64,000 nucleotides of DNA from Siphonodentalium dalli (lineage: Eukaryota; Mollusca; Scaphopoda; Gadilida; Siphonodentaliidae), in the NCBI GenBank assembly GCA_032622095.1, contig CP136069.1, positions 162,429,043 through 162,493,042 of the forward strand, written 5' to 3'. The translations under genes and the position numbers were made by a program. Below, piece by piece: positions 1 through 64,000 of the stretch; within the stretch, counting starts at the first letter, position 1, and each line of letters starts with the position of its first letter. A model generated the notes under the pieces. That model did not search any database and was not told where the DNA came from. It saw nothing but the letters and a program-made list of their open reading frames with translations.

Positions 1-58
1 TCAAATACATTAGTGTGATCCTTTTATTCGCAATGTGCATGACGCAATCTCATTATAT

Positions 59-291
59 GCGCACATTTAAACAATTTATCCAGGGTTCCAGACCTCCAGT
101 TACAACAACAACATAAACAACGTGGTTGGTTTAGCGCCGTTTTCTTCTGCATGCTTCGTAGTGTTGAAGAAAACAAAGTTGAAAACGAAATATTACTTGT
201 AAACTAAACCTAAACATATATCTAATTTTATGCGCCCAATTAAACAATGTATTCAGGGTGCCAGACCTCCAGTTACAACAACATGAAACAA
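59..291. repeat. Direct repeat of a dispersed 'CCAGACCTCCAGTTACAACA' family
   Basis: Two diverged copies lie at 59-122 and 231-291, about 172 bp apart. Both read as a C-rich stretch, an AAACAAT run, then CCAGACCTCCAGTTACAACA and CAACA units. The reverse complement (TGTTGTTGTAACTGGAGGT) occurs at about 2329-2360, and a weaker copy near 16795-16830 keeps GTTGTTGTAACTCG and CTGGAAC. The pattern suggests the end of a dispersed short element. Its class is unknown. Confidence 0.6.
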
Positions 292-1823
292 ATGTGATTT
301 ACCAAAGTTTGCTGGCTGCTTCGTTCTGTTGAATTTTTTGTTTGTTGAAATATTACATGTATATAAAGTAAACCTAAAAATATCTAATAAGATATTAGTT
401 TTATTAACATATTACTTGTATACACCTAAACCTAAATAAAAAAATTAATAATTTCTTAAAATATAGCCTGGTACCCTCAATGCATCTTTACTACATTTTG
501 TATCAGTCCTTATACATAATGCGCTGTATATTTAATGAGTCCGTCTGCATCATTTCTATTCATATGCCATTTACGGATGATAACTTTACTGAACTAAATG
601 GAATGAAATATGGTATGTAGGTTCAATACCACAAACTACAGGTCAACTTCAATATTGGAAACCGGCCGTTCACATTTAACAGAGTTGCGACACTTTTATC
701 AGATTGGGCTGATTGTTCCTCTTATTGGGTTTCGGTTGATACCTTCTGGTTATGAAAGGCAACATACGTATTATAAGTGTCTAAGTATAAGTAACATACG
801 TATTATAATTGTCTAAGTATAAGTAACTGCCATGCATGAGAGAGGAACTGGTGTTGAGCTGAGTTATATAGCGCGTTTACTCGTAAAATGCGACACAAAC
901 TCACACATGCATGCATGCGTGGTACGGATCTGCACTCTCAGAACTGCATGCATGCGCACCAAGACTGCATATATACATGTAGTTAAATAATTTAATCACT
1001 GGTGAATATATAGTGACATAATTTTCCCTCCATAATGTCATTTTATTCGCTGCCATGTGACTTGTATATCAGAATATGTACCATGCTCTTTATAATTCGA
1101 TCATTGTTCATTTGCTTTCGAATTTGTAATGTCGGAATGGCAGTTAAATGGGATGTCCATATTTGTGGTTGGGATTTTCGTACCGACGCTGTATCAACCC
1201 CTTTATATATGCATTCTGTAAGATTATTGTCAATGACATATTGAATGGCTTCATTTCTCAGATATACGGTATTGTGTTTAATACAGCTTATACATAAATT
1301 TGCAAAATTATTTGAATCTTACATAAAGAATATAAGATCAAATAATACATATACGAATGTGTCGAAATAATTAATTCATTTTTAATTCATTAATTCAAAT
1401 TAATCTTACCTATATAACTATATTCTTTGTGTGAATTTTTAAATTGGAATTTATCACATTGAGCATGCATGGAGGGTGGGTTCTGGACACGTTATGGTGT
1501 CCTTATTCACATATATATTATGCCATTAAACGTGTGACCAAGAGCTTGCACGCATTGAACAAATGTAAATTGGATGGCGTGTTGTATAATATGGCATGTC
1601 GTACTATAGTGTATGCACCACCAGCTTACCCGTCCGCATCCATCCACTGACCTTTGAACTTTTATTAATCTCCGGAATAGCTTGATCTGAGTTGAGAAGC
1701 ATCTCAATATACCATTCCGATCGAAACATGCATGAATTACCATGAATTACCATGAATGTCAATGATAAATACTATATATTTATTATTAGACATCATAATA
1801 TCATATCTAAGATCTGTAACTTG
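292..1823. other. Non-coding stretch with no recognisable gene
   Basis: This is AT-rich sequence with ATGCATGCATG runs near 908-950. Short open frames around 610-816, 1035-1244 and 1444-1743 have no domain-like composition and no homology I recognise, so I treat them as chance. I see no exon of the host gene here. Confidence 0.6.
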
Positions 1824-2003
1824 CTCCGCTGCAGGCCTGCAGCCCTCCCTTTTGCCCTGCACATATACGCCGCCTCTATATACACGCCTGCTTCACGTTA
1901 ATGGTAGTATAATTATACTACCATTATCGTGAAGCAGGCGTGTATATAGAGGCCGCGTATATGGGCAGCGCAAAAGGGGGTGGGCAGCGGAGCGCGTTAC
2001 AGG
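1824..2003. mobile_element. Foldback (MITE-like) palindrome, ~180 bp
   Basis: This is a long imperfect inverted repeat centred between 1912 and 1913. The arms are about 88 bp: the left arm starts GCTCCGCTGC and runs through CCTCTATATACACGCCTGCT to GTAGTATAA, and the right arm returns as TTATACTAC, AGCAGGCGTGTATATAGAGG and GCAGCGGAGC. There is practically no loop, so one strand would fold into a single long hairpin. It has no coding capacity. The likeliest identity is a non-autonomous foldback DNA element. Confidence 0.7.
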
Positions 2004-2949
2004 CCCCTGTGATAATAACACTGCATGGTACCCATCGTGCACATATATACATGTAACTTCCATATATGTCGAGAAAAATAAAAGCGACCACACGATTCCT
2101 ATCCGAAACAAAGTCAGTTTACGGATCTCACAACATCACTACATCTCCAAATAATAATAAATGGATATAAATTAAAAACAATTATGCCGTAATTGGATAT
2201 CGCACATGTAGGTCAAATGGTCTGGAGGAACACTAAATGCATGCATAAGAAATTTCATTTGGGGAAGCACTTTTTTTCTTCAAAATTGACTGCAGTGACA
2301 CAACGCGAAAGTGGTTAATATATGTGTATGTTGTTGTTGTTGTAACTGGAGGTTTGGAACTCTGAATTCATCTTTAACAAGTCTGAAATAATACGTTCAC
2401 TGCCATGTATATATATGGAACCACATGACGAACACAATATTTGAAATTTATAGATATCACGACACAGTTGCCGTGCACGGAAAGACAAAAGTTAAGTGAC
2501 AACTATATGGGCTTCCATACATGTAGTGATACGGAATTGACCTCTGCAGGTGGCAAATAAATCGACATAATGGATTCCGAAACCAAGTGTTTAGACTAGT
2601 TTAGTGGGCTTGGTAAATTCGTTTCTGTGGGTAGTCCATGTGGAAAACGTTATATATTTTCAAATGGAATTGTAGTAGGGACACGTGGCCATATGTCACA
2701 AAGTTATGTTTTAGGGTAAAATTGGGTTTCGTGTTGTTTGCGTACGAATGCCAAAGGCTACTTTCGAAGACAAATTTCTGCCACTTCGCTTACATTTTCT
2801 CAGAAAATGCCACTGGTTTCTGATACTTCAAACCTAGACCTACAATTTGACATATAATTTTAGTCTGAACTCGTAGTTTTCGTCGAGAACGAGCCTCCGG
2901 TCCTAACCCACTCTCATCGACAAGGTATATTCATAACCCAGAGAGTTAT
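2004..2949. other. Non-coding stretch
   Basis: No gene seen. An inverted copy of the GGAGGT/TGTTGTTGT repeat lies at 2329-2360. The small frame at 2638-2823 has no recognisable features. Confidence 0.5.
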
Positions 2950-5540
2950 CCCGCCTTAACAACGACAATAATCGACTTAGGACGTTGTTTATGTGAAATC
3001 TGGATGGATTTAGAGACGATCTACACTGCGCACTTAAAGAACACGTAGACAACATTTGTCTCAACCATAAAAATCCATATAGTGATAATGGAGATGATAA
3101 TGATGATTCTCACGTCAATGCCGCCTGTAATAATGATGAATATGAAAATATATACACTGTACTCGATGAATTGCCAGAAGAGATGAGAAACAGCTTTCGA
3201 CAAAACGAGAGCAAAGCGCAAACAAATTCACATTCTTGCCCGCATACACAAAATCATTAACGATATGAGGAATAACCAATTTGACCCAAACCTAAGAACG
3301 CGATACCATGTGAAATGAATAGCTTACAAAAAGGCGCTGAAGGCTAAACGACGAGCATTCTACGCAGATATATATTGTAAACTAGATACGTTAGAGACAA
3401 CCAACCCAAAACAATATTGGGAAATCATAAAAAAAATGCGGCAGAGACCGGTCTCACAAAATTAACTTGATGCTGATCGATCAGTTGATTTTTTCACTGA
3501 GCTTTATTGTCCGAAACTTGATAATCCAGATTGTGGATTATCTTCGGACACATATAAAACTTGTAAGCAAGCTATTAATAATGATGATATCACGACAGAG
3601 GAAGTTCTTGGCGCTACAAGAGAACTAAAAAACGGAAAGGCGATTGGACCCGACCAAATTTCGAACGAATTGCTGAAGTCACTCGTTCCATTGATAATTG
3701 ATGAAATTGTAAAATTGTTTAACTTAATTCTGGAGACAGGACATTATCCGAGTGATTGGAGCGAATCTACCCTCACTTTAATTCACAAAAAAGGAGACAA
3801 AAGTGATCCCAATAACTACAGGGCAATAGCAGTATCATCGGCGGTCGGTAAATTGTTTAACAAAATAATTAATCGTCGGTTAATTGATTTCTTACATGTC
3901 AACAATATTATGAGCGAAAACCAATTTGGTTTTTCGAAAGGGAAGAGCACCATTGATGGAGCATTTGGTCTGCACGCGGCCATTCAAAAATACAAACGAT
4001 TGGGAAACCCCCTATATGCTGCATTCATAGATTTCAGAAAAGCGTTCGATACAGTAAACAGACAATTACTTTAAAAAAAATTAAAATGCGCGGGCATTAA
4101 GGGACTCATACTACGGATAATACAGTCACTATATGACAATAGCTACCATATCACCAAAGCAAACAAAGGGTTATCCACGATAGGTGTTAGGCAAGGATTA
4201 ATATTGTCCCCAAACCTGTTCAAAATCTTTATTGATGACATTAAACAAGACTTTGACAGTCCTTGCGATGCTGTCCATTTAAGCAATGATACACTTAATC
4301 ACATTTTATTTGCTGACGACCTGGTTTTACTTTCGGATACTCCAAGTGGGCTACAGTGCTGTCTAAACAGACTAAATAGATACACTGAGACCAATAAACT
4401 CACCGTGAACACTGATAAAACTAAATGTGTGGTGTTTAGAAGTAGGAAAACTAAAACTTCACCAGACTTTCACATTGGAAATCAAAAGTTGGAAATTGTT
4501 AATGAATACAATTATCTTGGAATTAAATTTAGTAATACGGGTAGATTCTCACATGCAATGGAAGAATTGAGTGCTAAAGGACTCAAAGCAATGCATTCTT
4601 TATTTAACGCATGTTCAAACGACGCACCGATTCCACTAGTGAAGTCTTTAAAACTCTTCGATAGATTAATTAAGCCGATATTGTTATATGGTAGCGAAAT
4701 ATGGGGTGTGGAAATAACCACTAAAAATCACGATCGCCTACCATGTGAGAAGGTACACATAAAATATTGTAAGCGGTTAATCGGAGTCGGCAGATTTTCT
4801 TCGAACAACGCGGTTCGCGCCGAGTTAGGGAGCCACCCATTATTTATTGACGTGGCATGCAAACTTTCATCTTTTGTAATTAAGATAATTTCACGGTCGG
4901 ACTGTAATCTGCTCCGTAATTCTGCGTTGGAACAACAAGTGGCATCGGTTAAGAAATCAATCTTCAAAACGGCAGAATCACTGGGGTGGAATATTGCAGA
5001 CCTAAAAAATCCGGGTCCAGTTCTGGGTCAATTCAAAAGAAACCTTATTGAAGATTATTATATATATTTCAGACAGAGTCTCACTGATGAATGCTCAAAA
5101 ACGGGAAGTAATAAATTACGAACATACCGACTATTCAAACTTAAGTACGAAATAGAACCTTATCTTCTTCACACACCATCAATAGAAAATAGAATCGTTT
5201 TTACTAGACTGCGTATAAGTAATCATAAACTGGCTATTGAAAAAGGACGCCACACCCAACCACCGACGGCATTGGAACAAGACTATGTATATTTTGTTCC
5301 GGTGATGCTATTGAAGATGAAAAACACTTTCTTTTGGAATGTAGTGCTTACCGCACAGCGCGGCTCGAACTAATAACTCTTATGAAGACACAGTTCCCAG
5401 ACTTTGAAAACATGACACAAACTGAACAGCTTGTCAAAATCCTATCCAACAATATTTCAAATTCATGCACTTCAATATGTCATATAATCCGAAAATTATT
5501 TTCCGCACGCAATGAGCATCGCCTCATAAGCAATGAATAA
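2950..5540 (+). mobile_element. Degenerate non-LTR retrotransposon (LINE A), 5'-truncated
   Basis: Coding-like homology to a LINE ORF2 runs from about 2950 to 5540 on the plus strand. It begins in the linker region between endonuclease and RT, and I find no endonuclease domain upstream, so the copy looks 5'-truncated. The RT and a C-terminal zinc-knuckle region follow. In-frame stops and at least two frameshifts show it is dead. The exact 5' border cannot be seen. The 3' UTR probably reaches about 5715, because the segment 5665-5705 matches an inverted LINE-like tail at 6895-6985. Confidence 0.75.
3590..5540 (+). pseudogene. LINE A reverse transcriptase remnant
   Basis: The remnant starts with the RT entry motif NGKAIGPDQIS at about 3631. 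It continues with the NYRAIAV block at 3811-3831, motif A (FIDFRKAFDTV) near 4024-4056, and motif C FADD at 4309-4320. A TAA at 4072 breaks the frame right after motif A, and the RQGLILSP block follows in another frame. The thumb and C-terminal region runs to about 5290, where a frameshift leads into a C-terminal zinc-knuckle-like segment with EDEKHFLLECSAY spacing. The catalytic YADD-type box is intact, but the frame is not. The clade (Jockey, I or CR1 superfamily) is not resolved. Confidence 0.8.
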
Positions 5541-7107
5541 ATGAAGACGAGACGACCCTATGCACATTCAGCTTTACTTAAATGATTATATATTACCATC
5601 TATTATTATATCATTTATTATATTGTTCAATGTACAACTATATATTATTATGTTTGCATACTGTCCTTATGGGTGGATACACACATGCATGTAATCTCTG
5701 TAAATATCGTGTATTTGGCGTTTGACATGGATCATACACACCGTGTAATATGTGTCCGCTGACAACCCAATCATTGCGACTGTGTTTGACCACAGTGAGT
5801 TAAACTCTGAACCGCTGAAGAGCCGTTGACTGGGACAAAGTCGTCAGGCCGCTTAAAATAATTATTCGCGCGATAACTCAAATGGTCGACGTTCTGTTTA
5901 AATCATTGCCAGTCTTCTATTGGTGTTAATACCAGTGATGGCCTCTTCCCCAACGCAGGGGGCTATGACCCCCAACATGCACGGGGAGCTATATTATCCC
6001 AGAAGCTACCGAATTCACCATTGCATATTTCCTCGACGGGGGGTGTGCATGCAGCACCCTGAGTCCTGACACCCTGCTTTATAAATATCGTAGTCATGTC
6101 TGTCGTGTCTGTTTTCTACGAGTGATTAATCTAATATGCAGTAATTTATGCTAATCATATAATTATGAACATATTATACAGCTTTAAATTTGAATGCATG
6201 GTGTTGCTATTTGTCTTCATTCGGCGAAAGGGTTGCCTAGCTACGAGTTCCCAACTACGTCACCTTTCATCTCTTGTGTTATACAGTTATACATGTATAC
6301 GCAAAATTTACAACTATGGAATATTTAAGTAAAACATTATATTAAAGATATATTTATATATATGTTATAATTCAAGCTTGTGACAGTTAGGAGCTTGTTC
6401 AACCTTTGGCTTGAGAAACATATATATAAATGGGGGGGGGGGGGTGTCACTATTTTAATTTCAACGCTGTACCTGCATTATTTGTTGGCGCTATAATGAA
6501 TATTAGCAATCCCAATTGAATTAATGTTATCACATGAGCTCGCTCTCAAATTATCAGAGAAATCTCAACAAGCCGGTATCATCCTATAAAAGAATTCTGC
6601 ATATTTTATTTTTGTTTTGGATGACCATGTTTCCAAGAAATGACAGAAACAAATCAAGTATAAAATCGACAGGCTCTAATCCACTTTTCGAATTGAATTA
6701 TAACTCGTGAAAAACAGCAACATATATCAGACAAGAATTACTCATTTCGGCATCCATGAAAGAAGACATGTTTATGACTGGCCTGAAATTACTTGATGCC
6801 AGTTTGTTTGTTAATGGCTTATAACTACTCACTGGTGAAATTTACCTCTCGCGCGCAGGTGATTAATTTTGTCAATTATTGGTGTGGCCATGTAAAATAC
6901 ATGTATTTTACATACAGACATTACATGCATGTGTGTATCCACCCTATAAGGATGTTTTGCCTATTAAACTTATCTTATCTTACACAAATGTACAGTGAAA
7001 TATCAAGTGATGACTTCGAGGATTTACCGCAACAAAAGAGGAATAACTCTATTCATCACGAATCGCAATCTCCCCGAGATAGTTAACGCACGCGCCGATC
7101 TCAGCAC
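5541..7107. other. LINE A 3' UTR and non-coding spacer
   Basis: 5541-5715 looks like the LINE A 3' tail. The rest is AT-rich, with a G14 homopolymer near 6432-6445 and TATA-rich stretches near 6340-6370. I find no exon or RNA gene. Confidence 0.45.
6890..6990 (-). repeat. LINE 3'-tail fragment, inverted relative to LINE A tail
   Basis: Read on the minus strand, this segment shares CCTTATAGGGTGGATACACA and CATGCATGTAAT with the LINE A tail at about 5665-5705. It is preceded by a GATAAGATAAGTTTAATAG stretch that looks like a LINE terminus. It is probably a severely 5'-truncated copy of a related element. Confidence 0.5.
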
Positions 7108-7131
7108 AAAGTTCAAAGTTCAAAGTTCAAA
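7108..7131 (-). repeat. LINE B 3'-terminal heptamer repeats
   Basis: Three tandem copies of GTTCAAA (plus strand), that is (TTTGAAC)n at the element's 3' end, directly follow AATAAAGC on the minus strand. This fits target-primed reverse transcription of CR1-like elements and fixes the 3' border. Confidence 0.75.
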
Positions 7132-7474
7132 AGCTTTATTTATAAAGTCAGGCATTTACAAACATGAGCATTAAGCTCTTAACTGACTTGTAAAACAATG
7201 AATATGTACATAAACAGTAACGTGAATAAAACACAACCTATCTGAAAAATAAATTACATGTATATTAGCTAAAACTATGTAAAAGACGAGTAAAATCCCT
7301 GAGGACAGGTAGCCCTGACTGGATCAAAAGCGTAAGACACAAATTTGTATATTCATATACGGCACAGTAATGTGCACAACGAGTCCATATTTCATTCCTG
7401 GATAACACGTTTTGTTCCATTCAGAGATACCAGACCTGAGAGTGCGGATTAAAATACAAAACATATGCATATAA

Positions 7475-8982
7475 TTAGGATATCCTACAGGCACTGCATT
7501 TACATTTAAAACCATTCCAGGTTTGTAACATACATTCAAAGTCTTTCATCGTCTCTGCGGTTCTGCGTGACTCTGGAAGAGAATTCCACACTTTAGGTGC
7601 CATGAATCTAAACGAGCTTAAACCGAAAGTAGTAGTATCAGGTGATGGCAGTTCCAGAGTCTCAGAATTTCTAAAAGAGTATGAACTATGTTTACGTTTC
7701 ACCAGGCAGTCCAAATAGGAATGAGTGCTAATGTTCTTCTTTAGTATTTTGAAAACTGTGAGTGCCATAAGTCTGAGTCTTTGGAGATGTAGATGCTCAC
7801 AGTTTGCAATCTTTAGGAGAAAGTCATAATCAGATGTGTAGTCATTATAGATAAAACGAAAGGCTCTCTCCTGAATTTTCTCCAGCCTGTCCGTAGAGGA
7901 CACACTGCAGAAATGCCAGGTAAGAGGGCAGTAATTAAAATTTGAGAGGATGAAAGATTTGAAGATACATTTTTTGCCTGAGATGGTCAGCATATGTCCA
8001 AGTCTCTTTAAGACATTTAGCTGCCTTGATGCCTTTGAACATAGCTAATCAATGTGAGTGTTAAACGTCAATTTACTGTCCAGAGTTATACCGAGTAATT
8101 TCACTTCCTCGATACATGGGATAAGATGTGAAGCATTTATGCCAGTTATAGATTTACTTTTGGGACCCAATGATATTGCGCCATTTAGTGCGAACCACTC
8201 AATGAGATGAAGGCTATCAGATTCCAGAGTGCTCCGAACTACATCAGGGTCCTTGTGAGAGAAGGAAATTGTGTTATCGTCTGCATAATTATAAAGGGAG
8301 CAGTCCTTCACAAAGCCGAAAATGTCATTCAGAAAGATGTTAAACATGGTTGGGCCCAGTAATATCCCTGTGGTACACCATTGGTGATGCACCTCCAGGA
8401 ACTCACACTGGAGCCAAGTTTAACGCAGTGTCTGCGACCAGAAAGATAGCTCCCCATATAAGACACCGACTTTTCACAAAAATTATATGCACGTAGTTTC
8501 TCTAACATAAGATCATGAGGTCGGCAATCAAAAGCCTTTGAAAGGTCCATCATTACAGCGGCAACACTTTCATGCTTGTCAAGTGCCCTGCGCCAGTCTT
8601 CAATGGCACTTAACATTACGTCACTGCATTCATGATGCTTCCTAAAAGCTGAGAGAGCGGGGTTAAAAATAGATTCAAAATGCATTTGTAGCTGTGAATT
8701 TATCGCTTTCTCAAATAATTTTGATACAGTAGGTAAAATACTAACAGGCCTGTAGTTTTCCTTACTCAAAATATCATTTTTTTGTGTATAGGTGTCACTT
8801 GAGCAACTTTAAGGCTATCCGGGAAAGCAACGACAGACAGAGTGGTTAAAAAGATTACTCAAAGGCACGTGGATTGCTGAGTTACATATTTTCAGCATTT
8901 TTGCTGAGATACCATCAATGCCAGTAGCCTTTTTTGAGTTTAGCTTACATATCTCTTTGGAGAAGAACTCTTCAGAGATTGG
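7475..8982 (-). pseudogene. LINE B reverse transcriptase region
   Basis: On the minus strand the RT begins with KATGIDGISAKMLK, in the same frame as the endonuclease just past a TAA at 8983-8985. It then shifts frame near 8800. The block NYRPVSILPTVSKLFEKAI follows at about 8755, then motif A (MMDLSKAFD) near 8535-8560, where RPHDLM follows. GVPQG near 8370 is interrupted by a frameshift into ILLGPTMFNIFLND. Motif C, YADD, is intact at 8276-8287. The thumb (KLLGITLDSKLTFNTHI) runs to about 8045, a stop and shift follow, and the C-terminal domain (LEKIQERAFRFIYND, then APKVWNSLPES) lies at 7475-7993. The stops make it non-functional. Confidence 0.85.
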
Positions 8983-11025
8983 TTACAGGCTAAAAGTCTC
9001 CGGCGAAATACAGTTCTCTTTGATTTTGACGATGCTTGGGTGTTCCTTATTTACAGGATGGTTCATGGGTATATTTGATGCAACGTCAATAAAAAATGAG
9101 TTGAAAATTTCACAGACAGATTGTTGGTCAGTAATTAACTCACCATTTTCCAGTAATAATGTACTTGTTTTGGCTTTAAAGCCCTTATTTGTCAGAAATG
9201 GTTTGACAGTTGGCCAAAAATCAGCAGATTTTGGGCCATCTGAACATTTGTCATTAAAATACGACTGGATGCTTTCCTTCTTGATACGTGTGACCAGATT
9301 TCTTTGTTTACGGTAAAGTTCCCAAGATTTATGTGATCTGTATTTAAAATAGCGTTTCTGTAAGAATCTTTTCTTATAGATAGCTTTTCTCAAAACCTTA
9401 TTCATAAACGGGGCCGGGTTTTTATGTGGCCGCCTTGTTTTAACAGGGATGTGCTCATCAATGACATAAAGAAGAAGCCTTTCATGCATCCAGTATATAT
9501 CATTGATATCATCAAATCCATATGCTGCATGGAAAGGAATCTTCGTAATGTCCTCAATGAGCGCATCAGTTTTTAGAGATTTTAAACTCCTATAATTTAT
9601 AGGATCTTTACGAGGTAAAGCCACATGTGATTTCAGTTGAAAGGAAATTAAGTTATGTACATCACTTATTCCCGTACAGAAGTTTAGATGATGGAAGCAT
9701 AAATTTGCTTTGTTTGTCAGAATGACATCATTTAAGGTTGGATTTGCGTTTTTTGTAAAACACGTAGGAGTTTTAACAATATTTTTCAGAGATAAAACCT
9801 TTAAAAATGCGGAAAAATTAGTGCATTTGGATGAGTTTAACATATCTATGTTAAGGTCACCAATATATAAAAGGTTGTCATTTTCAAAAGTCTTGTTTGA
9901 CATACATGGTGGTCGGTATAATCCTGAGAAGAGTCATTTTGCTCTGTTAAGTTGAACCTCAACCATGATGGATTCTATGTCTTTAAATTCAAGATTAGGT
10001 TTTCGACCACCAGGTATGTCAGATCTTAAATATGCAACTATGCCACCGCCCTTAGCGGTTCGATCTTTACGCCAGAAATGATATCCTTCTACATCCCTGA
10101 ACTGGGCATCTGGGAAACTACTGTCAAGTTTAGTTTCACTTAAAAAGAGTAAATCAACAAGATTATTTGAGAGAATATTTCGGATATCAATATATTTGTA
10201 TCTCATACTGTTTATGTTGAGATAAGCGACTTGAAAGTTTCTTGGATTTTTGTGTCGAAGTTCCTTTAGTTCATCAAATATACACGGTGTAGATGATGAA
10301 TTTGAAGATGTCGAAATGTCCACAAGATCTACATCAGAAAAGTCAGTTTCTTCAGAATATGATACAGTTGATGTTAATGATGAATTAAAATAAGGCATCT
10401 GTTGTGGGCCTTCCACACATGCTCTACATGTCCATTTTGTGTTTTGGTCGTGTGTTGAAATGAGCAATGGCCTCCCATCCGAACACTTTATATGAGATCT
10501 AATGTTGCAGATATTGCACGGAATATAAAGCTCGGCCCTTGGAACAGCTCTTGAGCATACTGCACATGGATTTCTTATCGGCCCTGGGTTTGGGCACTGA
10601 CCGCACAGTAAGATGTTTAATACAAGAGTCAGCTGTCTAATAGACACATTTCGAATACCACTACCAGTGCTGTGTGTTGTTGTCTTCCTTGAGCACAAAT
10701 ATTTGTTTCGGATATTTGCGTCATTTATGGTTTGTGGGAATATCTGTGATATGCCGAAAAGGCCATATGAGTTTTCCATAAAATACAAACTGCTGGAGAA
10801 CAAGGTGTTTCCATCTATGGCATAATTGTAGTTTGTATGGTTGAAATTTCCTTCACATTCAGCCAAAACAGAGGTGTGGCTAAAGTTTATGGATATGGCA
10901 AATGAAGTCCACAGAATTGACCTGAATATTTGGAAGAAAATATTCATTGTTTTCGTGTGCCTCTTGCATGGGATCGTCAATAGAACGCACCCGCAGCAGA
11001 TTTTACTTGGAGTGGTCGTTGGCAC
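8983..11025 (-). pseudogene. LINE B leader, PHD finger and endonuclease
   Basis: This is one reading frame from the ATG at 11025 to the TAA at 8983-8985, broken only by a TGA at 9934-9936. Residues 1-150 form a poorly conserved leader ending in the NPGP motif. A PHD finger follows, with CAVC, CNIC, HIKC and WTCRAC giving Cys4-His-Cys3 order, and then a Ser-rich linker. The endonuclease runs from VAYLNINSMRYK through LFLSETKLD (catalytic Glu), the TGA, GLYRPP, IGDLNID and SDVHNLISF. The Asp/His of the last motif are present as SDVHN. The basic linker to RT follows. Repair of one codon would join both halves, so the stop is a recent point change or a sequencing error. Confidence 0.85.
10579..10623 (-). 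other. 2A-like ribosome-skipping peptide motif in LINE B
   Basis: The leader reads LTLVLNILLCGQCPNPGP, a leucine-rich run followed by G-x-x-x-NPGP. 2A-like sequences of the LLxxGDxxxNPGP type are known near the N-terminus of CR1-like LINEs in several marine invertebrates. Here the usual Gly-Asp is Gly-Gln, so activity is doubtful. Confidence 0.6.
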
Positions 11026-11030
11026 GTGTC

Positions 11031-11269
11031 ACTTGGGTTGGGAGATCGAGTACACCCTGCACGAAGATAGGGAACGCAAAAAAAATTTGCGCTGAAAGTC
11101 GTTAAGTCAGGATAGGTTACGCGTCAATTGAATGAATGAGTTTGACCCCCCATTCGCTAGGTTGACGCTGTGATGAGATTCGTCTTCATAAAAGCTTTTA
11201 TCAGTATAAAATAGTTTAAAATATAATCGGAGTAAAAAGTTTAAAAGCTTCAACCGGAAGCAGATAGGC
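11031..11269. other. Junction between head-to-head LINEs B and C
   Basis: About 240 bp separate the LINE B 5' end (minus) from the first recognisable LINE C coding sequence (plus). It probably holds the 5' UTR of one or both elements. No host feature is visible. Confidence 0.4.
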
Positions 11270-12993
11270 AATGCACATATAATGTCCACTTTCTCGATAC
11301 TGTCAGCTCTTCGTACGAGTACAACGCAGTCTGTGATTCCTCGCAACGCCTCCCGGTGCAGAGGTGGCGATACAAAGGTGGTATATGCATCATGTGGAAA
11401 AAGACATTAAGTGGACGTATAACAGTTCTTGAACTTAATGACGACAGAGTCTGTGGAATACAAATGCAAGTAGAACCTGGCGTGTTTTTGTACATCTTCC
11501 GGGTATACCTACCTTCCACAAATTAAAACGTAAAATCTTACCAGGAATACGTCCAGAAACTGAACGATAATTTCTCCACATTCAGTTCACTAGGTCATAT
11601 CGTTCTGATGGGTGATTTCAATGGGAATCCTGAGAAATCGGGGGGGGGTAAAATGTTGTCGCGATGTATGAGAAGGTGCAAACTCGTGACTATCCATTGC
11701 TCGCCATTATGTAAAGGTCTCATGTCAACGTTTTTTCCTGCCAATGGGGGTCCAGGAACTATAATCGACCATATCATCAATCAATCATACCCACATCAGA
11801 ACTTCACAAAATTTGTCGCTTCGAGGTCGTAGATGATTCAGAAAAATAACGTGTCGAATCATCGCCCACTTTTTGCACAAATTTGTTACGAAACAATTTC
11901 ATGCCCCAATAAAACACCTGCCACAAACAAAAAAGTCAATTGGAAACACAGTGCATCCCCTGTATTGATCAACGCATACCAATCATTTATACATTTCAAC
12001 TTACCTGATCGATGCATTCAAACCGTAGATCAGCTTGACAGCTACTATGACGAGATTGTGTCAGTCATAAGAAATGCCACACAACAAGTCATACCGTCTA
12101 GGAGGTTCAATCGCCACCTCAGACCTTTTTGGAATGATACCTTACAAGAACTGCATCATAATATGGCATCAATGCGACACGTGTGGATCTCTGCCGAGAG
12201 AACACGAGAGGAAGCACACATTGCATATCGATCATACAAAGACGCAAAATGTCTCTTTCGTGCACAATTCCGCAAATCGAATGAGCTTTATCTCCAAGAA
12301 ATGGATGACAAGCTAGACCAAATGGCCGAACTTGACATAAACAGCTTTTCTAGGGCTTTCGAACAAAAGAAAAGTTCAACGGCAAAGTGGCAAACCGCAT
12401 CAAACTGTTTATTTGAATTAAGCGGTTCCACACTTAGAGACCCACAGGCGGTAATTGAAACCTGGTCTTCATATTATGAGAACCTCTATTCCCCATTACA
12501 ATCTAACGATTTTGACGAAAAACACTTCTCATATGTTAACGCTGAAATAGAAAACATACGCTCGTCGCTCGGGTATAGCGACCTTGATGCAGATTTATGT
12601 TTCAATGTGTCTATTGATGAAGTACAATATGTACTGCAAAATGCAAAGAAAGACAAGGCTCCTGGATTAGACACCTTATGGTATGAACATATAATTTATG
12701 GTGGAGAGCGTCTGCAGAGCTCAGTTGCAATATTGATGTCCAAAATGGTTGAACTCAACCATGTCCCAGCACGAGCCAAAATCGGCCGTATGGTACCGCT
12801 TTTCAAAGGAGGCAATAAATCCAAAAAACAATTCGATAATTATCGTGCTATTACATTGCTCCCTGTTATATATACAATTTTTGAGAAAATTATTTTTGAT
12901 CTCGTGAAACCTTTTCAACAGATCTCATCAAAGTACATCCACTGCAGCATGGATTTCAAAAAGGTGTTAGCTGCTTCACGTCGTCCTTCATAA
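11270..12993 (+). pseudogene. LINE C endonuclease and N-terminal RT
   Basis: One frame holds the whole stretch, interrupted by TAA at 11524-11526 and TAG at 11830-11832. The endonuclease shows RWRYKGGICIMWKK (about 11355-11400), MGDFNGN (11608, the GDFN catalytic block) and NVSNHRPLF at about 11850. The last motif is normally S-D-H, so the catalytic Asp is replaced by Asn. A helical linker leads to the RT entry KKDKAPGLDTLWYEH (about 12650) and NYRAITLLPVIYTIFEK (about 12838). A frameshift near 12930 moves the reading frame; the tail to 12993 is out of frame. Confidence 0.8.
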
Positions 12994-14690
12994 TCCAGGA
13001 AAGTATCGCTTTCACGGCCGAAAATCACAGCCCACTGTTTGCTTGTTTTTTAGATGTCCGTAAAGCATTTGACACAGTTTGGATTCACGGTCTCCTGCTC
13101 AAACTCTATCAACGTGGATTCACTGGTAAAATATGGCATATTATCAGTTGTTTGCTAAGTGGAATAAAATGCTCTGTTGAATTCAATGGTTCGATTTCGC
13201 GATACGTCGATATACAACAGGGAACACGTCAAGGAAGTATACTCTCCCCCTTATTTTACATGATCTTCATCGATGAACTAATTTTCCAACTTGAAAACAG
13301 TCACCATGGTTTGCGAGTGGGTTATGCGTGTTGCGCCCCTCCAAACCAAGCCGACAATATGACTCTCTTGTCTCTAACCTCTTCTGCCCTCCAAACTGTG
13401 TGTGACCTATGCGGCTCATACAGTCAAAAATGGAGATTCAAATACAACCAGGACAAATGCAAAGTAGTCATTTTAATGAACCATCTTCCTTACAAAATCC
13501 CGAGAAACAGTTGTATGGATTATAAATTATGAACTCGTGTCGGAATCAGATGAGGTCACACACCTTGGAATCCCATTACAAAACATTAACATGGGCAACC
13601 ATCTAACTGATCAGATATGCAACAAAATACGCTCTACGTATCTCATGTTAAGTAACGCTGGTATGTATGCCGGTGGCATAACACCCCTCAGTTCAAACAC
13701 TTTGTACAACACTGTAGTTTTACCCAAAGGCCAACACGGGTCTGAATTCCTTTGCGGCATATCTTTGACAAATTAAAACTCGTTGGAAAAAGTTCACAGA
13801 TTTTGCTTTAAACAAATTCAAGGACTTCCTTATAGAGCGCGCACATATGTGGTACAAGGCTTGCTATGACTATGCCCTCTATCAGCAGTTATTGACAAGA
13901 GAAAACTTAGTCTGCTTGGGTGTCTTTGCAGGACATGAAAAGACATCGAAAACGATTTTCATGTTTCGTCTTAACGGTCACCTTCAAAAATATAATTGTA
14001 ATGCATCGTTTATTTTTGAAATCATTAGAATTCTTGACAACTATAACCTCACACCATATCTAACATCGTTTCTAGAAGAAGGACACTTCCCACCCAAGGA
14101 GACATGGAAATCCCTCATAGTAACAGAAATCAAACAACCAAACGAGCAGTCATGGCAGACAAGATTACGCAATGAACATTCCCTAGTCCCATTCGCAAAT
14201 AATCATAGTTCACTGTCAATTTTACCTCTTTGGCTAGCACGTAGAAGCTATCCTCAATATAAGCTTGAATTTCTAAAAATAGCCAAAATCCTGGCCCGGG
14301 CTTGTCCCCAGTACACGGGAAGTGTCAGATATGTCATAAACTTTTTGAAAACGAAATCGAACATGCAATCCGCTTATGTTCCGCTTTAGCCGAAACAAGA
14401 ATCGAAATATGGTTCAACGTCATATAGGATTTCTGTATAACATGTTTCTTATATATTGACTACTTGAGCCCCATAGCTCAGTTGATGATATTTCTTGCAT
14501 GCATCCCGCCACCCATTCGGGACCTCGTAAATGATATTAAGCAATTCATCTTGTTTCTTGTTCGCAATTCATTCAAACTGTGGGACATGTACGGATCTGA
14601 TTCGGCTAGAATCTATCGACTAAATGGATCACCTGTAAACAGCTCACGAACCGCTCTGCTCGAAGACAGAAGAAAACAAGATATACATAA
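12933..14690 (+). pseudogene. LINE C RT palm, thumb and zinc-knuckle tail
   Basis: The frame starting at 12933 gives the HGFQKG block and FLDVRKAFDTVW (motif A, Asp present) near 13050. GTRQGSILSPLFY follows near 13220. At the place of motif C it reads QADNM instead of YADD: the second catalytic Asp is lost, near 13353. After a stop at 13530 the thumb (THLGIPLQN) continues in another frame. The C-terminal part from 13847 ends near 14330 in a CQICHKLFENEIEHAIRLC zinc-knuckle-like segment, readable in a shifted frame. A remnant resembling the last C-terminal helix is at 14464-14690. Confidence 0.75.
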
Positions 14691-15001
14691 ATAATTTGTA
14701 TTTAGTCGGAGTGGCATCTAGCTAAACATGATATACTCTATAACGCAAATAAAGCTATATCGCAGACAATTCCATCTTGCTCCATTCGACAGATAATATT
14801 ATCCAGTTGAAGTGTTTCGTGAAATCATGAATACACGAGGCCTAGAGGTGTAATGCACATACATCATTGAATTTGTATCGCGCATATTTTGTGTATAAAA
14901 CCATGTGATATATTGATGTTTATCTGTGTCACCTATATGTTGAAACACTAATCTTGTGTATGATGTATAATGTTTAAACTCTCCGTTTGCGGATGAAATA
15001 A

Positions 15002-15002
<1 letters not shown>

Positions 15003-15033
<31 letters not shown>
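15003..15033. repeat. (TA)n microsatellite at LINE C 3' end
   Basis: An uninterrupted AT run directly follows GGATGAAATAAAG. It is most likely the simple-repeat tail of LINE C. Confidence 0.7.
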
Positions 15034-15037
<4 letters not shown>

Positions 15038-15704
15038 CTTAGCGCAATGATGTCGTTGACAACGCCAATGCCCGAACTTTATCATGTTAGTTATACAATT
15101 ATGATATTAGATTCGTGTTAGGTTATTTAGTTTCGACTGTGAGATAAACATGAGTGATAAGGGTGGTTGAACAATTTTGTCAACATGAAAAGACACATTT
15201 AGAATGGAACTATACTTTTTTTCTTGAAGGTGTCTTTACTTCCTCTTTGGTTGTGATAAGGCAGTCACTATTAATTTAACCCCAGCCGTTTCGAGATAGT
15301 TTTTCCTTGCAAAAATGGATCTCAAATTCGTCGTTGATCTGTACGAAATTAGTAACATCGTCCACTATATTCGATTAGAGCCTCGCAAAGGCTCGGCTGA
15401 ATCGAATTTAGTGCACTCGGTTAATATATTTCGTATAGAATTGCGACTCATTATAGAGGCTCTATGTTCTAGACCAAATTCTTGATAGTTTAGTCAACAT
15501 AATCATAAACCAAGCAATAATTATATTTTATTTGCAATCTGGGGACAAAAGTTGCAGGATAAATTCATAAACCAGGCTATTAAATTGATGTTGCTTTAGG
15601 GTAAAGACAATATATAAATATATTAAATAGTTTTATGTTTATGTTAAATCAGATTGAACATTTAAAAAAACGTATGACTATAATGATATAGTTACTATAC
15701 ATAC
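15034..15704. other. Non-coding sequence 3' of the last recognised host exon
   Basis: If the gene continues this is intron sequence. No further HYR or CCP exon is recognisable. Around 15360-15470 there is a short inverted repeat (ATTCGATTAGAGCCTCGC against GGCTGAATCGAATTTAG). No polyadenylation site can be assigned. Confidence 0.5.
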
Positions 15705-15893
15705 GGGTGCAGTCTGGTATAGTATCGGCGGGCTGCCAGTCAGAACTGCCACAAACGAAAGTCGCCATCGACGCAAGATTGATTGTGGCGATGTCGTAAC
15801 CAGACATACAAAGAGGTGTGCAGAACACGCCCCCGACCCATGTATCACATGCGACGGCCCCATTCCTCGGAGGAGCTAGTTCCGGGCATGTCG
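15705..15893 (-). CDS. Host HYR/CCP gene, exon 10: sushi-like module CCP-3b
   Basis: A 189-nt exon (phase 1-1) with acceptor TTTTTCAG at its 5' side and donor GTATGT. It encodes a four-cysteine-plus sushi-like module that starts TCPELAPPRNGAVAC, continues CDTWVGGVFC, then CMSGYDI, and closes ATFVCGSSDWQPADTIPDCT. The NGAVAC...GGxFC...C...GYD...W...PDC pattern resembles sushi modules of SVEP1/polydom-type proteins. It is the third module of the third HYR-CCP-CCP unit and the most 3' exon I can find. Joined to exon 9 it stays in frame (Ala at the junction). No stop codon is present, so the gene should continue past the window or past the LINE cluster. The exon has no in-frame start and had to be found by splice sites. 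Confidence 0.8.
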
Positions 15894-17521
15894 CTGAAAA
15901 ATTAAGTCAGTCATGTATAATGTTCGAAAATGAATGCCTCGTATAATAGACGTTGTCAAAATATAAATTTACACAATATTTTCTCACAATAATGGCTCAC
16001 AATAGACCTACACATGTAGTTTGATTTTCTATTCACAGTGAGGTGGATTCAGAAAGAAGTATTAATCCGTGATGTACACTACACACTATATAAACGGGTA
16101 TATTCCTTCTACGTGTAGATATTTATATTAATGTATGTTGTCCCTCTCCAGTCCACAGAAGAACTGGTGTGTGAGGGTGTGTGATTCCATGGATTCCGGA
16201 GCGGGGGCCTTCGCCCCTTGCTCTCAGCCAGGTAGAATAACGGGGGGCGAATGTGCCCTCTGGCAGATTCAGAGTAAAGTCAGCTTCGTCCGACATTCTT
16301 TTCTCAGAGCTAAACATAATACCACTCAATATTGCAATAGCTAATGAGGTATCCATTACCACCTGGGACAGATGGCCAGAATATTAACATACATGTGTTG
16401 CATATGGGTATAATTGTAAACGAACCGTTTCTAGTAACGCAAATCGGGCATGTCAGTGTGAAACAGACTTAAGGTGTGCGATGTTTATATCTCGCTATAT
16501 GTCAAATAACACCTACGATGTTGCTAATATCATGATGAGTGAAAGAGAGCAACTATAATTATCAGTATTTTCTGTATCTGAACCATGTAAATAAATGAAA
16601 TTTGTTGATTCGCTATCGGACAATATAAGTGGGCACAGCACCCGTTCAAATATTTATTTAAGGTTCAAGGGTAATTTTTCATGACACCTAAATTTCACTT
16701 CTAGTTAGAATCTTGTGTATGAAGTGTTTGGAACACGAAGTGCTAGATGGAAGTGGCTATTTTGTTTGATATTGAATTTTGTTTAATTATCAATTGTTGT
16801 TGTAACTCGTTGTCTGGAACCCCTGAATTAATTTATACGGATTGTTAATGTGTTAGCCACACCGTCATATTCTATAGTATCTTTAACAGCTAACGATATG
16901 AGAAGTAAACTTTGTGTAGTTCCACTTGGAACGATACTACTGTAGTTTACCTTCAAATACCTGTATGAATTATTCTTGCGAGATAATTACATGCTATTTA
17001 CAGGCAAATTTCGGTAGCATCGCTACATGTTGAAGTACATAGATTTTACTTCGTGTGTAGTTAGCTGTGGTAGAGTTGCATCTTATATGCTTGTTTACGA
17101 CAAAATGCCTGCAAACCATACCGTGCAAACTTGCCAGTGTATGAACGTACCCTAAACGAATATAGTTTTGATTACACCATGGACAATTGCTTATATAACC
17201 ATACCCCAGCCGTACCAAAATATATAGAATCAATAATTACCCTGTAAATGTAAAATGAGTCTAACTGCGAATGGTTCGAGTGACTTTGTTTTGATCATGG
17301 TGCTCGACGATATATCATGGGTCGAGAAATAGGGGGCTACTACATAATCTGAAGCATGATATATGCCTGCATAAATGTATGGGGTATATCATCGTTAGCC
17401 TTGCGTGTAATATAAATAGCATGTTTAAGAGGTAATTATGTCATTAAATGTTGAATAGGCATAATACTATATGCACTAACGAAGCCATAGCTAACTGAGA
17501 TTAGATCTACATTAGACCCAC
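15894..17521 (-). other. Intron 9 of the host gene
   Basis: GT...AG intron of 1.6 kb. It contains a degenerate copy of the GTTGTTGTAACT repeat (about 16795-16830). The opposing open frames at 16123-16362 and 16135-16344 overlap on both strands and look like chance. Confidence 0.7.
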
Positions 17522-17740
17522 CAGGAGGAGAGCAATTTGGTTTCTCTTGTCCATCTGGCCACACCCACGATCCAGTTGATGAGAATTCCTGTCTATCACA
17601 TTTGATGACTTCAGAGCCAGTCAGTGAGTAAGCCCCCAAACAGGACATGTTGCAGCTGGTCCCGAAGATGGCGTCTGTGTGTGTGCAATTCATGTCCATG
17701 TAATCAATTGTTGAGAACTCTAATACGTTGCATGTCACAA
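17522..17740 (-). CDS. Host HYR/CCP gene, exon 9: sushi module CCP-3a
   Basis: A 219-nt exon (phase 1-1), acceptor TTTACAG, donor GTGGGT. It encodes VTCNVLEF, NCTHTDAIFGTSCNMSC, then a YSLTGSEVIKC strand and a final W and C (GSWVWPDGQEKPNCS). Four canonical sushi cysteines and the conserved W are present. The linker before the W is about eight residues longer than in CCP-1a and CCP-2a. The FGTSC block is shared with the other CCP-a modules, which makes it the third copy of the same module type. The junction to HYR-3 gives Val, as at the other two HYR/CCP-a junctions. Expected role: extracellular binding module stabilised by two disulfides. Confidence 0.88.
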
Positions 17741-19299
17741 CTGTAAATATACATATATATAATAGTCCTTTATTTCCTCAAATGTTGGAGATCAAGTATA
17801 AACATTCAAATGCAATACAAATCACAATACATGTTAAGCCTACATAGAATAATTATTATTGTGAATACGTATATAGGACAGAGTCACATATACCTTATTT
17901 CCGGTCTACCCTCACATACAATATGAATAGAGCAACATAGTTGGTTTGTTTGTTTTACAGAATTTGATATACACTATAACACTCCATCCTATAAATCAAT
18001 ATTGAAAGTTTCTAATACATGTATATTCAAGCCAAAATTACATTATGTTATATAGCATATTATATATAACACCTGGAAATATAAGCACACCAGATCTAAC
18101 TACTGTTCTATGAAAATGTGTATTAACATATTCATACGGTAAAATGCAGCTATATCAGCTGCACCATACAGTAGTAGTTTTTTGCGATTAATTTATAACA
18201 AAGATTTGATAATTATAATTATGTTGCCTTAACCCTTTCAGTGCCAGGTCCGATTCTTGTATCAACCCATATACCCTGTGCCAATGCATTATCTTATATA
18301 TGCGAGTCGACCATAGGTCGCCTCGCATATATAAGAGAATGCATTGGCCTAACAATTTTTCATCATTTGTTATTATTTTTTACAATTTTTACATTTTTAA
18401 TAATTTTTTCTTATATTCTTTAACAGACTTATTTTGTAGGTTTAGTGCCAGGGAATCTTACGTTTTTCATGGGCATCAAAATTATTACTATGAATACTCG
18501 GTGATAGTTTTGAGTTATAACATGCCCCTAAGGTTTTATCCAGTTTGTTTTTAAATTCGCTATAGCATGCTTAAGCATACCCCAAAACAATTCAACACAA
18601 TACAATCTAAAAAAAAACAAAAATTATTTTTTAATGTTTTTAGGGCCGATTTTACAGATCGTTAATTAACGGCCGATCAGATCGGCTCCTGGCAATGAAA
18701 GGGTTAAATGGAGTCAACGCATTTGAAGTGTGTTCATGCTAAATAACATCAGTTCTAAAAAACTATCATCAACACTTACATGAAAAATAGATTGCATGAC
18801 TGTTCGATCTTATTTTCATTATTATTAACTTTTCAATAATGGAATGTCGTATGTCTGTTACAGTGGAATTATCGACAGACGTCAAATTAGTCACCAAAGT
18901 TTAATAAAAACTTGACGGTCAACTTTGGAAAATGTCAAAGCATTGAAAAATATTCTAAAAATCATATTCAGACTGAAATATTTTAACTTACTACACGATT
19001 TGCGATATTTGTTGATAAATCACTGTTACTGTTTTATTTACATAACAACTGTATAAACATGCGAATTTAATTATCCGATAAAAATGTTTATCTATTTCTT
19101 CATGTTCTTCTTATTGGTGACATGTTTTATAGACTGTTTTATTTTTTTAATATTTACCCACTGCGAGTTCATTGGGTCCCTAATTAACTTTGCGTCAATA
19201 ACTTAATTAAATGGCATGATGTGATCATCTCATTAGTTTGTTCTAATATTCTGTGTGTAACTGTTTTAGAATAAACATATTAAAATAGCTTCAACAGAC
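17741..19299 (-). other. Intron 8 of the host gene
   Basis: 1.56-kb intron that contains the piggyBac-like MITE at 18233-18703. Nothing else recognisable is present. Confidence 0.75.
18233..18703. mobile_element. piggyBac-like MITE with TTAA target-site duplication
   Basis: A 471-bp element flanked by TTAA on both sides (18229-18232 and 18704-18707). The terminal inverted repeats start CCCTTTCAGTGCCAGG on the left and, read inward from the right, CCCTTTCATTGCCAGG, continuing into CCGATC. TTAA duplication with CCC-starting termini is the piggyBac signature. It has no transposase. An inner palindrome lies at about 18279-18350 (CCAATGCATT...CTCGCATATATAAG...AATGCATTGG). Confidence 0.85.
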
Positions 19300-19551
19300 C
19301 TTCAACACTTATTGTAAAAGTACATGGATTCCCAATGTTATCTGACAGATCTTTGACTGAGAACATAATCGAATAATCGCCATCCTGGACTATCGTTCCT
19401 ACTGCTGGTCCAAGCTCTTGTGAGATAGTGACACGTCCAGAGTTATCTCTGGCTGCCACTGGTAACCAGGCTAGTTCCACATATGTCTCGCCAGCTGCTG
19501 GGTATAGAGCTTGGTCAACAGGACATGAGGTAATCACAGGAGGTTCAATAT
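19300..19551 (-). CDS. Host HYR/CCP gene, exon 8: HYR module 3
   Basis: A 252-nt exon, phase 1-1, acceptor TTTGCAG, donor GTCTGT (a weak donor). It encodes one full HYR (hyalin repeat) domain in a single exon: IEPPVITSCPVDQ, TYVELAWLPVAARDNSGRV, DYSIMFSVKDLSDNIGN and PCTFTISVE. The HYR hallmarks A-x-DNSG and the final C-x-F-x-I-x-V are present, with the usual two cysteines. HYR is an immunoglobulin-like fold found in extracellular adhesion proteins such as hyalin, SVEP1 and SRPX. Exon 7 ends PCI and joins through Asp to IEPP, the same junction as at HYR-2. Confidence 0.92.
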
Positions 19552-21927
19552 CTGCAAATCAAGTCAATCAAATTAAGGGTTGCTTTATAACTCTAAACAC
19601 AAGGAGGATAATTAAATCTACGAATCAGATTCTGCATTATTTTGAACTCGCAAAAGGTATGTCATCAAGACATGTTTGCAAAGTGCTCAAAGATACAAAC
19701 ACAGAGAGCAGACCCATGCATACCCTGACGTAAATATTTGCCAACCTAACGGTATGAAGCTTGAAACTTACATTTGATACATCACGCTCCGGTGTTAGGG
19801 TGACAAAATATGTTGATAATTAGGTTGAAGATATTTATTCAGTATTTAAACGCCACCGGCAGAATTACTCAAGTCACATAATTTACAAATATCTTGATCC
19901 GTTTTCTACAGTTTGGAATAACATAACAGAGCGTCACTTAGCACCACATTCTTGAAATAGTAGACATGAAGATCGATTGTTCTACATATCTCATAGAAAT
20001 AGAAACAAAAAGTTGGAAAATGTCTATGATTTTGTCATGTATGATTTTTAGTGTATAAATAAAGCCTGTACGTCAGCATATCATGTATGTATCGATTATT
20101 CATTCCTTCCAAATAAATAAAACATTTAAATGACGCATGTCCGTTTAACACTTTCTTTAGTAACCAGTTATGAGGTATACAATTGAATCGTAAATATCGC
20201 GTATATTGCATGTTATTGTCACGTTTGTACCCTTGGTTATGTAACCAAACATCAAAAACGTTCCAAAACCGATTGTTTATAGATAAGCACTTGGAACTAC
20301 CGATACGATGAAAATGCCCCGTTGCGCTGTGGAATGATGCAAGCAACAATCGCATTCAAATCACACCAAATTTTATTTTAATCGACCCATTCTACCCACT
20401 GTCAGTTCAAAATCAAGCTAACCCACGTTACTTCGTGATTGGGAAATGATCAGACAGAAAACATGTACATAATATAATTGATCTTGCAAATACATGAATA
20501 TTTCTCAATTCTGAAAATGCCCCGTTGCGCTGTGGAATGATGCAAGCAACAATCGCATTCAAATCACACCAAATTTTATTTTAATCGACCCATTCTACCC
20601 ACTGTCAGTTCAAAATCAAGCTAACCCACGTTACTTCGTGATTGGGAAATGATCAGACAGAAAACATGTACATAATATAATTGATCTTGCAAATACATGA
20701 ATATTTCTCAATCCAGTTAGTATTTTCTCCTAACCTATATATGGTAATACATACCGAGTAAGGAATATTACTGAGTCGTATTGTGAGTTATAACTTGTAA
20801 GCGCACCAAATTAGGGATTTTATAACCGACGTATAACGCGTGAAAATCTAAATAAGGAAATGGCGCAATATCGTGACTGCTTATAAACAATCCACTGCGC
20901 AATTTGTGGGGAAACTAAATAGTCGACCTGCATTTTCATGAACACAAAGCATGTTTTGTGAATAATATCGGATTCATATCATCATTATGCTATACTATTA
21001 GTATAGTCTTGAGGAAATTATCGTAATTTGATCATGTTCTTTCTAAATTATAACCTACAACGAAGGTAGCCCGTCCCTTTAAAAAACTCTTTCAAAGATA
21101 AAACGCTCTTTAAAATGTGTTTTAAATATTTTTTTATTTCTGAATATCTCCACTATTTTGTCAATATAATTACCCCATACCCCCTTCGATTAAATCTGGA
21201 TACTCATAATGAAATACAATCCTAACATCACGTGGCACCTGCTAATCGTGAACCACAATTTGATATTGTTTTATGTATCACCCTTGGCATATTGGCTGGA
21301 AACAGATGATGCAAATGCGGAGAGCATCATATTCATTGTGGGGACATGTTCAGATAATAAGCTTAAACATCTGTGCCAATATGCTACACAAACACAACGA
21401 CGATCGGAACCTACGGACAGAATCTTCAATGTAGGGAGACAATCTCCATTACGTAGGGGCCACACGATATACACTGCTACCTATTGAGATACGTGACATG
21501 GTTGTAACGGATTAAGCGAACCGAGGCTGAGAACTAATGTGGCATGATGGCGAAGAAAGATTAGACGCATACGAAGGAGTATAGGTAGCTACCTGACCGA
21601 TTTATATACGGATTAGAGCGAGTAGATGTCGCCAAAAGATTATCATTGAAAGCTAATGCGGCGTGCTGACGAGAAGCGACGACCCGTAGACGAATTAGAA
21701 GATGACGTTCGCTTGACTGCGTCAGGAACACCCCATTCGATCAGCCAAGAAAAATGCCCCATGCACGGCACGTCAGGAAGGACTATAAAGAATCCCGGAT
21801 TTCCATAGCCAAATCAGTATGCTCTGAGACGTTCACCAGTTGATACCAGTACCCGTACGATTGACGCAGATATACCAAGAAGGACGTTAGCAGCAAGGTG
21901 GTCGGAAATATGAGGTAAGCAAAAAAG
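19552..21927 (-). other. Intron 7, 3' part (up to Gypsy D)
   Basis: AT-rich intron sequence. It contains the 203-bp tandem duplication at 20309-20714 and a CGCTCTTTAAAATGTG repeat near 21105 that recurs near 42095-42170. From about 21490 the base composition changes to a GACGA-rich purine style like that of the Gypsy D LTR, so 21490-21927 may belong to that element. Confidence 0.55.
20309..20714. repeat. Apparently exact 203-bp tandem duplication
   Basis: The block starting TGAAAATGCCCCGTTGCGCT at 20309 repeats at 20512. The two copies read identically through GAATATTTCTCAAT and diverge only after it. By eye I find no mismatch. It lies within intron 7. Confidence 0.85.
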
Positions 21928-22234
21928 CTTGTATTTCCGAACAACGCATCCCTGATGTACCAACGACGAAGCGCACTCGACGATAGCAGACGACAGGCCG
22001 ATGTACACAACTAGAGATCAACCACACAACATATGAAGACACGAGCAGCGCCCAATTCACACAGACGACAGGAAGACGCACTCAAATTATAAAGACACGA
22101 GAAGACCCCGATCCACGCATACGACAGGAAGGGGAACTCAACTAGGAGAAGCCATATCGACGACCCGAAGGTATTCTATTGAACTGTTTGTAATCATTTT
22201 AATGCCTGAACGTTATGTTCCCCATCTTGGCACG
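21928..22234 (+). repeat. Gypsy D 5' LTR
   Basis: About 305 bp matching 27256-27566. Shared landmarks are CTTGTATTTCCGAACAACG at the start, repeated GACGACAGG units in the middle and ATTTTAATG..TGAACGTTAT..CTTGGCAC at the end. The first shared base is the A of AAGCTTG; the true border may be TG two to four bases later. A TGGTGCATTGGTG stretch at about 22250 could be the primer-binding site. Confidence 0.75.
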
Positions 22235-22402
22235 TTTTCGTTTACTGGTGCATTGGTGAGCTATAATTTGAATGCTAAAACACAAGAGAACACAACGTGA
22301 AGGAAACGCAACGAGGACAGAGTAGCTAGACCCGGAAAGAACATTGTGAACAAGAAGTGTTGGACAATTCGCAAGACGTGAGTCTAACTGCTTATATTAA
22401 TA

Positions 22403-22986
22403 ATGGCTACCCACAGGCACATTAAGATATTAATTCATAAATCGTCGCATGGCTATGTCAGCGGTGACCCAAGTATGTCATCGGTGACCCAAGTAGTTAA
22501 GTCTTTCGATGTTAGCCACACACAGTATAATGAGTGGATTAAATCAATAGAGAAATGTGCAGTACTTACTGGCGCGACCAAGACCAAAAAACCTTATATG
22601 GCTTTCCAGAGTAGTATATGCGCAGTTTCAGATTTTCTACAAAGATATTTGGCCACGAATCAAAACGCTACATGGCAAGAAACAAAACTACTGAACTAGC
22701 TAATCGATTTGCAGAAGTACTTGATAGTCAACTCGCATTTTCGATGCTCAGGAAAATTAAACAGAAGCCCAACAAATACGTGCATGTGCTCGCTGAACGA
22801 ATTTTGGAAATGGCAGACATCGCGCATGTACACCAACCTGGTGGAATATATGCAGTTCAAGTTCAACTCGTGGGTTTTTATATTGACGCTTTAAAAAGTG
22901 ACAGCTTGAAAATGAAATTGATTAGAGATACCCCAAGAACGCTAAAATTGGCGGCCGAAACCGTGATGCGTGAAATGGGAATCTGA
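22403..22986 (+). pseudogene. Gypsy D gag remnant
   Basis: The reading frame from ATG at 22403 shifts near 22685 into a second frame ending at 22986. The second half shows the retrotransposon capsid pattern (LANRFAEVLDSQLAFSMLRK, then VHVLAERILEMAD, then VQLVGFYIDALKSDSLK). The last block is matched in element E by MQLVGYFVDGLYNDSLR. It would have formed the particle shell. Zinc knuckles follow at about 23165-23290, split by a frameshift: CWTCQGK...HLARDC and CWVCEGNHLAGNC. The second has one residue fewer than the usual CX2CX4HX4C. Confidence 0.75.
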
Positions 22987-23499
22987 CGTGTTTTAACCTC
23001 AGGACAGGTCGCGAAAATTACAATGACCTGGAACCATTGGAAGTCGGGCATTTTCGAAACAAACCACAAAAACATCCTGTTAAATATGTGGCCGCGTTAA
23101 TCACCGTTCACGCCCGCGGCATGTACATATGGAGGAAGTCACTAACCCCCAACGAGGGATCGAATGTTGGACTTGTCAGGGAAAATCATTTGGCCCGAGA
23201 TTGTCCCTTTAAGACAGAAAACCAAAGGCACATATCTTGCTGGGTTTGTGAAGGTAATCATTTGGCTGGAAATTGCCCCTCTAAAACTGGAAGCCAAAGC
23301 AATAGGTAATGGAACCCATGAGTGAAACCATCCCAAGGAAACCGCCGGAACCAACCAAAACGGTCACGTGACCCATCCCATAATGGACCTCACCACAGCC
23401 GGAAATATCCGACAGCCAACAAGCCACCACAACTGATGACCCTACCCACATACCCACAATAGTAGAACGTCCTCTCATTGAGACCACAAATGAGAGGAA

Positions 23500-24290
23500 T
23501 TTCACCATAAATATCGTAGGTAGCCCAGCTCATGTTTGGTTAGAATATGTAAAAATAGATATCGTTCATTAGTGGATAGTGACGCAGAGGTATCAATTGA
23601 TTCACAAACGTGTATGTGATGCATTACCGTTTCGACCAAAACTAACTAGGGAACACATTAACCTCAGCTCAGTAAATGGAAAAACATTAGGTGCAATGGT
23701 AGCATTTAACTAACTTTCAGAATGGCCAAAATAAAATTGACTCAAAAGTTTTATGTAGTAAATGATATGACCCGGAATATGATCTTAGGGAGGGATTGGC
23801 TGACCTATCGGGGGGTCAGACTGTATTATGATCTAAATGTCTCAAGGTCAGTCTTGTGTATGTGCCCTTGGAAGAGGACACACATATAGCTTCTCTTTTG
23901 AGATTGGCTCACAAGGTTAGCTTAAAAACACAAACTTCAACCTTATGTATGGGAAAATCAAAACAGTTAGCTGCACTTCATAAATCAACGTTAGTAGAAG
24001 TGGCCCAAATCGAAAAAGGTTACCTGGCATCAGAGCCCTGTCTGACATAAAGTCCCGGTGCTACTTATCAATAACACTAATAAAAATGTTCATCTACGAC
24101 GCGGCAGTGTAGTGGGGAAATCAGTCATATACAAACCAGACACTAATCTTCAAGTCAACTCTTTAACACAGGGATCTCAATTCCCAGTGGCCAGCAATTA
24201 TCCCAATAATGGCTACGCCCGTAGGCACCCCAATTATAATCAGGCAGACAATTCAAAATCAGCGCCCTCTACAGTACAGTAGAGAAACAA
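23500..24290 (+). pseudogene. Gypsy D protease and connector remnant
   Basis: A retropepsin-like segment near 23545-23600 reads RSLVDSDAEVSID in one frame. The catalytic D-T/S-G has become D-S-D, so it is inactive. Downstream, 23856-24282 holds short frames. The one at 24058 (INNTNKNVHLRRGSVVGK) matches a block in element E just before its RT (INQTDRHYNLKRGCVVGK), which confirms the element's gene order. Confidence 0.6.
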
Positions 24291-24389
24291 TAGAATTTTA
24301 CTGAAGTTTCATGCCCAGATCAATATCTAGAGGCACTGTTGACATTGTTGAAATGCAACTCAGACATCTTTGCTGAAATGGACACCGAG

Positions 24390-25640
24390 CTGACTCAAAC
24401 CAGCACAGTTAAAATGCACATTGACACATGAAATCGTCCCCCAATAAAACATTCGTCCATATCGCACCCCCTTAAATAAACGACAGCTGGTCGACACTGC
24501 CATAAATGATATTCTCGAAACTGACAATATCAGGCCAATTTCCAGCCCTTGGTCTTCCCTGATCATGCTGGTCGATAAGAAGGACGGCACAAAATGGTTT
24601 TGTACCGACTTTAGGTAGCTTAATTCCATAACCCGGCCATGTCATATCCACTTCCGGTCATCGACGATATTTTGGCACTTAAATGTTTTACTGCTCTTGA
24701 TTTTAAATCTGGATATTGGCAGTGCCAGGTCGCAGAGGACAAACAAAAGACAGCTTTCGCATGCCACCGAGGACTCTTCGAATTCAATTCTATTCCATTC
24801 GGGCTCCGAAATGCTGGCGGTGTTTTCTCGCAGCTTATGGCCCAAGTGTTATGTGGAATGGGTGATTATGCAATTGCGTATTTAGACGGTATTTTGATAC
24901 ACAGTGAGAACCTAGAATTACATTTGGAACATATACAAAAAGTGTTTGAAACAGTAAACGCAATATTTAGGTTTCATGATACCAATGGTGTCCGACATGA
25001 CAAGGTCAACGCCATTCGATATCTTGCACCCAAACTTCAGTCAAGGAGGTGCGTTCCTTCATTTGCATGAGTAACTACTATCGTAGATTTGTCCCCTCCT
25101 TTTCACAGATTGCCGAACCTCTGGTACAACATACAAAACATATGCTAAATTCAAATGGGACCACGCTTGCCAAAGTTCAAACTAAAGGAAGAACTGACAG
25201 CAGTAACCCTCCTCGCCTATCCAAATACAGCAATGCCCTATACGTTGTATACCGATGCAAGTGACTTCTGCATGGGCGCCTGCCTGACCCAGTTAGGTGA
25301 AGATGCTATCGGAGAACCGATCTATTATCTCTCACACAAACTGGCGATACTCATACCCGATGACCAACTGTTGAAACAGAGGCATATGCAATTCTCTTTG
25401 CATTGCAAAGGCTGGACCATTACCTCCATAATGCCACTTTTACAATAAAAACAGACCATAAACCATTAAAACATATCCTGGAATCCCCCATGCAGAACAA
25501 GAAAATCCAACAGTGGGCTTTGGGCATTGCTGGATATAACTGCAACATTCAATACATAGCAGGCACAGATAATCACTGCAAAGACATGCTCAGTCGAACA
25601 CCCCCTAATGCATATACAGAACAGGAAAAGGCAGAAGTAG
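24390..25640 (+). pseudogene. Gypsy D reverse transcriptase and RNase H remnant
   Basis: RT is split over frames. It includes YPLPVIDDILALKCFTALDF (about 24645), SGYWQC, PFGLRNAG (about 24795), and IAYLDGILIHSENLELHLEH near 24875. The catalytic box Y-x-D-D reads YLDG, so the second Asp is lost. The connection (SNYYRRFVPSFSQIAEPL) is at 25070. RNase H starts LYTDASDFCMGACL near 25245 and continues TIKTDHKPLKHILESP and YIAGTDNHCKDMLSR near 25440-25595. At least three frameshifts separate these pieces. Confidence 0.85.
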
Positions 25641-25649
25641 ATCGCCGAA

Positions 25650-27123
25650 ACACAGGCAGAGGTGGCCGCTTTAAATTCATCTAACTTTCAACCCAAAGAT
25701 GTTGCCAGATGCGAGGTAACTCACAAGGAGCTGCCGAGTAAAAATCAAATTAGCAAGGCCTACCAGCCTACTGATCTCCTGTTCAATAAGCCCAACTTCA
25801 ATATGCTTGAGGAACAACAGAGAGACCCGGAAATTGCGTCAGTTCTGGATGCCCTCAACAAAGGAGAGGACACCCGGAATGACAAACACTTGATGATTGT
25901 TGGGGTACTGTACTACCTCTCAAGTGCTCATGCAGAACCGACCCCACGCCTTTGGTACCCACACATCTCCAAACCAACGTAATCCAACAATACCATGAGA
26001 ACAATGGCCATTTTGGAATAGACAAGACACATGATGCAATTAAATCCAAATATTATTGGCCCAGACTGTACAAGGAACTCAACTGCTACGTTAGCAAATG
26101 CGTGACTTGCCAAGTCAGGTCTCTGCAGAAACAGTCCCCTAAAATGCAAACAACAGATACAGCCACTTAGCCTTTCGCTAAGATTGGTTTAGATCTATCG
26201 GGCCCCTACACCTCTTTATCGGGTAATCGTTATATTATCAGCTTCGTAGATTTATACAGTGGATGGGCGGTGGTATTTCCGGTCAAGAACAAATCAGCAG
26301 AGAACATTGTTCATCTCTTGTTCGATGAAATCTTTCTGCGACATAGTTGCCCCCTATAGTAGTCATTGACAATGGCAGTGAGACCTTCAATTACAAGGTC
26401 AGGGACACATTGAAGGCTTTAAACATTCATCACGTGACTACTTCATAATATCATCCCAGAGCAACGCTAGGGTGGAGAGATTCCACAGCGCCCTTCATGA
26501 CCTACTGACAAAGAAAACCAGCGGACCAGCTGAATACATGGGACGTCCATTTAAATCAAACACTAGCTGCAATCCGGTTTAACAAAAATGAATCTGCAAA
26601 ATTTTCCCCATTTTACTTATTATACAACCGGGACGTCGTGTTCCCAATATATAATCTCCTGAAACCAAGGCGCAAATGGGCTGTGGAAGACTATCATCAA
26701 ATAGCATTACAACAACATAAATCATTTATGCTGGTACACAAACACATGAAGCAGGCTAAACGCCAACAAGCAGCGAAATTTGACCAAAATGCCAAGGACA
26801 TCAAATTCGAAATTGGTGAGGCCGTCTATGTTAAGAATCACTTACGAAAGAGCAAACTGGAAAGTAAATGGAAACCCTACTTCCGCATAACCAAACAAAT
26901 AACGCCCGTTACTTTCGAGTTAAGGAATCAACTAACTTGGAAGGTCACACAATTCCATATACATATGCGCAAGGCCTACCTTGAATGGGAAATCCCCAAG
27001 ACTGATACCAACAAACGTGCACAAACGTGTGTTATACCCCCGGAAGATGAAGATAGCGACGTCCCTGCCCCTATGTGGGTGGATCTTCTGGCGAATTCGG
27101 AGACAATGTTCAGACTCCGATGA
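25650..27123 (+). pseudogene. Gypsy D integrase remnant
   Basis: The integrase zinc-binding region (HENNGHFGIDKTHDAIK, YYWPRLYKELN, CVTCQVRS) lies at about 25995-26120. The core follows in shifted frames: IGLDLSGPY (first Asp, about 26190), VVIDNGSE (second Asp, about 26362) and NARVERFHS (Glu, about 26465). All three catalytic acids can still be found, but in different frames and with stops between. A long C-terminal extension (26638-27123) with a basic first half and an acidic PPEDEDSDV end completes pol. Confidence 0.8.
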
Positions 27124-27255
27124 TGAAGATATCCCTTTAAGCGAGCTTAAGTTGCGCTTACAGCGTCGAAAAGCGCGACTTATGCACTTCGGATCATTAC
27201 AAAAACATGACTCGTCCACGGAAAAGGAATCCGGGCCGATTGCGGAAGCACCAAG

Positions 27256-27566
27256 CTTGTATTTCCGAACAACGTATCCCTGATGTACCAACGACGAAGC
27301 GCAGCCGACGACAACAGACGACAGGCCGATATACACAACTAGATATCAACCACTCAACCTATGAAGACACGAGCAGCCCCCGATTCACGCGGACGACAGG
27401 AAGACTCACTCAACTTATGAAGCCACGAGAAGACCCCGATCCACGCAGACGACAGGAAGACGAACCCAACTAGCAGAAGCCATACCGACGACCAATTGAA
27501 CTGTTTGTAAATAAATTATCAAATCATTTTAATGTCTGAACGTTATATATCCCCCGTCTTGGCACA
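27256..27566 (+). repeat. Gypsy D 3' LTR
   Basis: About 310 bp homologous to 21928-22234, differing by many substitutions and indels (for example an extra ATAAATTATCAA segment near 27510). It starts 132 bp after the pol stop and ends 130 bp from host exon 7. Confidence 0.75.
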
Positions 27567-27695
27567 CATGACATGACATAGACTAACAATTCCTGAGAAC
27601 ACTGCTCGTCAATAAGTATCAAGTAAAGAAAGGATTACTGGGAAAGTCCATTTTGGTCTAAATCAATCATTCAATCAAATGGTGAAACATCTTAC

Positions 27696-27884
27696 CGATG
27701 CACGGTATTGTGGAAAGTGTCCAGGTTCCAGAGCTGCGGCATATCAGCGTGGACGATTGACTCGCCAAGAACCCGGCATCACAGCTGGCAAAGCAGGAAC
27801 TCTCGTACCGGAATCCATCGATGCAGTTAGCTTCGCTGTAACTTCCATTCGGAGACAGACTAATGGGCGATGGACACGAAATCT
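27696..27884 (-). CDS. Host HYR/CCP gene, exon 7: sushi module CCP-2b
   Basis: A 189-nt exon, phase 1-1, acceptor TTTTGCAG, donor GTAAGA. It encodes ISCPSPISLSPNGSYSEANC, then GFRYESSCFASCDAGFLAS, and closes TLICRSSGTWTLSTIPCI. The pattern has NGxY, C-x3-C, the GF turn, GTW and the final PC, that is, the sushi fold with an extra cysteine pair. It matches CCP-1b (exon 4) in the shared 'Y-x-S-x-C-x3-CDxG' block, so it is the second copy of the b-type module. Gypsy D ends only 130 bp downstream of its donor, so the insertion narrowly missed the exon. Confidence 0.9.
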
Positions 27885-29293
27885 CTGCAAAATTAATAAA
27901 ATTGCGATCATACCCTAGTGTTTCAATCAAAGTTAGAGAAACTAAATCGGTATTAAACATTTCATCGTAAAAAAAAAATCTACTCTCCAGAGGGATCGTG
28001 CGTCAATGGTGGGACTGTAGAAAGACTGACCTTAATTCATAGCATGTTTAGTTACATTAAGGACGCTCTTTAAAATAACTGTTCATATTTATTCTTATTG
28101 AATAGGTCAGGGCTGTAAACCCCAGGTTACGTCATAATTAGCTCGAAAATGGCGGCAAGATCTCTCACATCAAAGCGAGTATTCATCGTTTTCGTCACCT
28201 ATATAAATAACTCAACTAAAAAAGATAGCAAAAGAGAGATGTATAAATTGTTTCTAGCTAAATGTGAATCCTGTCGCCATATAAATATGACTCTTGAGAA
28301 ACTTTCGGGGTTCAAATGACTACGCCACTATTTTTCGAAGTTGTGAAATGAATGTGAACGCCACAATCTCCTGATAACAACAAACCTGTTCGATGTCTGT
28401 TCTTGGAAACAAGTGCATCACCGGGACGTGGCAAAATACGCCCGTGGTAATTCCAACAAAGGGCCATAACTCTGGTGAACATCGGCGGGCATACCCCAAA
28501 TGCGAACTTGATTCTATTTTGGGCTAGTAAACTGACATACCAAATTTCATTCCATTCAGTTCAGATTTACTAAAGTTATCATCCGGAATCGAAAATATTT
28601 AGTGCAAATTCCAACAAAATGGGCAATAACTCTGGTAAAAATTGGCGGGGTGAACCCAAATTCGAACTCGACGTGTATTTGGGCTAGTAAACTTTCATTC
28701 CATTCAATTCAGACTTATTGAAGTTGTCATCTGGAAACGAACAAACGAACGGACAGATGGACAGACCAATAACATAATACGTTCCGTTCTTTAAAAACGG
28801 GCGTATAAAAACTAATGTTGAAATTGCCAGGTGAGTGAACTTCCAGTTATTTTCGAGCAAATTATGACTTGGTTCCTATCACTGTGTGTGGATGTATCAA
28901 TATTGGGTCTTCGTGGTGCCTATGTGCTAGGAATGTTGTTACATAATTTGTATTTTTTTTGTATATTTACCTGGTGAGTGATCATTTTGCTTGATGATAT
29001 TCACGCTTACTTTCAGTGTTAAGTTGCAACATATTTGTTGTCAAATAATTATGTACTGGAATTTTGATTTGGGCAATGTTGGAAATTCATCCATAATCAC
29101 ACAATATTTCATTTCACAATTAAAGACCAAAATATGTTCTTGGGTGTATTATTGCATATAGATGGGCACTCTAAAACTAATTAATTTATTTCGATAGATG
29201 CCTTGTCTCTTAGCATCCGTAAGCTCCTCCCACTAATTAATAGTTGTGGAAACTTACATTGATCGGATTGTTGCTTGTGTTAACTAAACTTAC
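27885..29293 (-). other. Intron 6 of the host gene
   Basis: 1.4-kb intron holding the dispersed GGGCCATAACTCTG repeat pair at 28425-28795. No gene. Confidence 0.75.
28425..28795 (+). repeat. Dispersed repeat, two tandem units
   Basis: Unit 1 (about 28447-28600) and unit 2 (about 28605-28760) share AATTCCAACAAA, GGGC(C)AATAACTCTGGT, CGAACT(T/C)GA, TTTGGGCTAGTAAACT and TTTCATTCCATTCA. The block ends with ACGAACGGACAGATGGACAG and AACGGGCGTATAAAAACTAATG. From memory I associate this style of repeat with lophotrochozoan genomes. I cannot name its class. Confidence 0.6.
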
Positions 29294-29473
29294 TCTCACA
29301 CGACGGTATCGTAGCATTGTATGACCCGTTTTGCAGACAACTGATTGTATCCTGTCCATCGACCATGTAGCCTGCGTCACACGTGAACTGACAACTTGTT
29401 CCAAAAATTATGTCGGTATTCTCGCATGAATGGCGACCATCTGGGATTGAGATTGAGGACCGGCATGTCACCA
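29294..29473 (-). CDS. Host HYR/CCP gene, exon 6: sushi module CCP-2a
   Basis: A 180-nt exon, phase 1-1, acceptor TCTTTTCAG, donor GTAAGT. It encodes VTCRSSISIPDGRHSC, ENTDIIFGTSCQFTC, AGYMVDGQDTISCLQNGSY and IPSCE. All four sushi cysteines are in place. Where a Trp is usual, this module has Tyr (GSYNATIP), as CCP-1a does (GGYSPTIP). The FGTSC block marks it as the same module type as exons 3 and 9. The joins are Val to HYR-2 and Lys to CCP-2b, both in frame. Confidence 0.92.
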
Positions 29474-30421
29474 CTGAAAAGAGAAGCAGATTTAATGGAC
29501 CTTTCCACAGCTGTCAATCAAATAATTATTAGCAGATATTTTCAACCAATCAGCGACTGAGCCGGTCAATGGCTGCATTGAAAATTCTGCTGCCATCTTT
29601 CTTCGCCCTAATTTTGATATCCGTTCATACATTCAGTGTTAATTTGGCTTCATTCAAACAACTTTTTTGTTATCAAATCATATATAATATACTGAGATTT
29701 ATAGTTGCGCCATGATGTTATAAATTTATCTGTGATTATAACAACGTTTTTTGTTTAGCATGACACTTTGTCATAATTTTCACATTTAATGGCAAAACGA
29801 ATGTGTGTTCTCTTGTCTATATATTAAAGGTACTAAATTACTATTTCTTTGGCTTCGGGGGAAAAAATATTTTATTCGAGTCGAGGAACCTACCCATCAC
29901 AGCTCAGAGTGCATGATCAGATACCGATTTCTGAAGTTTGTCATTTCAATTCTTTGTGGACCAGAAACACGTGGTCAAACGGACGGTCTTGTAGATAAAG
30001 ATGGATAACTCTAAAATCAAGTGGTAATAATAACGGGAGCTATCGAATTTGAATGTTTTAGACCAATAATATTGACACGGGCTGCCATCTTTTATTTTGT
30101 ATCATTAATTACTTTGGCGCCCGCTACAACCAAAAACATTAATTAGATTGGTCCTAAATTTAATATGCATATTCGTGTTATTTAATTTATATGCGATTTA
30201 TCAAATACTGATAAAAACTAGGAACTACTTGTTTATAGTGCGCAAGAATAATACGCTGGACTGTTGTTTTAATTTTGCACATGATTGCATGTGACGTCAA
30301 GTCAGTTCATTCATGATTTCGAACAGTCAAGGACATCACGGGAAATCGACCTTATATCAATATTACATGTTCAAAATTGTATTGCTTAATTACCTATACC
30401 ACGGGGGGTCGCACAAAAGTT

Positions 30422-30810
30422 TTATCATACAGTGCCGGGGTGGGTGGGTCCGAAGAGGCCCGAAAACAATGAGTTTGTGCAAAAATAATTCTATTCACAT
30501 GTTTTCCCTTGTTTTAAGTTGTTTTCAAATATATTCATTAATAATTGTGTTCTAATGAAGGTTATGGCCTTTACAGACACTTAGGAACAGGGTAGGTATA
30601 AGATATAAGTAATACAGGGGAGAACTTCCAAAAACATACCTATACCGGGCGGGGTGGGTGTATTTCAGAGGCCTGAAAAAAATTGTTTGTGCAAATGTTT
30701 TTCAACCCACATTATGGACATTGTTTTAAGTTGTTTTCACTAATAAATGTGTTCTAACATAGATTATGCCCTTAACCAACACTTAAGAACATATGTAGGT
30801 ATAAGATAAA
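30422..30810. repeat. Direct duplication of a GGGTGGG/AGGCCCGAAAAC unit
   Basis: Copy 1 at about 30422-30610 and copy 2 at about 30643-30810 share CCGGG(G)TGGGTG, AGAGGCC(C/T)GAAAA, TTTGTGCAAA, TTGTTTTAAGTTGTTTTCA, GTGTTCTAA and GTAGGTATAAGATA. The G-rich head resembles the GGGTGGGTCC/CGAGGCCCGAAAAC material at 39.07-39.49 kb and 40.5 kb. Confidence 0.7.
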
Positions 30811-30812
30811 GC

Positions 30813-31027
30813 ACTCTCTGGTGCCAAATAAAAGTGATGACTAAATAGGAGTGCTGGTTTGCATTTAACCTCAAATTAATATTGAATAGTGCCTGATAGT
30901 GCTGGCATTTTCACTCTGGCATGTTTAGTGACCAAATAATACTAGTGCTTCAGAGTGCTGGCTAACAAAATACCACAAATTAAAAAATAAACATGCCAGC
31001 CTGTTTATTTGGCTCCAAAGAGTGATA
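30813..31027. mobile_element. Short foldback/MITE candidate
   Basis: Imperfect terminal inverted repeats: CACTCTCTGGTGCCAAATAA at the left and, read from the right, CACTCTTTGGAGCCAAATAA. The interior repeats AGTGCTGG/CCAGC and GTGCT words. No coding capacity. Confidence 0.6.
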
Positions 31028-31600
31028 CTTATATACTATATAACTGTCATTGCAGGTATGGCTATAAGGTGTTCTGATACGATGGTTGGTGGCACCTTTT
31101 TGGGAACAACAGTGAAGAAGTCATTAATTAGTAACTGGACTATTTAAGTAAAAATTAAACGGCTATGTACCGGAACAGCACCTATTCGTGTCACGATCAT
31201 TTGCACCCTAGACGCGTGAATATATAGTTCCAATATGGCAATACTAGCATATATTAGCATATATTATCATAACATTAACAAAAAGGAAGTGGAAACTAGT
31301 ATCTAGTGCTCTTCACAACATTAAATACAAATAGGTCAAAGCTTGTTATGAGTACAACATCGAGCAGTGCGTAAAACTACAACACGTGAACGATGTTATA
31401 ACATGTTAATTGCTTTGTTGTCAATAGACTTAATTTATGTTGGTGAACACTTCGTGGTATGCCTACATGCAAACGATGCACTGATGAATATCGTTAACTA
31501 ATCATAAAGGCCAATTGTACACATGAACTGTGAACTAATCACACCAAAACTTGTTATACATGCATGTGTATATGGCGACTGTACGTGAGCTTGAATGGAA

Positions 31601-33131
31601 TTCAGTTTAGCTTTTCTAAATTCCGGATTATAAACAGAATATGTTTTAGAAATGCACGGAATTCCATAAAAGGTAATCTTCAGAAAAGCTAAAATTGTGT
31701 GAATAGCCGAGCATTATATATAACTCGATCATAGCATTACAGCTTTTCTAAAATGGCACACCTTTATAACAAGGCATTCATTGATAGCACACGCAGGGTT
31801 AAACATGGGATGTTAGAAAAGCCAATGTGTGTAAAATAACACTCTTTTAACTATCCACTTTTTAAATTCAGTTTAGCTTTTCTAAATTCCGGATTATAAA
31901 CAGAATATATTTTTAGGAATGCACGGAATTCCATAAAAGGTAATCTTCAGAAAAGCTGAAATTGTTTGAATAGCCGAGCATTACATATAACTCGATCATA
32001 GCATTACAGCTTTTCTAAAAAGGCACGCCTTTATAACAAGGTATTTCATTGATAGCACACGCAGGGTTAAACAGGGGATTTTAGAAAAGCCAATGTGTGT
32101 AAAATAACACTCTTTTAACTATCCACTTTTTAAATTCAGTTTAGCTTTTCTAAATTCCGGATTATAAACAGAATATGTTTTTAGGAATGCACGGAATTCC
32201 ATAAAAGGTAATCTTCAGAAAAGCTAAAATTGTGCGAATAGGCGAGCATTATATATAACTCGATCATAGCATTACAGCTTTTCTAAAAAGGCACGCCTTT
32301 ATAACAAGGCATTCATTGATAGCACACGCAGGGTTAACCAGGGGATGTTAGAAAAGCCAATGTGTGTAAAATAACACTCTTTTAACTATCCACTTTTTAA
32401 ATTCAATTTAGCTTTTCTAAATTCCGGATTATAAACATAATATGTTTTTAGGAATGCACGGAATTCCATAAAAGGTAATCTTCAGAAAAGCTAAAATTGT
32501 GTGAATAGCCGAGCATTATATATAACTCGATCATAGCATTACAGCTTTTCTAAAAAGGCACGCCTTTATAACAAGGCATTCATTGATAGCACACGCAGGG
32601 TTAAACAGGGGATGTTAGAAAAGCCAATGTGCGTAAAATAACACTCTTTTAACTATCCACTTTTTAAATTCAATTTAGCTTTTATAAATTCCGGATTATA
32701 AACATAATATGTTTTTAGGAATGCACGGAATTCCATAAAAGGTAATCTTCAGAAAAGCTAAAATTGTGTGAATAGCCGAGCATTATATATAACTCGATCA
32801 TAGCATTACAGCTTTTCTAAAAAGGCACGCCTTTATAACAAGGCATTCATTGATAGCACACGCAGGGTTAACCAGGGGATGTTAGAAAAGACAATGTGTG
32901 TAAAATAACACTATTTTAACTATCCACTTTTTAAATTCAATTTAGCTTTTCTAAATTCCGGATTATAAACATAATATGTTTTTAGGAATGCACGGAATTC
33001 CATAAAAGGTAATCTTCAGAAAAGCTAAAATTGTGTGAATAGCGGAGCATTATATATAACTCGATCATAGCATTACAGCTTTTCTAAAAATGCACGCCTT
33101 TATAACAAGGCATTCATTGATAGCACACGCA
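31601..33131. repeat. 267-bp satellite, 5.7 tandem copies
   Basis: Copies start at 31601, 31867, 32135, 32402, 32669 and 32936 (spacing 266, 268, 267, 267, 267), each beginning TTCAGTTTAGCTTTTCTAAA or TTCAATTTAGCTTT(T/A)TA. The last copy stops near 33131 inside TAGCACACGCA. Each monomer has four alternating copies of the AGCTTTTCTAA word: forward, reverse (AGAAAAGCT), forward, reverse (TTAGAAAAGC). The two halves match each other in those words and in an (A/T)TGTGTG segment just after the reverse word, so 267 bp is probably an old dimer of a ~133-bp unit with short inverted ends. Confidence 0.9.
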
Positions 33132-33243
33132 TGTTTATAAAAAATAGGATGCGAGCTTCTTCACCTAGTTATTAAATATCTCTATATATTTTCCTTATAC
33201 ACATGAAACCAAGCATTAATTCATAATACACGAACTGTCAACT

Positions 33244-33880
33244 AGGGTGGGGGGGTAACATTATAGGAATTCTCGCTCATCACCTAATTATGTGATATGT
33301 TTGTCTTTACGTATAACCCCCTAAAATATCCAAGCCCCTGTTACGATATCTCACCCCAAAAAAACCCTTTACTCGGCAGGATTTAGGGTTGTTTTTTATT
33401 AATTATTTATATATATATATACTACCGGATCAGAACCTATTTTTTGGTTAAAAGTATGGCAATTAGGTGCTGTTACATCATTTCGATTGATTTAGGATAT
33501 ACATACAGCATATACATTGGCAATATTGTTATCCCGTCGCTATATATATACTACCGGAACACATATTTTCTGGTTAAAAGTATGGCAAATAGGTGCGGTT
33601 ACATCATTTAGATTTATTTAAGATATACATAGGGTGGGGGTAGCAGAATAGGAATTCTCGCTCATCACCTAATTATGTGATATGTTTGTCTTTACGTATA
33701 ACCCCCTAAAATATCCAAGCCCCTGTTACGATATCTCACCCCAAAAAAAACCCTTTACTCGGCAGGATTTAGGGTTGTTTTTTATTAATTATTTATATAT
33801 ATATACTACCGGATCAGAACCTATTTTTTGGTTAAAAGTATGGCAAATAGGTGATGTTACATCATTTAGATTGATTTAAG
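33244..33880. repeat. Tandem duplication of a ~386-bp segment
   Basis: AGGGTGGGGG...GGAATTCTCGCTCATCACC at 33244 recurs at 33630 and continues with near-identical sequence through CCAAGCCCCTGTTACGATAT and GGATTTAGGGTTG to the degraded hairpin ACTACCGGATCAG. The segment therefore includes one hairpin-type repeat per copy. Confidence 0.8.
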
Positions 33881-34363
33881 ATATACATACAGCATATACA
33901 TTGACAATATTTATATCCCGTCGCTCTATATATACTACCGGAACAGCACCTATTTTCTGGTTAAAAGTATGGGAAATAGGTGCTGTTCCGGTAGTATATA
34001 TAGAGCGAACGGATAGATATACTGTCTATATATGCTGCAAATGACTTTTAATTCAAGATAAATGATGTAAATAATAGCAATAAACTCACTATATCGACGT
34101 CCTTGGCTATATATATACTACCGGAACAGCACCTATTTTCTGGTTAAAAGTATGGGAAATAGGTGCTGTTCCGGTAGTATATATAGAGCGAAAGGATGGA
34201 TATACTGTCTATATATGCTGCAAATGACTTTTAATTCAAGATAAATGATGTAAATAATAGCAATAAACTCACTATATCGACGTCCTTCGCTATATATATA
34301 TACTACCGGAACAGCACCTATTTTCTGGTTAAAAGAATGGGAAATAGGTGCTGTTCCGGTAGT
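33421..34363. repeat. Array of ACTACCGGAACAGCACC hairpins
   Basis: Six hairpin units start at 33421, 33550, 33805, 33934, 34117 and 34302. The last three are intact 62-bp palindromes (33934-33995, 34117-34178, 34302-34363) at spacings of 183 and 185 bp. In the first of these the full arms are 33921-33955 and 33974-34008, 35 bp each and perfectly complementary, with an 18-nt loop (TCTGGTTAAAAGTATGGG). The first three units have lost the closing CCGGTAGT, replaced by ACATCATTT. Spacers between the last three carry GATATACTGTCTATATATG and GACTTTTAATTCAA. Confidence 0.9.
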
Positions 34364-34665
34364 ATATATATAGCGAAAGGATAGATATACTGTATATATA
34401 TGACTTTTAATTCAATATAAATTATGTTAATAATAGCAATAAAGTCACTATTTCGACGTCCTTCGCTATATATATACTATGCATGGCGTATCACGTGACA
34501 AAACAAACTTGACCCAGAAAGAACATTGCAGCATCAAAATGTTATTACAATCTTCATCATGCTTACTAGTTACTACACATGTAATCGAGATGACGATGTA
34601 TATGAATATAAACACAATGGCATGTGATATATGGTAATTGATTTCAATATTATGTATTCCCATTT

Positions 34666-34941
34666 GTATTCATGTGGACAGCATCAATCCAATCGGTAAA
34701 CGTGTTGTTTAGGTCACGTGGTACCAACATTTTAGCAGAACATCATGTTTTCCACCGAAATATAAACTTCCAGAACGCATCCTAATTCCCATACTTTTAA
34801 CCGTAAAATAGGATGTGTTCCGGTAGTATATATATACGACAGCAAACTGTTTTTCTGCTAAAATAACACCACCTGTTGGTGTCACGTGACCTACAAAACA
34901 CACTTTTACCGATTCAAAATGTGTTGTGCGCATGAATACAC
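34666..34941. repeat. Large inverted repeat with CACGTG cores around a degraded hairpin
   Basis: Left arm 34666-34742 (GTATTCATGTGGACA, AATCGGTAAACGTGTTG, GGTCACGTGGTACC, TTTTAGCAGAAC). The right arm 34854-34941 is its reverse complement with some changes (TTCTGCTAAAA, TGTCACGTGACC, TTTTACCGATT, CATGAATAC). At the centre (about 34770-34830) sits a diverged ACTACCGG hairpin (ACTTCCAGAACGCATCCTAA against AGGATGTGTTCCGGTAGT). A further single arm of the ACTACCGG sequence is at about 34953-34973. Confidence 0.8.
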
Positions 34942-35449
34942 ACGAAAGGTCATAGGTGCTGTTCCGGTAGTATGCCAATTAAACACAATGTTGGCTTATT
35001 GGCACTATAAATATTACCTCACAATATATGTGCATACTGTAGAATAAAAAACTTTTTATTTCAAAATGTATTTTTCAATGTCGAAAACAACATCATAACC
35101 GTTGATAGTTTTTCAATTGTTTGAACACTTGGAATCTGCCAGAAACGGACCAATTTAAAACTTACCTTTGATTCTGTTTGATTTGGTCTTGAATAGATTT
35201 AAAATGATTTGTTTTCTTATTTTAGGGGTTGGGTCCAAAAAAATCAGGCGGAAAAAAATAAAAACATTTCACAAAAAGGGTGGATGGGTAGCAAAGGGGC
35301 TGTAAACAAATTTTGGGACCCTGTATGTGTAAATTTTCACACGACCCCCCGTATACCATATAATATATAGTACATCAAAATAAGCAACACAGTTTAAACA
35401 AGTCATATTGATATAAGATTGAAGTTTCATCTTATGGTAAGCTAAGTAC

Positions 35450-35704
35450 CTTCAACCTCTATGGAGAAGATACAGGGAGATGCTTTGTTGCCGCTTCCGT
35501 CAGTGGCGTCATACTGTACACCGTAGGTTCCGTCAGCCACCAAAGTGTTCTTCAGAGGACCGTATACCTGAGTGACCTCAACATACCCGGAATTGTCACT
35601 GGCAGTCAAATCAACCCATGTGACCTCGGCGCGGTTTTGTCCAGACGGCGCAGTGATCGTTATTGTAACCGAATAGCAGTTGTCAAAGACAGGCGGAGTT
35701 GTAT
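35450..35704 (-). CDS. Host HYR/CCP gene, exon 5: HYR module 2
   Basis: A 255-nt exon, phase 1-1, acceptor AATTCCAG, donor GTACTT. It has no methionine near its start and so does not show as a conventional ORF. Translation gives TTPPVFDNCYSV, AEVTWVDLTASDNSGYVEVT, GTYGVQYDATDGSGNKASPC and IFSIEVE: a complete and well-conserved HYR domain, closer to the family consensus than the other two copies here. Cysteine positions match HYR-3. It opens the second HYR-CCP-CCP unit and joins in frame to exon 4 (SCI, Asp) and exon 6 (VE, Val). Confidence 0.93.
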
Positions 35705-36095
35705 CTGGAATTTAGATTACAGAATAATACAATTTTGTAAATCTCAAAAATCTGGACGCAATGGTATATACGAAGAAATATAAATAGTATCTTATTATGA
35801 AAACAAATTCATGACTAGTCACTAAGTAAATGAATCATGGTATAATGTACAATCGACCTCAATATGTATCAAATTTTTGTAAATAAATGTCAAACCCACA
35901 CAAAAGTCTTGCAAATATTACATAAATAACTCAATCGGACGTTAATCACTATAATACTGTCAAATACTAGAAAGTATAAGTATTTTTTTTTTATCTTGTA
36001 AATTTGAATGATACACCGGGAGACAGATCAGCCTTAGCAGCAATCACTCGTGCTCCAGTTTTATAATTTATCCACCGCTGACTACCTCTGGTACC

Positions 36096-38224
36096 TATAG
36101 TCTGGTCGTTGAAGCATTGGCCCTAGAACAAATTGTTTACAAGCTGTTTTTGGTGTCATATTGTCGGGCAGAATGTAGGGAACAACATATCCAAAATCCG
36201 CTAACATCCGCTTTGGGGAAAATTCTCTATTGAAGATGGCGTCCATAATGTCTGTTGTTATCGGAAAATACTGAATTCTGCGGCAGGTGCTCCAATTAAT
36301 GCCAAATTCTTAATAAATTGAAATATACACAAACATTGCTTAGTCGTAAACCATATATGTAGAATATTTTTCCCAAAATGGACAAAATCGAATGAAATTT
36401 ACATTTAGTGCAAAATTGAATAGCTAGTCCTATACGAGTGAACAAACGCTCGAATATTGCGAGGAAGAATGACTACAAGTATAAGAGAAACTTTTGTTAG
36501 AGATGTACGATTTCTTTCTGATGTATCTCACGAGAGAGCAAGCGAAATCAGGGTATTGTGGAACGGTTAAATCTGGACTTTTCGGCGCCCAGAAACGGAA
36601 AAATGACGGTTTTATCTGTACCGCTAATCTTGAATCGTGTGATATATGTGTAATTAAACAGCTAAACGGGATATAGTAGGGATGTATTGACTATGCGGCC
36701 TTTCTCTAGAAGCAGAAATATATGTATTCAGAGCAGTCTCACGAATGAGTCCAATCACCAATTATTTTTATATCTACGGTATAAAACCTTAAACAAATAA
36801 TTGCTATAACACGGTATGAATTATGTTCATATTATACTGGAGAGAATGCGTAGATCCTATTGTACGTGTCTCAAAATAGTAGTTATAGTTGCCTCAGATC
36901 AAGTGATAAAACACGAATATTTCGCTTTTATCACAAGAATGCGTGATGGTGTACCATGAACTAAATTTATTAAATCACAAATGAGTACCATAGACTGTCT
37001 TCAATAAATTCAAAACTTGACCAAAATTGCCTACATAATCTGTGACAGAGACTGTGTTTATACCTGGAAATTATATTTGGTTGAATTCACCAAGGCCACA
37101 TCTACGCGAAACTTACTACGTTGTCTTCAACCGCATCACCGCGTTTACCCATTTTCCATAACGTTACACATGTCTGTTGCACACAGAACCACAACTAACA
37201 ATATTGGGTGAATGTTCAACGTTGGAATAACATCTTAAACGATGATCACCTGATATTTAGCACGATGACGTGGGTGGTAATGGTAATATATTTTCAAACA
37301 AAAATATACTGAAAACTAATAGTGTGCATTGTGCTGTAGCTTATTCTAGTTGTAAAGTGGCCACTGAAGTAATTTTAACAAAATTGTCTACTAAGAAACC
37401 GGGTTGGTAGCAGAATGAAAATTAGTCTTACCTACAATGTACTATGTACAGTCTCTTTGACCTGGTGAGATGCGGTGCTAATCCATTAAAGATATGAGTG
37501 TTTACAGTATAATAACCATTGCGACATACGTGTATCGTTTATTATCACCGGGAGTGTTGACAATTCCGGAAATATAACTAGTGTTTATACCTCTAGAGTA
37601 TGCACTTAAATTTCGGCGTTGCATTCAATATTTAATCACCATGCCGAATGAAACTACCATGCACTGTGAGGCGAAACATTAGTTCGTGTGTTGCATGCAC
37701 GAGCTATTTTTGTTTTGCCCAACAGTTGGATGTTGGATAAGCAGAACACCCAAACCTTAAAGACGTAAATCATTGGGGGTTGACTTTCTGTGCAGTGACC
37801 GATGATCCTTCAGATTGATCTGTTTTAATGGTGTGTGTACCTTTAAAGATATTTAACAACCGACTTGTATATTGGCAATACGTATTTACTCTTATGTGGT
37901 TACCCAATATGTTGCTTTCTACGTCGTATGGTTTGGAGTTGCGGCCATTTTGACAGCCATTTCATTGCTACGATTGTATAATTTTCTGTCCATGTCACTC
38001 TACCTGCTCCCGCATTCTAATTTAACACAAACTGATATAACGGCATAATTCTGATGCCACTATATATCGTATAATGACTTATATCGAGAACTGCGGTAGT
38101 ATAGACAACCATGTTCGATGCCATCGTTGTTCCTGATGCTTTTTCGCATCGATTGACACCGAAAACAGCTTGTAAACAATTTGTTCTAGGTTCACCTCAA
38201 ACTCGAGTCTCAACGACCAGACTA
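36096..38224. mobile_element. Putative non-autonomous DNA transposon, ~2.1 kb, with inverted ends
   Basis: The left end (about 36098) reads GTCTGGTCGTTGA and, some 15 bp on, CCTAGAACAAATTGTTTACA then AGCTGTTTTTGGTGTCA. The right end (38125-38224), read inward on the other strand, gives the same words in the same order. Both outer ends are bordered by TA, which would fit a Tc1/mariner-type TA duplication. I find no transposase frame inside. Confidence 0.55.
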
Positions 38225-38789
38225 CTACATAACGCCTGCCTTGTACACGTTACGTTTATTACGTCAATGTAGCTTTGTTAAGGCAACGTAGCTTTAATGT
38301 GATAATATGCAATCACGTGAATGATTGATAAATCATGTAGATAATTTTGAATGAGACTATAGTCTTCAATAATTATGTATGCCTATACATATAGCCTATA
38401 TATGGTTTAGATATCCATATAATAATGTATATAGTGAATGTTATACAATGTAAGTCTCTGCAATTACGCCGTTAATTAAGGATGCCACATTCAGTCCATT
38501 CTTGTTAAAACTAAACCGTGCTTCATTTCAATCAACTTATATGAAAGTAATGAGACGGAGTCTGGATATTTATCAAACTATCTTCAGAAATAAGTCCACG
38601 GACAAGACCACGGACACGGATCCGGTAGACCATATATGAATGTCCCATGATATATATAGTAATTGAAGCGTGTCTGCGTTCATATGTCTAGTCTATAGTG
38701 AGGTAAAATCAGTTGTCCACGGAAACTAAATGACAAGTGTAGTCCTGTCTGGATTATATGGCAAGCCGTTTTCACATCTTCGATTTACT

Positions 38790-40665
38790 TGGACTTAAGG
38801 GTAAATATTTGCACTTAAGTCCAAATAGTGAATTGCGCTTAAGCCCAAATACCACATAATTGTGAATTCGGCGAGGAATTGTACTTAAGTGCAAATGAAT
38901 TACACTTAAGTATAAATACTGATATTTTCGTCTATTTGTACTAAAGTTGTGTGGTATTTGCACTTAAGTAAAATTCATTTGCAATTAAGTGCAATTGAAC
39001 TGTATAAGAAACACCTCATCAGAGATTAAGTGCAAATATTTAAGTACATTTATTTGCTCTTAAGCAGGGGGTCGGAAAACATTTCCAGGCACGTATTATC
39101 ATTTTTATGTTTTCGGGCCTCGGGGGACCCAACCACCCAATTTCTTCCGTTTCCGGCAGGGGGGGTCGGAAAATAATTTCCAGGCACGTATGATGGGGTG
39201 GAGTGGGTGTCTCTCGGGTCCGAAAAGCAGTTTTTTTCCATGGGGGTGGGTGTCCAAAACTGACCGGAAAAAATTTCCGGAAATGGAAAAAAAGCCGAAA
39301 AGGCCGAAAACGGAAGAAATTGGGTGGATGGGTCCCCCGAGGCCCGAAAACATAAAAGTTATCATACGTGCCTCGAAATTTTTTCCGACCCCCCCCCCTA
39401 TTTCCGGCTTTTTTACAGGCAATTTTGGACACCCACCCCTTTTTTTTCCATTTCATAATTTTTTCCGGTCAGTTTTGGACACCCACCCCCCTTAATTTGA
39501 GAAAATTATCGATTGACCAACCAAATAGCTGATTATCCCTGATTATCATAGTTTATTGCGCGAGATTTTAATAGAACAGTGCATAATGAAGATAACGATA
39601 CTATTTGAATTTATCATATAAGTGTCATTAATCAAGAAATATGTCAACATAATCACATTTCTAGGGATAGGCAGAGTGCCAAAGTTTTTATTAAAATATT
39701 TATTTTATTTATTCATTTTCATAATATATAGTCACATGATCTTGTCACATAATCACATTTGAGTATTCTACAGACTACATGGTACAACACATTTCAGATT
39801 ATTTGATATTTTGATATTTGCTATGTGATATATTGCTTGAACCAAATTGTTTATCAAAACATGTGGAAATACAACTATTCATCCCAGTTCATCCCAGTTT
39901 GAAGAATAATGCTAATACCAAACATAACCATGATATACCAATGGCAGGCTGGTAGCCACTGCCTGAAGTAATAGGCTTCGTAATAATTGGGAATAACATA
40001 CGGATGGATAGCCCAATCTCACTTCTTTTTTTGCTCACTATATCAGTGACGATAAAATCTTTGTTACTGTGATTAACATTGCAAGGTGATCCACATTAAC
40101 TTGGAAAACAATTTGAAATTGTTCAAGCTGGCCCGGCTGCCCTTCAATTTATATGTTAAGATGTTATGTTTTACGTTGTCAAAAGTCTATTTTATTCAAT
40201 TATTTATTACATCCTTATTTCCATGTCCCATATGGTCAAGTGTGCTTTCATTTTATCGCTTATTTTCAGCTGAGTTCTGCATAGTTATTCTTATTTTGTT
40301 GTATCAGTAGATGGAACCCTGATTAAATTTTATTTTTCCAATAGCGCAGTTTCTTGTTCTATCAAGTTGAATTTGGGTTATTGTTGGCCATTGTGCAACT
40401 GATCCAACTTCTGGTAACCTCTATATATAGTATAGCATTGCTATTAACTATATATGACCTGTTTCTGTCCAAAACACATCAAAATAAGACTCAATAGCAG
40501 AAATGAATAAAAAATGTGGCACATGGAAAAAACTGCTTTTCGGACCAGAGTGACACCCACCCACCCCATCATACGTGCCTGAAAATTTTGTCCGACCCCC
40601 CCCCCCCCCCCCGTATTAAGTGCAAATATGTTCAATAATTACACTTAAGTGCAAATGCTAAACAG
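38790..40665. repeat. Array of ATTTGCACTTAAGTGCAAAT palindromes
   Basis: Between 38795 and 39062 there are about ten degenerate copies of the 20-bp palindrome ATTTGCACTTAAGTGCAAAT or its half sites. Two more copies lie beyond an intervening block at about 40614-40662. The array therefore seems to have been one tract interrupted at a TTAAG by the G-rich inverted-repeat block 39066-40612. Confidence 0.65.
39066..40612. mobile_element. G-rich inverted-repeat block inserted at TTAA
   Basis: The left end is CTTAAGCAGGGGGTCGGAAA and the right end CCGACCCC...CCGTATTAAGTGC, with TTAA on both sides. About 80 bp near the left end (39160-39241: GGTCGGAAAATAATTTCCAG through GATGGGGTGG to AAAAGCAGTTTTTTTCCATG) recurs inverted at 40526-40612. 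A second, inner inverted pair has arms of about 90 bp at 39067-39156 and 39304-39395 (TTTTCGGGCCTCGGGGGACC and its complement). Overlapping reading frames here are just low-complexity translation. A ~1-kb AT-rich interior (39.5-40.5 kb) holds no gene. Confidence 0.6.
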
Positions 40666-41029
40666 GAACTAGATGACTGTTTGTCCTACCTATCCAGGCC
40701 ATAAATGTAGTTTTGCGATACATGGTCTTTTCCATATTTACGGGGGCGTGGCCTATCTATTTAAGACTGTGAATCATGACCCACCTTTAGGAGTCGGGCC
40801 AATTTCCTACTTACTATCGGTAGGTATATGGGTATCCATATGGGTCCATGACAATTCCGATCATATTGGGTCATCGGTCATGTGGCGTCTTTGACTCACA
40901 TGAGTTACTTCATCATATCATTGGAGAAGAACGTGTATGAATTTGATGGAAACTAGAGCTAAACATATTTGTATCACTATCAGTTTTTTTGGTGCCCCTC
41001 CCCTCCACATCCATGACTCGAACAGCAAT

Positions 41030-41700
41030 TTCGATGAAAAACATGGCCGCCGGCAGCCATCTTGTATTTTACTCTGTGTATGACTAAATGCTTTGCCTGA
41101 TGGAGTCATCAAATGTTTCCGTATTTCATTGAAAAGCATGGCCGCGAGCAGCCATCTTGGCTTTTGCTCTGTGCATCTCTAAATCCTTCGGCACATTCTA
41201 CAGACCACGTGCCTCATCCGATCATCACAAAACTTCATTGGGATCTGCGAGGTGACCTCTTTTTTCCACCCGAAATTCATTTAAAACATAGTCGCCAGCA
41301 GCCATCTTGAATTTCAAATTTGAATCCATCGCCGCACCCTGCAGCCCGCATTTATTGGAGAATTGTTTTTGAAAATTTACGGGCCTTTTTTGGATCAACT
41401 CTAGATAGGTGCTATCAAATTTGAACGATTTTTGTCGAAAAACATGGCCGCCGGCAGCCATCTTGGATTTACTCTTTGCATGACTAAACTTCACAATACT
41501 TCATATCGATCTTTTGGGTGACCACTAAATGGGAGCCATAATTCTTTTCCGTATTTCATTAAAAAAAACATGGTCGCCAACGGCCATCTTGGATTTTACT
41601 TGTTGAACGACTAAATCCTTCGGCACACCCAAGAGTCCAACTCCCTCATCCGATCATCACCAAACTTCATATGGATCTTCGGGGTGACCTCAAGATGTGA
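41030..41700. repeat. Degenerate tandem repeats with AACATGGCCGCCGGCAGCCATCTTG core
   Basis: The core word recurs at about 41037, 41135, 41288, 41438 and 41571 (variants CATGGCCGCGAGCAGCCATC, CATAGTCGCCAGCAGCCATC, CATGGTCGCCAACGGCCATC). Each is followed by TTGGATTTTACT, then AAATCCTTCGGCACA and TCATCCGATCATCAC in several units. On the other strand the core reads CAAGATGGCTGCC, close to the YY1 consensus AAGATGGCGGC. Confidence 0.75.
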
Positions 41701-43046
41701 GCCACCTCGAATTTTTGTTCGTATTACTGTATCATTCGGAACTCCCTACAGCCAAACTATTTCACCCGATTAATCCCAAACTGTTTATACATCTCCAGTG
41801 AAACCTTTAGTTATTAAGCGTGTCAACTGTCCGAGTTCCATAGCACTCTCTGGACTGTAATACATGGCATGATGGTTGAGCTACAGTGTCATTGACACTT
41901 TCATTTCTTTCCTGATTTAAAGATACATACCCCGTCAAATTGGACACCAGATACATTAACATTGCATACGACATATTTTTTACATTTTATCAAGCGAATA
42001 AAAACATGAAACTTAATGGCAATCAACGAGTGTTCTTTACATATGAATCAATACATAACCAGAACATCCTAAATAATGCTTAAAAAACTAATTTGTGAAA
42101 GAAAACGCTCTTTAATTTTCACCGTTAATTGGCAATGATCAGCCAAAAAACGCTCTTTATAAAATGTGATTTTTCGAATATTCTGGCGTCTAACAACATC
42201 AAACCTGGTAAAACTGCCTTAGTCATAAGTCGAAAGTAAAATGTTGCCCATCAGAATTTTCCATGAGTGGGTTTACTTGTTCTTTCTAAATTTTGTCTGG
42301 CGTAGAAATCTATGCATAGAAGTATTATGGTGTCAAATCGGATGGGGTTAATTTAAATTTCCAATTGTTATTTGATAGACACGATTGGTGGCTGGAATTC
42401 TAAGTATCTTTGACTTTGACTTATAACTTTGACTTATAACTTATTCCCAGGGATGTGGCTTGGTGTTTTTCGTTCGGCAGTGCGGATCCAGAACAATGCT
42501 CCGAACAGTAGGGCATTTCATTTCGCACACACAGTCCCCTTCGGGTTAATTAGATTCTTCAAGCTGCATAGTATCCCAACATTTCCGGTTATTGGAAAAT
42601 TCTAACATGACAATCATCTACCGTGGTTGGCAAATTCTCATCAGTGCCATTTTGATTCCAAACTTTTCCAACCAAGACAAATTTATACACACCTTTAATT
42701 ATCATCGTAAAATGGCACAATTTCAGGCCTTGATTTGTTGTTAGTTTATGTACTTTTTTTTAATCCAACTCAATCCGAACCTGACTGAAAAATGCAAAAT
42801 GCTGGATTATATATAGGCCTAAATACATGCAATTTCAGGTCTCGATTTGTTTTTGTTTGTTTGGTTTTTGTAATTGATTTGCAGTTTTTGACTGGACACC
42901 CTCAACAGGCAGTACTGCTTAAAATTTTGCCGAAGATCAATACTCGTCTGGTATACTGAGAACTAATATAACACTCGATACTCCTGTTTTATATGTATAA
43001 GGGTTATCCGTCAAATTAATTATAATGTTGGACTGAAGTTTCTCAC

Positions 43047-43247
43047 CAATGCAGCTGTTTTCCGCGTCCACTACCGGAGCCCAGAGTCCGTTATTCCCGC
43101 ATACTGTCATGCTGTGGTAGCTTCGTGTATATCCCGGGTCACATGTTGGCCAACACCTGCTGTTGTAGTTATAACCGCCTGAACATGAGTCTGTTGAGTA
43201 TATCCCATTTCTGGTCGTGTTTTGATCCAAAGAACTGCACGTGATCA
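43047..43247 (-). CDS. Host HYR/CCP gene, exon 4: sushi-like module CCP-1b
   Basis: A 201-nt exon, phase 1-1, acceptor ATTTTCAG, donor GTGAGA. It encodes ITCSSLDQNTTRNGIYSTDSC, GGYNYNSRCWPTCDPGYTRS, YHSMTVCGNNGLWAPVV and NSCI. The pattern is close to CCP-2b (exon 7): NGxYS, Y-x-S-x-C-x3-CDxGY, and a Trp before the last cysteine. It has six or more cysteines, two beyond a standard sushi, so an extra disulfide is likely. It joins exon 3 through Leu and exon 5 through Asp. Confidence 0.9.
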
Positions 43248-43781
43248 CTGAAAATGCATATCAATACATGCACAGAGAGGGAATATCATGTATCTAATGA
43301 GATTTGATTACGTTTCAGTTGTGATTGATTAGATACGATTGTGCTGAGACGACAATAAATGATTAAGTACTCACCACATGCATGCTTTATTTTTACGAAT
43401 ACATGTATTTGTATTGTAATGAAATACTTTAGACGTGTAATCCATTGTAAGTGGAGAATTTTTTCATTTGTTTAAAATTTCAGAAACAAAATTCACCCAC
43501 CATTTAAAATACCCCCGGAGGGGTATTGACATGCGAATAATCGATTTATTTTGAAGGGCATCATAAATGACATTCTAACTGGTTTAAAAACACCAACGCA
43601 ACATTAACCCATCAGTGCTAATGCCCACAAGAGGGGTATTTTTGTGACAATCATTTGTGTATTATATAGGCAGTTATAGTTCCATAGTCGGAAGGATCAT
43701 TGGTCCGAGTGTTCTGTGGTCGAGCGAAGCCTGATAGCCTGAAGGTGCGATAGCCCACCTGTTCAGTCGTTTAAGGGTCTA

Positions 43782-44888
43782 TTTGTCTCTAGTCTAATTA
43801 ACCCAATGGACCTATCCGTAGGTACCGCCCATTTTCAATTAAAGCCAATGAGCCGATAGCTTAATCGTCGATGCGACATGAGTCTGTCTAGCGATAGGGA
43901 AGACACCACAAGCGATTACTCCCTAACAACCATTATAAGAAGTAGGGGGTTTACAGACACGAGAGCAAAATGTCTGTTATATAGCTACTAATGTGATGAA
44001 ATGTGCATGGGGAACATGTCCGGTTGACGAACGATATGTATACAAATCCCCAGAAGTGTTTTAGTTCGGTTTCCTAAACCAAAAATTAACAAAGACAAGT
44101 GTTTACTGGATTTATAAATATCACCGACGACACTCGGATTTTAATGTTATTTAAAGTCGAATGAGAAGATAAAACAATTCAAAATAAAAAGTGGAAATAG
44201 TAGTCCCGATCGATGTGTTATGAATATTAATTGCGCCGCGAAGATTTTTTTTTATGTGAAGTTTTTTCGTTATACATGTATATGTATCCGGTCGCAAAGT
44301 TGTCGACACCTCTAATGTCGCCGGGGCTCACGCAGGACTATCGGTGTACGGGGAACTGATATCGTTATATTTATTTCTGTCAGCTTTTGATGCTTGATAC
44401 TGTCCGACAATTATATTATAGATTAATTACTACATGGAAACCAGTTGGCTTATTTCATCAAGGTGTGAACTATTAGCATTGCTTCGATATGAGATATTCT
44501 ATTTGATATTGAAGTTATAATGGCTTCTGTTACACAATTTGATTAAACGTAAACATTGATCTTTGTTGGTTATTGGAAATGGCCAAAAATCACTCTTGGC
44601 TTTTTGTTCAAATCTTGTTCCATTTTTGTTTATATCTGACTTTTACAAGTCACTTTTACAAGAAGCATACACACACCTATATGCATCTTGAAAATCGTGA
44701 ATCTCGGAAATAAAGCTATATTATCGTGTTACATATCGGTTAAAAAAACAGCCCGTTCTCATCGGAAGCCATTTTAGTAATGAATATGTAGCGAGATTGA
44801 GATGGCTTGTGGTGCTTAGCAACAGTAACATTTAGCCTATTGATGGGCGGTACCTACGGGTGGGTCCATTAATAGCGACAGACAGGTA
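43782..44888. mobile_element. Putative foldback element with diverged inverted ends
   Basis: The left end has AATGGACCTATCCGTAGGTA then CCGCCCAT, and about 85 bp on ACACCACAAGC. The right end, read inward on the other strand, has AATGGACCCACCCGTAGGTA then CCGCCCAT and later GCACCACAAGC. Arms are about 110-140 bp and diverged. The interior of about 0.8 kb has no coding sequence. Confidence 0.55.
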
Positions 44889-45397
44889 TTGCAGTGGACA
44901 CTCATTAACACACAATATATTGCCACTGAAGCATCAGTATGCACAGAATGCACCAACCCCATGTGCATACACCGTGCATATAGACAATAAATGGTATGTT
45001 TTGAATAAGGACTGGTGACTATTAATATACCCTTAAAGACCGAACAGTCAGCTTGTATGTAGGACCCTTAAGCCATCGGATTGTGGAACATTCCTTCTAA
45101 CATACCATATTGGACTATCGAACCCTCAGAACAATGATCTGACAAGGTTCATACACAAATCTAGTCTTGCTACGTTATTATTTGTGTCAGAGTATATAAC
45201 TGGCCAAATATATTTTGGTATTTATACAATGGACATTTTCGATTTAACCCTCAGACTATTGAACCCAAGGACAATTGGACGATCGGTCACTAGGAGTATC
45301 GAACCCTCAGACTAACGGAATGTCCTGAGTTATATTGCCCGCACTGATGGACTGACTTTAGAATCATCGATGTATTATGTATAGTCGCGCCGTCGGA

Positions 45398-45738
45398 GAT
45401 GGTGTTGATGATGGTGTTGATGGTGACGATGATAATGATGATGGTGATGATGATGATGAAGATGAGCGATTAGTCACTTGGAATTATCATTCATATGTTT
45501 CCTAGTTAGTATAGCACTAGCAAGCTACATTTGATTGAAATTCGTGAATTTTCCTCATATCTAATTGATATCATGACAACGTCCAATTTCAAATGAATGT
45601 GAAATAGGAACTATTTTGCTAACTTCGATGTAGTTCTACTATGGGTATACACGTTTAACACGTGAAATTACGTTTGAAAATTTACACCCACAGTAGAAAT
45701 GTATACCCACAGTAGGAAGCCGTATACCCACAGTAGGG
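45398..45738. repeat. GAT-rich microsatellite and TATACCCACAGTAGG minisatellite
   Basis: 45398-45465 is an imperfect (GATGAT/GATGGT)n tract. At 45681-45738 CACCCACAGTAG, TATACCCACAGTAGGAAGCCG and TATACCCACAGTAGGG follow one another in tandem. Confidence 0.75.
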
Positions 45739-46298
45739 TGTAAAGATGAAATTTACAAAATAGGTGTTATACACACAATAGAACAGGCAATTATGGTATA
45801 AATGTATATATCAATGTTCTGCATTAATTTGCAGCGTTGACAATTAAAGCATTCAAAGCATTCAGATATATGCGTTGACGACAGCTAATTTAATGAAGAA
45901 ATCCAGCTATGTTACTTTAGTTATTATTGTTTCTTTGGGCCTCGATTTCGATTCTTCTGATTTCAGGAATAAAAAAACGATATGTATAGTAGCCTGGAAT
46001 CGGTTCTACACATTGAATAGAGCCACCAAGAACCAAATAACGGTTTTTTGTTTTGGTTCTGTTGCAACTTTTTTTGCAGTGTTATAGATAGATGCATCAG
46101 GTCACTTAAATATTCTTGTTTATTTTTTTAAATGGATCTTCACTGATCCTAACGTAATAGCATTGTTCATGGAGATCCGACTTTATTGAGTTTATATGGA
46201 TCAGTTTCGAGATTATTCATGCATGTGGGTATGTATATCACATATCCTGCGGCTATATGAAGAAGGTTAAGTGTTATATCAGCCTAGTAGGTACTTAC

Positions 46299-46475
46299 AT
46301 TCACAGGTCGGAATGGTTGGGCTATAACCGCCATTTGCCTGGCATGTCACTGCCGGTGAACCATTTGTTTTGTAGCCATCAAAACATATTAATGTGCAAA
46401 CTGTACCATATATTACTTCCACTCTGGTGCATCGAAGTAGTCCATTAGCGACATCACGGTAGGTACATGTCCTAA
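46299..46475 (-). CDS. Host HYR/CCP gene, exon 3: sushi module CCP-1a
   Basis: A 177-nt exon, phase 1-1, acceptor AATTCAG, donor GTAAGT. It encodes RTCTYRDVANGLLRC, VEVIYGTVCTLICFDGYKTN, PAVTCQANGGYSPTIPTCE. It has the four sushi cysteines, the NG near the first strand and the GY turn, with Tyr in place of the usual Trp as in CCP-2a. It joins exon 2 through Val, the same as at the other HYR/CCP-a borders. It is the first CCP of the first complete unit in the window. Confidence 0.92.
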
Positions 46476-49400
46476 CTGAATTGTAGAACAATAAACATAG
46501 TAAGCAACAAATCTATTAAGCCCACGCTCGCGTGGCCCTAATTGAGTGGGGTTTTCCCAAATTATGAAATACTACAATATATTTGATACAGTTTTGCCTA
46601 AAAGTCTTGATATTTCGAAATAACATTTTCTCAAAAAATTTCAAAATTTATTTTTAACAATTTGTAAATTGTGATTAAAATGACCAGAAATTTACGAACC
46701 ATAAATCAATTAGAACTTATAAGCCTGCTTTCCAAAAACATGAACAATCTTTAAAGTTCACTGTAAAGTACAATGTTTTCATAAATTCAGTATATATATC
46801 CATGACATGATATCTGAGGATCATGACATGGACTTTATTATTCTTGATTCAAGAAATATCATAATAATTTTCATTTAGAAAGTCAACCACCCATCAATAA
46901 TGTTCAATATCTAAACATTTGCATGCCGTTCCTTTTGACTGCCTTATACCATGAATATCTTCTCTACTCTATGTCCGTATAGAGATCATAACAAAACAAA
47001 TATTTGTTTCGAACATATAGGCTATCTTATAGTACAACTATACACTTCTGTAAATATATCTATATATGTTAATTAGTACTCTGTATTCGCCACTTAATTG
47101 TGGCATTGAGTAAATAAACAATCAATCAAACGATAATGTGACGTCACCAATTGTTTACATAATACGAGGAGTTATTTATTAAAGATGCGAGTACTTTCCC
47201 GCACAGTAGAACGGTTGGCTTACAAGATTAATGTCGTAATCGGAAATCAAGAGGCCAAACGAAATCGGTCGACTTGCAACCTCTCATGACCATCAGCAAC
47301 CGCTATCATCGCCACGACGATAACAACAACATTCTCCTATTTATATATACGTTATTAGTTCGCTTATAAATCGGACGCCGTGCTTATAACATATTTATAA
47401 CACCCAATCATCCCGAGAAATTAACAATCAGTGATGAGTTTCTATTACCAATTAAATATGTGTCAGTCTTACAAACCTGGTAAATACCAATCAATACTCC
47501 ATAATTTCCAGTGAACGATTCATTTCCGCTTTATACATGTATGTATTTGTAACGAATCGTGACATTCCACTTGACTATTGTGGTAATCTTGGATTAATTA
47601 AAGAGCACACCACTCTTCTCTTCTGTTGTGCATTATTCCATACATTCATAACCATATTTATTATATCACAAGCAGCACTTTCGGCCAATTTAAGTTATGC
47701 AATGGGGTACGGTTACCGACCTTTATTTTACTTTAATTTAAATATCTGTTGCCCCGGCAGTAAAACGGTCTGTCTTGATTACAATTTTTTCGTTGTGTTG
47801 TGGGGGGGGGTACTAAATGTACCACTGTTCAAGAAGTAACTGCAGGATTTCGACGACAGAGCAAAGACTCAAGCAACGCGTCCGAATACTTTTCCCCCTC
47901 TCGATCTGAAGTTTTAGTATGCCATACCCGGTATTACAAGCTGGTTTCATTCTGGTGCTAATGGGCGATATTAGCCACATAATATGGTCCCTCTCAGTTC
48001 CATATGGTCAGAATCCCAAATTATGTTATGACCAAATTCCATAACCCATCATTTAAAATGAATTAATCATGCCTATTAAGGTACTGGGACAACCTGAATA
48101 AAACATTTAGTAGTCATTGGATTAAGTAAATTGGTTTTTAAAAACCAGGTGAATCACGATTTGCTACCTTTTGGGAACAACAGAATAATGTTCGGGATAT
48201 ATGTGAAAAATCTACTTTTTTTTACCAAATTCGGTTGACATTTTGCAAGCCATCTGGAATAATTTTTCTAAAAACACATCAATGTGACACATTTAAGACC
48301 AATGAAAACAATAAACACCATTGATATCAAAGATAGTTCCATTTCACTTGAAAGAATGGTCCAAACCTGAAAGGTAAATGTTTGCCGATTTTTATGGCAA
48401 CTTTGTGATTTATTATTTCTGGTAATATCAGTGGTTAAAATAATAAAAAATTAACAAAGGTGCATCAGAAATGTTAGTATTCAATGTACATAGACACAGT
48501 GGTCAATTGTGTTCAACAACCACAACTTGTAAGCCATTACTTGTCATGGGGGCAATATTTACCATCTTCCATATGTTGGCCGCCATTTTGACAGCCATTT
48601 TGAGACAAAGTACCATTGTGTTGGAATACTCATTAGTAATGGTATGCCTCTTTTCTAGTGCACAGTTCTGGTAACTTCTTGTTGAAGTATGACTATAATC
48701 TCAATGGTGACTTTTTGTGAAATGTTATACCGCGTTCTATAACATCGAATTTTTGAGGGATCGGAAGTGGCTTGACATATTCCATTGCTCCAATGAACAG
48801 TTAACATGAACAATACAAAAGTCACAATTCTGAACCAGTTCCCTACAGCAGAGATATTAGTTTTGTTTTTTTAAATTACCCCCCCCCCCCTTCAGTATGC
48901 CATTTTGGTGGCCCTCTTGGACGTGGAGTTCCAATTTCATCCACAAAGAAACAGAATCTAGGCCCATTTGGAACATGAATTGGAATGCTCCATTCTTATT
49001 TTGCTGGACCTCTCATTCGAAATAGACGAATACGCACGAATGTCGGGTTAATACAAGTTCAACAATTAAGCCTGTGGCCGTTTGTTGAACTAATATTAGC
49101 TCAACAATCCTACAAATGAATCAATTGGAATCAAGTAACTACTCATCAATCGAGAACTCAGTTAACGGATTGAGGTTTGTCACAATTCCTCTCTACTGAC
49201 AATGTGATTATGCTATATCGGTAGGTGGGTGGAATCAATTTATTTCGAATCCAATATAAAATCGGATTAAGAGGGGGTGGCCCTTCTTATCTGTAAACGC
49301 CAGGAAATATCATTTCTTCTGTGACGTTTTTATGATCAGTGAATACCAGTGAAAATTTATACCAAATATTACATATGTACACGAAAGAGGAATCAAAAGT

Positions 49401-50418
49401 GAACCGTCTCAAGTTCGCCATTCTACACAGAATTTGAAGGGGTGGTTCTTATCTGTAAACGCCAGAAAATATTGTTTCTTAAGTTATGTTTTCATGGTCA
49501 GTGAGCATTAGTTAATATTTAAACCAAAAATCTCGGGTGTACGCGAAGGTGTAATTGAAAGTGATGTTGTGGGTTTTTTTGGAGCGCCCCTAGCCCCTAA
49601 ACACAAGGATTGCGAAACTTAAGAAATAGATTGTCTTCGCTGATTTAACGGTAACACAAGATCGGAAGCATCAAACCTTTCGTACGTGATAGTTTAATTG
49701 AAACCTCTGGGATCCCTGTACATTTGGACCGAATCGCTAGCATATAGATAGAAATGTTCAGTGTCGACGCTGGTTGAACGAATCATGTCTATGGATATCG
49801 AATCGCCCAAACCATTCTCCGAATTTTGATAATGAATTAAAATCACATGGATGTTTACGCTCCAAAAAAACCTAATAATATTCTCTTTTGAATTTTTACC
49901 GGTATTGAAATAGGTTGATAAATACTTGAACTACCTTTTACGGGTATTATGTGTCACAGAAAGACGCATTGAAGTCACAAAGTACAACTTTGAACACGGT
50001 GTTTGGTCCCAAACAACCAAGAAGCCATGTGCACAGCATCGTACAAAAAGAGTTTTCTATGTTTGTCCATATCCTGATATGGTAGAAATAATGAGCGTTT
50101 GTTTCACTTCTGCGCGAAAAATTGGAAACGGGTTGTATGAAGCTGGTATATCAAATTATCAATGGATGTATATCGTGTATTTGTCAGCCTATCTTGTAGC
50201 TCCTAAAATTACACCAAATGGTCGTTCAAAATAGGTCAATACATAGGTGAAATACGCTTGTACGGAGTATTGGAGTAATAGAAGTTAAACCCTGTTAAGC
50301 ATAAAACAATAACGAGCGTTCATTTTTAGACTTATTATCTCAACATTTCCTAAGAAAACTGCTCGTCAGTAAGTATTTATAAAGGTCAGACTTAATAATG
50401 TAGTTTTATTCTTCTCAC
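46476..50418 (-). other. Intron 2 of the host gene
   Basis: 3.9-kb intron. A direct duplication of about 130 bp occurs at 49271-49400 and 49436-49565 (GGGGTGG, CTTATCTGTAAACGCCAG and ATGATCAGTGA or ATGGTCAGTGA words). A C-run is at about 48886. The frames at 47537-47839 and 49926-50234 lack recognisable domains and I do not call them genes. Confidence 0.65.
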
Positions 50419-50549
50419 CTTTGACGGTGACTTTGAAATTGCAAAAGGCTGCCGCCCCCCTGTTGTCAATAACTCGGTAAGTGACCTGTACCGGATATCG
50501 TGGGAATCTAGAACCACTACCCAGTCCGTATATTCGTCGCACCGAAGAC
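50419..50549 (-). CDS. Host HYR/CCP gene, exon 2: second half of HYR module 1
   Basis: A 131-nt exon that enters in phase 2 and leaves in phase 1. Acceptor GTCTTTCAG, donor GTGAGA. It encodes SSVRRIYGLGSGSRFPRYPV, QVTYRVIDNRGAAAFCNFKV and TVK, that is, the C-terminal strands of an HYR domain with the V-T-Y-x-V-x-D-x-x-G and C-x-F-x-V-x-V hallmarks. The other two HYR domains of this gene have no intron here, so HYR-1 either gained one or kept an ancestral one. The intron that splits it is 7 kb and carries most of the LINE and Penelope debris of this part of the window. Confidence 0.9.
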
Positions 50550-51059
50550 CTGAAAGACAACAGAATGAAAGCTCAGAAACTAGTATGAAGCGCGTGTGAT
50601 TGGCCAATAAATTAAGTGGCAAATCAAATCGATCATTGACATTATTTGTCGATATTTCCTGCTAAAACAATTTTGATGACTGCCAACACCTTTTCAACAC
50701 CGATTCAATGAAGCTCTATTTCTATCAATAACAGTGTATGCTTGAAATTCATGGTCTACTCTACTTAGTGAATCGGTCCTACTAAACAACAAACTTAAGA
50801 CAAGGTATATTGTGATGGAGCATGAGTTCTTTTCGGACTAACTAGATATGCTGCGAACTCCACTTTACTATAACTGAGCTCATATGACAGTAGGCAGTCG
50901 TTTGCAAAAAGACGTGTGTGTGATGTTACACATTCTGACAGGTTAATTACATTGCTAGGAAGAGAACAGGGGAAAATCCAACGAATCAGGCAACTATGCT
51001 ACTTGATTAATACATTAGATGTATTAGTATATCACCAACTCTTTGTTCAGTATATGATT

Positions 51060-51840
51060 CCATATATTATGATAGAAGTCTAAAAAGACCACTTCTGGTA
51101 ATAATAGTTTGGGTTGCCTTAACGATTTTGTAGTTAGTGTTAAGTGGAAGAGAATTCGAGCTACGCAGGAGTATGACACTGTCTGTGTATTTTGTTTCTA
51201 ATGACATAAAACATTCATCCCTGATTTGATTATATGATGGGCAGACTAAAAGAAAGTGGTCTGCGCTTTCTATGTCGCTACACGAGCATCTGTTGCTTTC
51301 ATTTAGGTGATTGTTGTGGAGGTCTTCATTGAGACTACTGCTCATATTATTCTCATGTTGAGACGCTCACTGGCATCAAGTCGCGATTTAAACACTTCTA
51401 GGAATTCCGTTTGTTTCAGTTCAGGGGTCAAGTCATTCCATAATCTACTCGCTGATGGCAGAACAGTATCCATGGATAAGGAGAGATCTGAGCGAGGGGG
51501 TCTGAGTGAAGTTTTTCTGAATGAGTATCGTTCTGCTCCTGGGTTCGCTTGGTTCAACACGTTACAGAGACATATGAAACATTTTGTATAATTGATGTAA
51601 CTTGAATTTGTTCCGTCTATCCGCCAAAGTTTGCCAACCAAGGTCAGATATTATATTATTAGTGTTAATACATGTACCCGTATTATTACGCCACAAGGTG
51701 GTGTAAGCTGTATTACAGTTTTTCATGTTCGAGCGGACGATCGATAATCCACTGGGCGAATGAATTATGGTTAGGTATTTTTTCGTACTTGAGTATAAAC
51801 CGTACCGATAGAGTGACGATAGTCCAACAAAGATTAGCAC
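51060..51840 (-). pseudogene. LINE C-terminal remnant (F)
   Basis: Minus-strand frames carry the typical end of a LINE ORF2: IISDLGWQTLADRRNKFKLH near 51650-51590, then (after a shift) SDLSLSMDTVLPSASRLWND, PELKQTEFLEVFKSRLD, and a CSCSDIESADHFLLVCPSYN zinc knuckle near 51290-51225 followed by RDECF. The palm domain is absent from this piece. It is probably the 3' part of the same element as fragment G 2 kb away. Confidence 0.75.
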
Positions 51841-51879
51841 ATGTGTTTACGTCACCGGTGTAATTGTGGGGACATGTTT

Positions 51880-52700
51880 CTATTATGAAGGTTCGCTATC
51901 CCGAAGGTCCACTATTCCGAAGGTTCTCTACTCTGAATACTTGCTATTTCGAAGGTTCACTATTCCGAAGGTTCGCTATTCCGAAGGTTCTGTATTCCGA
52001 ATGTTTTTGTTATTTTTAGGTTATTTCTATATTCTAAAGTATTTAGAGGGTTCATTATCACGAAGATTCTTTTTGTGGAGTGTGCGCTCACATCCGAACT
52101 GATCCTGCGCGCATACCGAAACAGATACAGGAGGAAATAACTTAGAACATTAAATGTGATTTTGTTTTGTTTTCGCGGGTTTTCTCGAGATTTAATGTGA
52201 TTACGTGGGCCCATACCTTTGAATTCTTGGCATATAATATGAATGTTGTGGTATATATGGACCCTCCTGCATTGGGACATGACACAGTTGACTTAAGCGC
52301 TGTTCTGTGTGGGCTCCAATTTGGGGTTCAATATTTTAAGGGCCAAATTTAGAATTTTATGGGCCCATACCTTTGAACTCTGGGCATATAATATGAATAT
52401 TGAGGGGGGGCAAGACTCTATTCCGAAGGTTCACTATCCCGAAGGTACACTATTCCGAAATTTCTCTGAATGTTCGCTATTCCGAAGGTTCACCAATCCG
52501 AAGGTTCGTTATTCCGAAGGTTCTCTATTCCGAAGGTTTTTGTTATTTTAAGGTTAATTCTATATTCTAAAGTATTGAGAGGGTTCATTATCACGAAGAT
52601 TCTTTTTATGAAGGAAATAACTTAAAACATTAAATGTGATTTTGTTTTGTTTTCGCGGGTTTTCTTGAGTTTAATGTCATTACGTATGACCTTATTTCTC
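51880..52700. repeat. 16-bp GAAGGTTC minisatellite within a larger duplication
   Basis: Runs of CCGAAGGTTCACTATT-type 16-mers lie at 51885-52005 and 52415-52545. The sequence after each run is also shared: TTTTTGTTATTTT, TATATTCTAAAGTATT, GAGGGTTCATTATCACGAAG, then GGAAATAACTTA, AACATTAAATGTGATTTTG. The second copy lacks about 55 bp found at 52075-52130. Between them CCATACCTTTGAA, CATATAATATGAAT is duplicated at 52211 and 52367. Confidence 0.8.
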
Positions 52701-53161
52701 ATTACATATTCACGCCAAGCAGCCCACACAATTGCTATGTTTCCATGCGATTTAATGTCATTACGTGTGACCTAATATCTCAATAATCTGAGGCAAGAGT
52801 ACGCCTGCTAAAGGCGAATTATAACAGTGGAGCTATAACGCTCAATGAATACTGGAGGCTATAACAAACTGCGCAGCAGACTATCGCTGAATAGACGAGT
52901 ATGAGATGAGCATAACTGCAATTGTGACATTGTTTAAAGGCCCACTTAATTTTCGAGTCATTGATTTTTGTTATAGTATATACGGTTTTAATAACAATTT
53001 ATGCCATAAAATTTGAATAAAATACTATAATTCATCACTATTTGAAACGCAGAATACTTCTATTTCCTAGTTTGAAACACCTTTGAAAAACCGCGACAAG
53101 TCGTGCGTCGTATATCTAGCAACTAACATGTCCTGTTCGGCTTTCCATAGATTTCAACGTA

Positions 53162-53630
53162 ATTTGATACTTAGGGGTGTTTGTGTCCGGGAAGTGTTTT
53201 GGACGGGTCAAATCGTGACCCCGACCTGATCTTGACCTTTAAAACTGTCAATGCAAGGTCAATTTGGGTAAAACGGACGAATTTCGGCGAAATTTGATAC
53301 CTAGGGATACTTTTGTCCGGGGAGTGTTTTGAACGGGTCAAATCGTGACCTCGGCGTGACCTTGACCTGCAATGTGGTCAATCAAAGGTCAAATCGGGTA
53401 AAACGGGTGGATTTCGACGACATTTGATACCTATGGGTACTTTTGTCGGGGAGTGTTTTGGACGGGTCAAATCATGACTCCGACCTTACCTTCACCTTCA
53501 AAATTGTTAATTAGCTAGGGGTATTTTTCTCCGGGGTGGGGGTTTTTTGGACGGGTCAAATCATGACCCTGACCTTGATTTTCGAAATAGTTAATTCAAG
53601 GTCAAATCGCGCCTTTTGCCGGAAATCAGA
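53162..53630. repeat. ~130-bp tandem repeats rich in TGACCTTGACC words
   Basis: Units start ATTTGATAC at 53162, 53292 and 53422, with a shortened fourth from about 53512. Each has GGGTCAAATC(G/A)TGAC, CTTGACCT and AAGGTCAA words. These contain direct repeats of AGGTCA-type half sites. Confidence 0.85.
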
Positions 53631-53829
53631 TGGGAAACAGCCCGGACGAAATCGGGCCCATCAGCTTGTGTAATAAAGAAGACAGTTTGAAGAATGTAAT
53701 GTATAACACGAGAAACGGGAAAACTTGAAATATGGAAGTATGCAAATTTCCCACAAAAAAATTGAAAGCTAGTTTATAGTATAATTATATTATAATTTAT
53801 ATTTATGGCTAATAATATGATATTGGTGG

Positions 53830-54560
53830 CGTTACCATTTCTGACTATGGTTTTCTTGTTAAATATGAGACCAAGATGTCTATGATAATAAACTTCCTCA
53901 ACAATACAGTTTGCCATTGTAAGAGGTGGATGATCGGGGGTGTTTACCAAGAAATAAGGGAATTGGTTTTTATTTCATAAAAAGGTAGCAAGCCAACGAT
54001 TGGACCATTCAACCAACTTTGCAATATCATTGTTAATTAAGGCTGTTGCTCGATTTGGATCTTCTATATATGGTCAAAACATTGATGTGTCATCTGCAAA
54101 AAGCCGAATGTGACAAGTAACATGTTCAGATATATCATTGATTAAATTAAAAAGAGAAGAGGTCTGAGTATTAATCCTTGTGTGATACCATCTCTCACGT
54201 GGCCCCATTCCGAATTAGCGCTACCTACGACTACTCGTTGCTGACGATATGTTAAATAAGACTCGCGGAGTTTTAGAAGATTACCAGTTATACCTATACG
54301 TCCCAATGTGTAAAGGATGCCCTTATGCCAGACCTTAACGAAAGTTTTACAGACATCACAAAACATACATCAATTTCTCAATAATGTAATCGTAAATAGC
54401 TGTTAGTTTGTATACAGTAGAGTCGCCTCTAACGAAGCCAGACTGAACTATTGATCTAACTCCGTTAGTAGTCAAAAACTCCCACACTTTATTTTATAAA
54501 TGCACTTCTCAAAAGCTTTGGACATACAACTTAACAATGATAATGGTTTATAATTAGAAA
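53830..54560 (-). pseudogene. LINE reverse transcriptase remnant (G)
   Basis: On the minus strand the palm reads SGFVRGDSTVYKL and then FCDVCKTFVKVWHKGILY near 54365-54310 (motif A, with D-V-S-K-A-F changed to D-V-C-K-T-F). It continues GNLLKLRESYL, RQQRVVVGSANSEWGHV, GITQGLILRPLLF, then FADDTSMF near 54105-54082 (motif C intact, followed by a TGA), and the thumb word HRHLGLIFNKKTIV near 53905. It lacks both the endonuclease and the C-terminus in place. Many stops are present. Confidence 0.8.
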
Positions 54561-54716
54561 CGAGAGATTTGTCAACCAGATGGACATTTCACTACTACTA
54601 TTATGAGGAGGAACTCTTGTTTCGTGTTAAGATTTCGTTTTCATTAGGGCCCACACATAACTAACTTAGCAGGGAACATAATTACTTGAAGAGTAAATAG
54701 TCCGATTTTACAATCT

Positions 54717-54718
<2 letters not shown>

Positions 54719-54752
<34 letters not shown>
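54719..54752. repeat. (TA)n microsatellite upstream of Penelope-like fragment
   Basis: An uninterrupted TA run of about 33 bp bordered by the plus-strand Penelope-like coding sequence. Confidence 0.85.
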
Positions 54753-54754
<2 letters not shown>

Positions 54755-55382
54755 AAAAATCTATACCATTTGTAACCACACACAATCCTCGCCACAACAT
54801 CTCGCGATGTGCAAAGGACCTTTTTCCTATCCTAGAAAAGAGTAACAAAATTCGATCGCTGGTGAATAAGGACGAAATAATAGATAGTAAGCGCCAACCA
54901 AGTAACTTAAAACGAATCCTGACAAAGGCACGCTTCCCATAGAAAACAAAACTGAATACCAAGTAAAACACTGTGGTGACAAACAATGTAAAGCATGCCG
55001 TCAAGTGTTTCCGGGGAAAAAATTACCATTAAAAAACAAAATGGAAATATTCCCAAATACTGACTTGGACTGTAAATCAAAAACTCTGATACACTACATA
55101 ACTTGCGATGGATGCGGCGAAGGATACGTAGGCCAAATCGGAAACACTGTATGTGGAAGGGTGACCATCCATCGGCAACAAATAAATCATAAGGAATATC
55201 GACAGATACCACTAAGTGGGCATTTGGAAGAATGCAACAATGGCAACTTCAGGATATTCCCATTCTACAAAATGAAAACAGACAATATTGTGGCTAGACT
55301 AGTGCAAGAAGATCTCTTTAAACAACGTTTCCGGTCGAAACTAAACGCCGGAAGTGACGTGTACAACCCACACCGGAAGTGA
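54753..55382 (+). pseudogene. Penelope-like element fragment with GIY-YIG endonuclease
   Basis: The plus-strand frame from 54755 reads IPFVTTHNPRHNI, LFPILEKSNKIRSL, LKRILTKARF: the end of a Penelope-type RT. A frameshift near 54935-54940 leads into a cysteine motif HCGDKQCKACRQVF. The GIY-YIG endonuclease follows (LIHYITCDGCGEGYVGQIGN, then TVCGRVTIHRQQI, then LSGHLEEC) at about 55070-55230. In Penelope elements this C-terminal nuclease cuts the target for insertion. Glu and Arg expected further on are plausible but not certain. The RT palm is missing, so it is 5'-truncated. The stop is at 55380-55382, followed by about 110 bp and a second TA tract. Confidence 0.85.
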
Positions 55383-55492
55383 CGTCATAATAACTTGTTG
55401 TTAATCAATGTCTATTGACAAATGCAAGAAGCATGAAAGGCCTATAGACTAAACGAATTAAAAATCAGTTCAGATCATGAATTAATCATTTC

Positions 55493-55494
<2 letters not shown>

Positions 55495-55531
<37 letters not shown>
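55495..55531. repeat. (TA)n microsatellite downstream of Penelope-like fragment
   Basis: A TA tract of about 35 bp closing the Penelope-like segment, similar to the one at 54719-54752. Confidence 0.85.
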
Positions 55532-55534
<3 letters not shown>

Positions 55535-56398
55535 GTGTATACATGTATGCATACGATGTTTTTAAGATATCAATGTGTGTGCAAGGTGTGTGTGAGTTGT
55601 GTACGATTGTCGACACCCCACCAGTCCCGTCTATATATCTATGCAGTCGTTGTTATCAGATAGTGTTCTGTACATAAATGTGTAATATAATGAAAAAATT
55701 AAAATTAAAATTAAAAAACTTATTAAACAAAAAATTGTTTTGCTTTTCTGACTGCTGATAGTACTTCATTGCTTATCGTTCGGTAATTTGGTCTGATTTT
55801 CATTAAAAGCACCCATCGACTATCAATTCACAACCGCTTCTATGTGTTCCACTGGCTTTACGGATTATCCTGCATGCAGAAATGAGTTAATGTTCTATTG
55901 TGTGCTGTTTTCTTGTGTTGATACTGATGCAATGATACAATAAAGCTGATAATCTGAAATCCAGTGATGGGTGATAGGATGCACTTAAATTATTTAAGAG
56001 GGTCGCCATACAATATCATGGCATAGTGGTGCATGCGCAACGATCGTGATATTCAAGGGAATACACAATTATGGATTTAATTAAAACTTGAGTGCCACGT
56101 GTAAGTGTTTTAGTATATATATTATATGTGTGATTTGAATATTCTTTCGAATGTTCGGTCACATGACATAATCGGGCGTTTAAACCAGTTAACATATTTT
56201 ATAACTTGGTACGTAACAAAACTGGAATAGAAAATAAGTGAGAATTATAAGAAATGAAGAGCGAAAAGCCATAAAATTACACTTTTGAGGCCTCCTCAGA
56301 TACATGGTGTATATCTGTATTTTGTTGATGACAGTCCTGATGCTTCTTGCGTCTGGTCTCACAAAGCGCCACGTGCAAGTGGTCGTTGAAGGAACCTG
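55532..56398. other. Intron sequence without recognised feature
   Basis: AT-rich. An AAAATTAAAATTAAAATTAAAA stretch near 55692 could be a retroelement tail. No exon seen. Confidence 0.45.
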
Positions 56399-56793
56399 CT
56401 ACCAGAAAGAACCAGTGGCTTGTCGTTCTTTTGGTTTTACTTCTGTTGTTATTATTACTGAATGTTGGGATTCTTTGACTGCATTGCTCAGCTCATCCAT
56501 CTCATTGGCGAGACTGTCTGTGTTTGTGTACAGACAGCAGAATTTAAAACTATTTACAGTTTCTTTCGATTTCTTTAGCTTTCTGCTCTTGGTTTTAGAT
56601 GGTCCACTTTTCTGTTCAATTGATGGCACCGTACTCATGAGTTCCATTCACCATTGGCATTCGATTCTTTTTCTGTGGCTATGGTGTACAACCTCTTGGA
56701 TTCTTCCCTTTCTATTCGGGTTAAGTCTCTCGTTATTGAGAGATTCCTCGGTTTATCCGTCGCATCCTTCAAATTCTTATTTTTCTCGAACAT
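56399..56793 (-). pseudogene. LINE ORF1 end and endonuclease start remnant
   Basis: Minus strand, two overlapping frames. 56793-56635 reads NLKDATDKPRNLSITRDLTR then IEREESKRLYTIATEKESN and GEWNS-stop, which looks like the C-terminal end of a LINE ORF1. 56647-56399 overlaps it and reads FCCLYTNTDSLANEMDELS, then VIITTEVKPKE, the first strands of a LINE apurinic-type endonuclease with the catalytic Glu in TEVKPK. The reading stops soon after. It lies on the same strand and in the right order to be the 5' part of the LINE whose RT and C-terminus are fragments G and F. Confidence 0.75.
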
Positions 56794-57195
56794 TGCACCT
56801 TTACTTTACTAACCTAATTTAGCGGGTTTTTTTGCGGGGTTTTTTTGTGTGTGTGAAAAAAAATGTGTTTGATTCACATCCAAAGTTTGTGTGCAAAGTT
56901 AATGTATTTTCCCTTTTTGTTACGAATGAAATAAAAACATACATGCTATATTCCCTGTGTATTGTTCATTTCGGTGGAGGTAAATTTGATACGAACATAT
57001 ACTGGACTTTTGACCAATACCTAATTCTCAAAACCACATTTTGATCAAAACTAATTGTGCTTGGTTTTGATCAGAATCAAAATGCATGTATTGCATATCT
57101 GACATTGTGACAAAGTTGAAACTCCATTTTGGTTTCGTGTGAAATCAAATTTTTTAATAATGTATTTTATAGGTTTTTATTTCAATATCCTTTAA

Positions 57196-57531
57196 AGGGG
57201 TATTGTACACTAAATCTGGTAATTTTTGGAACCATTTCCTTTTATACTCAACAGAATATATGTAACAAATGAATGAATTTGAGCCTTGGATGAGTACAAA
57301 ATACACTCATTTACTGTATGAACATGGTAATTATAACGAAAATGAATTTATGACTCCAGCCATCAATTCATTTTCATTATCATTACCATGCTGTTTGCTT
57401 CATTCCTAGAGCATGGGTGTATTTTGCACTAATCTATTGCTCAAATTCATTCATTTGTTGCATATATTCGGTTGAGTATAAACGGAGATGGCCCCATAAA
57501 TGGCTTGATTTAGTGTAATGTGCGTACCCCT
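57196..57531. mobile_element. TTAA-flanked foldback element, 336 bp
   Basis: TTAA at 57192-57195 and 57532-57535. Ends AGGGGTA and TACCCCT. The arms are about 160 bp and run inward to a centre near 57363: TTTATACTCAAC(A/C)GAATATATG, AACAAATGAATGAATTTGAG, AAAATACAC(T/C)CAT and AAAATGAATT are shared by both arms in opposite orientation. The outermost 15 bp are followed by an ACACTAAATC word on both sides. No coding capacity. Confidence 0.82.
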
Positions 57532-57585
57532 TTAATTCCGTCGGCCATTATTATGGCTTGTATCACACAATGCGAATTTACATAC

Positions 57586-57724
57586 GTCATGACTCCTTGT
57601 TGAGCATCGTAGGCCCTTGGACTTCTCCAACTGTAGCGTGCTGTCACCTCATTTCGTCCTGCATAAATCGTCTTAGAAGACGGGCACGATGTGAAATATG
57701 GCGCCGTGTTGGGCGGAGGAGGAC
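57586..57724 (-). CDS. Host HYR/CCP gene, exon 1 (in window): first half of HYR module 1
   Basis: A 139-nt exon, entering in phase 1 and leaving in phase 2, acceptor CATTCAG, donor GTATGT. It encodes PPPPNTAPYFTSCPSSKTIY, AGRNEVTARYSWRSPRAYDA, QQGVMT, the N-terminal strands of an HYR domain (P-x-F-x-x-CP start, then V-x-x-x-Y-x-W as strand B). The reading frame completes ACG (Thr) with the first base of exon 2. The exon is not preceded by any start codon or signal peptide, so upstream exons must lie beyond, probably behind Gypsy E. Confidence 0.82.
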
Positions 57725-58869
57725 CTGAATGAGATAGAAATATTCAGTTCAATTGTACACTCCTCGTTGAAATAAACTTTCGAGTGTCATATATCAAGGA
57801 CTGAAACTCACTATTGAGTCGTTCACGAAATTGACGATGATCCAGGTTCCCATTAGCTCGATATACATGACAAGTTGTCTGACTTAAGGTGTTATTCCCC
57901 TAAATTATGCCATCACGGGAAAATGTCAACTAATTGAAATACTGAACCTAGAGCGATTCCAAGTTCAGATATTGCTCAACTTATTATGAAAGCATAGCTA
58001 CGACTGAAATACGTGGTGCAGCGTCATGACCACGTGACTACAAAAAAAATAATAACACGCGGACCACGTGTTTGACAGATGCGAAAAAAAATACAATATA
58101 ACAGGGGGATGGTAGATTAGTGAATTATGTATTTATTTTAAATATTGTTGGTTGCTATTTTCGTTCAGTTCAAGGAAGTACTTCGCCGAAAATGTGACAG
58201 TAATGAGTCTATTTTGTAATTGTATTTTGAAAAAGTGTGCACGACAACAAATCAAAAACTACCACAAAATAATAACGGATATTCACCGCACACGATAATT
58301 ATAGGTGCATCTTAATTTAACGGAAACACGTCTGTCGTTAGATATGACGGGGTGTTGGAATTAGAATGCGAATTCATGCATGGCTATAATCAAAATATGG
58401 TATCTTTCCAGACAACCGACCTACTTGCGTAATCGGGTACGTGTCCACACTATTTTTGGAATTATCTAGGTAGTAAAAATGTTGTTATACGATTCCTGAT
58501 ATAAATAAAATCTGTGTATAGCATGTATACAACTAATTGCAATTGTCGTCATTTTCATTTTGGTGGCAGTGTGAAGTGAAACTTGCATTGGGATACAAAA
58601 GTCCAAAATGTATCAGTCTACTTGATAAAAGTCATTCCAATACTCCAATATATATGCTGTTTTCTGAATATATTCCAGAAGTAATCCTACGTACTCATCG
58701 CATTGAAAGATGTGGGTATTGTGTACCATAGTGGAATGTCGGGGTTAATATTGGCCTGAAAGTCTGTGTAGAGTATGTCAATAGAACCAATTACAAACTG
58801 ATCAATCAATAAGTGTGTGGGAACAGATCAATGTCACATGGAAGTAGTTATACTGGTCTGAAAGTATAT
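57725..58869 (-). other. Intron sequence upstream of exon 1
   Basis: Presumed intron of the host gene. No further HYR or CCP exon recognised. The plus-strand frame at 58537-58731 has no domain features. Confidence 0.5.
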
Positions 58870-59153
58870 TGTATCACGGGGATGCGACAAGTCATGTGAC
58901 TTGGGAAGCAAGTTGGAATAAAATACTAGGTTGGCGTTCGGTTGTGGCTTTTGGTCGTACGTTCTTGAAGAGACCGATAGCCCCACGACAGACTTTCAGG
59001 CGAAATCTCAAACTGCTAGCTTTGTGGAAAGTTGTGGCATTCGTATATTCATGCATTCTTTGCTGTTCTAATAACAGACTGTATCTTTAAAACTGTGTCT
59101 GGATCTGTGTTACCCAACGTGGAGAGACGATCTACGGCCGACTATAGGACACA
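58870..59153 (+). repeat. Candidate 5' LTR of Gypsy E
   Basis: The segment starts TGTATCACGGGG and ends GGACACA. A TGGTTGCCGTGTGCAG stretch follows at 59160, in the position expected for a primer-binding site. The 3' LTR is outside the window, so this cannot be confirmed here. It also encloses a small frame (58869-59090) that I do not regard as a gene. Confidence 0.4.
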
Positions 59154-59269
59154 TATTTTTGGTTGCCGTGTGCAGAATTCCTAATTAAGCTGTTGGTGAA
59201 TTAGGGAAAATGAAATTCTAAAGGACAGTGCTAAGGACAATGCAAGAAATACACTTTTGCCGGAAATTC

Positions 59270-59520
59270 AGTGACATTAAGTACAAAAGAAAATTCAGGA
59301 AGAAAATATGTAAACATTCCGTTGAAAATAAAATCCAGGAAAAAGATATGTAAACATTCCGTTGAAAATAAATTCCAGGAAGAAGATAAATTCAGGACAT
59401 TCTGTGAAAAATAAAATTCACAAATATTAACATTCAGTTTAGAAGAAAAACCAAGAAGAAGATAAAGTCACAAATATTAACATTCAGTTCAACAAGAAAT
59501 TCAAGAAGAAGTTACACAAA
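59270..59520 (+). repeat. Purine-rich leader repeats of Gypsy E
   Basis: Irregular tandem words: AAATATGTAAACATTCCGTTG and AGATATGTAAACATTCCG, both followed by AAAATAAA(A)TCCAGGAA, and CACAAATATTAACATTCAGTT twice. They lie in the untranslated leader between the LTR candidate and gag. Confidence 0.7.
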
Positions 59521-60224
59521 TTTGACATTTCGAAGTTCACTGACAATTCAAGTTGATTGAACAGAAGTTTCTGTGGTGTTGTGCTAGGGTGAGTACCTTT
59601 TTCATAGACTGAATGCATTCTTAAACAACATACCAAATGTAATTTCAATTTATAGCAGATTACTGTGCAGGTATGCCCTTAAATATATATCAGCAGAATA
59701 TTTTAATCCGCCACCTCGAGTACCAGTGATACCAGATACATTAATTGGGTATGACGCACCATTTAAATTTCTAAACTATTGCAGTTTTTGTAAGGAACGC
59801 GTTAGTACAATATCGCCGAAAGTGTTTAAATGAGTCGTGCAAATTAAACTAGAGGTACATTGCAATAGAATAAGGGTTTTGGAAGAGATTCAAATTTTTA
59901 ATAAATTTGATAATAGTGTTTTTGACAGGTACACAATAAGGACAACTATTAAAACACCGTTTGCAGATTTTCCAGCATTAACTGTTAATATAATTGTCGC
60001 TCGACTACTGTTTTTATGATACCCGACACCATTTGGATGTCTAATTCATCTGAAAACATTAATTAAGAATAAAGCACGCGAATTAGGCCAAAGTGAAGAA
60101 GCAGTAATGTTTATTGATGAGGAATTGAAAGGTTAATTAATAATTGAAAGCTTGTTAATAAAATAAACTGGCCGAAGCACCAGAGATACCTAGTTTAGAT
60201 TTTGGAAGTGAGTCAGAGATAAGA

Positions 60225-61409
60225 ATGATGGAGTATGAGGTAGAGACGAGACGTAGAGACGAGGAGAGGAATAGAAATTTAAACCCTAATGACCGACCAC
60301 CTGCGTATGAACGAATTGATCAGGGAAATGGTCAGAATATGAAGAGTGTGCTAGGTCAGTTGACTGAACAAATGCATCTATTTCAAAATTCAGTCAACAA
60401 TCCGAGGCCTCGAGGCAGTCAACAGCAGTACATGCAGCTTTTGGCGCTGCTACGATAATAGGAACTTATTCAGGTGAACCCAAAGGGTTCAAAGACTGGA
60501 TTTTACAAATACAAAGGTATTCTGTCGCTGTGGACGCAGCTGATGAGGATAAAATTAAGTTAGATAATCAAACTGCACGGGGACCAGTAGCAGAATTTGT
60601 ACAATGATTTATGAAACAAAATACGATTCATGGGGTCCTAAGAATTACTTGGGCTGAGTTTAAAAGGGAAGTACGGACCCGTTATGGCGAGATAGCAGAT
60701 AATCAACATGCCCTCTCTATTTTACGCAATATTAGACAAAAGAAAGATGAGAGTATTCAGGTATATGCCGAACGATTAAGGGAGATCTCTACGGATGCGT
60801 TTGAGGATCATATACAAGATCCAGCCATTGAAATGCAATTGGTGGGATATTTTGTGGATGGGTTATATAATGATTCATTGAGATTTAAATTAATGAGGGA
60901 AAATCATCCACAGTTAGACATGGCAGTAGGTTATGCAATGAGGGAAGATAATTTACATAACCGTTTTAAATTAAGGTATTGAGAGAGTCCATATGATGGG
61001 TCTCAAAGGAATGTGGTTGATAACGAAAAGCCAATCGCAATGGAGGTTGATCATTTTCGTAGAAGGGTTTTTGACAGAGTTCAGAGGCCTCAACCAAATA
61101 GGACCACGCCCAGTGCCATCTCAAAATAGGCATCAGGAACCATGCCCAGTGCAATCTCAAAATAGGTATCAGGGGCCATGCGTTATGTCGGGACAAATTA
61201 GGGGGCCTCGACCCCAACATAATGGGAGGGCGATACAAATGAGAAATGAAACAGTAAGGCCAGTTAATCCTTCAAATTCACTGGGTTTTGTAAGGAATCA
61301 ACGCCCTGGGACGCCATTTCGGTGTGAATATTGTCAAAAAGGGGGACATTCTATAGACTGGAGTTGGTTGCGCCAGGCAGATGATAAACGAAGGAAACAT
61401 TTTAACTAA
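60225..61409 (+). pseudogene. Gypsy E gag and nucleocapsid
   Basis: Gag is spread over frames at 60225-60458, 60611-60982 and 60993-61409. The capsid part reads TWAEFKREVRTRYGEIADNQ, HALSILRNIRQKKDESIQVY, AERLREIS, then MQLVGYFVDGLYNDSLRFKL, matching element D. A TGA at 60605-60607 and a shift near 60455 break it. The nucleocapsid has Pro/Gln repeats (PSQNRHQEPCPVQSQNRYQ) and one zinc knuckle, CEYCQKGGHSIDW, whose last cysteine is replaced by Trp. Further frame material upstream (about 59837-60019) may be the gag N-terminus. Confidence 0.8.
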
Positions 61410-61426
61410 GGGGTTCCATTTTTAAG

Positions 61427-62646
61427 GTGGCCGAAAAATGGAACGAAACAAATCAAAAGAAAATAATAGACAATTTTCAAGCCGGAATAATCGAGAAAAT
61501 TAAATATTTTGAGTCAGGTAAACGTCGAATGAATAACTCAAATAGTTTACAAGATGATAAGACATCTCGTATACGAAATAGAAAAACAAAAAATGACATT
61601 AAAGGTAATCAAATAAAAAGTAAAAATGAGCCACCAGTGAAAAATTTAATAAAATTTGGTAAAAATGAGTTAAAGAGAGGCAATGTTAAAAATAAGTTGA
61701 CTAGTGGAAAAGAAAAATCTAAACTTGATAACACAACTCCGAAAATAATAATTGAGCAAAAGAAACAAACTATCACTCATAAAAAGGAAGTGAAAAATAA
61801 AAATAGGGATTTTATGAAACATAAAAACATTGATATGAATTGTGTAACAAAGACACCTGAGTTTAAAATTAGTAGCACAAATTACAATTATACTGAAGAC
61901 ACTGGGAAACTGTTGGAGGAACACGTACCATGTTCCATTGTAATAATGATTAAAAAACAAAGAGTAAGAGCTTTGTTGCCTAGTGGAGCTGATTGTTCAC
62001 TAATTAATATAAACTTGTATGAAAAATTACAAGATTGACCCAAACTGATTAATAAACAAGCAACTGTTACTTCAGCGAGCAATGATACATTAGAAATAAT
62101 AGGGTATATAAACCTCGATTTTAATATAAACAAACTAAAGGTTATTCATAGGTTATTAGGTTATATGTAACTAAGAATTTAAACAGGTCACTGATACTTG
62201 GACGAGATTTTTTAAGAGACAATGGAGTAAGAATGTATTTTGATTTGGGAGCCCTGCAAATTAGAAATCAATTAGTGGGCCTAGTACCAGACATCCATAT
62301 AGTCTCTTTAATACGCCTGAAAGTTAATTGTAAACTGCACCCTAGGACAGGTGCCATTTGTTCAGCCAAAATAGTAGGTGGAGCTAAGATGTTTAATTCT
62401 CCCTTCATAATGGCGACTAGTACAGAGAGCGGGTTTCTCAGACAGCATCCAGGGGTCATTTTTGAAGAGTCAATAACCACAACTAAAAACAATTGTATTC
62501 CTATTAAAATCATTAATCAAACTGACAGGCATTATAATTTGAAACGTGGCTGTGTTGTAGGGAAAATACGGCCTATGCAGGAAGCAGAAATAAATCAAAT
62601 TTCTAATTCTTTTGAAGTGGGAGAGGTACGGGTCGATGAGAATTAA
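61427..62646 (+). pseudogene. Gypsy E protease and connector
   Basis: A Lys/Asn-rich linker (61427-61890) precedes the retropepsin segment VRALLPSGADCSLININLYE at about 61960-62020. The catalytic D-T/S-G is changed to P-S-G, so the enzyme would be dead. A TGA ends the frame at 62036-62038. 62233-62646 continues the C-terminal part of protease and the connector (FDLGALQIRNQLVG, then INQTDRHYNLKRGCVVGK), which matches element D at 24058-24110. Confidence 0.7.
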
Positions 62647-62724
62647 TGCCCCACCCGAACATTTAAAGGGGGTCACTGAATTGGTATTGAAAAATCAGGA
62701 TATTTTGCTGCAAACGATAAACAA

Positions 62725-64000
62725 TTGGGAGAAACACCAACATATAAAATGACCATAGACACCGCAAATCATGAACCAATCTCACTAAAACCTTATAGAG
62801 TACCCTTACACCGGAGACAGCTCTATAGAGATGCTATTGATTCAATGGAAAACGCAGGGATAATAACCAAATCTAAGAGCAGTTGGTCCAATCCTTGTCT
62901 TTTATCCCCTAAATCTGATGGTACATGGAGATTTGTTTGAGATTTTCAATCTTTATATAAGATAACAAAGACAATTTGTTATCCTTTGCCTATAATTGAT
63001 GATATAATTTCGGAGTTAAAGGGATCCAAGGTGTTCAGTCTATTGGATGCGAGACAAGGCTATTTTGCCATACCTATCGATAAAAAGGACAGATAAAAGA
63101 CTACATTTACTTGTTTCTATGGTAACTGGTTTTTTAATCGCACCCCCTATGGTATGAAGAACGATCCGGTGCGTACAGTGAGTTGATGGCAATTGTTTTA
63201 AAAGGGTTAACTAACGTAATAAACTATATTGATGATATATTGATTTTCAGTGATTGTATATCTAGTCACGTGACCCATGTAACTCAGGTATTTCAAAGGC
63301 TAAGGGAACATAACATCAAACTGAAATTAATGAAGTGTTCATTTTTCAAATCAGAGACAAAATATTTGGGTTTTATAGTAAATGAATCAGGTATAGCACC
63401 AGATCCTAACAAAGTTAAGGCATTAAAGAACATGATAGCGCCTACTACAGTGAGAGGTGTTAGAGGTTTCGTTGGAGCTATGTCCTATTACCGACGTTTT
63501 CTCCCTAACTTTAGTGAAATAGCTATTCCTTTGATTAATTTAACTAAGAAATATGCCAAGTTTAAGTGGGATAAACAGTGCCAAGATGCTTTTGAATATT
63601 TAAAAGAAAGTGTAGTTGTCATACCTCAACTTGCTTATCCAGATTTGAATAAACCATATACCTTGTATACAGATAGTAGTCAAAATGCGATTGGTGCGGT
63701 ATTAGTTCAAAGTTGTGATCAAAATTAGGGAATAAATATACCACAATGTAGGAATGAAAAGCCAATTTATTTTCTGTCAGCAAAATTGAGTCCTACATTG
63801 TGCAAAATGTCAGTGATTGAAAAAGAAGCCTATGCAATATTTTATGCTCTTAAAAAGCTTGATCATTATTTAAATGGAGCCACCTTTACTATTAAAATGT
63901 ATCATCAACCTTTAAAATATTTATTAACAACTCAATATAATAATCCGAAAATTCAGAGGTGGATGTTGTGTTTATCAGCTTATAATTGCACTATAGAATA
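62725..64000 (+). pseudogene. Gypsy E reverse transcriptase and RNase H (partial)
   Basis: RT begins ISLKPYRVPLHRRQLYRDAI, then NPCLLSPKSDGTWRFV and a TGA at 62938-62940 that replaces one codon before DFQSLYKIT. YPLPIIDDIISELKGSKVFS and LLDARQGYFAI follow, then a TAA at 63094-63096 after DKKDR. A shift leads to NYIDDILIFSDCIS near 63222 (catalytic YIDD intact), YLGFIVNESGIAPDPNKVKA and SYYRRFLPNFSEIAIPL. RNase H starts YTLYTDSSQNAIGAVLVQ near 63658 and continues past a TAG at 63726-63728 to the end of the window. Confidence 0.88.

Follow-up and report, generated by a model that had tools for sequence, protein, structure and literature searches.

Elements with inverted ends and internal repeats

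Mutator and Foldback transposons are flanked by target site duplications (TSDs) of about 8-11 bp. Several other groups of DNA elements combine inverted ends with internal repeats. Merlin elements have 5'-GG ends, an 8-bp TSD and terminal inverted repeats (TIRs) of 24-462 bp, and several Merlin families contain internal tandem repeats (excerpts of PMC8101967). Tetris, a foldback element of Drosophila virilis, has TSDs of 8-10 bp and satellite-like repeats related to the end of its TIR (excerpts of PMC4079207). Galileo, a foldback-like element of the P superfamily, has internal repeats with extra motifs, to which the THAP domain of its transposase was shown to bind (excerpts of PMC3688188). The Helentron-associated elements of the oyster (Cg_HINEs) are described, in the available part of PMC7492417, as having TT insertion sites and no TSD, and HINEs as having an inverted repeat of 7-12 bp located 1-12 bp from the 5' subTIR.

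The stretch of DNA analyzed here (64,000 nucleotides, referred to as the window) contains a row of long hairpins. The best explanation, with a probability of roughly 0.7, is that the row forms a block of tandem repeats inside a non-autonomous, cut-and-paste DNA transposon of 3.8 kb that has TIRs and is moved in trans. The transposase acting on it would be encoded outside the window. The hairpin row is probably an unusual-looking case of an element type already known and not a new system. The locus has the features of a non-autonomous TIR transposon, namely TIRs, a flanking TSD and no transposase gene.

The element resembles Merlin in having GGC at both ends (a 5'-GG start), an 8-bp TSD in its one copy (8 or 9 bp in Merlin), a TIR of ~25 bp that falls within the range of 24-462 bp, and internal tandem repeats. 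In one Merlin family the repeat region is duplicated in opposite orientation (PMC8101967, in excerpt). Unlike Merlin, the element is without a DDE_Tnp_IS1595 transposase (no frame of at least 110 aa; 0 of 10 translated pieces with a Pfam match). Hairpins made from the TIR tip are a feature of this element that is absent from the Merlin description as excerpted (PMC8101967), and the likeness to Merlin is one of description. The 5'-GG start and the 8-bp TSD fit either Merlin or Mutator. Since the element contains no transposase, it is not filed as Merlin and its superfamily is left unassigned.

As far as the excerpted accounts go, the other systems are similar in part. The element is like Tetris in being non-autonomous, in its 8-bp TSD and in its satellite-like internal repeats, part of which is shared with the end of the TIR. 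However, the repeats of Tetris sit in long TIRs on both sides, whereas the TIRs of this element are ~25 bp long and its arrays are internal and asymmetric. With respect to Mutator/Foldback elements, the 8-bp TSD agrees, and the element lacks their long TIRs with internal repeats at each end. Like Galileo, the element has internal repeats with extra motifs; unlike Galileo, it is known from sequence alone and has no transposase. The Cg_HINEs are also from an invertebrate genome and also have short inverted repeats around satellite-like arrays, but the element differs from them in its 8-bp direct repeats and in having no 7-12 bp inverted repeat beside its left motif.

Anatomy of the hairpin array

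An exact-arm scan of the window (arms of at least 20 bp, loop up to ~60, no more than 100 bases from the centre) returned four inverted repeats, the longest three of which are the hairpins HP1, HP2 and HP3. The array and its neighbors are composed of the following features.

33243-33987, plus strand: duplicated block (33243-33600 and 33630-33987, 94% identical) that contains older half-hairpin units
33412-33874, plus strand: three older units, HP0a (centre ~33453), HP0b (~33579) and HP0c (~33837), each limited to an imperfect inner stem
33921-34008, plus strand: HP1, 35-bp perfect arms (33921-33955 and 33974-34008) around an 18-nt loop; extended dyad 33857-34070
34110-34185, plus strand: HP2, 29-bp perfect arms, 18-nt loop
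34293-34372, plus strand: HP3, 31-bp perfect arms, 18-nt loop with one substitution
34767-34826, minus strand: HPinv, a diverged hairpin unit in inverted orientation; three neighboring stem pairs altered on both arms; extended dyad 34665-34940

HP1, HP2 and HP3 form a 183-bp tandem array of three units, the first two of which differ at 4 of 183 positions. Their 62-bp palindromic cores (33934-33995, 34117-34178 and 34302-34363) are spaced by 183 and 185 bp; the cores of HP1 and HP2 are the same and that of HP3 deviates by one loop base. Each hairpin reads as two head-to-head copies of the terminal tip ATACTACCGGAACAGCACCTAT across the 18-nt loop. Folding was computed for HP1, where the DNA (33927-34002) reached -29.6 kcal/mol against a shuffle mean of -4.8 and the minus-strand RNA (33921-34008) reached -59.7 against a shuffle mean of -13.4; none of 200 shuffles was as good in either case.

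Coordinates and alignment agree with an earlier note on this DNA, which had described three nearly identical 62-bp palindromes 183-185 bp apart, one of them (HP1) with 35-bp perfect arms and an 18-nt loop. The note had also stated that three units upstream lost one side of the stem. The outer 3' half of the stem is indeed absent from HP0a, HP0b and HP0c, which keep an imperfect inner stem, but a loss as such does not follow, and these units may be ancestral rather than decayed. HPinv and two single copies of the motif (31161-31185 and 34952-34976) add to the features listed in that note. The fourth-longest inverted repeat of the exact-arm scan lies at 1872-1953 and has 26-bp exact arms with a 30-nt spacer.

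Ends of the putative enclosing element

A mismatch-tolerant scan for the motif located more copies at 31166 (plus strand), 34806 (minus) and 34950 (minus), together with weak matches that have 6 mismatches. The outermost copies on the left and right are inverted with respect to each other and delimit the putative element.

31153-31160, plus strand: left 8-bp direct repeat AATTAAAC, putative TSD
31161-34976, no strand assigned: whole putative non-autonomous TIR element, 3,816 bp, with a TIR pair and an 8-bp direct repeat; non-coding
31161-31185, plus strand: left TIR GGCTATGTACCGGAACAGCACCTAT, 21/25 identical to the reversed right end, 18 contiguous
31599-33131, plus strand: internal array of 5.7 tandem copies of a 267-bp unit, 97% matches
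34952-34976, minus strand: right TIR (reversed: GGCATACTACCGGAACAGCACCTAT)
34977-34984, plus strand: right 8-bp direct repeat AATTAAAC, putative TSD

The agreement between the TIRs extends to GGC, which is outside the motif repeated in the array, and the identical 8-bp direct repeats abut both TIRs exactly. A 2-bp TA TSD with the TIR CCGGAACAGC was the first candidate for the ends. It was dropped because the likeness of the TIRs runs outward to GGC, where the 8-bp repeat starts.

Two controls address the direct repeat at this pair of ends. When the right flank was slid through the window, an 8-bp match occurred at 47 of 58,941 positions (0.08%), and random pairs of window positions with looser offsets reached 8 bp in 363 of 200,000 cases (0.18%). 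When 142 inverted 12-mer pairs were scanned blind, 4 had a repeat of at least 8 bp, compared with 18 matches over five control shifts (~3.6 per shift). After removal of the 64 pairs that touch the array, 2 of the remaining 78 had such a repeat versus 0.5 per shift, and the element is one of the two. Taken alone, the blind scan gives little support for the element. The 8-bp TSD is well supported for the focal pair, a single copy, and falls short of proof. The window holds one copy of the element, and its left end is a single copy of the motif that could be a stray repeat.

From left to right, the element consists of a unique stretch, the 267-bp array, the duplicated block with the older units, the 183-bp hairpin units, HPinv and the right end. 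No likeness of the two ends was found beyond ~25 bp (p 0.53). The left stretch (31186-31598) showed nothing above shuffles when compared with the right end, with itself reversed or with the 267-bp unit, and neither did the 267-bp unit when set against the remainder of the element. The 267-bp unit contains pieces that look inverted to each other, AGCTTTTCT and AGAAAAGCT. None of the 37 stop-to-stop frames of at least 110 aa in the window overlaps the element. Ten translated pieces, whole or nearly so and one of them just outside the element, were taken from the 34 frames of at least 35 aa that overlap 31100-35050; none had a Pfam match at E 0.1. The window has no Rfam match and no tRNA.

Origin of the hairpins

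For each of the seven hairpin centers, the sequence to the left of the core was compared with the reversed sequence to its right, using 200 shuffles. In this form of the test HP1, HP2, HP3 and HPinv were above all 200 shuffles while HP0a, HP0b and HP0c were not. The test was repeated with 500 shuffles on six centers (HP0b left out) and with neighboring hairpins kept out. HP1 and HPinv were then equalled by 0 of 500 shuffles each, with dyads of ~214 bp (33857-34070) and ~276 bp (34665-34940), respectively. The remaining centers were at shuffle level (HP2 98/500, HP3 240/500, HP0a 117/500 and HP0c 303/500). HP2 and HP3 were therefore rejected as separate extended dyads, as their flanks in the first test ran into adjacent hairpins. 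On its right side HP1 is flanked by a reverse copy, now diverged, of the spacer on its left, and the dyad of HPinv carries a spacer different from that of HP1. The fold-back reading rests on HP1 and HPinv because HP2 and HP3 are not above shuffles once their neighbors are excluded.

Fold-back template switching followed by tandem duplication would account for this pattern. An internal copy of the tip may have given rise to a direct unit of ~129 bp with a short inner stem. At HP1 the inner stem would then have primed fold-back template switching, so that a reverse copy was made of the spacer upstream and of the tip's outer half. Such a step would turn a half-hairpin into the long palindrome with its dyad at 33857-34070, and a similar event would have produced HPinv. 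The 183-bp unit of HP1 would subsequently have been duplicated in tandem to yield HP2 and HP3, so that matching left flanks are not needed for these two. The same type of switching may occasionally re-match the arms to each other. This one insertion suggests how a transposon end might become a palindromic satellite, by way of a tip copy, fold-back and tandem amplification. If other copies confirm it, this path would help to explain where the internal satellites of non-autonomous elements come from and why these elements hold clusters of long palindromes.

Possible maintenance of the stems

In HP1 the inner arms match at 35/35 positions and the outer arms at 46/63 (4 gap columns; Fisher test, 0.0004). 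HPinv shows no such contrast, with 18/22 inner and 78/96 outer matches (28 gap columns; Fisher test, 1.0), which speaks against homogenization there. The corresponding values for HP2 (30/31 inner, 37/50 outer) and HP3 (31/31 inner, 39/50 outer) carry no weight, as their outer flanks are not established as homologous arms. In an alignment of the seven units (six distinct rows), three adjacent pairs have changed on both sides, all in HPinv. This number was reached by 13 of 500 shuffles and by none of the slid structures. Being adjacent and in one unit, the three co-changes are possibly a single event. Divergence among HP1, HP2 and HP3 does not differ significantly between stem and spacer (Fisher tests, 0.30, 0.10 and 0.10).

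Template switching between the arms of inverted repeats has been reported to homogenize the arms (excerpts of PMC8604942). Maintenance of the stems is possible, and a need for the tip as a transposon end would explain kept stems just as simply. A bolder proposal is that head-to-head TIR tips stay paired through repeated template switching at the hairpin. The outcome would be a self-renewing cluster of end-like sites (extra binding sites for the transposase or decoy ends) from which a palindromic satellite would also arise. This proposal is regarded as quite unlikely.

Alternative explanations

The array could instead be a free-standing local satellite, in which a palindrome seeded a tandem repeat and the outer motif copies are strays with no single element enclosing them. 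The array is indeed a plain 183-bp tandem repeat, and the blind TSD scan is weak on its own. Moreover, the good motif copies (no more than 3 mismatches of 22, plus three half-arms with 6 mismatches) all lie within 3.8 kb, except for one 6-mismatch match at 47740. A stray origin of the outer copies does not sit well with their inverted arrangement, with the GGC that both share beyond the repeated motif or with the identical 8-bp direct repeats that abut them, and the local satellite is judged unlikely. A Helentron-associated element, which in Crassostrea gigas has a satellite-like core enclosed by sub-terminal inverted repeats, would also place tandem repeats between short inverted repeats, and there are TA repeats beside the internal motif copies. 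The right motif is followed by a 7-bp stem (TGCCAAT/ATTGGCA, 34973-34979 and 34998-35004), but this was equalled in 214 of 1000 shuffles. On the left, the longest exact complement of the motif within 31186-31240 is 5 bp, at 31227, which is 41 bases away. The 8-bp direct repeat is also unlike Cg_HINEs, and a Helentron-associated origin is hardly probable.

The stems might also have been retained by selection as RNA or cruciform structures, for example as a source of small RNAs or as an intronic hairpin. The very stable fold of HP1, the changes on both arms of HPinv and the better preservation of the inner than the outer arms of HP1 would fit such a role. However, HP1-HP3 are tandem duplicates, the motif doubles as the TIR tip and may be retained for that, HPinv lacks the contrast between inner and outer arms, and the window is without an Rfam match. 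Selected hairpins are considered very unlikely. The earlier note had offered selection for a cruciform or RNA hairpin as one source of the conserved stems, and this is not borne out, given that stem and spacer divergence do not differ significantly and tandem duplication alone explains the likeness of the units. Its other suggestion, that the stems derive from a transposon end, gains support, as the stem motif is the tip of apparent TIRs that enclose the array and are flanked by an apparent 8-bp TSD. Strictly defined, a foldback element has long repetitive TIRs at each end, which does not apply to the element here, whose ends match over ~25 bp only.

Searches outside the window

Exact pattern scans of IMG/VR gave 11 stretches for a 16-mer and 2 for an 18-mer, with no match for the loop pattern or for a 25-mer of the 267-bp unit. 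A 19-mer matched 4 stretches in GTDB, all in Sphingorhabdus, Erythrobacter or Sphingomonadaceae records. Judged roughly from the length of the patterns and the size of the collections, the matches in both collections are near chance and look like chance. When the element was compared with 16 matching loci by blastn, the similarity consisted of the motif and at most 8 further bases among the matches listed. A 26-bp match in one viral contig (L016) lies inside a 580-aa open frame and was taken as chance. A text search of the literature (main texts) with 13-mers of the motif returned a single, apparently unrelated paper and none on such an element. The TIR of the element was set against the literature only, and a family with the same TIR may possibly have been described already.

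Host context

The element lies among open frames on the minus strand, several of which match HYR or Sushi domains.

17439-17777, minus strand: Sushi match, sub-threshold (E 0.0014)
19283-19558, minus strand: HYR frame (E 2.8e-8)
27670-28002, minus strand: Sushi-domain frame (E 4.4e-7)
35445-35711, minus strand: open frame with a HYR domain (E 4.5e-13), next to the element and probably a host exon

A fifth frame (15652-15906) has no domain match. The minus-strand frames in 17439-35711 point to a single large HYR/Sushi gene whose introns are filled with repeats. Since the HYR frame at 35445-35711 and the Sushi frame at 27670-28002 are on either side of it, the element is probably located inside an intron of this gene. 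The host is taken to be an animal-like eukaryote. Ten other frames of the window were scanned, of which three match reverse transcriptase and one matches retrotransposon gag. Elsewhere in the window, a 203-bp tandem duplication at 20309-20712 has 100% matches and represents either a recent event or an assembly artefact. The region 39067-40602 contains several inverted repeats (for example 39067-39157 and 39303-39393, 92%) and may be a palindromic element.
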